A stretch of 64,000 nt of DNA from Sycon ciliatum. Lineage: Eukaryota > Porifera > Calcarea > Leucosolenida > Sycettidae. The first letter of the stretch is position 1. Each line of letters opens with the position of its first letter. The notes beneath the pieces were generated by a model, which was given only the letters and a program-made list of their open reading frames with translations, ran no database searches and was not told the origin of the DNA. The translations under genes were made by a program, and so were the position numbers. Below are positions 1-64,000 of this stretch, piece by piece. The stretch spans positions 13,214,138 through 13,278,137 of the forward strand of contig NC_088649.1 in the NCBI RefSeq assembly GCF_964019385.1, read 5' to 3'.

Positions 1-33
1 GGTCATTGTCATTTTCTGAGCTGCGAACGGGCA

Positions 34-79
34 GAAAGGTGAGAAAATGTCGGATTTTGACCATTTGTGCTCACCTTTC
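34..79. repeat. Dyad (inverted repeat) present in each array 1 monomer, first copy shown
   Basis: The left arm GAAAGGTGAG (34-43) and right arm CTCACCTTTC (70-79) are perfect 10-bp reverse complements around a 26-nt loop. The loop can extend the stem imperfectly, AAATGTC against GACCATTT with one bulged base. The dyad recurs every 367 bp through most of array 1. Variants weaken it: GAAAGATGAG on the left arm (for example near 1501 and 7371) and CTCGCCTTTC on the right arm (for example near 15849 and 16949). It could form a cruciform, or an RNA hairpin if transcribed, or serve as a palindromic protein site. None of these is shown by sequence alone. Confidence 0.8.
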
Positions 80-484
80 AATTTCAACGTACCTCTCTAT
101 AACATGACCCAGCTGTAATGTCAGTAGTCGCATATGTTTGATTTTTGGTTTGCTTGTAGGGCGCAGGCACCCACATTCAGTGACCCAGAAAATTTTGCAC
201 TGCTGTGAATAGTTTAGTCGCAAAGTGAAGATTCACGGGTAAAAAGCCCCAAACTTGGAGATAGGTTATTATTCAGCTTTCAGCAGCCGTGGGCGAGCTC
301 TTTAGAGAAATGTGGGTCTTTTTCTGGGTGCCCTTGTCTATGTCCAGCTACACAACGAGATGAGGATGGTCATTGTCATTTTCTGAGCTGCGAACGGGCA
401 GAAAGGTGAGAAAATGTCGGATTTTGACCATTTGTGCTCACCTTTCAATTTCAACGTACCTCTCTATAACATGACCCAGCTGTA

Positions 485-3400
485 ATGTCAGTAGTCACAT
501 TTGTTTGATTTTTGGTTTGCTTTTAGGGCGCAGGCACCCACATTCAGTGACCCAGAAAATTTGGCACTGCTGTGAATAGTTTAGTCGCAAAGTGAAGATT
601 CACGGGTAAAAAGCCCCAAACTTGGAGATAGGTTATTATTCAGCTTTCAGCAGCCGTGGGCGAGTTCTTTAGAGAAATGTGGGTCTTTTTCTGGGTGCCC
701 TTGTCTATGTCCAGCTACACAACGAGATGAGGATGGTCATTGTCATTTTCTGAGCTGCGAACGGGCAGAAAGGTGAGAAAATGTCGGATTTTGACCATTT
801 GTGCTCACCTTTCAATTTCAACGTACCTCTCTATAACATGACCCAGCTGTAATGTCAGTAGTCGCATATGTTTGATTTTTGGTTTGCTTGTAGGGCGCAG
901 GCACCCACATTCAGTGACCCAGAAAATTTGGCACTGCTGTGAATAGTTTAGTCGCAAAGTGAAGATTCACGGGTAAAAAGCCCCAAACTTGGAGATAGGT
1001 TATTATTCAGCTTTCAGCAGCCGTGGGCGAGTTCTTTAGAGAAATGTGGGTCTTTTTCTGGGTGCCCTTGTCTATGTCCAGCTACACAACGAGATGAGGA
1101 TGGGCATTGTCATTTTCTGAGCTGCGAACGGGCAGAAAGGTGGGAAAATGTCGGATTTTGACCATTTGTGCTCACCTTTCAATTTCAACGTACCTCTCTA
1201 TAACATGACCCAGCTGTAATGTCAGTAGTCGCATTTGTTTGATTTTTGGTTTGCTTGTAGGGCGCAGGCACCCACATTCAGTGACCCAGAAAATTTGGCA
1301 CTGCTGTGAATAGTTTAGTCGCAAAGTGAAGATTCACGGGTAATAAGTCCCAAACTTGGAGATAGGGTATTATTCAGCTTTCAGCAGCCGTGGGCGAGTT
1401 CTTTAGAGAAATGTGGGTCTTTTTCTGGGTGCCCTTGTCTATGTCTAGCTACACAACGAGATGCGGATGGTCATTGTCATTTTCTGAGCTGCGGACGGGC
1501 AGAAAGATGAGAAAATGTCGGATTTTGACCATTTGTGCTCACCTTTCAATTTCAACGTACCTCTCTATAACATGAGCCAGCTGTAATGTCAGTAGTCGCA
1601 TATGTTTGATTTTTGGTTTGCTCTTAGGGCGCAGGCACCCACATTCAGTGACCCAGAAAATTTGGCACTGCTGTGAATAGTTTAGTCGCAAAGTGAAGAT
1701 TCACGGGTAAAAAGCCCCAAACTTGGAGATAGGTTATTATTCAGCTTTCAGCAGCCGTGGGCGAGCTCTTTAGAGAAATGTGGGTCTTTTTCTGGGTGCC
1801 CTTGTCTATGTCCAGCTACACAACTAGATGAGGATGGTCATTGTCATTTTCTGAGCTGCGACCGGGCAGAAAGGTGAGAAAATGTCGGATTTTGACCATT
1901 TGTGCTCACCTTTCAATTTCAACGTACCTCTCTATAACATGAGCCAGCTGTAATGTCAGTAGTCGCATATGTTTGATTTTTGGTTTGCTTGTAGGGCGCA
2001 GGCACCCACATTCAGTGACCCAGAAAATTTGGCACTGCTGTGAATAGTTTAGTCGCAAAGTGAAGATTCACGGGTAATAAGTCCCAAACTTGGAGATAGG
2101 GTATTATTCAGCTTTCAGCAGCCGTGGGCGAGTTCTTTAGAGAAATGTGGGTCTTTTTCTGGGTGCCCTTGTCTATGTCTAGCTACACAACGAGATGCGG
2201 ATGGTCATTGTCATTTTCTGAGCTGCGGACGGGCAGAAAGATGAGAAAATGTCGGATTTTGACCATTTGTGCTCACCTTTCAATTTCAACGTACCTCTCT
2301 ATAACATGAGCCAGCTGTAATGTCAGTAGTCGCATATGTTTGATTTTTGGTTTGCTCTTAGGGCGCAGGCACCCACATTCAGTGACCCAGAAAATTTGGC
2401 ACTGCTGTGAATAGTTTAGTCGCAAAGTGAAGATTCACGGGTAAAAAGCCCCAAACTTGGAGATAGGTTATTATTCAGCTTTCAGCAGCCGTGGGCGAGC
2501 TCTTTAGAGAAATGTGGGTCTTTTTCTGGGTGCCCTTGTCTATGTCCAGCTACACAACTAGATGAGGATGGTCATTGTCATTTTCTGAGCTGCGACCGGG
2601 CAGAAAGGTGAGAAAATGTCGGATTTTGACCATTTGTGCTCACCTTTCAATTTCAACGTACCTCTCTATAACATGAGCCAGCTGTAATGTCAGTAGTCAC
2701 ATTTGTTTGATTTTTGGTTTGCTTTTAGGGCGCAGGCACCCACATTCAGTGACCCAGAAAATTTGGCACTGCTGTGAATAGTTTAGTCGCAAAGTGAAGA
2801 TTCACGGGTAAAAAGCCCCAAACTTGGAGATAGGTTATTATTCAGCTTTCAGCAGCCGTGGGCGAGTTCTTTAGAGAAATGTGGGTCTTTTTCTGGGTGC
2901 CCTTGTCTATGTCCAGCTACACAACGAGATGAGGATGGTCATTGTCATTTTCTGAGCTGCGAACGGGCAGAAAGGTGAGAAAATGTCGGATTTTGACCAT
3001 TTGTGCTCACCTTTCAATTTCAACGTACCTCTCTATAACATGACCCAGCTGTAATGTCAGTAGTCGCATATGTTTGATTTTTGGTTTGCTTGTAGGGCGC
3101 AGGCACCCACATTCAGTGACCCAGAAAATTTTGCACTGCTGTGAATAGTTTAGTCGCAAAGTGAAGATTCACGGGTAAAAAGCCCCAAACTTGGAGATAG
3201 GTTATTATTCAGCTTTCAGCAGCCGTGGGCGAGTTCTTTAGAGAAATGTGGGTCTTTTTCTGGGTGCCCTTGTCTATGTCCAGCTACACAACGAGATGAG
3301 GATGGGCATTGTCATTTTCTGAGCTGCGAACGGGCAGAAAGGTGGGAAAATGTCGGATTTTGACCATTTGTGCTCACCTTTCAATTTCAACGTACCTCTC

Positions 3401-4590
3401 TATAACATGACCCAGCTGTAATGTCAGTAGTCGCATTTGTTTGATTTTTGGTTTGCTTGTAGGGCGCAGGCACCCACATTCAGTGACCCAGAAAATTTGG
3501 CACTGCTGTGAATAGTTTAGTCGCAAAGTGAAGATTCACGGGTAATAAGTCCCAAACTTGGAGATAGGGTATTATTCAGCTTTCAGCAGCCGTGGGCGAG
3601 TTCTTTAGAGAAATGTGGGTCTTTTTCTGGGTGCCCTTGTCTATGTCTAGCTACACAACGAGATGCGGATGGTCATTGTCATTTTCTGAGCTGCGGACGG
3701 GCAGAAAGATGAGAAAATGTCGGATTTTGACCATTTGTGCTCACCTTTCAATTTCAACGTACCTCTCTATAACATGAGCCAGCTGTAATGTCAGTAGTCG
3801 CATATGTTTGATTTTTGGTTTGCTCTTAGGGCGCAGGCACCCACATTCAGTGACCCAGAAAATTTGGCACTGCTGTGAATAGTTTAGTCGCAAAGTGAAG
3901 ATTCACGGGTAAAAAGCCCCAAACTTGGAGATAGGTTATTATTCAGCTTTCAGCAGCCGTGGGCGAGCTCTTTAGAGAAATGTGGGTCTTTTTCTGGGTG
4001 CCCTTGTCTATGTCCAGCTACACAACTAGATGAGGATGGTCATTGTCATTTTCTGAGCTGCGACCGGGCAGAAAGGTGAGAAAATGTCGGATTTTGACCA
4101 TTTGTGCTCACCTTTCAATTTCAACGTACCTCTCTATAACATGAGCCAGCTGTAATGTCAGTAGTCGCATATTTTTGATTTTTGGTTTGCTTGTAGGGCG
4201 CAGGCACCCACATTCAGTGACCCAGAAAATTTGGCACTGCTGTGAATAGTTTAGTCGCAAAGTGAAGATTCACGGGTAATAAGTCCCAAACTTGGAGATA
4301 GGGTATTATTCAGCTTTCAGCAGCCGTGGGCGAGTTCTTTAGAGAAATGTGGGTCTTTTTCTGGGTGCCCTTGTCTATGTCTAGCTACACAACGAGATGC
4401 GGATGGTCATTGTCATTTTCTGAGCTGCGGACGGGCAGAAAGATGAGAAAATGTCGGATTTTGACCATTTGTGCTCACCTTTCAATTTCAACGTACCTCT
4501 CTATAACATGAGCCAGCTGTAATGTCAGTAGTCGCATATGTTTGATTTTTGGTTTGCTCTTAGGGCGCAGGCACCCACATTCAGTGACCC
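485..4590 (+). repeat. Six-monomer (2202-bp) higher-order duplication
   Basis: Roughly 485-2390 matches 2687-4590 at an offset of 2202 bp (6 x 367). Shared diagnostic variants are GTCACATTTGTTTG with CTTTTAGGG near 490 and 2692, GGGCATTG with AGGTGGGAAA near 1101 and 3303, and GCGGACGGGC with AGATGAG at 1491 and 3693. A dimer is nested inside: the GCGGACGGGC type also recurs 734 bp apart (about 1491 and 2225, and again in the second block). Single-base differences such as CATATTTTTG at about 4168 against CATATGTTTG show the copies are not identical. Edges are approximate. Confidence 0.8.
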
Positions 4591-5039
4591 AGAAAATTTT
4601 GCACTGCTGTGAATAGTTTAGTCGCAAAGTGAAGATTCACGGGTAAAAAGCCCCAAACTTGGAGATAGGTTATTATTCAGCTTTCAGCAGCCGTGGGCGA
4701 GTTCTTTAGAGAAATGTGGGTCTTTTTCTGGGTGCCCTTGTCTATGTCCAGCTACACAACGAGATGAGGATGGGCATTGTCATTTTCTGAGCTGCGAACG
4801 GGCAGAAAGGTGGGAAAATGTCGGATTTTGACCATTTGTGCTCACCTTTCAATTTCAACGTACCTCTCTATAACATGACCCAGCTGTAATGTCAGTAGTC
4901 GCATTTGTTTGATTTTTGGTTTGCTTGTAGGGCGCAGGCACCCACATTCAGTGACCCAGAAAATTTGGCACTGCTGTGAATAGTTTAGTCGCAAAGTGAA
5001 GATTCACGGGTAATAAGTCCCAAACTTGGAGATAGGGTA

Positions 5040-7250
5040 TATTCACCTTTCAGCAGCCGTGGGCGAGTTCTTTAGAGAAATGTGGGTCTTTTTCTGGGTG
5101 CCCTTGTCTATGTCCAGCTACACAACTAGATGAGGATGGTCATTGTCATTTTCTGAGCTGCGACCGGGCAGAAAGGTGAGAAAATGTCGGATTTTGACCA
5201 TTTGTGCTCACCTTTCAATTTCAACGTACCTCTCTATAACATGAGCCAGCTGTAATGTCAGTAGTCGCATATTTTTGATTTTTGGTTTGCTTGTAGGGCG
5301 CAGGCACCCACATTCAGTGACCCGGAAAATTTGGCACTGCTGTGAATAGTTAAGTCGCAAAGTGAAGATTCACGAGTAAAAAGCCCCAAACTTGGAGATA
5401 GGTTATTATTCAGCTTTCAGCAGCCGTGGGCGAGTTCTTTAGAGAAATGTGGGTCTTTTTCTGGGTGCCCTTGTCTATGTCCAGCTACAGAACGAGATGA
5501 GGATGGTCATTGTCATTTTCTGAGCTGCGAACGGGCAGAAAGGTGAGAAAATGTCGGATTTTGACCATTTGTGCTCACCTTTCAATTTCAACGTACCTCT
5601 CTATAACATGACCCAGCTGTAATGTCAGTAGTCGCATATGTTTGATTTTTGGTTTGCTTGTAGGGCGCAGGCACCCACATTCAGTGACCCAGAAAATTTG
5701 GCACTGCTGTGAATAGTTTAGTCGCAAAGTGAAGATTCACGGGTAAAAAGCCCCAAACTTGGAGATAGGTTATTATTCAGCTTTCAGCAGCCGTGGGCGA
5801 GTTCTTTAGAGAAATGTGGGTCTTTTTCTGGGTGTCCTTGTCTATGTCCAGCTACACAACGAGATGAGGATGGGCATTGTCATTTTCTGAGCTGCGAACG
5901 GGCAGAAAGGTGGGAAAATGTCGGATTTTGACCATTTGTGGTCACCTTTCAATTTCAACGTACCTCTCTATAACATGACCCAGCTGTAATGTCAGTAGTC
6001 GCATTTGTTTGATTTTTGGTTTGCTTGTAGGCGCAGGCACCCACATTCAGTGACCCAGAAAATTTGGCACTGCTGTGAATAGTTTAGTCGCAAAGTGAAG
6101 ATTCACGGGTAATAAGTCCCAAACTTGGAGATAGGGTATTATTCAGCTTTCAGCAGCCGTGGGCGAGTTCTTTAGAGAAATGTGGGTCTTTTTCTGGGTG
6201 CCCTTGTCTATGTCCAGCTACACAACTAGATGAGGATGGTCATTGTCATTTTCTGAGCTGCGACCGGGCAGAAAGGTGAGAAAATGTCGGATTTTGACCA
6301 TTTGTGCTCACCGTTCAATTTCAACGTACCTCTCTATAACATGAGCCAGCTGTAATGTCAGTAGTCGCATATTTTTGATTTTTGGTTTGCTTGTAGGGCG
6401 CAGGAACCCACATTCAGTGACCCGGAAAATTTGGCACTGCTGTGAATAGTTTAGTCGCAAAGTGAAGATTCACGAGTAAAAAGCCCCAAACTTGGAGATA
6501 GGTTATTATTCAGCTTTCAGCAGCCGTCGGCGAGTTCTTTAGAGAAATGTGGGTCTTTTTCTGGGTGCCCTTGTCTATGTCCAGCTACACAACGAGATGA
6601 GGATGGTCATTGTCATTTTCTGAGCTGCGAACGGGCAGAAAGGTGAGAAAATGTCGGATTTTGACCATTTGTGCTCACCTTTCAATTTCAACGTACCTCT
6701 CTATAACATGACCCAGCTGTAATGTCAGTAGTCGCATATGTTTGATTTTTGGTTTGCTTGTAGGGCGCAGGCACCCACATTCAGTGACCCAGAAAATTTG
6801 GCACTGCTGTGAATAGTTTAGTCGCAAAGTGAAGATTCACGGGTAAAAAGCCCCAAACTTGGAGATAGGTTATTATTCAGCTTTCAGCAGCCGTGGGCGA
6901 GTTCTTTAGAGAAATGTGGGTCTTTTTCTGGGTGCCCTTGTCTATGTCCAGCTACACAACGAGATGAGGATGGGCATTGTCATTTTCTGAGCTGCGAACG
7001 GGCAGAAAGGTGGGAAAATGTCGGATTTTGACCATTTGTGGTCACCTTTCAATTTCAACGTACCTCTCTATAACATGACCCAGCTGTAATGTCAGTAGTC
7101 GCATTTGTTTGATTTTTGGTTTGCTTGTAGGGCGCAGGCACCCACATTCAGTGACCCAGAAAATTTGGCACTGCTGTGAATAGTTTAGTCGCAAAGTGAA
7201 GATTCACGGGTAATAAGTCCCAAACTTGGAGATAGGGTATTATTCAGCTT
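5040..7250 (+). repeat. Three-monomer (about 1101-bp) tandem duplication
   Basis: Variant markers repeat about 1.1 kb apart: CATATTTTTGATTTTT near 5267 and 6368, CCCGGAAAAT and CACGAGTAAA just after each, and the GTGGTCACC variant near 5939 and 7039. A related CATATTTTTG monomer also lies near 4168, so a further partial copy probably precedes. A 2-bp deletion near 5040 and a 1-bp deletion near 6030 shift the spacing slightly. Edges are approximate. Confidence 0.7.
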
Positions 7251-10200
7251 TCAGCAGCCGTGGGCGAGTTCTTTAGAGAAATGTGGGTCTTTTTCTGGGT
7301 GCCCTTGTCTATGTCTAGCTACACAACGAGATGCGGATGGTCATTGTCATTTTCTGAGCTGCGGACGGGCAGAAAGATGAGAAAATGTCGGATTTTGACC
7401 ATTTGTGCTCACCTTTCAATTTCAACGTACCTCTCTATAACATGAGCCAGCTGTAATGTCAGTAGTCGCATATGTTTGATTTTTGGTTTGCTCTTAGGGC
7501 GCAGGCACCCACATTCAGTGACCCAGAGAATTTGGCACTGCTGTGAATAGTTTAGTCGCAAAGTGAAGATTCACGGGTAAAAAGCCCCAAACTTGGAGAT
7601 AGGTTATTATTCAGCTTTCAGCAGCCGTGGGCGAGCTCTTTAGAGAAATGTGGGTCTTTTTCTGGGTGCCCTTGTCTATGTCCAGCTACACAACTAGATG
7701 AGGATGGTCATTGTCATTTTCTGAGCTGCGAACGGGCAGAAAGGTGAGAAAATGTCGGATTTTGACCATTTGTGCTCACCTTTCAATTTCAACGTACCTC
7801 TCTATAACATGAGCCAGCTGTAATGTCAGTAGTCGCATATTTTTGATTTTTGGTTTGCTTGTAGGGCGCAGGCACCCACATTCAGTGACCCGGAAAATTT
7901 GGCACTGCTGTGAATAGTTTAGTCGCAAAGTGAAGATTCACGAATAAAAAGCCCCAAACTTGGAGATAGGTTATTATTCAGCTTTCAGCAGCCGTGGGCG
8001 AGTTCTTTAGAGAAATGTGGGTCTTTTTCTGGGTGCCCTTGTCTATGTCCAGCTACAGAACGAGATGAGGATGGGCATTGTCATTTTCTGAGCTGCGAAC
8101 GGGCAGAAAGGTGAGAAAATGTCGGATTTTGACCATTTGTGCTCACCTTTCAATTTCAACGTACCTCTCTATAACATGAGCCAGCTGTAATGTCAGTAGT
8201 CGCATTTGTTTGATTTTTGGTTTGCTTGTAGGGCGCAGGCACGCACATTCAGTGACCCAGAAAATTTGGCACTGCTGTGAATAGTTTAGTCGCAAAGTGA
8301 AGATTCACGGGTAAAAAGCCCCAAACTTGGAGATAGGTTATTATTCAGCTTTCAGCAGCCGTGGGCGAGTTCTTTAGAGAAATGTGGGTCTTTTTCTGGG
8401 TGCCCTTGTCTATGTCCAGCTACACAACGAGATGAGGATGGGCATTGTCATTTTCTGAGCTGCGAACGGGCAGAAAGGTGGGAAAATGTCGGATTTTGAC
8501 CATTTGTGGTCACCTTTCAATTTCAACGTACCTCTCTATAACATGACCCAGCTGTAATGTCAGTAGTCGCATTTGTTTGATTTTTGGTTTGCTTGTAGGG
8601 CGCAGGCACCCACATTCAGTGACCCAGAAAATTTGGCACTGCTGTGAATAGTTTAGTCGCAAAGTGAAGATTCACGGGTAAAAAGCCCCAAACTTGGAGA
8701 TAGGTTATTATTCAGCTTTCAGCAGCCGTGGGCGAGTTCTTTAGAAAAATGTGGGTCTTTTTCTGGGTGCCCTTGTCTATGTCTAGCTACACAACGAGAT
8801 GAGGATGGTCATTGTCATTTTCTGAGCTGCGAACGGGCAGAAAGATGAGAAAATGTCGGATTTTGACCATTTGTGCTCACCTTTCAATTTCAACGTACCT
8901 CTCGATAACATGACCCAGCTGTAATGTCAGTAGCCACATTTGGTTGATTTTTGGTTTGCTTTTAGGGCGCAGGCACCCACATTCAGTGACCCAGAAAATT
9001 TGGCACTGCTGTGAATAGTTTAGTCGCAAAGTGAAGATTCACGGGTAAAAAGCCCCAAACTTGGAGATAGGTTATTATTCAGCTTTCAGCAGCCGTGGGC
9101 GAGTTCTTTAGAGAAATGTGGGTCTTTTTCTGGGTGCCCTTGTCTATGTCCAGCTACACAACGAGATGAGGATGGTCATTGTCATTTTCTGAGCTGCGAA
9201 CGGGCAGAAAGGTGAGAAAATGTCGGATTTTGACCATTTGTGCTCACCTTTCAATTTCAACGTACCTCTCTATAACATGACCCAGCTGTAATGTCAGTAG
9301 TCGCATATGTTTGATTTTTGGTTTGCTTGTAGGGCGCAGGCACCCACATTCAGTGACCCAGAAAATTTGGCACTGCTGTGAATAGTTTAGTCGCAAAGTG
9401 AAGATTCACGGGTAAAAAGCCCCAAACTTGGAAATAGGTTATTATTCAGCTTTCAGCAGCCGTGGGCGAGTTCTTTAGAGAAATGTGGGTCTTTTTCTGG
9501 GTGCCCTTGTCTATGTCCAGCTACACAACGAGATGAGGATGGGCATTGTCATTTTCTGAGCTGCGAACGGGCAGAAAGGTGGGAAAATGTCGGATTTTGA
9601 CCATTTGTGGTCACCTTTCAATTTCAACGTACCTCTCTATAACATGACCCAGCTGTAATGTCAGTAGTCGCATTTGTTTGATTTTTGGTTTGCTTGTAGG
9701 GCGCAGGCACCCACATTCAGTGACCCAGAAAATTTGGCACTGCTGTGAATAGTTTAGTCGCAAAGTGAAGATTCACGGGTAATAAGTCCCAAACTTGGAG
9801 ATAGGGTATTATTCAGCTTTCAGCAGCCGTGGGCGAGTTCTTTAGAGAAATGTGGGTCTTTTTCTGGGTGCCCTTGTCTATGTCTAGCTACACAACGAGA
9901 TGCGGATGGTCATTGTCATTTTCTGAGCTGCGGACGGGCAGAAAGATGAGAAAATGTCGGATTTTGACCATTTGTGCTCACCTTTCAATTTCAACGTACC
10001 TCTCTATAACATGAGCCAGCTGTAATGTCAGTAGTCGCATATGTTTGATTTTTGGTTTGCTCTTAGGGCGCAGGCACCCACATTCAGTGACCCAGAAAAT
10101 TTGGCACTGCTGTGAATAGTTTAGTCGCAAAGTGAAGATTCACGGGTAAAAAGCCCCAAACTTGGAGATAGGTTATTATTCAGCTTTCAGCAGCCGTGGG

Positions 10201-10950
10201 CGAGCTCTTTAGAGAAATGTGGGTCTTTTTCTGGGTGCCCTTGTCTATGTCCAGCTACACAACTAGATGAGGATGGTCATTGTCATTTTCTGAGCTGCGA
10301 ACGGGCAGAAAGGTGAGAAAATGTCGGATTTTGACCATTTGTGCTCACCTTTCAATTTCAACGTACCTCTCTATAACATGAGCCAGCTGTAATGTCAGTA
10401 GTCGCATATTTTTGATTTTTGGTTTGCTTGTAGGGCGCAGGCACCCACATTCAGTGACCCGGAAAATTTGGCACTGCTGTGAATAGTTTAGTCGCAAAGT
10501 GAAGATTCACGAGTAAAAAGCCCCAAACTTGGAGATAGGTTATTATTCAGCTTTCAGCAGCCGTGGGCGAGTTCTTTAGAGAAATGTGGGTCTTTTTCTG
10601 GGTGCCCTTGTCTATGTCCAGCTACAGAACGAGATGAGGATGGGCATTGTCATTTTCTGAGCTGCGAACGGGCAGAAAGGTGAGAAAATGTCGGATTTTG
10701 ACCATTTGTGCTCACCTTTCAATTTCAACGTACCTCTCTATAACATGAGCCAGCTGTAATGTCAGTAGTCGCATTTGTTTGATTTTTGGTTTGCTTGTAG
10801 GGCGCAGGCACGCACATTCAGTGACCCAGAAAATTTGGCACTGCTGTGAATAGTTTAGTCGCAAAGTGAAGATTCACGGGTAAAAAGCCCCAAACTTGGA
10901 GATAGGTTATTATTCAGCTTTCAGCAGCCGTGGGCGAGTTCTTTAGAGAA
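6480..10950 (+). repeat. Seven-monomer-spaced (2569-bp) duplication
   Basis: About 6480-8380 reappears at 9049-10950, offset 2569 bp (7 x 367). Matching markers are GCGGACGGGC with TGTCTAGC and GATGCGG (7260 block and 9829 block), CATATTTTTG at about 7838 and 10407, CTACAGAACGAG, and GCACGCACATTC at about 8241 and 10810. The match ends where the second copy has ATGAGGGTC and TTCTTGGTGCC near 10953. About 0.7 kb between the two copies carries other variants, including CATTTGGTTG near 8937. Confidence 0.75.
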
Positions 10951-13900
10951 ATGAGGGTCTTTTTCTTGGTGCCCTTGTCTATGTCCAGCTACACAACGAG
11001 ATGAGGATGGGCATTGTCATTTTCTGAGCTGCGAACGGGCAGAAAGGTGAGAAAATGTCGGATTTTGACCATTTGTGCTCACCTTTCAATTTCCACGTAC
11101 CTCTCTATAACATGACCCAGCTGTAATGTCAGTAGTCGCATATGTTTGATTTTTGGTTTGCTTGTAGGGCGCAGGCACCCACATTCAGTGCCCCTGAAAA
11201 TTTGGCACTGCTGTGAATAGTTTAGTCGCAAAGTGAAGATTCACGGGTAAAAAGCCCCAAACTTGGAGATAGGTTATTATTCAGCTTTCAGCAGCCGTGG
11301 GCGAGCTCTTTAGAGAAATGTGGGTCTTTTCCTGGGTGCCCTTGTCTATGTCCAGCTACACAACGAGATGAGGATGGGCATTGTCATTTTCTGAGCTGCG
11401 AACGGGCAGAAAGGTGAGAAAATGTCGGATTTTGACCATTTGTGCTCACCTTTCAATTTCAACGTACCTCTCTATAACATGACCCAGCTGTAATGTCAGT
11501 AGTCGCATTTGTTTGATTTTTAGTTTGCTTGTAGGGCGCAGGCACCCACATTCAGTGACCCAGAAAATTTGGCACTGCTGTGAATAGTTTAGTCGCAAAG
11601 TGAAGATTCACGGGTAAAAAGCCCCAAACTTGGAGATAGGGTATTATTCAGCTTTCAGCAGCCGTGGGCGAGTTCTTTAGAGAAATGTGGATCTTTTTCT
11701 GGGTGCCCTTGTCTATGTCCAGCTACACAACGAGATGAGGATGGTCATTGTCATTTTCTGAGTTGCGAACGGGCAGAAAGATAAGAAAATGTCGGATTTT
11801 GACCATTTGTGCTCACCTTTCAATTTCAACGTACCTCTCTATAACATGAGCCAGCTGTAATGTCAGTAGTCGCATATGTTTGATTTTTGGTTTGCTTGTA
11901 GGGCGCAGGCACGCACATTCAGTGACCCAGAAAATTTGGCACTGCTGTGAATAATTTAGTCGCAAAGTGAAGATTCACGGGTAAAAAGCCCCAAACTTGG
12001 AGATAGGTTATTATTCAGCTTTCAGCAGCCGTGGGCGAGTTCTTTAGAGAAATGTGGGTCTTTTTCTGGGTGCCCTTGTCTATGTCCAGCTACACAACGA
12101 GATGAGGATGGTCATTGTCATTTTCTGAGCTGCAAACGGGCAGAAAGGTGAGAAAATGTCGGATTTTGACCATTTGTGCTGACCTTTCAATTTCCACGTA
12201 CCTCTCTATAACATGAGCCAGCTGTAAAGTCAGTAGTCGCATATGTTTGATTTTTGGTTTGCTTGTAGGGCGCAGGCACCCACATTCAGTGACCTAGAAA
12301 ATTTGGCACTGCTGTGAATAGTTTAGTCGCAAAGTGAAGATTCACGGGTAAAAAGCCCCAAACTTGGAGATAGGTTATTATTCAGCTTTCAGCAGCCGTG
12401 GGCGAGTTCTTTAGAGAAATGTGGGTCTTTTTCTTGGTGCCCTTGTCTATGTCCAGCTACACAACGAGATGAGGATGGTCATTGTCATTTTCTGAGCTGC
12501 GAACGGGCAGAAAGGTGAGAAAATGTCGGATTTTGACCATTTGTGCTCACCTTTCAATTTCAACGTACCTAACTATAACATGACCCAGCTGTAATGTCAG
12601 TAGTCGCATTTGTTTGATTTTTGGTTTGCTTGTAGGGCGCAGGCACCCACATTCAGTGACCCAGAAAATTTGGCACTGCTGTGAATAGTTTAGTCGCAAA
12701 GTGAAGATTCACGGGTAAAAAGCCCCAAACTTGGAGATAGGTTATTATTCAGCTTTCAGCAGCCGTGGGCGAGTTCTTTAGAGAAATGTGGGTCTTTTTC
12801 TTGGGGCCCTTGTCTATGTCCAGCTACACAACGAGATGAGGATGGGCATTGTCATTTTCTGAGCTGCGAACGGGCAGAAAGGTGAGAAAATGTCGGATTT
12901 TGACCATTTGTGCTCACCTTTCAATTTCCACGTACCTCTCTATAACATGACCCAGCTGTAATGTCAGTAGTCGCATATGTTTGATTTCTGGTTTGCTTGT
13001 AGGGCGCAGGCACCCACATTCAGTGACCCAGAAAATTTGGCACTGCTGTGAATAGTTTAGTCGTAAAGTGAAGATTCACGGGTAAAAAGCCCCAAACTTG
13101 GAGATAGGTTATTATTCAGCTTTCAGCAGCCGTGGGCGAGCTCTTTAGAGAAATGTGGGTCTTTTCCTGGGTGCCCTTGTCTATGTCCAGCTACACAACG
13201 AGATGAGGATGGGCATTGTCATTTTCTGAGCTGCGAACGGGCAGAAAGGTGAGAAAATGTCGGATTTTGACCATTTGTGCTCACCTTTCAATTTCAACGT
13301 ACCTCTCTATAACATGACCCAGCTGTAATGTCAGTAGTCGCATTTGTTTGATTTTTAGTTTGCTTGTAGGGCGCAGGCACGCACATTCAGTGACCCAGAA
13401 AATTTGGCACTGCTGTGAATAGTTTAGTCGCAAAGTGAAGATTCACGGGTAAAAAGCCCCAAACTTGGAGATAGGGTATTATTCAGCTTTCAGCAGCCGT
13501 GGGCGAGTTCTTTAGAGAAATGTGGATCTTTTTCTGGGTGCCCTTGTCTATGTCCAGCTACACAACGAGATGAGGATGGTCATTGTCATTTTCTGAGTTG
13601 CGAACGGGCAGAAAGATGAGAAAATGTCGGATTTTGACCATTTGTGCTCACCTTTCAATTTCAACGTACCTCTCTATAACATGACCCAGCTGTAATGTCA
13701 GTAGTCGCATATGTTTGATTTTTGGTTTGCTTGTAGGGCACAGGCACCCACATTCAGTGACCGAGAAAATTTGGCACTGCTGTGAATAGTTTAGTCGCAA
13801 AGTGAATATTCACGGGTAAAAAGCCCCAAACTTGGAGATAGGGTATTATTCAGCTTTCAGCAGCCGTGGGCGAGTTCTTTAGAGAAATGTGGGTCTTTTT

Positions 13901-15079
13901 CTGGGTGCCCTTGTCTATGTCCAGCTACACAACGAGATGAGGATGGTCATTGTCATTTTCTGAGCTGCGAACGGGCAGAAAGGTGAGAAAATGTCGGATT
14001 TTAACCATTTGTGCTCTCCTTTCAATTTCCACGTACCTCTCTATAACATGAGCCAGCTGTAATGTCAGTAGTCGCATATGTTTGATTTTTGGTTTGCTTG
14101 TAGGGCGCAGGCACCCACATTCAGTGACCCAGAAAATTTGGCACTGCTGTGAATAATTTAGTCGCAAAGTGAAGTTTCACGGGTAAAAAGCCCCAAACTT
14201 GGAGATAGGTTATTATTCAGCTTTCAGCAGCCGTGGGCGAGTTCTTTAGAGAAATGTGGGTCTTTTTCTGGGTGCCCTTGTCTATGTCCAGCTACACAAC
14301 GAGATGAGGATGGTCATTGTCATTTTCTGAGCTGCAAACGGGCAGACAGGTGAGAAAATGTTGGATTTTGACCATTTGTGCTGACCTTTCAATTTCCACG
14401 TACCTCTCTATAACATGAGCCAGCTGTAAAGTCAGTAGTCGCATATGTTTGATTTTTGGTTTCCTTGTAGGGCGCAGGCACCCACATTCAGTGACCCAGA
14501 AAATTTGGCACTGCTGTGAATAGTTTAGTCACAAAGTGAAGATTCACGGGTAAAAAGCCCCAAACTTAGATAGGTTATTATTCAGCTTTCAGCAGCCGTG
14601 GGCGAGTTCTTTAGAGAAATGTGGGTCTTTTTCTGGGTGCCCTTGTCTATGTCCACCTACACAACGAGATGAGGATGGTCATTGTCATTTTCTGAGCTGC
14701 GAACGGGCAGAAAGGTGAGAAAATGTCGGATTTTGACCATTTGTGCTCACCTTTCAATTTCAACGTACCTCTCTATAACATGACCCAGCTGTAATGTCAG
14801 CAGTCGCATTTGTTTGATTTTTGGTTTGCTTGTAGGGCGCAGGCACCCACATTCAGTGACCCAGAAAATTTGGCACTGCTGTGAATAGTTAAGTCGCAAA
14901 GTGAAGATTCACGGGTAAAAAGCCCCAAACTTGGAGATAGGTTATTATTGAGCTTTCAGCAGCCGTGGGCGAGTTCTTTAGAGAAATGTGGGTCTTTTTC
15001 TGGGTGCCCTTGTCTATGTCCAGCTACACAACGAGATGAGGATGGTCATTGTCATTTTCTGAGCTGCGAACGGGCAGAA

Positions 15080-17280
15080 AGGTGAGAAAATGTCGGATTT
15101 TGACCATTTGTGGTCACCTTTCAATTTCAACGTACCTCTCTATAACATGACCCAGCTGTAATGTCAGTAGTCGCATATGTTTGATTTTTGGTTTGCTTGT
15201 AGGGCGCAGGCACGCACATTCAGTGACCCAGAAAATTTGGCACTGCTGTGAATAGTTTAGTCGCAAAGTGAAGATTCACGGGTAAAAAGCCCCAAACTTG
15301 GAGATAGGTTATTATTCAGCTTTCAGCAGCCGTGGGCGAGTTCTTTAGAGAAATGTGGGTCTTTTTCTGGGTGCCCTTGTCTATGTCCAGCTTCACAACG
15401 AGATGAGGATGGTCATTGTCATTTTCTCAGCTGCGAACGGGCAGAAAGGTGAGAAAATGTCGGATTTTGACCATTTGTGCTCACCTTTTAATTTCCACGT
15501 ACCTCTCTATAACATGAGCCAGCTGTAATGTCAGTAGTCGCATTTGTTTGATTTTTGGTTTGCTTGTAGGGCGCAGGCACCCACATTCAGTGACCCAGAA
15601 AATTTGGCACTGCTGTGAATAGTTTAGTCGCAAAGTGAAGATTCACGGGTAAAAAGCCCCAAACTTGGAGATAGGTTATTATTCAGCTTTCAGCAGCCGT
15701 GGGCGAGTTCTTTAGAGAAATGTGGGTCTTTTTCTGGGTGCCCTTGTCTATGTCCAGCTACACAACGAGATGAGGATGGTCATTGTCATTTTCTGAGCTG
15801 CGAACGGGCAGAAAGATGAGAAAATGTCGGATTTTGACCATTTGTGCTCGCCTTTCAATTTCAACGTACCTCTCTATAACATGACCCAGCTGTAATGTCA
15901 GTAGTCGCATATGTTTGATTTTTGGTTTGCTTGTAGGGCGCAGGCACCCACATTCAGTGACCCAGAAAATTTGGCACTGCTGTGAATAGTTTAGTCGCAA
16001 AGTGAAGATTCACGGGTAAAAAGCCCCAAACTTGGAGATAGGTTATTATTCAGCTTTCAGCAGCCGTGGGCGAGTTCTTTAGAGAAATGTGGGTCTTTTT
16101 CTGGGTGCCCTTGTCTATGTCCAGCTACACAACGAGAAGAGGATGGGCATTGTCATTTTCTGAGCTGCGACCGGCAGAAAGGTGAGAAAATGTCGGATTT
16201 TGACCATTTGTGGTCACCTTTCAATTTCAACGTACCTCTCTATAACATGACCCAGCTGTAATGTCAGTAGTCGCATATGTTTGATTTTTGGTTTGCTTGT
16301 AGGGCGCAGGCACGCACATTCAGTGACCCAGAAAATTTGGCACTGCTGTGAATAGTTTAGTCGCAAAGTGAAGATTCACGGGTAAAAAGCCCCAAACTTG
16401 GAGATAGGTTATTATTCAGCTTTCAGCAGCCGTGGGCGAGTTCTTTAGAGAAATGTGGGTCTTTTTCTGGGTGCCCTTGTCTATGTCCAGCTTCACAACG
16501 AGATGAGGATGGTCATTGTCATTTTCTCAGCTGCGAACGGGCAGAAAGGTGAGAAACTGTCGGATTTTGACCATTTGTGCTCACCTTTCAATTTCCACGT
16601 ACCTCTCTATAACATGAGCCAGCTGTAATGTCAGTAGTCGCATTTGTTTGATTTTTGGTTTGCTTGTAGGGCGCAGGCACCCACATTCAGTGACCCAGAA
16701 AATTTGGCACTGCTGTGAATAGTTTAGTCGCAAAGTGAAGATTCACGGGTAAAAAGCCCCAAACTTGGAGATAGGTTATTATTCAGCTTTCAGCAGCCGT
16801 GGGCGAGTTCTTTAGAGAAATGTGGGTCTTTTTCTGGGTGCCCTTGTCTATGTCCAGCTACACAACGAGATGAGGATGGTCATTGTCATTTTCTGAGCTG
16901 CGAACGGGCAGAAAGATGAGAAAATGTCGGATTTTGACCATTTGTGCTCGCCTTTCAATTTCAACGTACCTCTCTATAACATGACCCAGCTGTAATGTCA
17001 GTAGTCGCATATGTTTGATTTTTGGTTTGCTTGTAGGGCGCAGGCACCCACATTCAGTGACCCAGAAAATTTGGCACTGCTGTGAATAGTTTAGTCGCAA
17101 AGTGAAGATTCACGGGTAAAAAGCCCCAAACTTGGAGATAGGTTATTATTCAGCTTTCAGCAGCCGTGGGCGAGTTCTTTAGAGAAATGTGGGTCTTTTT
17201 CTGGGTGCCCTTGTCTATGTCCAGCTACACAACGAGAAGAGGATGGGCATTGTCATTTTCTGAGCTGCGACCGGCAGAAA
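15080..17280 (+). repeat. Three-monomer (1100-bp) tandem duplication
   Basis: The unit 15080-16180 is followed directly by a near-identical unit 16180-17280. Shared markers are ATTTTCTCAG at 15421 and 16521, the CTTCACAACG variant, AGATGAG with CTCGCC, and GAGAAGAGG with the one-base-shorter GCGACCGGCAG. That 1-bp deletion explains a 1100-bp period instead of 1101. I noticed only isolated substitutions (for example CTTTTA against CTTTCA, and GAAACTGT at about 16553), so this looks recent. Confidence 0.8.
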
Positions 17281-18324
17281 GGTGAGAAAATGTCGGATTT
17301 TGACCATTTGTGCTCACCTTTCAATTTCAACGTACCTCTCTATAACATGAGCCAGCTGTAATGTCAGTAGTCGCATATGTTTGACTTTTGGTTTGCTTGT
17401 AGGGCGCAGGCACCCACATTCAGTGAGCCAGAAAATTTGGCACTGCTGTGAATAGTTTAGTCGCAAAGTGAAGATTCGCGGGTAAAAAGCCCCAAACTTG
17501 GAGATAGGTTATTATTCAGCTTTCAGCAGCCGTGGGCGAGTTCTTTAGAGAAATGTGGGTCTTTTTCTGGGTGCCCTTGTCTATGTCCAGCTTCACAACG
17601 AGATGAGGATGGTCATTGTCATTTTCTGAGCTGCGAACGGGCAGAAAGGTGAGAAAATGTCGGATTTTGACCATTTGTGCTCACCTTTCAATTTCCACGT
17701 ACCTCTCTATAACATGAGCCAGCTGTAATGTCAGTAGTCGCATTTGTTTGATTTTTGGTTTGCTTGTAGGGCGCAGGCACCCACATTCAGTGACCCAGAA
17801 AATTTGGCACTGCTGTGAATAGTTTGGTCGCAAGGTGAAGATTCACGGGTAAAAAGCCCCAAACTTGTAGATAGGTTATTATTCAGCTTTCAGCAGCCGT
17901 GGGCGAGTTCTTTAGAGAAATGTGGGTCTTTTTCTGGGTGCCCTTGCCTATGTCCAGCTACACAACGAGATGAGGATGGTCATTGTCATTTTCTGAGCTG
18001 CGAACGGGCAGAAAGGTGAGAAAATGTCGGATTTTGACCATTTGTGTTCACCTTTCAATTTCCACGTACCTCTCTATAACATGAGCCAGCTTTAATGTCA
18101 GTAGTCGCATATGTTTGATTTTTGGTTTGCTTGTAGGGCGCAGGCACCCACATTCAGTGACCCAGAAAATTTGGCACTGCTGTGAATAGTTTAGTCGCAA
18201 AGTGAAGATTCACGGGTAAAAAGCCCCAAACTTGGAGATAGGTTATTATTCAGCTTTCAGCAGCCGTGGGCGAGTTCTTTAGAGAAATGTGGGTCTTTTT
18301 CTGGGTGCCCTTGTCTATGTCCAG

Positions 18325-19800
18325 CTACACAACGAGATGAGGATGGTCATTGTCATTTTCTGAGCTGCGAACGGGCAGAAAGGTGAGAAAATGTCGGATT
18401 TTGACCATTTGTGCTGACCTTTCAATTTCAACGTACCTCTCTATAACATGACCCAGCTGTAATGTCAGTAGTCGCATTTGTTTGATTTTTGGTTTGCTTG
18501 TAGGGCGCAGGCACCCACATTCAGTGACCCAGAAAATTTGGCACTGCTGTGAATAGTTTAGTCGCAAAGTGAAGATTCACGGGTAAAAAGCCCCAAACTT
18601 GGAGATAGGTTATTATTCAGCTTTCAGCAGCCGTGGGCGAGTTCTTTAGAGAAATGTGGGTCTTTTCTGGGTGCCCTTGTCTATGTCCAGCTACACAACG
18701 AGATGAGGATGGTCATTGTCATTTTCTGAGCTGCGAACGGGCAGAAAGGTGAGAAAATGTCGGATTTTGACCATTTGTGGTCACGTTTCAATTTCAACGT
18801 ACCTCTCTATAACATGACCCAGCTGTAATGTCAGTAGTCGCATATGTTTGATTTTTGGTTTGCTTGTAGGGCGCAGGCACGCACATTCAGTGACCCAGAA
18901 AATTTGGCACTGCTGTCAATAGTTTAGTCGCAAAGTGAAGATTCACGGGTAAAAAGCCCCAAACTTGGAGATAGGTTAATATTCAGCTTTCAGCAGCCGT
19001 GGGCGAGTTCTTTAGAGAAATGTGGGTCTTTTTCTGGGTACCCTTGTCTATGTCCAGCTACACAACGAGATGAGGATGGTCATTGTCATTTTCTGAGCTG
19101 CGAACGGGCAGAAAGGTGAGAAAATGTCGGATTTTGACCATTTGTGCTGACCTTTCAATTTCAACGTACCTCTCTATAACATGACCCAGCTGTAATGTCA
19201 GTAGTCGCATTTGTTTGATTTTTGGTTTGCTTGTAGGGCGCAGGCACCCACATTCAGTGACCCAGAAAATTTGGCACTGCTGTGAATAGTTTAGTCGCAA
19301 AGTGAAGATTCACGGGTAAAAAGCCCCAAACTTGGAGATAGGGTATTATTCAGCTTTCAGCAGCCGTGGGCGAGTTCTTTAGAGAAATGTGGGTCTTTTC
19401 TGGGTGCCCTTGTCTATGTCCAGCTACACAACGAGATGAGGATGGTCATTGTCATTTTCTGAGCTGCGAACGGGCAGAAAGGTGAGAAAATGTCGGATTT
19501 TGACCATTTGTGGTCACGTTTCAATTTCAACGTACCTCTCTATAACATGACCCAGCTGTAATGTCAGTAGTCGCATATGTTTGATTTTTGGTTTGCTTGT
19601 AGGGCGCAGGCACGCACATTCAGTGACCCAGAAAATTTGGCACTGCTGTCAATAGTTTAGTCGCAAAGTGAAGATTCACGGGTAAAAAGCCCCAAACTTG
19701 GAGATAGGTTATTATTCAGCTTTCAGCAGCCGTGGGCGAGTTCTTTAGAGAAATGTGGGTCTTTTTCTGGGTACCCTTGTCTATGTCCAGCTACACAACG
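18325..19800 (+). repeat. Two-monomer (733-bp) tandem duplication
   Basis: Two consecutive dimers share CTGACCTTTC, GGTCACGTTTC (about 18779 and 19512), GCTGTCAATAG (about 18913 and 19646) and a one-base-shorter GGGTCTTTTCTGGG. The missing T accounts for a 733-bp instead of 734-bp spacing. Confidence 0.75.
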
Positions 19801-20509
19801 AGATGAGGATGGTCATTGTCATTTTCTAAGCTGCGAACGGGCAGAAAGGTGAGAAAATGTCGGATTTTGACCATTTGTGGTCACCTTTCAATTTCAACGT
19901 ACCTCTCTATAACATGACCCAGCTGTAATGTCAGTAGTCGCATATGTTTGATTTTTGGTTTGCTTGTAGGGCGCAGGCACCCACATTCAGTGACCCAGAA
20001 AATTTGGCACTGCTGTGAATAGTTTAGTCGCAAAGTGAAGATTCACGGGTAAAAAGCCCCAAACTTGGAGATAGGTTATTATTCAGCTTTCAGCAGCCGT
20101 GGGCGAGTTCTTTAGAGAAATGTGGGTCTTTTTGTGGGTGCCCTTGTCTATGTCCAGCTACACAACGAGATGAGGATGGTCATTGTCATTTTCTGAGCTG
20201 CGAACGGGCAGAAAGGTGAGAAAATGTCGGATTTTGACCATTTGTGCTCACCTTTCAATTTCAACGTACCTCTCTATAACATGACCCAGCTGTAATGTCA
20301 GTAGTCGCATTTGTTTGATTTTTGGTTTGCTTGTAGGGCGCAGGCACCCACATTCAGTGACCCAGAAAATTTGGCACTGCTGTGAATAGTTTAGTCGCAA
20401 AGTGAAGATTCACGGGTAAAAAGCCCCAAACTTGGAGATAGGTTATTATTCAGCTTTCAGCAGCCGTGGGCGAGTTCTTTAGAAAAATGTGGGTCTTTTT
20501 GTGGGTGCC

Positions 20510-23500
20510 CTTGTCTATGTCCAGCTTCACAACGAGATGAGGATGGTCATTGTCATTTTCTGAGCTGCGAACGGGCAGAAAGGTGAGAAAATGTCGGATT
20601 TTGACCATTTGTGCTCACCTTTCAATTTCCACGTACCTCTCTATAACATGAGCCAGCTGTAATGTCAGTAGTCGCATTTGTTTGATTTTTGGTTTGCTTG
20701 TAGGGCGCAGGCACCCACATTCAGTTACCCAGAAAATTTGGCACTGCTGTGAATAGTTTAGTCGCAAAGTGAAGATTCACGGGTAAAAAGCCCCAAACTT
20801 GGAGATAGGTTATTATTCAGCTTTCAGCAGCCGTGGGCGAGTTCTTTAGAGAAATGTGGGTCTTTTTCTGGGTGCCCTTGTCTATGTCCAGCTACACAAC
20901 GAGATGAGGATGGTCATTGTCATTTTCTGAGCTGCGAACGGGCAGAAAGATGAGAAAATGTCGGATTTTGACCATTTGTGCTCGCCTTTCAATTTCAACG
21001 TACCTCTCTATAACATGACCCAGCTGTAATGTCAGTAGTCGCATATGTTTGATTTTTGGTTTGCTTGTAGGGCGCAGGCACCCACATTCAGTGACCCAGA
21101 AAATTTGGCACTGCTGTGAATAGTTTAGTCGCAAAGTGAAGATTCACGGGTAAAAAGCCCCAAACTTGGAGATAGGTTATTATTCAGCTTTCAGCAGCCG
21201 TGGGCGAGTTCTTTAGAGAAATGTGGGTCTTTTTCTGGGTGCCCTTGTCTATGTCCAGCTACACAACGAGAAGAGGATGGGCATTGTCATTTTCTGAGCT
21301 GCGACCGGCAGAAAGGTGAGAAAATGTCGGATTTTGACCATTTGTGCTCACCTTTCAATTTCAACGTACCTCTCTATAACATGAGCCAGCTGTAATGTCA
21401 GTAGTCGCATATGTTTGACTTTTGGTTTGCTTGTAGGGCGCAGGCACCCACATTCAGTGACCGAGAAAATTTGGCACTGCTGTGAATAGTTTAGTCGCAA
21501 AGTGAAGATTCGCGGGTAAAAAGCCCCAAACTTGGAGATAGGTTATTATTCAGCCATCAGCAGCCGTGGGCGAGTTCTTTAGAGAAATGTGGGTCTTTTT
21601 CTGGGTGCCCTTGTCTATGTCCAGCTTCACAACGAGATGAGGATGGTCATTGTCATTTTCTGAGTTGCGAACGGGCAGAAAGGTTAGAAAATGTCGGATT
21701 TTGACCATTTGTGCTCACCTTTCAATTTCCACGTACCTCTCTATAACATGAGCCAGCTGTAATGTCAGTAGTCGCATTTGTTTGATTTTTGGTTTGCTTG
21801 TAGGGAGCAGGCACCCACATTCAGTGACCCAGAAAATTTGGCACTGCTGTGAATAGTTTGGTCGCAAAGTGAAGATTCAAGGGTAAAAAGCCCCAAACTT
21901 GGAGATAGGTTATTATTCAGCTTTCAGCAGCCGTGGGCGAGTTCTTTAGAGAAATGTGGGTCTTTTTCTGGGTGCCCTTGTCTATGTCCAGCCACACAAC
22001 GAGATGAGGATGGGCATTGTCATTTTCTGAGCTGCGAACGGGCAGAAAGGCGAGAAAATGTCGGATTTTGACCATTTGTGCTCACCTTTCAATTTCCACG
22101 TACCTCTCTATAACATGAGCCAGCTGTAATGTCAGTAGTCGCATATGTTTGATTTTTGGTTTGCTTGTAGGGCGCAGGCACCCACATTCAGTGACCCAGA
22201 AAATTTGGCACTGCTGTGAATAGTTTAGTCGCAAAGTGAAGATTCACGGGTAAAAAGCCCCAAACTTGGAGATAGGTTATTATTCAGCTTTCAGCAGCCG
22301 TGGGCGAGTTCTTTAGAGAAATGTGGGTCTTTTTCTGGGTGCCCTTGTCTATGTCCAGCTTCACAACGAGATGAGGATGGTCATTGTCATTTTCTGAGCT
22401 GCGAACGGGCAGAAAGGTGAGAAAATGTCGGATTTTGACCATTTGTGCTCACCTTTCAATTTCCACGTACCTCTCTATAACATGAGCCAGCTGTAATGTC
22501 AGTAGTCGCATTTGTTTGATTTTTGGTTTGCTTGTAGGGCGCAGGCACCCACATTCAGTGACCCAGAAAATTTGGCACTGCTGTGAATAGTTTAGTCGCA
22601 AAGTGAAGATTCACGGGTAAAAAGCCCCAAACTTGGAGATAGGTTATTATTCAGCTTTCAGCAGCCGTGGGCGAGTTCTTTAGAGAAATGTGGGTCTTTT
22701 TCTGGGTGCCCTTGTCTATGTCCAGCTACACAACGAGATGAGGATGGTCATTGTCATTTTCTGAGCTGCGAACGGGCAGAAAGATGAGAAAATGTCGGAT
22801 TTTGACCATTTGTGCTCGCCTTTCAATTTCAACGTACCTCTCTATAACATGACCCAGCTGTAATGTCAGTAGTCGCATATGTTTGATTTTTGGTTTGCTT
22901 GTAGGGCGCAGGCACCCACATTCAGTGACCCAGAAAATTTGGCACTGCTGTGAATAGTTTAGTCGCAAAGTGAAGATTCACGGGTAAAAAGCCCCAAACT
23001 TGGAGATAGGTTATTATTCAGCTTTCAGCAGCCGTGGGCGAGTTCTTTAGAGAAATGTGGGTCTTTTTCTGGGTGCCCTTGTCTATGTCCAGCTACACAA
23101 CGAGAAGAGGATGGGCATTGTCATTTTCTGAGCTGCGACCGGCAGAAAGGTGAGAAAATGTCGGATTTTGACCATTTGTGCTCACCTTTCAATTTCAACG
23201 TACCTCTCTATAACATGAGCCAGCTGTAATGTCAGTAGTCGCATATGTTTGACTTTTGGTTTGCTTGTAGGGCGCAGGCACCCACATTCAGTGAGCCAGA
23301 AAATTTGGCACTGCTGTGAATAGTTTAGTCGCAAAGTGAAGATTCGCGGGTAAAAAGCCCCAAACTTGGAGATAGGTTATTATTCAGCTTTCAGCAGCCG
23401 TGGGCGAGTTCTTTAGAGAAATGTGGGTCTTTTTCTGGGTGCCCTTGTCTATGTCCAGCTTCACAACGAGATGAGGATGGTCATTGTCATTTTCTGAGCT

Positions 23501-24185
23501 GCGAACGGGCAGAAAGGTGAGAAAATGTCGGATTTTGACCATTTGTGCTCACCTTTCAATTTCCACGTACCTCTCTATAACATGAGCCAGCTGTAATGTC
23601 AGTAGTCGCATTTGTTTGATTTTTGGTTTGCTTGTAGGGCGCAGGCACCCACATTCAGTGACCCAGAAAATTTGGCACTGCTGTGAATAGTTTGGTCGCA
23701 AAGTGAAGATTCAAGGGTAAAAAGCCCCAAACTTGGAGATAGGTTATTATTCAGCTTTCAGCAGCCGTGGGCGAGTTCTTTAGAGAAATGTGGGTCTTTT
23801 TCTGGGTGCCCTTGTCTATGTCCAGCCACACAACGAGATGAGGATGGGCATTGTCATTTTCTGAGCTGCGAACGGGCAGAAAGGCGAGAAAATGTCGGAT
23901 TTTGACCATTTGTGCTCACCTTTCAATTTCCACGTACCTCTCTATAACATGAGCCAGCTGTAATGTCAGTAGTCGCATATGTTTGATTTTTGGTTTGCTT
24001 GTAGGGCGCAGGCACCCACATTCAGTGACCCAGAAAATTTGGCACTGCTGTGAATAGTTTAGTCGCAAAGTGAAGATTCACGGGTAAAAAGCCCCAAACT
24101 TGGAGATAGGTTATTATTCAGCTTTCAGCAGCCGTGGGCGAGTTCTTTAGAGAAATGTGGGTCTTTTTCTGGGTGCCCTTGTCTA
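20510..24185 (+). repeat. Five-monomer (1834-bp) tandem duplication
   Basis: About 20510-22343 is followed by its near copy 22344-24185. Shared rare variants are GCGACCGGCAG, TTTGACTTTTGG, GATTCGCGGG, AGTTTGGTCGC with GATTCAAGGG (21871 and 23705), CCAGCCACAC and AAAGGCGAG. Several of these (ACCGGCAG, TTTGACTTTTGG, GATTCGCGGG) also occur together near 17270-17480, so a related partial copy lies about 4 kb upstream. Private changes in the first copy include CAGCCATCAG near 21552 and GGGAGCAGG near 21803. Confidence 0.8.
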
Positions 24186-27100
24186 TGTCCAGCTACACAA
24201 CGAGATGAGTATGGTCATTGTCATTTTCTGAGCTGCGAACGGGCAGAAAGGTGAGAAAATGTCGGATTTTGACCATTTGTGTTCACCTTTCAATTTCCAC
24301 GTACCTCTCTATAACATGAGCCAGCTTTAATGTCAGTAGTCGCATATGTTTGATTTTTGGTTTGCTTGTAGGGCGCAGGCACCCACATTCAGTGACCCAG
24401 AAAATTTGGCACTGCTGTGAATAGTTTAGTCGCAAAGTGAAGATTCACGGGTAAAAAGCCCCAAACTTGGAGATAGGTTATTATTCAGCTTTCAGCAGCC
24501 GTGGGCGAGTTCTTTAGAGAAATGTGGGTCTTTTTCTGGGTGCCCTTGTCTATGTCCAGCTACACAACGAGATGAGGATGGTCATTGTCATTTTCTGAGC
24601 TGCGAACGGGCAGAAAGGTGAGAAAATGTCGGATTTTGACCATTTGTGCTCACCTTTCAATTTCAACGTACCTCTCTATAACATGACCCAGCTGTAATGT
24701 CAGTAGTCGCATTTGTTTGATTTTTGGTTTGCTTGTAGGGCGCAGGCACCCACATTCAGTGACCCAGAAAATTTGGCACTGCTGTGAATAGTTTAGTCGC
24801 AAAGTGAAGATTCACGGGTAAAAAGCCCCAAACCTTGAGATAGGTTATTATTCAGCTTTCAGCAGCCGTGGGCGAGTTCTTTAGAGAAATGTGGGTATTT
24901 TTCTGGGTGCCCTTGTCTATGTCCAGCTACACAACGAGATGAGGATGGTCATTGTCATTTTCTGAGCTGCGAACCGGCAGAAAGGTGAGAAAATGTCGGA
25001 TTTTGACCATTTGTGGTCACCTTTCAATTTCAACGTACCTCTCTATAACATGACCCAGCTGTAATGTCAGTAGTCGCATATGTTTGATTTTTGGTTTGCT
25101 TGTAGGGCGCAGGCACGCACATTCAGTGACCCAGAAAATTTGGCACTGCTGTGAATAGTTTAGTCGCAAAGTGAAGATTCACGGGTAAAAAGCCCCAAAC
25201 TTGGAGATAGGTTATTATTCAGCTTTCAGCAGCCGTGGGCGAGTTCTTTAGAGAAATGTGGGTCTTTTTCTGGGTACCCTTGTCTATGTCCAGCTACACA
25301 ACGAGATGAGGATGGTCATTGTCATTTTCTGAGCTGCGAACGGGCAGAAAGGTGAGAAAATGTCGGATTTTGACCATTTGTGGTCACCTTTCAATTTCAA
25401 CGTACCTCTCTATAACATGACCCAGCTGTAATGTCAGTAGTCGCATATGTTTGATTTTTGGTTTGCTTGTAGGGCGCAGGCACGCACATTCAGTGACCCA
25501 GAAAATTTGGCACTGCTGTCAATAGTTTAGTCGCAAAGTGAAGATTCACGGGTAAAAAGCCCCAAACTTGGAGATAGGTTATTATTCAGCTTTCAGCAGC
25601 CGTGGGCGAGTTCTTTAGAGAAATGTGGGTCTTTTCCTGGGTGCCCTTGTCTATGTCCAGCTACACAACGAGATGAGGATGGTCATTGTCATTTTCTGAG
25701 CTGCGAACGGGCAGAAAGATGAGAAAATGTCGGATTTTGACCATTTGTGCTCGCCTTTCAATTTCAACGTACCTCTCTATAACATGACCCAGCTGTAATG
25801 TCAGTAGTCGCATATGTTTGATTTTTGGTTTGCTTGTAGGGCGCAGGCACCCACATTCAGTGACCCAGAAAATTTGGCACTGCTGTGAATAGTTTAGTCG
25901 CAAAGTGAAGATTCACGGGTAAAAAGCCCCAAACTTGGAGATAGGTTATTATTCAGCTTTCAGCAGCCGTGGGCGAGTTCTTTAGAGAAATGTGGGTCTT
26001 TTTCTGGGTGCCCTTGTCTATGTCCAGCTACACAACGAGATGAGGATGGTCATTGTCATTTTCTGAGCTGCGAACGGGCAGAAAGGTGAGAAAATGTCGG
26101 ATTTTGACCATTTGTGCTCACCTTTCAATTTCAACGTACCTCTCTATAACATGACCCAGCTGTAATGTCAGTAGTCGCATTTGTTTGATTTTTGGTTTGC
26201 TTGTAGGGCGCAGGCACCCACATTCAGTGACCCAGAAAATTTGGCACTGCTGTGAATAGTTTAGTCGCAAAGTGAAGATTCACGGGTAAAAAGCCCCAAA
26301 CTTGGAGATAGGTTATTATTCAGCTTTCAGCAGCCGTGGGCGAGTTCTTTAGATAAATGTGGGTCTTTTCCTGGGTGCCCTTGTCTATGTCCAGCTCCAC
26401 AACGAGATGAGGATGGTCATTGTCATTTTCTGAGCTGCGAACGGGCAGAAAGGTGAGAAAATGTCGGATTTTGACCATTTGTGGTCACCTTTCAATTTCA
26501 ACGTACCTCTCTATAACATGACCCAGCTGTAATGTCAGTAGTCGCATATGTTTGATTTTTGGTTGGCTTGTAGGGCGCAGGCACGCACATTCAGTGACCC
26601 AGAAAATTTGGCACTGCTGTCAATAGTTTAGTCGCAAAGTGATGATCCACGGGTAAAAAGCCCCAAACTTGGAGATAGGTTATTATTCAGCTTTCAGCAG
26701 CCGTGGGCGAGTTCTTTAGAGAAATGTGGGTCTTTTCCTGGGTGCCCTTGTCTATGTCCAGCTACACAACGAGATGAGGATGGTCATTGTCATTTTCTGA
26801 GCTGCGAACGGGCAGAAAGATGAGAAAATGTCGGATTTTGACCATTTGTGCTCGCCTTTCAATTTCAACGTACCTCTCTATAACATGACCCAGCTTTAAT
26901 GTCAGTAGTCGCATATGTTTGATTTTTGGTTTGCTTGTAGGGCGCAGGCACCCACATTCAGTGACCCAGAAAATTTGGCACTGCTGTGAATAGTTTAGTC
27001 GCAAAGGGAAGATTCACGGGTAAAAAGCCCCAAACTTGGAGATAGGTTATTATTCAGCTTTCAGCAGCCGTGGGCGAGTTCTTTAGAGAAATGTGGGTCT

Positions 27101-28669
27101 TTTTCTGGGTGCCCTTGTCTATGTCCAGCTACACAACGAGAAGAGGATGGGCATTGTCATTTTCTGAGCTGCGACCGGCAGAAAGGTAAGAAAATGTCGG
27201 ATTTTGACCATTTGTGCTCACCTTTCAATTTCAACGTACCTCTCTATAACACCAGCCAGCTGTAATGTCAGTAGTCGCATATGTTTGATTTTTGGTTTGC
27301 TTGTAGGGCGCAGGCACCCACATTCAATGAGCCAGAAAATTTGGGACTGCTGTGAATAGTTTAGTCGCAAAGTGAAGATTCACGGGTAAAAGCCCCAAAC
27401 TTGGAGATAGGTTATTATTCAGCTTTCAGCAGCCGTGGGCGAGTTCTTTAGAGAAATGTGGGTCTTTTTCTGGGTACCCTTGTCTATGTCGGGCTACACA
27501 ACGAGATGAGGATGGTCATTGTCATTTTCTGAGCTGCGAACGGGCAGAAAGGTGAGAAAATGTCGGATTTTGACCATTTGTGCTCACCTTTCAATTTCAA
27601 CGTACCTCTCTATAACATGACCCAGCTGTAATGTCAGTAGTCGCATTTGTTTGATTTTTGGTTTGCTTGTAGGGCGCAGGCACCCACATTTAGTGACCCA
27701 GAAAATTTGGCACTGCTGTGAATAGTTTAGTCGCAACGTGAAGATTCACGGGTAAAAAGCCCCAAACTTGGAGATAGGTTATTATTCAGCTTTCAGCAGC
27801 CGTGGGCGAGTTCTTTAGAGCAATGTGGGTCTTTTTCTGGGTGCCCTTGTCTATGTCCAGCTACACAACGAGATGAGGATGGTCATTGTCATTTTCTGAG
27901 CTGCGAACGGGCAGAAAGATGAAAAAATGTCGGATTTTGACCATTTGTGCTCACCTTTCAATTTCAACGTACCTCTCTATAACATGACCCTGCTGTAATG
28001 TCAGTAGTCGCATATGTTTGATTTTTGGTTTGCTTGTAGGGCGCAGGCACCCACATTCAGTGACCCAGAAAATTTGGCACTGCTGTGAAAAGTTTAGTCG
28101 CAAAGTGACGATTCACGGGTAAAAAGCCCCCAACTTGGAGATAGGTTATTATTCAGCTTTCAGCAGCCGTGGGCGAGCTCTTTAGAGAAATGTGGGTCTT
28201 TTTCTGGGTGCCCTTGTCTATGTCCAGCTACACAACGAGATGAGGATGTTCATTGTCATTTTCTGAGTTGCGAACGGGCAGAAAGATGAGAAAATGTCGG
28301 ATTTTGACCATTTGTGCTCACCTTTCAATTTCAACGTACCTCTCTATAACATGACCCAGCTGTAATGTCAGTAGTCGCATATGTTTGATTTTTGGTTTGC
28401 TTGTAGGGCGCAGGCACCCACATTCAGTGAGCCAGAAAATTTGGCACTGCTGTGAATAGTTTAGTCGCAAAGTGAAGATTCACGGGTAAAAAGCCCCAAA
28501 CTTGGAGATAGGTTATTATTCAGCTTTCAGCAGCCGTGGGCGAGTTCTTTAGAGAAATGTGGGTCTTTTTCTGGGTGCCCTTGTCTATGTCCAGCTACAC
28601 AACGAGATGAGGATTGTCATTGTCATTTTCTGAGCTGCGAACGGGCAGAAAGGTGAGAAAATGTCGGAT

Positions 28670-31600
28670 TTTGACCATTAATTTTGTGCTCACCTTTCAA
28701 TTTCAACGTACCTCTCTATAACATGAGACAGCTGTAATGTCAGTAGTCGCATATGTTTGATTTTTGGTTTGTTTGTAGGGCGCAAGCACCCACATTCAGT
28801 GACCCAGAAAATTTGGCACTGCTGTTAATAGTTTAGTCGCAAAGTGAAGATTCACGGGTAAAAAGCCCCAAACTTGGAGATAGGTTATTATTCAGCTTTC
28901 AGCAGCCGTGAGCGAGCTCTTTAGAGAAATGTGGGTCTTTTTCTGGGTGCCCTTGTCTATGTCCAGCTACACAACGAGATGAGGATGGTCATTGTCATTT
29001 TCTGAGCTGCGAACGGGCAGAAAGGTGAGAAAATGTCGGATTTTGACCATTTGTGCTCACCTTTCAATTTCCACGTACCTCTCTATAACATGACCCAGCT
29101 GTAATGTCAGTAGTCGCATATGTTTGATTTTTGGTTTGCTTGTAGGGCGCAGGCACCCACTTTTAAGTAACCCAGAAAATTTGGCACTGCTGTGAATAGT
29201 TTAGTCGCAAAGTGAAGATTCACGGGTAAAAAGCCCCAAACTTGGAGATAGGGTATTATTCAGCTTTCAGCAGCCGTGGGCGAGTTCTTTAGAGAAATGT
29301 TGGTCTTTTTCTGGGTGCCCTTGTCTATGTCCAGCTACACAACGAGATGAGGATGGTCATTGTCATTTTCTGAGCTGCGAACGGGCAGAAAGGTGAGAAA
29401 ATGTCGGATTTTGACCATTTGTGCTCACCTTTCAATTTCAACGTACCTCTCTATAACATGACCCAGCTGTAATGTCAGTAGTCGCATATGTTTGATTTTT
29501 GGTTTGCTTGTAGGGCGCAGGCACCCACATTCAGTGACCCAGAAAATTTGGCACTGCTGTGAATAGTTTAGTCGCAAAGTGAAGATTCACGGGTAAAAAG
29601 CCCCAAACTTGGAGATAGGTTATTATTCAGCTTTCAGCAGCTATGGGCGAGTTCTTTAGAGAAATGTGGGTCTTTTTCTGGGTGCCCTTGTCTATGTCCA
29701 GCTACACAACGAGATGAGGATGGTTATTGTCATTTTCTGAGCTGCGACCGGGCAGACAGATGAGAAAATGTCGGATTTTGACCATTTGTGCTCGCCTTTC
29801 AATTTCAACGTACCTCTCTATAACATGAGCCAGCTGTAATGTCAGTAGTCGCATATGTTTGATTTTTGGTTTGTTTGTAGGGCGCAAGCACCCACATTCA
29901 GTGACCCAGAAAATTTGGCACTGCTGTTAATAGTTTAGTCGCAAAGTGAAGATTCACGGGTAAAAAGCCCCAAACTTGGAGATAGGTTATTATTCAGCTT
30001 TCAGCAGCCGTGGGCGAGCTCTTTAGAGAAATGTGGGTCTTATTCTGGGTGCCCTTGTCTATGTCCAGCTACACAACGAGATGAGGATGGTCATTGTCAT
30101 TTTCTGAGCTGCGAACGGGCAGAAAGGTGAGAAAATGTCGGATTTTGACCATTTGTGCTCACCTTTCAATTTCCACGTACCTCTCTATAACATGACCCAG
30201 CTGTAATGTCAGTAGTCGCATATGTTTGATTTTTGGTTTGCTTGTAGGGCGCAGGCACCCACTTTTAAGTTACCCAGAAAATTTGGCACTGCTGTGAATA
30301 GTTTAGTCGCAAAGTGAAGATTCACGGGTAAAAAGCCCCAAACTTGGAGATAGGGTATTATTCAGCTTTCAGCAGCCGTGGGCGAGTTCTTTAGAGAAAT
30401 GTGGGTCTTTTTCTGGGTGCCCTTGTCTATGTCCAGCTACACAACGAGATGAGGATGGTCATTGTCATTTTCTGAGCTGCGAACGGGCAGAAAGGTGAGA
30501 AAATGTCGGATTTTGACCATTTGTGCTCACCTTTCAATTTCAACGTACCTCTCTATAACATGACCCAGCTGTAATGTCAGTGGTCGCATATGTTTGATTT
30601 TTGGTTTGCTTGTAGGGCGCAGGCACCCACATTAAGTAAGCCAGAAAATTTGGCACTGCTGTGAATAGTTTAGTCGCAAAGTGAAGATTCACGGGTAAAA
30701 AGCCCCAAACTTGGAGATAGGTTATTATTCAGCTTTCAGCAGCCGTGGGCGAGTTCTTTAGAGAAATGTGGGTCTTTTTCTGGGTGCCCTTGTCTATGTC
30801 CAGCTACACAACGAGATGAGGATGGTTATTGTCATTTTCTGAGCTGCGAACGGGCAGACAGATGAGAAAATGTCGGATTTTGACCATTTGTGCTCGCCTT
30901 TCAATTTCAACGTACCTCTCTATAACATGACCCAGCTGTAATGTCGGTAGTCGCATATGTTTGATTTTTGGTTTGCTTGTAAGGCGCTGGCACCCACATT
31001 CAGTGACCCAGAAAATTTGGCACTGCTGTGAATAGTTTAGTCGCAAAGTGAAGATTCACGGGTAAAAAGCCCCAAACTTGGAGATAGGTTATTATTCAGC
31101 TTTCAGCAGCCGTGGGCGAGTTCTTTAGAGAAATGTGGGTCTTTTTCTGGGTGCCCTTGTCTATGTCCAGCTACACAACGAGATGAGGATGGTCATTGTC
31201 ATTTTCTGAGCTGCGAACGGGCAGAAAGGTGAGAAAATGTCGGATTTTGACCATTTGTGCTCACCTTTCAATTTCAACGTACCTCTCTATAACATGAGCC
31301 AGCTGTAATGTCAGTAGTCGCATATGTTTGATTTTTGGTTTGCTTGTAGGGCGCAGGCACCCACATTCAGTGACCCAGAAAATTTAGCACTGCTGTGAAT
31401 AGTTTAGTCGCAAAGTGAAGATTCACGGGTAAAAAGCCCCAAACTTGGAGATAGGTTATTATTCAGCTTTCAGCAGCCGTGGGCGAGTTCTTTAGAGAAA
31501 TGTGGGTCTTTTTCTGGGTGCCCTTGTCTATGTCCAGCTACACAACGAGATGAGGATGGGCATTGTCATTTTCTGAGCTGCGAACGGGCAGAAAGGTGAG

Positions 31601-34600
31601 AAAATGTCGGATTTTGACCATTTGTGCTCACCTTTCAATTTCAACGTACCTCTCTATAACATGACCCAGCTGTAATGTCAGTAGTCGCATATGTTTGATT
31701 TTTGGTTTGCTTGTAGGGCGCAGGCACCCACATTCAGTGACCCAGAAAATTTGGCACTGCTGTGAATAGTTTAGTCGCAAAGTGAAGATTCACGGGTAAA
31801 AAGCCCCAAACTTGGAGATAGGGTATTATTCAGCTTTCAGCAGCCGTGGGCGAGTTCTTTAGAGAAATGTGGGTCTTTTTCTGGGTGCCCTTGTCTATGT
31901 CCAGCTACACAACGAGATGAGGATGGTCATTGTCATTTTCTGAGCTGCGAACGGGCAGAAAGGTGAGAAAATGTCGGATTTTGACCATTTGTGCTCACCT
32001 TTCAATTTCAACGTACCTCTCTATAACATGAGCCAGCTGTAATGTCAGTAGTCGCATATGTTTGATTTTTGGTTTGCTTGTAGGGCGCAGGCACCCACAT
32101 TCAGTGACCCAGAAAATTTGGCACTGCTGTGAATAGTTTAGTCGCAAAGTGAAGATTCACGGGTAAAAAGCCCCAAACTTGGAGATAGGTTATTATTCAG
32201 CTTTCAGCAGCCGTGGGCGAGTTCTTTAGAGAAATGTGGGTCTTTTTCTGGGTGCCCTTGTCTATGTCCAGCTACACAACGAGATGAGGATGGGCATTGT
32301 CATTTTCTGAGCTGCGAACGGGCAGAAAGGTGAGAAAATGTCGGATTTTGACCATTTGTGCTCACCTTTCAATTTCAACGTACCTCTCTATAACATGACC
32401 CAGCTGTAATGTCAGTAGTCGCATATGTTTGATTTTTGGTTTGCTTGTAGGGCGCAGGCACCCACATTCAGTGACCCAGAAAATTTGGCACTGCTGTGAA
32501 TAGTTTAGTCGCAAAGTGAAGATTCACGGGTAAAAAGCCCCAAACTTGGAGATAGGGTATTATTCAGCTTTCAGCAGCCGTGGGCGAGTTCTTTAGAGAA
32601 ATGTGGGTCTTTTCCTGGGTGCCCTTGTCTATGTCCAGCTACACAACGAGATGAGGATGGGCATGGTCATTTTCTGAGCTGCGACCGGGCAGAAAGGTGA
32701 GAAAATGTCGGATTTTGACCATTTGTGCTCACCTTTCAATTTCAACGTACCTCTCTATAACATGACCCAGCTGTAATGTCAGTAGTCGCATTTGTTTGAT
32801 TTTTGGTTTGCTTGTAGGGCGCAGGCACCCACATTCAGTGAGCCAGAAAATTTGGCACTGCTGTGAATAGTTTAGTCGCAAAGTGAAGATTCACGGGTAA
32901 AAAGCCCCAAACTTGGAGATAGGTTATTATTCAGCTTTCAGCAGCCGTGGGCGAGTTCTTTAGAGAAATGTGGGTCTTTTTCTGGGTGCCCTTGTCTATG
33001 TCCAGCTACACAACGAGATGAGGATGGTCATTGTCATTTTCTGAGCTGCGAACGGGCAGAAAGGTGAGAAAATGTCGGATTTTGACCATTAATTTTGTGC
33101 TCACCTTTCAATTTCAACGTACCTCTCTATAACATGAGACAGCTGTAATGTCAGTAGTCGCATATGTTTGATTTTTGGTTTGTTTGTAGGGCGCAAGCAC
33201 CCACATTCAGTGACCCAGAAAATTTGGCACTGCTGTTAATAGTTTAGTCGCAAAGTGAAGATTCACGGGTAAAAAGCCCCAAACTTGGAGATAGGTTATT
33301 ATTCAGCTTTCAGCAGCCGTGGGCGAGCTCTTTAGAGAAATGTGGGTCTTTTTCTGGGTGCCCTTGTCTATGTCCAGCTACACAACGAGATGAGGATGGT
33401 TATTGTCATTTTCTGAGCTGCGAACGGGCAGACAGATGAGAAAATGTCGGATTTTGACCATTTGTGCTCGCCTTTCAATTTCAACGTACCTCTCTATAAC
33501 ATGACCCAGCTGTAATGTCGGTAGTCGCATATGTTTGATTTTTGGTTTGCTTGTAAGGCGCTGGCACCCACATTCAGTGACCCAGAAAATTTGGCACTGC
33601 TGTGAATAGTTTAGTCGCAAAGTGAAGATTCACGGGTAAAAAGCCCCAAACTTGGAGATAGGTTATTATTCAGCTTTCAGCAGCCGTGGGCGAGTTCTTT
33701 AGAGAAATGTGGGTCTTTTTCTGGGTGCCCTTGTCTATGTCCAGCTACACAACGAGATGAGGATGGTCATTGTCATTTTCTGAGCTGCGAACGGGCAGAA
33801 AGGTGAGAAAATGTCGGATTTTGACCATTTGTGCTCACCTTTCAATTTCAACGTACCTCTCTATAACATGAGCCAGCTGTAATGTCAGTAGTCGCATATG
33901 TTTGATTTTTGGTTTGCTTGTAGGGCGCAGGCACCCACATTCAGTGACCCAGAAAATTTGGCACTGCTGTGAATAGTTTAGTCGCAAAGTGAAGATTCAC
34001 GGGTAAAAAGCCCCAAACTTGGAGATAGGTTATTATTCAGCTTTCAGCAGCCGTGGGCGAGTTCTTTAGAGAAATGTGGGTCTTTTTCTGGGTGCCCTTG
34101 TCTATGTCCAGCTACACAACGAGATGAGGATGGTCATTGTCATTTTCTGAGCTGCGAACGGGCAGAAAGGTGAGAAAATGTCGGATTTTGACCATTAATT
34201 TTGTGCTCACCTTTCAATTTCAACGTACCTCTCTATAACATGAGACAGCTGTAATGTCAGTAGTCGCATATGTTTGATTTTTGGTTTGTTTGTAGGGCGC
34301 AAGCACCCACATTCAGTGACCCAGAAAATTTGGCACTGCTGTGAATAGTTTAGTCGCAAAGTGAAGATTCACGGGTAAAAAGCCCCAAACTTGGAGATAG
34401 GGTATTATTCGGCTTTCAGCAGCCGTGGGCGAGTTCTTTAGAGAAATGTGGGTCTTTTTCTGGGTGCCCTTGTCTATGTCCAGCTACACAACGAGATGAG
34501 GATGGGCATTGTCATTTTCTGAGCTGCGAACGGGCAGAAAGGTGAGAAAATGTCGGATTTTGACCATTTGTGCTCACCTTTCAATTTCAACGTACCTCTC

Positions 34601-37600
34601 TATAACATGAGCCAGCTGTAATGTCAGTAGTCGCATATGTTTGATTTTTGGTTTGTTTGTAGGGCGCAAGCACCCACATTCAGTGACCCAGAAAATTTGG
34701 CACTGCTGTTAATAGTTTAGTCGCAAAGTGAAGATTCACGGGTAAAAAGCCCCAAACTTGGAGATAGGTTATTATTCAGCTTTCAGCAGCCGTGGGCGAG
34801 CTCTTTAGAGAAATGTGGGTCTTTTTCTGGGTGCCCTTGTCTATGTCCAGCTACACAACGAGATGAGGATGGTCATTGTCATTTTCTGAGCTGCGAACGG
34901 GCAGAAAGGTGAGAAAATGTCGGATTTTGACCATTTGTGCTCACCTTTCAATTTCCACGTACCTCTCTATAACATGACCCAGCTGTAATGTCAGTAGTCG
35001 CATTTGTTTGATTTTTGGTTTGCTTGTAGGGCGCAGGCACTCACATTCAGTGACCCAGAAAATTTGGCACTGCTGTGAATAGTTTAGTCGCAAAGTGAAG
35101 ATTCACGGGTAAAAAGCCCCAAACTTGGAGATAGGGTATTATTCAGCTTTCAGCAGCCGTGGGCGAGTTCTTTAGAGAAATGTGGGTCTTTTTCTGGGTG
35201 CCCTTGTCTATGTCCAGCTACACAACGAGATGAGGATGGTCATTGTCATTTTCTGAGCTGCGAACGGGCAGAAAGGTGAGAAAATGTCGGATTTTGACCA
35301 TTTGTGCTCACCTTTCAATTTCAACGTACCTCTCTATAACATGGGCCAGCTGTTATGTCAGTAGTCGCATATGTTTGATTTTTGGTTTGCTTGTAGGGCG
35401 CAGGCACCCACATTAAGTAAGCCAGAAAATTTGGCACTGCTGTGAATAGTTTAGTCGCAAAGTGAAGATTCACGGGTAAAAAGCCCCAAACTTGGAGATA
35501 GGTTATTATTCAGCTTTCAGCAGCCGTGGGCGAGTTCTTTAGAGAAATGTGGGTCTTTTTCTGGGTGCCCTTGTCTATGTCCAGCTACACAACGAGATGA
35601 GGATGGTCATTGTCATTTTCTGAGCTGCGAACGGGCAGAAAGGTGAGAAAATGTCGGATTTTGACCATTTGTGGTCACCTTTCAATTTCAACGTACCTCT
35701 CTATAACATGAGCCAGCTGTAATGTCATTAGTCGCATATGTTTGATTTTTGGTTTGCTTGTAGGGCGCAGGCACCCACATTCAGTGACCCAGAAAATTTG
35801 GCACTGCTGTGAATAGTTTAGTCGCAAAGTGAAGATTCACGGGTAAAAAGCCCCAAACTTGGAGATAGGTTATTATTCAGCTTTCAGCAGCCGTGGGCGA
35901 GCTCTTTAGAGAAATGTGGGTCTTTTTCTGGGTGCCCTTGTCTATGTCCAGCTACACAACGAGATGAGGATGGTCATTGTCATTTTCTGAGCTGCGAACG
36001 GGCAGAAAGGTGAGAAAATGTCGGATTTTGACCATTAATTTTTTGCTCACCTTTCAATTTCAACGTACCTCTCTATAACATGAGCCAGCTGTAATGTCAG
36101 TAGTCGCATATGTTTGATTTTTGGTTTGCTTGTAGGGCGCAGGCACCCACATTCAGTGAGCCAGAAAATTTGGCACTGCTGCGAATAGTTTAGTCGCAAA
36201 GTGAAGATTCACGGGTAAAAAGCCCCAAACTTGGAGATAGGTTATTATTCAGCTTTCAGCAGCCGTGGGCGAGTTCTTTAGAGAAATGTGGGTCTTTTTC
36301 TGGGTGCCCTTGTCTATGTCCAGCTACACAACGAGATGAGGATGGTCATTGTCATTTTCTGAGCTGCGAACGGGCAGAAAGGTGAGAAAATGTCGGATTT
36401 TGACCATTTGTGCTCACCTTTCAATTTCAACGTACCTCTCTATAACATGGGCCAGCTGTAATGTCAGTAGTCGCATATGTTTGATTTTTGGTTTGCTTGT
36501 AGGGCGCAGGCACCCACATTAAGTAAGCCAGAAAATTTGGCACTGCTGTGAATAGTTTAGTCGCAAAGTGAAGATTCACGGGTAAAAAGCCCCAAACTTG
36601 GAGATAGGTTATTATTCAGCTTTCAGCAGCCGTGGGCGAGTTCTTTAGAGAAATGTGGGTCTTTTTCTGGGTGCCCTTGTCTATGTCCAGCTACACAACG
36701 AGATGAGGATGGGCATTGTCATTTTCTGAGCTGCGAACGGGCAGAAAGGTGAGAAAATGTCGGATTTTGACCATTTGTGCTCACCTTTCAATTTCAACGT
36801 ACCTCTCTATAACATGAGCCAGCTGTAATGTCAGTAGTCGCATATGTTTGATTTTTGGTTTGTTTGTAGGGCGCAAGCACCCACATTCAGTGACCCAGAA
36901 AATTTGGCACTGCTGTTAATAGTTTAGTCGCAAAGTGAAGATTCACGGGTAAAAAGCCCCAAACTTGGAGATAGGTTATTATTCAGCTTTCAGCAGCCGT
37001 GGGCGAGCTCTTTAGAGAAATGTGGGTCTTTTTCTGGGTGCCCTTGTCTATGTCCAGCTACACAACGAGATGAGGATGGTCATTGTCATTTTCTGAGCTG
37101 CGAACGGGCAGAAAGGTGAGAAAATGTCGGATTTTGACCATTTGTGCTCACCTTTCAATTTCCACGTACCTCTCTATAACATGACCCAGCTGTAATGTCA
37201 GTAGTCGCATATGTTTGATTTTTGGTTTGCTTGTAGGGCGCAGGCACCCACTTTTAAGTTACCCAGAAAATTTGGCACTGCTGTGAATAGTTTAGTCGCA
37301 AAGTGAAGATTCACGGGTAAAAAGCCCCAAACTTGGAGATAGGGTATTATTCAGCTTTCAGCAGCCGTGGGCGAGTTCTTTAGAGAAATGTGGGTCTTTT
37401 TCTGGGTGCCCTTGTCTATGTCCAGCTACACAACGAGATGAGGATGGTCATTGTCATTTTCTGAGCTGCGAACGGGCAGAAAGGTGAGAAAATGTCGGAT
37501 TTTGACCATTTGTGCTCACCTTTCAATTTCAACGTACCTCTCTATAACATGGGCCAGCTGTAATGTCAGTAGTCGCATATGTTTGATTTTTGGTTTGCTT

Positions 37601-39360
37601 GTAGGGCGCAGGCACCCACATTAAGTAAGCCAGAAAATTTGGCACTGCTGTGAATAGTTTAGTCGCAAAGTGAAGATTCACGGGTAAAAAGCCCCAAACT
37701 TGGAGATAGGTTATTATTCAGCTTTCAGCAGCCGTGGGCGAGTTCTTTAGAGAAATGTGGGTCTTTTTCTGGGTGCCCTTGTCTATGTCCAGCTACACAA
37801 CGAGATGAGGATGGTCATTGTCATTTTCTGAGCTGCGAACGGGCAGAAAGGTGAGAAAATGTCGGATTTTGACCATTTGTGCTCACCTTTCAATTTCAAC
37901 GTACCTCTCTATAACATGAGCCAGCTGTAATGTCATTAGTCGCATATGTTTGATTTTTGGTTTGCTTGTAGGGCGCAGGCACCCACATTCAGTGACCCAG
38001 AAAATTTGGCACTGCTGTGAATAGTTTAGTCGCAAAGTGAAGATTCACGGGTAAAAAGCCCCAAACTTGGAGATAGGGTATTATTCAGCTTTCAGCAGCC
38101 GTGGGCGAGTTCTTTAGAGAAATGTGGGTCTTTTTCTGGGTGCCCTTGTCTATGTCCAGCTACACAACGAGATGAGGATGGGCATTGTCATTTTCTGAGC
38201 TGCGAACGGGCAGAAAGGTGAGAAAATGTCGGATTTTGACCATTTGTGCTCACCTTTCAATTTCAACGTACCTCTCTATAACATGAGCCAGCTGTAATGT
38301 CAGTAGTCGCATATGTTTGATTTTTGGTTTGCTTGTAGGGCGCAGGCACCCACATTCAGTGAGCCAGAAAATTTGGCACTGCTGCGAATAGTTTAGTCGC
38401 AAAGTGAAGATTCACGGGTAAAAAGCCCCAAACTTGGAGATAGGTTATTATTCAGCTTTCAGCAGCCGTGGGCGAGTTCTTTAGAGAAATGTGGGTCTTT
38501 TTCTGGGTGCCCTTGTCTATGTCCAGCTACACAACGAGATGAGGATGGTCATTGTCATTTTCTGAGCTGCGAACGGGCAGAAAGGTGAGAAAATGTCGGA
38601 TTTTGACCATTTGTGCTCACCTTTCAATTTCAACGTACCTCTCTATAACATGGGCCAGCTGTAATGTCAGTAGTCGCATATGTTTGATTTTTGGTTTGCT
38701 TGTAGGGCGCAGGCACCCACATTAAGTAAGCCAGAAAATTTGGCACTGCTGTGAATAGTTTAGTCGCAAAGTGAAGATTCACGGGTAAAAAGCCCCAAAC
38801 TTGGAGATAGGTTATTATTCAGCTTTCAGCAGCCGTGGGCGAGTTCTTTAGAGAAATGTGGGTCTTTTTCTGGGTGCCCTTGTCTATGTCCAGCTACACA
38901 ACGAGATGAGGATGGTCATTGTCATTTTCTGAGCTGCGAACGGGCAGAAAGGTGAGAAAATGTCGGATTTTGACCATTTGTGGTCACCTTTCAATTTCAA
39001 CGTACCTCTCTATAACATGAGCCAGCTGTAATGTCATTAGTCGCATATGTTTGATTTTTGGTTTGCTTGTAGGGCGCAGGCACCCACATTCAGTGACCCA
39101 GAAAATTTGGCACTGCTGTGAATAGTTTAGTCGCAAAGTGAAGATTCACGGGTAAAAAGCCCCAAACTTGGAGATAGGTTATTATTCAGCTTTCAGCAGC
39201 CGTGGGCGAGCTCTTTAGAGAAATGTGGGTCTTTTTCTGGGTGCCCTTGTCTATGTCCAGCTACACAACGAGATGAGGATGGTCATTGTCATTTTCTGAG
39301 CTGCGAACGGGCAGAAAGGTGAGAAAATGTCGGATTTTGACCATTAATTTTTTGCTCACC
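28670..39360 (+). repeat. Monomer variant with 5-bp AATTT insertion (five copies)
   Basis: Five monomers carry ACCATTAATTTTGTGCTC or ACCATTAATTTTTTGCTC where the consensus has ACCATTTGTGCTC, a 5-bp gain inside the dyad loop. They lie near 28675, 33086, 34193, 36033 and 39342. The first three also share ATGAGACAGCTG, while the last two have ATGAGCCAGCTG and TTTTTTGCTC, so two sub-lineages exist. The insertion is confined to this part of array 1. Confidence 0.85.
31190..32620 (+). repeat. Two-monomer (734-bp) tandem duplication
   Basis: About 31190-31923 and 31924-32620 match at a 734-bp offset. Both have the order ATGAGCCAG monomer, GGGCATTG monomer with ATGACCCAG, then GATAGGGTATTATTC (about 31826 and 32560). 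The match ends at TCTTTTCCTGG near 32609. Confidence 0.7.
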
Positions 39361-39730
39361 TTTCAATTTCAACGTACCTCTCTATAACATGAGCCAGCTG
39401 TAATGTCAGTAGTCGCATATGTTTGATTTTTGGTTTGCTTGTAGGGCGCAGGCACCCACATTCAGTGAGCCAGAAAATTTGGCACTGCTGCGAATAGTTT
39501 AGTCGCAAAGTGAAGATTCACGGGTAAAAAGCCCCAAACTTGGAGATAGGTTATTATTCAGCTTTCAGCAGCCGTGGGCGAGTTCTTTAGAGAAATGTGG
39601 GTCTTTTTCTGGGTGCCCTTGTCTATGTCCAGCTACACAACGAGATGAGGATGGTCATTGTCATTTTCTGAGCTGCGAACGGGCAGAAAGGTGAGAAAAT
39701 GTCGGATTTTGACCATTTGTGCTCACCTTT
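35240..39730 (+). repeat. Nine-monomer-spaced (3309-bp) duplication
   Basis: About 35240-36420 reappears at 38550-39730. The offset of 3309 bp is nine 367-bp monomers plus 6 bp of insertions. Shared markers are CATGGGCCAGCTG, CATTAAGTAAGCC (about 35411 and 38720), GTCATTAGTCGC (about 35725 and 39034), the ACCATTAATT insertion (36031 and 39340) and CTGCTGCGAATAG. The CATTAAGTAAGCC monomer also recurs at about 36517, 37619 and 30630. Confidence 0.75.
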
Positions 39731-41594
39731 CAATTTCCACGTACCTCTCTATAACATGACCCAGCTGTAATGTCAGTAGTCGCATATGTTTGATTTTTGG
39801 TTTGCTTGTAGGGCGCAGGCACCCACATTCAGTGACCCAGAAAATTTGGCACTGCTGTGAATAGTTTAGTCGCAAAGTGAAGATTCACGGGTAAAAAGCC
39901 CCAAACTTGGAGATAGGTTATTATTCAGCTTTCAGCAGCCGTGGGCGAGCTCTTTAGAGAAATGTGGGTCTTTTTCTGGGTGCCCTTGTCTATGTCCAGC
40001 TACACAACGAGATGAGGAAGGTCATTGTCATTTTCTGAGCTGCGAACGGGCAGACAGATGAGAAAATGTCGGATTTTGACCATTTGTGCTCGCCTTTCAA
40101 TTTCAACGTACCTCTCTATAACATGACCCAGCTGTAATGTCAGTAGTCGCATATGTTTGATTTTTGGTTTGCTTGTAAGGCGCTGGCACCCACATTCAGT
40201 GACCCAGAAAATTTGGCACTGCTGTGAATAGTTTAGTCGCAAAGTGAAGATTCACGGGTAAAAAGCCCCAAACTTGGAGATAGGTTATTATTCAGCTTTC
40301 AGCATCCGTGGGCGAGTGTTTTAGAGAAATGTGGGTCTTTTTCTGGGTGCCCTTGTCTATGTCCAGCTACACAACGAGATGAGGATGGGCATTGTCATTT
40401 TCTGAGCTGCGAACGGGCAGAAAGGTGAGAAAATGTCGGATTTTGACCATTTGTGCTCACCTTTCAATTTCCACGTACCTCTCTATAACATGACCCAGCT
40501 GTAATGTCAGTAGTCGCATATGTTTGATTTTTGGTTTGCTTGTAGGGCGCAGGCACCCACATTCAGTGACCCAGAAAATTTGGCACTGCTGTGAATAGTT
40601 TAGTCGCAAAGTGAAGATTCACGGGTAAAAAGCCCCAAACTTGGAGATAGGTTATTATTCAGCTTTCAGCAGCCGTGGGCGAGTTCTTTAGAGAAATGTG
40701 GGTCTTTTTCTGGGTGCCCTTGTCTATGTCCAGCTACACAACGAGATGAGGATGGTCATTGTCATTTTCTGAGCTGCGAACGGGCAGAAAGGTGAGAAAA
40801 TGTCGGATTTTGACCATTTGTGCTCACCTTTCAATTTCAACGTACCTCTCTATAACATGACCCAGCTGTAATGTCAGTAGTCGCATATGTTTGATTTTTG
40901 GTTTGCTTGTAGGGCGCAGGCACCCACATTCAGTGACCCAGAAAATTTGGCACTGCTGTGAATAGTTTAGTCGCAAAGTGAAGATTCACGGGTAAAAAGC
41001 CCCAAACTTGGAGATAGGTTATTATTCAGCTTTCAGCAGCTGTGGGCGAGTTCTTTAGAGAAATGTGGGTCTTTTTCTGGGTGCCCTTGTCTATGTCCAG
41101 CTACACAACGAGATGAGGATGGTTATTGTCATTTTCTGAGCTGCGAACGGGCAGACAGATGAGAAAATGTCGGATTTTGACCATTTGTGCTCGCCTTTCA
41201 ATTTCAACGTACCTCTCTATAACATGACCCAGCTGTAATGTCAGTAGTCGCATATGTTTGATTTTTGGTTTGCTTGTAGGGCGCAGGCACCCACATTCAG
41301 TGACCCAGAAAATTTGGCACTGCTGTGAATAGTTTAGTCGCAAAGTGAAGATTCACGGGTAAAAAGCCCCAAACTTGGAGATAGGGTATTATTCAGCTTT
41401 CAGCAGCCGTGGGCGAGTTCTTTAGAGAAATGTGGGTCTTTTTCTGGGTGCCCTTGTCTATGTCCAGCTACACAACGAGATGAGGATGGGCATTGTCATT
41501 TTCTGAGCTGGGAACGGGCAGAAAGGTGAGAAAATGTCGGATTTTGACCATTTGTGCTCACCTTTCAATTTCAACGTACCTCTCTATAACATGA

Positions 41595-44500
41595 CCCAGC
41601 TGTAATGTCAGTAGTCGCATATGTTTGATTTTTGGTTTGCTTGTAGGGCGCAGGCACCCACATTCAGTGACCCAGAAAATTTGGCACTGCTGTGAATAGT
41701 TTAGTCGCAAAGTGAAGATTCACGGGTAAAAAGCCCCAAACTTGGAGATAGGGTATTATTCAGCTTTCAGCAGCCGTGGGCGAGCTCTTTAGAGAAATGT
41801 GGGTCTTTTTCTGGGTGCCCTTGTCTATGTCCAGCTACACAACGAGATGAGGATGGTCATTGTCATTTTCTGAGCTGCGAACGGGCAGAAAGGTGAGAAA
41901 ATGTCGGATTTTGACCATTTGTGCTCACCTTTCAATTTCAACGTACCTCTCTATAACATGGGCCAGCTGTAATGTCAGTAGTCGCATATGTTTGATTTTT
42001 GGTTTGCTTGTAGGGCGCAGGCACCCACATTTAGTAAGCCAGAAAATTTGGCACTGCTGTGAATAGTTTAGTCGCAAAGTGAAGATTCACGGGTAAAAAG
42101 CCCCAAACTTGGAGATAAGTTATTATTCAGCTTTCAGCAGCCGTGGGCGAGTTCTTTAGAGAAATGTGGGTCTTTTTCTGGGTGCCCTTGTCTATGTCCA
42201 GCTACACAACGAGATGAGGATGGGAATTGTCATTTTCTGAGCTGCGAACGGGCAGAAAGGTGAGAAAATGTCGGATTTTGACCATTTGTGGTCACCTTTC
42301 AATTTCAACGTACCTCTCTATAACATGAGCCAGCTGTAATGTCAGTAGTCGCATATGTTTGATTTTTGGTTTGCTTGTAGGGCGCAGGCACCCACATTCA
42401 GTGAGCCAGAAAATTTGGCACTGCTGTGAATAGTTTAGTCGCAAAGTGAAGATTCACGGGTAAAAAGCCCCAAACTTGGAGATAGGTTATTATTCAGCTT
42501 TCAGCAGCCGTGGGCGAGTTCTTTAGAGAAATGTGGGTCTTTTTCTGGGTGCCCTTGTCTATGTCCAGCTACACAACGAGATGAGGATGGTCATTGTCAT
42601 TTTCTGAGCTGCGAACGGGCAGAAAGGTGAGAAAATGTCGGATTTTGACCATTTGTGGTCACCTTTCAATTTCAACGTACCTCTCTATAACATGAGCCAG
42701 CTGTGATCTCAATAGTCGCATATGTTTGATTTTTGGTTTGCTTGTAGGGCGCAGGCACCCACATTCAGTGACCCAGAAAATTTGGCACTGCTGTGAATAG
42801 TTTAGTCGCAAAGTGAAGATTCACGCGTAAAAAGCCCAAAACTTGGAGATAGGGTATTATTCAGCTTTCAGCAGCCGTGGGCGAGTTCTTTAGAGAAATG
42901 TGGGTCTTTTTCTGGGTGCCCTTGTCTATGTCCAGCTACACAACGAGATGAGGATGGGCATTGTCATTTTCTGAGCTGCGAACGGGCAGAAAGGTGAGAA
43001 AATGTCGGATTTTGACCATTTGTGCTCACCTTTCAATTTCAACGTACCTCTCTATAACATGAGCCAGCTGTAATGTCAGTAGTCGCATATGTTTGATTTT
43101 TGGTTTGCTTGTAGGGCGCAGGCACCCACATTCAGTGACCCAGAAAATTTGGCACTGCTGTGAATAGTTTAGTCGCAAAGTGAAGATTCACGGGTAAAAA
43201 GCCCCAAACTTGGAGATAGGTTATTATTCAGCTTTCAGCAGCCGTGGGCGAGCTCTTTAGAGAAATGTGGGTCTTTTTCTGGGTGCCCTTGTCTATGTCC
43301 AGCTACACAACGAGATGAGGATGGTCATTGTCATTTTCTGAGCTGCGAACGGGCAGAAAGGTGAGAAAATGTCGGATTTTGACCATTTGTGCTCACCTTT
43401 CAATTTCAACGGACCTCTCTATAACATGACCCAGCTGTAATGTCAGTAGTCGCATTTGTTTGATTTTTGGTTTGCTTGTAGGGCGCAGGCACCCACATTC
43501 AGTGAGCCAGAAAATTTGGCACTGCTGTGAATAGTTTAGTCGCAAAGTGAAGATTCACGCGTAAAAAGCCCCAAACTTGGAGATAGGGTATTATTCAGCT
43601 TTCAGCAGCCGTGGGCGAGTTCTTTAGAGAAATGTGGGTCTTTTTCTGGGTGCCCTTGTCTATGTCCAGCTACACAACGAGATGAGGATGGGCATTGTCA
43701 TTTTCTGAGCTGCAAACGGGCAGAAAGGTGAGAAAATGTCGGATTTTGACCATTTGTGCTCACCTTTCAATTTCAACGTACCTCTCTATAACATGACCCA
43801 GCTGTAATGTCAGTAGTCGCATATGTTTGATTTTTGGTTTGCTTGTAGTGCGCAGGCACCCACATTCAGTGACCCAGAAAATTTGGCACTGCTGTGAATA
43901 GTTTAGTCGCAAAGTGAAGATTCACGGGTAAAAAGCCCCAAACTTGGAGATAGGTTATTATTCAGCTTTCAGCAGCCGTGGGCGAGCTCTTTAGAGAAAT
44001 GTGGGTCTTTTTCTGGGTGCCCTTGTCTATGTCCAGCTACACAACGAGATGAGGATGGTCATTGTCATTTTCTGAGCTGCGAACGGGCAGAAAGGTGAGA
44101 AAATGTCGGATTTTGACCATTTGTGCTCACCTTTCAATTTCAACGTACCTCTCTATAACATGAGCCAGCTGTAATGTCAGTAGTCGCATATGTTTGATTT
44201 TTGGTTTGCTTGTAGGGCGCAGGCACCCACATTCAGTGACCCAGAAAATTTGGCACTGCTGTGAATAGTTTAGTCGCAAAGTGAAGATTCACGGGTAAAA
44301 AGCCCCAAACTTGGAGATAGGTTATTATTCAGCTTTCAGCAGCCGTGGGCGAGTTCTTTAGAGAAATGTGGGTCTTTTTCTGGGTGCCCTTGTCTATGTC
44401 CAGCTACAAAACGAGATGAGGATGGTCATTGTCATTTTCTGAGCTGCGAACGGGCAGAAAGGTGAGAAAATGTCGGATTTTGACCATTTGTGGTCACCTT

Positions 44501-47500
44501 TCAATTTCAACGTACCTCTCTATAACATGAGCCAGCTGTAATGTCAGTAGTCGCATATGTTTGATTTTTGGTTTGCTTGTAGGGCGCAGGCACCCACATT
44601 CAGTGACCCAGAAAATTTGGCACTGCTGTGAATAGTTTAGTCGCAAAGTGAAGATTCATGGGTAAAAAGCCCCAAACTTGGAGATAGCTTATTATTCAGC
44701 TTTCAGCAGCCGTGGGCGAGCTCTTTAGAAAAATGTGCGTCTTTTTGTGGGTGCCCTTGTCTATGTCCAGCTACACAACGAGATGAGGATGGTCATTGTC
44801 ATTTTCTGAGCTGCGAACGGGCAGAAAGGTGAGCAAATGTCGGATTTTGACCATTTGTGGTCACCTTTCAATTTCAACGTACCTCTCTATAACATGACCC
44901 AGCTGTAATGTCAGGAGTCGCATTTGTTTGATTTTTGGTTTGCTTGTAGGGCGCAGGCACCCTCATTCAATGACCGAGAAAATTTGGCACTGCTGTGAAT
45001 AGTTTAGTCGCAAAGTGAAGATTCACGGGTAAACAGCCCCAAACTTGGAGATAGGGTATTATTACGCTTTCAGCAGCCGTGGGCGAGTTCTTTAGAGAAA
45101 TGTGGGTCTTTTTCTGGGTGCCCTTGTCTATGTCCAGCTACACAACGAGATGAGGATGGTCATTGTCATTTTCTGAGCTGCGAACGGGCAGAAAGGTGAG
45201 AAAATGTCGGATTTTGACCATTTGTGGTCACCTTTCAATTTCAACGTACCTCTCTATAACATGAGCCAGCTGTAATGTCAGTAGTCGCATATGTTTGATT
45301 TTTGGTTTGCTTGTAGGGCGCAGGCACCCACATTCAGTGACCCAGAAAATTTGGCACTGCTGTGAATAGTTTAGTCGCAAAGTGAAGATTCACGGGTAAA
45401 AAGCCCCAAACTTGGAGATAGGGTATTATTCAGCTTTCAGCAGCCGTGGGCGAGCTCTTTAGAGAAATGTGGGTCTTTTTCTGGGTGCCCTTGTCTATGT
45501 CCAGCTACACAACGAGATGAGGATGGTCATTGTCATTTTCTGAGCTGCGAACGGGCAGAAAGGTGAGAAAATGTCGGATTTTGACCATTTGTGCTCACCT
45601 TTCAATTTCAACGTACCTCTCTATAACATGGGCCAGCTGTAATGTCAGTAGTCGCATATGTTTGATTTTTGGTTTGCTTGTAGGGCGCAGGCACCCACAT
45701 TTAGTAAGCCAGAAAATTTGGCACTGCTGTGAATAGTTTAGTCGCAAAGGGAAGATTCACGGGTAAAAAGCCCCAAACTTGGAGATAAGTTATTATTCAG
45801 CTTTCAGCAGCCGTGGGCGAGTTCTTTAGAGAAATGTGGGTCTTTTTCTGGGTGCCCTTGTCTATGTCCAGCTACACAACGAGATGAGGATGGGCATTGT
45901 CATTTTCTGAGCTGCGAACGGGCAGAAAGGTGAGAAAATGTCGGATTTTGACCATTTGTGGTCACCTTTCAATTTCAACGTACCTCTCTATAACATGAGC
46001 CAGCTGTAATGTCAGTAGTCGCATATGTTTGATTTTTGGTTTGCTTGTAGGGCGCAGGCACCCACATTCAGTGAGCCAGAAAATTTGGCACTGCTGTGAA
46101 TAGTTTAGTCGCAAAGTGAAGATTCACGGGTAAAAAGCCCCAAACTTGGAGATAGGTTATTATTCAGCTTTCAGCAGCCGTGGGCGAGTTCTTTAGAGAA
46201 ATGTGGGTCTTTTTCTGGGTGCCCTTGTCTATGTCCAGCTACACAACGAGATGAGGATGGTCATTGTCATTTTCTGAGCTGCGAACGGGCAGAAAGGTGA
46301 GAAAATGTCGGATTTTGACCATTTGTGGTCACCTTTCAATTTCAACGTACCTCTCTATAACATGAGCCAGCTGTGATCTCAATAGTCGCATATGTTTGAT
46401 TTTTGGTTTGCTTGTAGGGCGCAGGCACCCACATTCAGTGACCCAGAAAATTTGGCACTGCTGTGAATAGTTTAGTCGCAAAGTGAAGATTCACGCGTAA
46501 AAAGCCCAAAACTTGGAGATAGGGTATTATTCAGCTTTCAGCAGCCGTGGGCGAGTTCTTTAGAGAAATGTGGGTCTTTTTCTGGGTGCCCTTGTCTATG
46601 TCCAGCTACACAACGAGATGAGGATGGGCATTGTCATTTTCTGAGCTGCGAACGGGCAGAAAGGTGAGAAAATGTCGGATTTTGACCATTTGTGCTCACC
46701 TTTCAATTTCAACGTACCTCTCTATAACATGAGCCAGCTGTAATGTCAGTAGTCGCATATGTTTGATTTTTGGTTTGCTTGTAGGGCGCAGGCACCCACA
46801 TTCAGTGACCCAGAAAATTTGGCACTGCTGTGAATAGTTTAGTCGCAAAGTGAAGATTCACGGGTAAAAAGCCCCAAACTTGGAGATAGGTTATTATTCA
46901 GCTTTCAGCAGCCGTGGGCGAGCTCTTTAGAGAAATGTGGGTCTTTTTCTGGGTGCCCTTGTCTATGTCCAGCTACACAACGAGATGAGGATGGTCATTG
47001 TCATTTTCTGAGCTGCGAACGGGCAGAAAGGTGAGAAAATGTCGGATTTTGACCATTTGTGCTCACCTTTCAATTTCAACGGACCTCTCTATAACATGAC
47101 CCAGCTGTAATGTCAGTAGTCGCATTTGTTTGATTTTTGGTTTGCTTGTAGGGCGCAGGCACCCACATTCAGTGAGCCAGAAAATTTGGCACTGCTGTGA
47201 ATAGTTTAGTCGCAAAGTGAAGATTCACGCGTAAAAAGCCCCAAACTTGGAGATAGGGTATTATTCAGCTTTCAGCAGCCGTGGGCGAGTTCTTTAGAGA
47301 AATGTGGGTCTTTTTCTGGGTGCCCTTGTCTATGTCCAGCTACACAACGAGATGAGGATGGGCATTGTCATTTTCTGAGCTGCAAACGGGCAGAAAGGTG
47401 AGAAAATGTCGGATTTTGACCATTTGTGCTCACCTTTCAATTTCAACGTACCTCTCTATAACATGACCCAGCTGTAATGTCAGTAGTCGCATATGTTTGA

Positions 47501-48605
47501 TTTTTGGTTTGCTTGTAGTGCGCAGGCACCCACATTCAGTGACCCAGAAAATTTGGCACTGCTGTGAATAGTTTAGTCGCAAAGTGAAGATTCACGGGTA
47601 AAAAGCCCCAAACTTGGAGATAGGTTATTATTCAGCTTTCAGCAGCCGTGGGCGAGCTCTTTAGAGAAATGTGGGTCTTTTTCTGGGTGCCCTTGTCTAT
47701 GTCCAGCTACACAACGAGATGAGGATGGTCATTGTCATTTTCTGAGCTGCGAACGGGCAGAAAGGTGAGAAAATGTCGGATTTTGACCATTTGTGCTCAC
47801 CTTTCAATTTCAACGTACCTCTCTATAACATGAGCCAGCTGTAATGTCAGTAGTCGCATATGTTTGATTTTTGGTTTGCTTGTAGGGCGCAGGCACCCAC
47901 ATTCAGTGACCCAGAAAATTTGGCACTGCTGTGAATAGTTTAGTCGCAAAGTGAAGATTCACGGGTAAAAAGCCCCAAACTTGGAGATAGGTTATTATTC
48001 AGCTTTCAGCAGCCGTGGGCGAGTTCTTTAGAGAAATGTGGGTCTTTTTCTGGGTGCCCTTGTCTATGTCCAGCTACAAAACGAGATAAGGATGGTCATT
48101 GTCATTTTCTGAGCTGCGAACGGGCAGAAAGGTGAGAAAATGTCGGATTTTGACCATTTGTGGTCACCTTTCAATTTCAACGTACCTCTCTATAACATGA
48201 GCCAGCTGTAATGTCAGTAGTCGCATATGTTTGATTTTTGGTTTGCTTGTAGGGCGCAGGCACCCACATTCAGTGACCCAGAAAATTTGGCACTGCTGTG
48301 AATAGTTTAGTCGCAAAGTGAAGATTCATGGGTAAAAAGCCCCAAACTTGGAGATAGCTTATTATTCAGCTTTCAGCAGCCGTGGGCGAGCTCTTTAGAA
48401 AAATGTGCGTCTTTTTGTGGGTGCCCTTGTCTATGTCCAGCTACACAACGAGATGAGGATGGTCATTGTCATTTTCTGAGCTGCGAACGGGCAGAAAGGT
48501 GAGAAAATGTCGGATTTTGACCATTTGTGGTCACCTTTCAATTTCAACGTACCTCTCTATAACATGACCCAGCTGTAATGTCAGGAGTCGCATTTGTTTG
48601 ATTTT
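41595..48605 (+). repeat. Ten-monomer (3670-bp) tandem duplication
   Basis: About 41595-45264 is followed by a nearly identical 45265-48605. Private markers sit exactly 3670 bp apart: CTGTGATCTCAATAG (42701 and 46371), AACGGACCTC, CTTGTAGTGCGCAGG, CTGCAAACGGG, GATTCACGCG, GATAGCTTATTATTC and TCAGGAGTCGCATTTG. I noticed only a handful of substitutions over 3.3 kb (for example GGGAATTG against GGGCATTG, AAAGTGAAG against AAAGGGAAG, GAGCAAATG against GAGAAAATG). This is the longest and cleanest higher-order duplication in the window and therefore probably among the youngest. Confidence 0.88.
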
Positions 48606-48749
48606 TGGTTTGCTTGTAGGGTGCAGGCACCCACATTCAGTGAGCCAGAAAATTTGGCACTGCTGTGAAGCATTTGTTTGATTTTTGGTTTGCTTGTAGG
48701 GCGCAGGCACCCTCATTCAGTGACCCAGAAAATTTGGCACTGCTGTGAA
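48590..48749 (+). repeat. 80-bp partial duplication inside one monomer (chimeric 447-bp monomer)
   Basis: Monomer starts at 48461 and 48908 are 447 bp apart, 80 bp too many. GCATTTGTTTGATTTTTGGT occurs at 48590 and again at 48670. The two copies differ: the first has GGTGCAGGCACCCACATTC and GTGAGCC, the second has GGCGCAGGCACCCTCATTC and GTGACCC. Both haplotypes occur separately in neighbouring monomers (about 49435 and 49800). The join TGCTGTGAAG-CATTTG is unique in the window. The pattern fits out-of-register recombination between two different monomers instead of simple slippage. Confidence 0.9.
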
Positions 48750-50469
48750 TAGTTTAGTCGCAAAGTGAAGATTCACGGGTAAAAAGCCCCAAACTTGGAG
48801 ATAGGGTATTATTCAGCTTTCAGCAGCCGTGGGCGAGTTCTTTAGAGAAATGTGGGTCTTTTTCTGGGTGCCCTTGTCTATGTCCAGCTACACAACGAGA
48901 TGAGGATGGTCATTGTCATTTTCTGAGCTGCGAACGGGCAGAAAGGTGAGAAAATGTCGGATTTTGACCATGTGTGCTCACCTTTCAATTTCAACGTACC
49001 TCTCTATAACATGGGCCAGCTGTAATGTCAGTAGTCGCATATGTTTGATTTTTGGTTTGCTTGTAGGGCGCAGGCACCCACATTCAGTGAGCCAGAAATT
49101 TTGGCACTGCTGTGAATAGTTTAGTCGCAAAGTGAAGATTCATGGGTAAAAAGCCCCAAACTTGGAGATAGCTTATTATTCAGCTTTCAGCAGCCGTGGG
49201 CGAGCTCTTTAGAAAAATGTGGGTCTTTTTGTGGGTGCCCTTGTCTATGTCCAGCTACACAACGAGATGAGGATGGTCATTGTCATTTTCTGAGCTGCGA
49301 ACGGGCAGAAAGGTGAGAAAATGTCGGATTTTGACCATTTGTGGTCACCTTTCAATTTCAACGTACCTCTCTATAACATGACCCAGCTGTAATGTCAGTA
49401 GTCGCATTTGTTTGATTTTTGGTTTGCTTGTAGGGTGCAGGCACCCACATTCAGTGAGCCAGAAAATTTGGCACTGCTGTGAATAGTTTAGTCGCAAAGT
49501 GAAGATTCACGGGTAAAAAGCCCCAAACTTGGAGATAGGTTATTATTCAGCTTTCAGCAGCCGTGGGCGAGTTCTTTAGAGAAATGTGGGTCTTTTTCTG
49601 GGTGCCCTTGTCTATGTCCAGCTACACAACGAGATGAGGATGGTCATTGTCATTTTCTGAGCTGTGGACGGGCAGAAAGGTGAGAAAATGTCGGATTTTG
49701 ACCATTTGTGCTCACCTTTCAATTTCAACGCACCTCTCTATAACATGACCCAGCTGTAATGTCAGTAGTCGCATTTGTTTGATTTTTGGTTTGCTTGTAG
49801 GGCGCAGGCACCCTCATTCAGTGACCGAGAAAATTTGGCACTGCTGTGAATAGTTTAGTCGCAAAGTGAAGATTCACGGGTAAAAAGCCCCAAACTTGGA
49901 GATAGGGTATTATTCAGCTTTCAGCAGCCGTGGGCGAGTTCTTTAGAGAAATGTGGGTCTTTTTCTGGGTGCCCTTGTCTATGTCCAGCTACACAACGAG
50001 ATGAGGATGGTCATTGTCATTTTCTGAGCTGCGAACGGGCAGAAAGGTGAGAAAATGTCGGATTTTGACCATTTGTGGTCACCTTTCAATTTCAACGTAC
50101 CTCTCTATAACATGAGCCAGCTGTAATGTCAGTAGTCGCATATGTTTGATTTTTGGTTTGCTTGTAGGGCGCAGGCACCCACATTCAGTGACCCAGAAAA
50201 TTTGGCACTGCTGTGAATAGTTTAGTCGCAAAGTGAAGATTCATGGGTAAAAAGCCCCAAACTTGGAGATAGGTTATTATTCAGCTTTCAGCAGCCGTGG
50301 GCGAGCTCTTTAGAAAAATGTGCGTCTTTTTGTGGGTGCCCTTGTCTATGTCCAGCTACACAACGAGATGAGGATGGTCATTGTCATTTTCTGAGCTGCG
50401 AACGGGCATAAAGGTGAGAAAATGTCGGATTTTGACCATTTGTGGTCACCTTTCAATTTCAACGCACCT

Positions 50470-53205
50470 CTCTATAACATGGGCCAGCTGTAATGTCAGT
50501 AGTCGCATATGTTTGATTTTTGGTTTGCTTGTAGGGCGCAGGCACCCACATTCAGTAAGCCAGAAAATCTGGCACTGCTGTGAATAGTTTAGTCGCAAAG
50601 TGAAGATTCACGGGTAAAAAGCCCCAAACTTGGAGATAAGTTATTATTCAGCTTTCAGCAGCCGTGGGCGAGTTCTTTAGAGAAATGTGGGTCTTTTTCT
50701 GGGTGCCCTTGTCTATGTCCAGCTACACAACGAGATGAGGATGGTCATTGTCATTTTCTGAGCTGCGAACGGGCAGAAAGGTGAGAAAATGTCGGATTTT
50801 GACCATTTGTGCTCACCTTTCAATTTCAACGTACCTCTCTATAACATGACCCGGCTGTAATGCCAGTAGTCGCATTTGTTTGATTTTTGGTTTACTTGTA
50901 GGGCGCAGGCACCCACATTCAGTGACCCAGAAAATTTGGCACTGCTGTGAATAGTTTAGTCGCAAAGTGAAGATTCACGGGTAAAAAGCCCCAAACTTGG
51001 AGATAGGGTATTATTCAGCTTTCAGCAGCCGTGGGCGAGTTCTTTAGAGAAATGTGGGTCTTTTTCTGGGTGCCCTTGTCTATGTCCAGCTACACAACGA
51101 GATGAGGATGGTCATTGTCATTTTCTGAGCTGCGAACGGGCAGAAAGGTGAGAAAATGTCGGATTTTGCCCATTTGTGCTCACCTTTCAATTTCAACGTA
51201 CCTCTCTATAACATGGGCCAGCTGTAATGTCAGTAGTCGCATATGTTTGATTTTTGGTTTGCTTGTAGGGCGCAGGCACCCACATTCAGTGAGCCAGAAA
51301 ATTTGGCACTGCTGTGAATAGTTTAGTCGCAAAGTGAAGATTCACGGGTAAAAAGCCCCAAACTTGGAGATAGGGTGTTATTCAGCTTTCAGCAGCCGTG
51401 GGCGAGTTCTTTAGAGAAATGTGGGTCTTTTTCTGGGTGCCCTTGTCTATGTCCAGCTACACAACGAGATGAGGATGGTCATTGTCATTTTCTGAGCTGC
51501 GAACGGGCAGAAAGGTGAGAAAATGTCGGATTTTGACCATTTGTGGTCACCTTTCAATTTCAACGTACCTCTCTATAACATGACCCAGCTGTAATGTCAG
51601 TAGTCGCATTTGTTTGATTTTTGGTTTGCTTGTAGGGTGCAGGCACCCACATTCAGTGACCCAGAAAATTTGGCACTGCTGTGAATAGTTTAGTCGCAAA
51701 GTGAAGATTCACGGGTAAAAAGCCCCAAACTTGGAGATAGGTTATTATTCAGCTTTCAGCAGCCGTGGGCGAGTTCTTTAGAGAAATGTGGGTCTTTTTC
51801 TGGGTGCCCTTGTCTATGTCCAGCTACACAACGAGATGAGGATGGTCATTGTCATTTTCTGAGCTGTGAACGGGCATAAAGGTTAGAAAATGTCGGATTT
51901 TGACCATTTGTGCTCACCTTTCAATTTCAACGCACCTCTCTATAACATGACCCAGCTGTAATGTCAGTAGTCGCATTTGTTTGATTTTTGGTTTGCTTGT
52001 AGGGCGCAGGCACCCTCATTCAGTGACCCAGAAAATTTGGCACTGCTGTGAATAGTTTAGTCGCAAAGTGAAGATTCACGGGTAAAAAGCCCCAAACTTG
52101 GAGATAGGGTATTATTCATCTTTCAGCAGCCGTGGGCGAGTTCTTTAGAGAAATGTGGGTCTTTTTGTGGGTGCCCTTGTCTATGTCCAGCTACACAACG
52201 AGATGAGGATGGTCATTGTCATTTTCTGAGCTGCGAACGGGCAGAAAGGTGAGAAAATGTCGGATTTTGACCATGTGTGCTCACCTTTCAATTTCAACGT
52301 ACCTCTCTATAACATGGGCCAGCTGTAATGTCAGTAGTCGCATATGTTTGATTTTTGGTTTGCTTGTAGGGCGCAGGCACCCACATTCAGTAAGCCAGAA
52401 AATCTGGCACTGCTGTGAATAGTTTAGTCGCAAAGTGAAGATTCACGGGTAAAAAGCCCCAAACTTGGAGATAAGTTATTATTCAGCTTTCAGCAGCCGT
52501 GGGCGAGTTCTTTAGAGAAATGTGGGTCTTTTTCTGGGTGCCCTTGTCTATGTCCAGCTACACAACGAGATGAGGATGGTCATTGTCATTTTCTGAGCTG
52601 CGAACGGGCAGAAAGGTGAGAAAATGTCGGATTTTGACCATTTGTGCTCACCTTTCAATTTCAACGTACCTCTCTATAACATGACCCGGCTGTAATGCCA
52701 GTAGTCGCATTTGTTTGATTTTTGGTTTACTTGTAGGGCGCAGGCACCCACATTCAGTGACCCAGAAAATTTGGCACTGCTGTGAATAGTTTAGTCGCAA
52801 AGTGAAGATTCACGGGTAAAAAGCCCCAAACTTGGAGATAGGGTATTATTCAGCTTTCAGCAGCCGTGGGCGAGTTCTTTAGAGAAATGTGGGTCTTTTT
52901 CTGGGTGCCCTTGTCTATGTCCAGCTACACAACGAGATGAGGATGGTCATTGTCATTTTCTGAGCTGCGAACGGGCAGAAAGGTGAGAAAATGTCGGATT
53001 TTGCCCATTTGTGCTCACCTTTCAATTTCAACGTACCTCTCTATAACATGGGCCAGCTGTAATGTCAGTAGTCGCATATGTTTGATTTTTGGTTTGCTTG
53101 TAGGGCGCAGGCACCCACATTCAGTGAGCCAGAAAAATTGGCACTGCTGTGAATAGTTTAGTCGCAAAGTGAAGATTCACGGGTAAAAAGCCCCAAACTT
53201 GGAGA
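50470..53205 (+). repeat. Five-monomer-spaced (1835-bp) duplication
   Basis: About 50470-51370 matches 52305-53205. Shared markers are AGAAAATCTGGCAC (about 50561 and 52396), GGAGATAAGTT, ATGACCCGGCTGTAATGCCA (about 50846 and 52681), GGTTTACTTGTAG and GATTTTGCCCATTTG. Differences include GAAAAATTGG near 53132. The 0.9 kb between the copies has other variants, including an array 2-like dyad arm near 51876. Confidence 0.75.
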
Positions 53206-54412
53206 TAGGTTATTATTCAGCTTTCAGCAGCCGTGGGCGAGTTCTTTAGAGAAATGTGGGTCTTTTTCTGGGTGCCCTTGTCTATGTCCAGCTACACAAC
53301 GAGATGAGGATGGTCATTGTCATTTTCTGAGCTGCGAACGGGCAGAAAGGTGAGAAAATGTCGGATTTTGACCATTTGTGCTCACCTTTCAATTTCAACG
53401 TACCTCTCTATAACATGAGCCAGCTGTAATGTCAGTAGTCGCATATGTTTGATTTTTGGTTTGCTTGTAGGGCGCAGGCACCCACATTCAGTGACCCAGA
53501 AAATTTGGCACTGCTGTGAATAGTTTAGTCGCAAAGTGAAGATTCACGGGTAAAAAGCCCCAAACTTGGAGATAGGTTATTATTCAGCTTTCAGCAGCCG
53601 TGGGCGAGTTCTTTAGAGAAATGTGGGTCTTTTTCTGGGTGCCCTTGTCTATGTCCAGCTACACAACGAGATGAGGATTGTCATTGTCATTTTCTGAGCT
53701 GCGAACGGGCAGAAAGGTGAGAAAATGTCGGATTTTGACCATTTGTGCTCACCTTTCAATTTCAACGTACCTCTCTATAACATGACCCGGCTGTAATGTC
53801 AGTAGTCGCATTTGTTTGATTTTTGGTTTGCTTGTAGGGCGCAGGCACCCACATTCAGTGACCCAGAAAATTTGGCACTGCTGTGAATAGTTTAGTCGCA
53901 AAGTGAAGATTCACGGGTAAAAAGCCCCAAACTTGGAGATAGGGTATTATTCAGCTTTCAGCAGCCGTGGGCGAGTTCTTTAGAGAAATGTGGGTCTTTT
54001 TCTGGGTGCCCTTGTCTATGTCCAGCTACACAACGAGATGAGGATGGTCATTGTCATTTTCTGAGCTGCGAACGGGCAGAAAGGTGAGAAAATGTCGGAT
54101 TTTGACCATTTGTGCTCACCTTTCAATTTCAACGTACCTCTCTATAACATGAGCCAGCTGTAATGTCAGTAGTCGCATATGTTTGATTTTTGGTTTGCTT
54201 GTAGGGCGCAGGCACCCACATTCAGTGACCCAGAAAATTTGGCACTGCTGTGAATAGTTTAGTCGCAAAGTGAAGATTCACGGGTAAAAAGCCCCAAACT
54301 TGGAGATAGGTTATTATTTAGCTTTCAGCAGCCGTGGGCGAGCTCTTTAGAGAAATGTGGGTCTTTTTCTGGGTGCCCTTGTCTATGTCCAGCTACACAA
54401 CGAGATGAGGAT

Positions 54413-54667
54413 GGTCATTGTCATTTTCTGAGCTGCGAACGGGCAGAAAGGTGAGAAAATGTCGGATTTTGACCATTTGTGCTCACCTTTCAATTTCAAC
54501 GTACCTCTCTATAACATGATCCGGCTGTAATGTCAGTAGTCGCATTTGTTTGATTTTTGGTTTGCTTGTAGGGCGCAGGCACCCACATTCAGTGACCCAG
54601 AAAATTTGGCACTGCTGTGAATAGTTTAGTCGCAAAGTGAAGATTCACGGGTAAAAAGCCCCAAACT
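54413..54667 (+). repeat. Truncated last monomer of array 1
   Basis: The final monomer starts at 54413 and matches consensus for 255 bp, through AAAAAGCCCCAAACT. From 54668 the sequence (GCACCGTCGTTGG) no longer matches the expected TGGAGATAGG. The truncated copy has only minor variants (ATGATCCGGCTG), so there is no gradual decay toward the array edge. Confidence 0.9.
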
Positions 54668-54730
54668 GCACCGTCGTTGGCCAGAAATAGGTATTCTGCT
54701 CCGTTGTGAAGTCTACACACAGACATTGCG

Positions 54731-54948
54731 GTACACACACATACACACACATACACACACAAGTAGGCACAAGCATGTGCCCACACACGCATAAACACGA
54801 CGCATACGTACACACACATACACACACATGTACGAGGCATGCACATATGCATGCATACATGTACAAACACATGTACACACACATACACACACGCACACGC
54901 TCACGCACGCTCACGCGCACGCACACACATACACACAAACACACACGT
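54731..54948. repeat. CA-rich imperfect microsatellite
   Basis: A 218-bp tract of ACACACATACACAC units is interrupted by GCATGTGCC, CATGCACATATGCATGCATA and CACGCACGCTCACGCGCACG segments. Long stretches alternate purine and pyrimidine, which favours Z-DNA under negative supercoiling. It begins about 60 bp after the end of array 1. Confidence 0.9.
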
Positions 54949-55341
54949 ATTAGCACTTCTATACGATTCGCAGTCTGTGCAACACACGAATGCCATCACA
55001 GTCATGAATTTTGTTTACCCCAATACGGTTCAGACAGCAATGCCACGTGTGCATAAAGTGACCCAAGGGCAACCAGAACGGTAATCCGGCAGACAAACCC
55101 AGATTACTTCATGTTCCAGTCCCCCACCACCCTGGTGTACAAGCACCCACCGTCACAGTGTGATACGCAATGCTCTAAACAAAACCCTGCAAACCGGAAT
55201 TCACCAGTGCTGAAGGGTACACACGGCAAAGCGGCTTACTTTAGCCGCAGCACGTTTTCCGCTTTGTGTAATCCGTGGCCGCTTCACAGTGGCCGCCTGT
55301 GATGTTGATTGCTGGGGCTGAGGGGTTACGCTGTACAAACA

Positions 55342-55465
55342 CAGCAGCACACACACACATACACATCGTGACGCATGCACACAAACAACACGAGTGCACG
55401 CACGCGCATACACACTCTCACACAACACACACACATACACACACCACACACAACACACCACACAG
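55342..55465. repeat. Second CA-rich imperfect microsatellite
   Basis: About 124 bp of CA-rich sequence runs from CAGCAGCACACACACAC through GTGCACGCACGCGCATACAC to ACACACCACACACAACACAC. Composition and strand bias match the tract at 54731-54948. Confidence 0.88.
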
Positions 55466-55785
55466 AGGAAGCACGCGAGAATGAGCGGCCAGCTTGTACG
55501 CCACTGTTACATGGGGTTTCTGCAACAGTCATAGTCAAGCAACTAACAACAATACAGACTTATACCAGTGCCTCCACCATTGTTCAGAGACGAGCACATT
55601 GGACACTAGTCCTGCACAATCAAACAAACAATTGCCAGGCTTTTAATACGTGACAGCAAATCAAACCGACTGCTCCGTAATTAGAAATAAAATGGATATA
55701 GCATTCAGCACATCTGACCCAGACATACTGCATGAGTAATACGATGTAATCCTTTCGTCGCCACCAGCCGTCAGCGAAAAGGAAG

Positions 55786-55791
55786 AAAAAA
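55786..55791 (-). terminator. RNA polymerase III T-run terminator of the tRNA-Pro gene
   Basis: Six A residues on the plus strand give TTTTTT on the minus strand, beginning 4 nt past the discriminator base of the tRNA gene. A run of four or more T is the standard Pol III stop, so this length and position support an active tRNA gene. Confidence 0.85.
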
Positions 55792-55794
55792 GTT

Positions 55795-55866
55795 GGGTCT
55801 GTCCGGGATTTGAACCCGGGACCTCTCGCACCCTAAGCGAGAATCATACCCCTAGACCAACAGACC
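55795..55866 (-). tRNA. tRNA-Pro (anticodon AGG), intronless
   Basis: On the minus strand this 72-nt gene folds into a full cloverleaf. The acceptor stem is GGTCTGT against ACAGACC with discriminator C at 55795, as expected for eukaryotic tRNA-Pro. The D arm lies in the A-box region TGGTCTAGGGG. The anticodon stem is CTCGC/GCGAG around loop TTAGGGT, so the anticodon is AGG (plus-strand 55832-55834), which reads CCU and, as inosine, CCC and CCA. The T arm has the B box GGTTCAAATCC flanked by CCCGG pairs. From memory, the body agrees with the animal tRNA-Pro(AGG) consensus, with compensated changes in the acceptor stem. There is no intron and CCA is not encoded. A TTTTTT terminator follows at 55786-55791. 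It is the only conventional gene I can support here. No disabling mismatch is visible, so it is probably functional and not a tRNA-derived SINE head. Confidence 0.96.
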
Positions 55867-56230
55867 AACCACACACCACACTGAAACATTACAGACTTTC
55901 TGGCATCTTTCTGGTACCAAGAGATAAAATCCACCGCGTGACGTCAGAGGTATGACATTATCAGTACCTGTTGAAATTCTCTCTTGTCTTTGAAAAAGCG
56001 GAGTAGTTGGCCACTGAGCACGGTGTAGTAAGCTTTCCAAGAACGAGCAGCAGACTATAGCCAAGGGCAGTTGATGCAAAGAAAGAACAGAAAAAACGAA
56101 GTCAGCATGGTCATTATCTAGATAGCAATGCAGCAGTGGGTTTACCGGGTGTTAGCGGCCGTCGCGAGTTCCCTCTGGGAACGGACACGATAATTTACTC
56201 TCGTTTTAGTGCATCAGCATGCACCGCATG

Positions 56231-56243
56231 CCCCCCCCCCCCC
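56231..56243. repeat. Homopolymer C13
   Basis: Thirteen consecutive C follow CACCGCATG and precede ACAATACACACATAC. Homopolymer length in an assembly is often uncertain. Confidence 0.9.
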
Positions 56244-56321
56244 ACAATACACACATACAAATTACACAAGGGCACTTAAAATCGATAGCACAGCACATGC
56301 ATGAAATGATGAAATGAAACG

Positions 56322-56345
56322 TGTGCACGCGTGCGTGGTGGGAGG

Positions 56346-56388
<43 letters not shown>

Positions 56389-56408
56389 GCATGCGCGCGT
56401 GCGGGTGC
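56322..56408. repeat. GT microsatellite with alternating purine-pyrimidine flanks
   Basis: The core (GT)15G at 56353-56383 is flanked by GTGTGCACGCGTGCGTGG on the left and GTGCATGCGCGCGTGCGGGT on the right. The strand bias is opposite to the CA tracts at 54731-54948 and 55342-55465. The tract has strong Z-DNA potential. Confidence 0.92.
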
Positions 56409-56520
56409 ATAGAGGTACGGTTTACCTTCCGTCAACCCTCATCCAGCTCATTCTTTCTCTGCATGACTCCTTCACATTCCCAGCTTAGTATCATCACCTA
56501 GAACATGACGAATCAACAAC

Positions 56521-56544
56521 AGAAATACAGAAATACAGAAATAC
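56521..56544. repeat. Short tandem repeat, AGAAATAC x 3
   Basis: Three perfect 8-bp units are followed by ATGAACCTCGC. Confidence 0.9.
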
Positions 56545-56724
56545 ATGAACCTCGCACCTCGGTTATCCGGACCCGAAGTCACGGGCACTTCGATCGACCG
56601 GGCACATTTTGGGCGAGAAAGGACAGGTGAGACAATACGCTCGTACGCGTGTACGGGCTCTATTCTTCTGTCGTCGTTTCCCATCCTAGGGCCCCGGCCG
56701 CTGGTGTTCGAAAGCTGCATATCT

Positions 56725-56737
56725 CCCCCCCCCCCCC
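56725..56737. repeat. Homopolymer C13 next to the array 2 edge
   Basis: Thirteen C, followed by TCCACACACACCACA, lead directly into the first satellite base at about 56752. A low-complexity C/CA tract at the boundary is a plausible breakpoint substrate. Confidence 0.9.
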
Positions 56738-59700
56738 TCCACACACACCACAATTGAAAGGTGAGAACAAATGGTCAAAATCCGACATTTTCTAACCTTT
56801 ATGCCCGTTCCCAGCTCAGAAAATGACAATGACCATCCTCATCTCGTTGTGTAGCTGGACATAGACAAGGGCACCCAGAGAAAGACCCACATTTCTCTAA
56901 AGAATTCGCCCACGGCTGCTGAAAGCTGAATAATAACCTATCTCCAAATTTGGGGCTATTTACCCGTGAATCTTCACTTTGCGACTAAACTATTCACAGC
57001 AGGGCCAAATTTTCTCGGTCACTGAATGTGGGTGCCTGCGCCCTACAAGCAAACCAAAAATCAAACCAATGCGACTACTGACATTACAGCTGGGTCATGT
57101 CGTAGAGAGGTACGTTGAAATTGAAAGGTGAGCACAAATGGTCAAAATCCGATATTTTCTAACCTTTATGCCTGTTCGCAGCTCAGAAAATGACAATGAC
57201 CATCCTCATCTCGTTGTGCAGCTGGATATAGACAAGGGCACCCACAAAAAGACCCACATTTCTCGAAAGAACTCGCCCACGGCTGCTGAAAGCTGAATAA
57301 TACCCTATCTCCAAGTTTGGGGCTTTTTACCCGTGAATCTTCACTCTGCGACTAAACTATTCACAGTAGTGCCAAATTTTCTCCGTCACTAAATGTGGGT
57401 GCCTGCGCCCTACAAGCAAACCAAAAATCAAACCAATGCGACTGCTGACATTACAGCTGGGTCATGTTATAGAGGGGTACGTTGAAATTGAAAGGTGAGC
57501 ACAAATGGTCAAAATCCGACATTTTCTCACCTTTCTGCCCGTTCGCAGCTCAGAAAATGACAATGACCATCCTCATCTCGTTGTGTACCTGGACATAGAC
57601 AAGGGCACACAGAAAAAGACCCACATTTCTCTAAAGAATTCGCCCACGGCTGCTGAAAGCTGAATAATAACCTATCTCCAAGTTTGGGGCTTTTTACCCG
57701 TGAATCTTCACTTTGCGACTAAACTATCCACAGCAGTGCCAAATTTTCTGGGTCACTGAATGTGGGTGCCTGCGCCCTACCAGCAAACCAAAAATCAAAC
57801 CAATGCGACTACTGACATTACAGCTGGGTCATTTTATAGAGAGGTACGTTGAAATTGAAAGGTGAGCACAAATGGTCAAAATCCGACATTTTCTAACCTT
57901 TATGGCCGTTCGCAGCTCAGAAAATGACAATGACCTTCCTCATCTCGTTGTGTAGCTGGACATAGACAAGGTCACCCACAAAAAGACCCACATTTCTCGA
58001 AAGAACTCGCCCACGGCTGCTGAAAGCTGAATAATAACCTATCTCCAAGTTTGGGGCTTTTTACCCGTGAATCTTCACTTTGCGACTAAACTATTCACAG
58101 CAGTGCCAAATTTTCTGGGTCACTGAATGTGGGTGCCTGCGCCCTACAAGCAAACCAAAAATCAAACCAATGCGACTACTGACATTACAGCTGGGTCATT
58201 TTATAGAGAGGTTCGTTGAAATTGAAATGGGAGCACAAATGGTCAAAATCCGACATTTTCTAACCTTTATGTTCGTTCGCAGCTCAGAAAATGACAATGA
58301 CCATCCTCATCTCGTTGTGTAGCTGGACATAGACAAGGGCACCTACAAAAAGACAAACATTTCTCGAAAGAACTCGCCCACGGCTGCTGAAAGCTGAATA
58401 ATAACCTATCTCCAAGTTTGGGGCTTTTTTACCAGTGAATCTTCACTTTGCGACTAAACTATTCACAGCAGTGCCAAATTTTCTCGGTCACTGAATGTGG
58501 GTGCCTGCGCCCTACAAGCAAACAAAAAATCAAACCAATGCGACTACTGACATTACAGCTGGATCATGTCGTAGAGAGGTACGTTGAAATTGAAAGGTGA
58601 GCACAAATGGTCAAAATCCGACATTTTCTAACCATTATGCCGGTTCGCAGCTCAGAAAATAACAATGACCATCCTCATCTCGTTGTGTAGCTGGACATAG
58701 ACAAGGGCACCCAGAAAAAGACCCACATTTCTCTAAAGAACTCGCCCACGGCTGCTGAAAGCTGAATAATAACCTATCTCCAAGTTTGGGGCTTTTTACC
58801 CGTGAATCTTCACTTTGCGACTAAACTATTGACAGCAGTGCCAAATTTTCTGGGTCACTGAATGTGGGTGCCTGCGCCCTACCAGCAAGCCAAAAATCAA
58901 ACCAATGCAACTACTGACATAACGGCTGGGTCATTTTATAGAGAGGTACGTTGAAATTGAAAGGTGAGCACAAATGGTCAAAATCCGACATTTTCTAACC
59001 TTTATGCCCGTTCGCAGCTCAGAAAATGACAATGACCATCCTCATCTCGTTGTGTAGCTGGACATAGACAAGGGCACCCAGAAAAAGACCCACATTTCTC
59101 GAAAGAACTCGCCCATGGCTGCTGAAAGCTGAATAATAACCTATCTCCAAGTTTGGGGCTTTTTACCCGTGAATCTTCACTTTGCGACTAAACTATTCAC
59201 AGCAGTGCCAAATTTTCTCGGTCACTGAATGTGGCTGCCTGCGCCCTACAAGCAAACAAAAAATTAAACCAATGCGACTACTGACATTACAGCTGGATCA
59301 TGTCGTAGAGAGGTACGTTGAAACTGAAAGGTGAGCACAAATGGTCAAAATCCGACATTTTCTAACTTTTATGCCCAATCGCAGCTCAGAAAATGACAAT
59401 GACCATCCTCATCTCGTTGTGTAGCTGGACATAGACAAGGGCACTCACAAAAAGACAAACATTTCTCGAAAGAACTCGCCCACGGCTGCTGAAAGCTGAA
59501 TAATAACCTATCTCCAAGTTTGGGGCTTTTTTACCCGTGAATCTTCACTTTGCGACTAAACTATTCACAGCAGTGCCAAATTTTCTCGGTCACTGAATGT
59601 GGGTGCCTGCGCCCTACAAGCAAACAAAAAATTAAACCAATGCGACTACTGACATTACAGCTGGATCATGTCGTAGAGAGGTACGTTGAAATTGAAAGGT

Positions 59701-60599
59701 GAGCACAAATGGTCAAAATCCGACATTTTCTAACCTTTATGCCGGTTCGCAGCTCAGAAAATGACAATGACCATTCTCATCTCGTTATGTAGCTGGACAT
59801 AGACAAGGGCACCCACAAAAAGACAAACATTTCTCGAAAGAACTCGCCCACGGCTGCTGAAAGCTGAATAATAACCTATCTCCAAGTTTGGGGCTTTTTT
59901 ACCAGTGAATCTTCACTTTGCGACTAAACTATTACCAGCAGTGCCAAATTTTCTGGGTCACTGAATGTGGGTGCCTGCGCCCTACAAGCAAACCAAAAAT
60001 CAAACATATGCGACTACTGACATTACAGCTGGGTCATTTTATAAAGAGGTACGTTGAAATTGAAAGGTGAGCACAAATGGTCAAAATCCGACATTTTCTA
60101 ACTTTTATGCCCAATCGCAGCTCAGAAAATGACAATGACCATCCTCATCTCGTTGTGTAGCTGGACATAGACAAGGGCACCCACAAAAAGACCCACATTT
60201 CTCTAAAGAACTCGCCCACGGCTGCTGAAAGCTGAATAATAACCTATCTCCAAGTTTGGGGCTTTTTACCCGTGAATCTTCACTTTGCGACTAAACTATT
60301 CACAGCAGTGCCAAATTTTCTCAGTCACTGAATGTGGGTGCCTGCGCCCTACCAGCAAACCAAAAATCAAACCAATGCGACTACTGACATTACAGCTGGG
60401 TCATTTTATAGAGAGGTACGTTGAAATTGAAAGGTGAGCACAAATGGTCAAAATCCGACATTTTCTAACCTTTATGCCCGTTCGCAGCTCAGAAAATGAC
60501 AATGACCATCCTCATCTCGTTGTGTAGCTGGACATAGACAAGGGCACCCAGAAAAAGACCCACATTTCTCTAAAGAACTCGCCCCCGGCTGCTGAAGGC

Positions 60600-63150
60600 T
60601 GAATAATAACCTATCTCCAAGTTTGGGGCTTTTTACCCGTGAATCTTCACTTTGCGACTAAACTATTCACAGCAGTGCCAAATTTTCTCGGTCACTGAAT
60701 GTGGGTGCCTGCGCCCTAAGAGCAAACTAAAAATCAAACCAATGCGACTACTGACATTACAGCTGGGTCATTTTGTAGAGAGGTACGTTGAAATTGAAAG
60801 GTGAGCACAAATGGTCAAAATCCGACATTTTCTAACCTTTATGCCCGTCTGCAGCTCAGAAAATGACAATGACCATCCTCATCTCGTTGTGTAGCTGGAC
60901 ATAGACAAGGGCACCCACAAAAAGACCCACATTTCTCGAAAGAACTCGCCCATGGCTGCTGAAAGCTGAATAATAACCTATCTCCAAGTTTGGGGCTTTT
61001 TACCCGTGAATCTTCACTTTGCGACTAAACTATTCACAGCAGTGCCAAATTTTCTCGGTCACTGAATGTGGGTGCCTGCGCCCTACAAGCAAACCAAAAA
61101 TCAAACCAATGCGACTACTGACATTACAGCTGGGTCATTTTATAGAGAGGTACGTTGAAATTGAAAGGTGAGCACAAATGGTCAAAATCCGACATTTTCT
61201 GACCTTTATGCCCGTTCGCAGCTCAGAAAATGACAATGACCATCCTCATCTCGTTGTGTAGCTGGACATAGACAAGGGCACCCACAAAAAGACCCACATT
61301 TCTCTAAAGAACTCGCCCACGGCTGCTGAAAGCTGAATAATAACCTATCTCCAAGTTTGGGGCTTTTTACCCGTGAATCTTCGCTTTGCGACTAAACTAT
61401 TCACAGCAGTGCCAAATTTTCTGGGTCACTGAATGTGGGTGCCTGCGTCCGACCAGCACACCAAAAATCAAACCAATGCGACTACTGACATTACAGCTGG
61501 ATCATGTCGTAGAGAGGTACGTTGAAATTGAAAGGTGAGCACAAATGGTCAAAATCCGACATTTTCTAACCTTTATGCCCGTCTGCAGCTCAGAAAATGA
61601 CAATGACCATCCTCATCTCGTTGTGTAGCTGGACATAGACAAGGGCACCCACAAAAAGACCCACATTTCTCGAAAGAACTCGCCCATGGCTGCTGAAAGC
61701 TGAATAATAACCTATCTCCAAGTTTGGGGCTTTTTACCCGTGAATCTTCACTTTGCGACTAAACTATTCACAGCAGTGCCAAATTTTCTCGGTCACTGAA
61801 TGTGGGTGCCTGCGCCCTACAAGCAAACCAAAAATCAAACCAATGCGACTACTGACATTACAGCTGGGTCATTTTATAGAGAGGTACGTTGAAATTGAAA
61901 GGTGAGCACAAATGGTCAAAATCCGACATTTTCTGACCTTTATGCCCGTTCGCAGCTCAGAAAATGACAATGACCATCCTCATCTCGTTGTGTAGCTGGA
62001 CATAGACAAGGGCACCCACAAAAAGACCCACATTTCTCTAAAGAACTCGCCCACGGCTGCTGAAAGCTGAATAATAACCTATCTCCAAGTTTGGGGCTTT
62101 TTACCCGTGAATCTTCGCTTTGCGACTAAACTATTCACAGCAGTGCCAAATTTTCTGGGTCACTGAATGTGGGTGCCTGCGTCCGACCAGCACACCAAAA
62201 ATCAAACCAATGCGACTACTGACATTACAGCTGGATCATGTCGTAGAGAGGTACGTTGAAATTGAAAGGTGAGCACAAATGGTCAAAATCCGACATTTTC
62301 TAACCTTTATGGCCCTTCGCAGCTCAGAAAATGACAATGACCATCCTCATCTCGTTGTGTAGCTGGACATAGACAAGGGCACCCACAAAAAGACCCACAT
62401 TTCTCTAAAGAACTCGCCCACGGCTGCTGAAAGCTGAATAATAACCTTTCTCCAAGTTTCGGGCTTTTTACCCGTGAATCTTCACTTTGCGACTAAACTA
62501 TTCACAGCAGTGCCAAATTTTCTGGGTCACTGAATGTGGGTGCCTGCGCCCTACCAGCAAACCAAAAATCAAACCAATGCGACTACTGACATTACAGCTG
62601 GGTCATTTTATATAGAGGTACGTTGAAATTGAAAGGTGAGCACAAATGGTCAAAATCCGACATTTTCTAACCTTTATGCCCGTTCCCAGCTCAGAAAATG
62701 ACAATGACCATCCTCATCTCGTTGTGTAGCTGGACATAGACAAGGGCACCCACAAAAAGACCCACATTTCTCGAAAGAACTCGCCCCCGGCTGCTGAAAG
62801 CTGAATAATAAACTATCTCCAAGTTTGGGGCTTTTTACCCGTGAATCTTCACTTTGCGACTAAACTATTCACAGCAGTGCCAAATTTTCTCGGTCACTGA
62901 ATGTGGGTGCCTGCGCCCTAAGAGCAAACTAAAAATCAAACCAATGCGACTACTGACATTACAGCTGGGTCATTTTGTAGAGAGGTACGTTGAAATTGAA
63001 AGGTGAGCACAAATGGTCAAAATCCGACATTTTCTAACCTTTATGCCCGTTCGCAGCTCAGAAAATGACAATGACCATCCTCATCTCGTTGTGTAGCTGG
63101 ACATAGACAAGGGCACCCAGAAAAGACCCACATTTCTCGAAAGAACTCGC
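60600..63150 (-). repeat. Six-monomer-spaced (2202-bp) marker repeat within array 2
   Basis: The rare variant GCGCCCTAAGAGCAAACTAA occurs at 60711 and 62913, exactly 2202 bp (6 x 367) apart. Both are followed by CATTTTGTAGAG. The preceding CTCGCCCCCGGCTGC variant also recurs (about 60578 and 62780). A separate marker, ATGGCCCTTCGC, recurs at about 62309 and 63409 (three monomers less 1 bp). This array therefore has its own higher-order pattern. Confidence 0.65.
60835..62300 (-). repeat. Two-monomer (734-bp) tandem duplication within array 2
   Basis: About 60835-61565 and 61569-62300 match at 734 bp. Shared markers are CCCGTCTGCAGC (about 60843 and 61577), GACATTTTCTGACC (61191 and 61925), GAATCTTCGCTTTG, and GCCTGCGTCCGACCAGCACA (61441 and 62175). 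The last marker appears once more at 63642. Confidence 0.8.
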
Positions 63151-64000
63151 CCATGGCTGCTGAAAGCTGAATAATAACCTATCTCCAAGTTTGGGGCTTT
63201 TTACCCGTGAATCTTCACTTTGCGACTAAACTATTCACAGCAGTGCCAAATTTTCTGGGTCACTGAATGTGGGTGCCTGCGCCCTACAAGCAAACCAAAA
63301 ATCAAACCAATGCGACTACTGACATTACAGCTGGGTCATTTTATATAGAGGTACGTTGAAATTGAAAGGTGAGCACAAATGGTCAAAATCCGACATTTTC
63401 TAACCTTTATGGCCCTTCGCAGCTCAGAAAATGACAATGACCAACCTCATCTCGTTGTGTAGCTGGACATAGACAAGGGCACCCACAAAAAGACCCACAT
63501 TTCTCTAAAGAACTCGCCCACGGCTGCTGAAAGCTGAATAATAACCTATCTCCAAGTTTGGGGCTTTTTACCCGTGAATCTTCGCTTTGCGACTAAACTA
63601 TTCACAGCAGTGCCAAATTTTCTGGGTCACTGAATGTGGGTGCCTGCGTCCGACCAGCACACCAAAAATCAAACCAATGCGACTACTGACATTACAGCTG
63701 GATCATGTCGTAGAGAGGTACGTTGAAATTGAAAGCCGGTGAGCACAAATGGTCAAAATCCGACATTTTCTAACCTTTATGCCGGTTCGCAGCTCAGAAA
63801 ATGACAATGACCATTCTCATCTCGTTATGTAGCTGGACATAGACAAGGGCACCCAGAAAAATACCCACATTTCTCTAAAGAATTCGCCCACGGCTGCTGA
63901 AAGATGAATAATAACCTATCTCCAAGTTTGGGGCTTTTTACCCGTGAATCTTCACTTTGCGACTAAACTATTCACAGCAGTGCCAAATTTTCTGGGTCAC

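Follow-up and report, generated by a model that had tools for sequence, protein, structure and literature searches.

The 64-kb window analyzed here, the whole stretch of DNA to which all positions refer, probably represents a polarity switch within a satellite domain, in which two oppositely oriented arrays of a 367-bp family are separated by a 2.08-kb island with a working tRNA-Pro gene. The arrays lie in opposite orientation, end at unlike phases of the monomer, belong to distinct subfamilies, and are separated by an island in which the tRNA gene looks intact. Polarity switches are already known; in this case, the switch is sharp and has a gene-bearing island at its center, and its two arrays, being of one family, allow a base-by-base comparison. 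With such a layout, one can ask if opposite orientation by itself, or also a Pol III gene, blocks sequence exchange between arrays.

Organization of the Satellite Arrays

According to Tandem Repeats Finder (TRF), the window consists almost entirely of one satellite with a period of 367 bp. The forward array (positions 1–54667, plus strand; 148.7 copies with 94% matches) is organized head-to-tail and extends past the left end of the window, and the reverse array of the same satellite (56752–64000, minus strand; period 367, 19.7 copies) extends past the right end. Their visible lengths are very unequal, at least 54.7 kb versus at least 7.2 kb, with both arrays running off the window. Individual monomers were located by a 21-base anchor with up to three mismatches allowed. 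This search identified 149 forward units, all on the plus strand and none beyond 56700, as well as 20 reverse units, all on the minus strand and none before 54667, and it detected no wrong-strand unit in either array. The same satellite family therefore occurs in opposite orientation on the two sides of the spacer, and TRF, the anchors and BLAST agree with the preliminary description in which the satellite runs forward to 54667 and in reverse from 56752.

Comparison of the region 54500–56900 with the consensus by BLAST placed the end of the forward array (54667) at monomer base 255 and the start of the reverse array (56752) at monomer base 83. With these phases, the two edges are not mirror images of one breakpoint, which bears out the earlier view that the arrays do not form a simple one-breakpoint palindrome. 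Both edges are sharp, and satellite identity remains ordinary right up to them: the forward array still matches at 98.2% in its last 168 bases, and the reverse array at 96.6% in its first 149. Outside the array matches, the same comparison returned only stretches of 12–15 bases with E of about 0.5, one being a self-match of the reverse array and one lying in the spacer; except for this single chance-level match of 15 bases, no satellite sequence was found within the spacer.

Spacer and Its tRNA Gene

The non-satellite spacer (54668–56751; 2,084 bp, GC content 0.50, CpG observed/expected ratio 0.86) contains CA/GT microsatellites, two poly-C tracts and one tRNA gene. Its CpG ratio weakly disfavors a typical mammal as the source. 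Two plus-strand copies of a 24-mer combining poly-C with CA-rich sequence (family D6) are located at 56231–56254 and 56725–56748; they are 88% alike, and the second copy ends 3 bp before the reverse array. Pfam gave no hit, with E values up to 1 considered, for nine pieces of translated sequence, representing 8 of the 31 listed open reading frames and part of a ninth. Besides the tRNA, ten Rfam matches with E up to 1 were obtained in 54500–56900, all under the gathering scores; most of them are miRNA-like and fall in CA/GT stretches, and they were set aside as low complexity. A blastn search of the spacer against phages returned a single record, with a 92% match to 38 bases of a phage tRNA-Pro. 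Viral contigs contained no exact match to 34 bases of the satellite or to 52 bases of the tRNA gene, and genome contigs none to 29 bases of the satellite, in collections that may omit records from the window's own genome. Five pieces of the satellite and one of the tRNA gene likewise had no match in the literature, and looking for satellites of 367 bp by length yielded no usable lead. A CTCGGTTATCCGGAC stretch at 56545–56620 was noted by eye and is, we presume, reminiscent of the ends of pogo-type transposons.

The tRNA gene (55795–55866, minus strand, 72 nt) was identified by both ARAGORN and Rfam in the middle of the spacer and is the only tRNA gene that these programs found in the 64-kb window. 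Its type, Pro with anticodon AGG, was assigned by ARAGORN, and Rfam reports a tRNA (RF00005) at the same place, scoring 53.8 bits across the full 71-position model, with E = 8.7e-9 for the entire window. All pairs are formed in the acceptor (7/7), anticodon (5/5) and T (5/5) stems, and three of four in the D stem. The A and B boxes fit loose consensuses, and a run of six T residues begins three bases past the gene end. When the gene is folded alone, its minimum-energy structure is not a cloverleaf, and 12 of 200 shuffled sequences fold at least equally well; for this reason, the assessment of the stems is based on the Rfam alignment and the pair check. No CCA is encoded at the 3' end, which together with the full-length Rfam match argues against a tRNA retro-pseudogene. 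From its sequence, tRNA-Pro looks like a working gene rather than a retrocopy, in line with the intact-looking tRNA-Pro of the preliminary description, and it is probably transcribed by Pol III. Its body is presumably similar to that of animal tRNA-Pro genes.

Two Subfamilies of the Satellite

A result that goes beyond the preliminary description is the division of the satellite into two distinct subfamilies, one in each array. We compared 166 anchor-to-anchor monomers, including 147 of the 148 forward and all 19 reverse ones; a forward unit of 447 bp and the monomers cut at the array edges were left out. Mean pairwise identity over alignment columns was 0.975 within the forward array, 0.958 within the reverse array and 0.952 between the arrays, and identity to the own consensus was 0.986 and 0.975 for the forward and reverse monomers, respectively. 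The forward array shows no loss of homogeneity toward its edge: own-consensus identity is 0.986 in the last 20 monomers and 0.985 in the first 20. The nearest neighbor of a monomer belongs to the same array for all 147 forward and 17 of the 19 reverse monomers, the remaining two reverse monomers being closest to a forward one. Identity within the reverse array exceeds that between arrays by 0.0061, a value reached in only one of 2000 label permutations, whereas blocks of 19 monomers taken from the forward array gave a maximum excess of 0.0034.

The forward and reverse consensus sequences differ at nine alignment columns, three of which (33, 40 and 142) are nearly fixed, with the forward state at a frequency of 0.97–1.00 among forward monomers and 0.05 among reverse ones. 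At two of the nine columns, the reverse state is also common elsewhere in the forward array, and the forward monomer F51844, whose start is 2.8 kb from the edge, carries reverse-array states at five of the nine. No alignment column lacks states common to both arrays. Taken together, the subfamily differences and the states shared at every column suggest that the arrays have a common ancestry and subsequently evolved largely separately.

Several local features of the arrays were observed as well. The 447-bp forward unit (48461–48907) contains an 80-bp tandem duplication (48590–48749, 96% matches). Among the 25 most alike forward pairs of monomers, five identical pairs lie exactly ten units apart within 42589–48460 (42589 to 48094), suggesting that a block of some ten monomers was recently duplicated. 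Five monomers of the forward array, each 372 bp long (at 28615, 33026, 34132, 35972 and 39281), have a common five-base insert, and this variant is restricted to approximately 11 kb (28615–39652). In the reverse array, some monomers within 60854–62342 closely resemble those two units away, with one pair identical and another at 0.989, which hints weakly at a local dimer repeat; mean identity is only 0.962 at a lag of two versus 0.956 at a lag of one. An ancestral dimer within the forward consensus was considered and rejected, since the best self-lag identity (0.311) did not exceed the shuffle mean (0.317). Inverted arms of 10 bp are present within the forward monomer, a weak signal given that 25 of 500 shuffles also reach 10. 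The CENP-B box motif had no exact match on either strand; with one mismatch allowed, there were seven matches on the minus strand and none on the plus strand.

Possible Origin of the Polarity Switch

The observed layout may have been produced by an old inversion, or by satellite growth on either side of the island combined with a flip of one side, after which each array would have been homogenized on its own by unequal exchange. Unequal exchange among repeats of the same orientation keeps an array uniform, whereas exchange between oppositely oriented repeats leads to inversions or unstable products rather than to the exchange of copies. Because crossing-over in opposite orientation provides no copy exchange, the two arrays would be homogenized separately. 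Orientation alone could let them drift apart, so that a role of the tRNA gene is not needed, and tRNA-Pro is probably a bystander of the array structure. The monomer F51844, the two columns often in the reverse state among forward monomers, the two reverse monomers closest to a forward one and the states shared at all columns count against the polarity switch. As for the complementary RNAs that the preliminary description expected from transcription across both arrays, such molecules could form, but a single array transcribed in antisense would yield them too.

Satellite arrays are prone to misassembly, and the switch could accordingly reflect an assembly join, either with spacer ends that come from different places or with two real arrays connected in the wrong relative orientation. 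The low-complexity CA/GT sequence within the spacer and the poly-C/CA tract immediately before the reverse edge are compatible with such a join, and the arrays differ in subfamily, as two unrelated loci would. Nevertheless, no run of N occurs in 53800–57600, and both edges are sharp, with the ordinary identities given above retained to the last bases. A fold-back artifact, moreover, would have made the reverse monomers copies of the forward ones; they are not, which makes a fold-back copy unlikely. The subfamily split argues against a fold-back duplicate, yet it is equally expected if two genuine arrays were wrongly joined. On balance, we regard an assembly join as unlikely.

Comparison with Known Systems

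The repeats around the centromere core of fission yeast are inverted. By analogy with this organism, the preliminary description envisaged a tRNA barrier. In such a reading, tRNA-Pro would recruit TFIIIC and Pol III and keep two chromatin domains apart, with one array perhaps in centromeric chromatin and the other in heterochromatin. This function would be suited by the A and B boxes and the downstream T run of the intact-looking gene, as would the different subfamilies on its two sides; the latter difference, however, is explicable by the opposite orientation alone. In the available part of a study of fission yeast cen1 (tDNA-Ala), where tRNA genes likewise occur in a centromere having inverted repeats, tDNA barriers require TFIIIC and Pol III and function in either orientation (PMC2040200). 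The chromatin transitions described there involve a pair or cluster of tDNAs, and one lone tDNA beside cen1 is bound by TFIIIC and Pol III yet has no barrier activity (PMC2040200), whereas here the tRNA gene is single, not paired or clustered where domains meet, and is located mid-spacer between tandem arrays of the same satellite. Furthermore, the three fission-yeast tDNAs with barrier activity carry a TATA-like motif near −30 (PMC2040200, same part), whereas inspection of the sequence by eye revealed none at about −30 of tRNA-Pro. The barrier proposal, though not refuted, gained no positive support beyond the functional look of the gene, and we consider it highly improbable.

Likewise improbable is the analogy with Tribolium, for which inverted arrays have been proposed to provide the centromere with a large-scale functional symmetry in the form of a hairpin or loop. 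In our window, the two unequal stretches of one satellite do meet in opposite orientation at one place, and the accessible portion of the Tribolium madens study describes similar layouts, with long inverted subarrays of one satellite that meet at conserved inversion sites (PMC13081366). Macro-dyad inverted satellite subarrays are, according to its authors in that portion, documented only in Tribolium (PMC13081366). The inversion sites of T. madens are, as far as this portion of the study goes, highly repeated (2,044 and 3,486 sequences of two types) and built from satellite subunits that have diverged, whereas the window holds one known site with a 2.08-kb non-satellite center, and its visible array parts are very unequal, though both run off the window. 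In addition, the main text of the T. madens paper never mentions tRNA (PMC13081366), whereas here a tRNA gene lies at the switch.

A further, highly improbable reading is a large dyad with the non-satellite island and an active tRNA gene as its fixed center, where the Pol III unit would keep the center open and the subfamilies apart in both sequence and chromatin; if true, this would be a tRNA-centered inverted satellite domain made of tandem satellite rather than of yeast-type repeats.

For the polarity switch that we favor, partial parallels exist in other lineages. Among the literature matches listed, mostly titles and the beginnings of abstracts, none describes a satellite switch centered on a tRNA gene, which is a weak indication. 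The minichromosome cores of African trypanosomes contain 177-bp and 369-bp repeats, and the period of 369 in T. congolense is near the 367 of our satellite; palindromic 369-bp repeats are reported for two of six minichromosomes of T. congolense IL3000 in the available text (PMC6152948). These minichromosomes are mostly 20–60 kb according to the same text, so that the 64 kb seen here exceeds most of them, and the paper has no occurrence of tRNA, whereas our spacer holds a tRNA gene (PMC6152948). Of six T. congolense satellite primers, which were compared with the forward consensus only, five matched no better than shuffles, and the sixth matched at 15 of 20 bases, a value equaled by 2 of 300 shuffles; one of the primers, TCS2, was compared in a form that is one base off the printed one. 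Finally, inversions across primate alpha satellite arrays are on record (PMC11062924, in its available part), and they resemble the present case in that one family switches strand inside a domain. Unlike those inversions, as described in that part of the source, the switch reported here is occupied by 2.08 kb of non-satellite DNA in which a tRNA gene is embedded.
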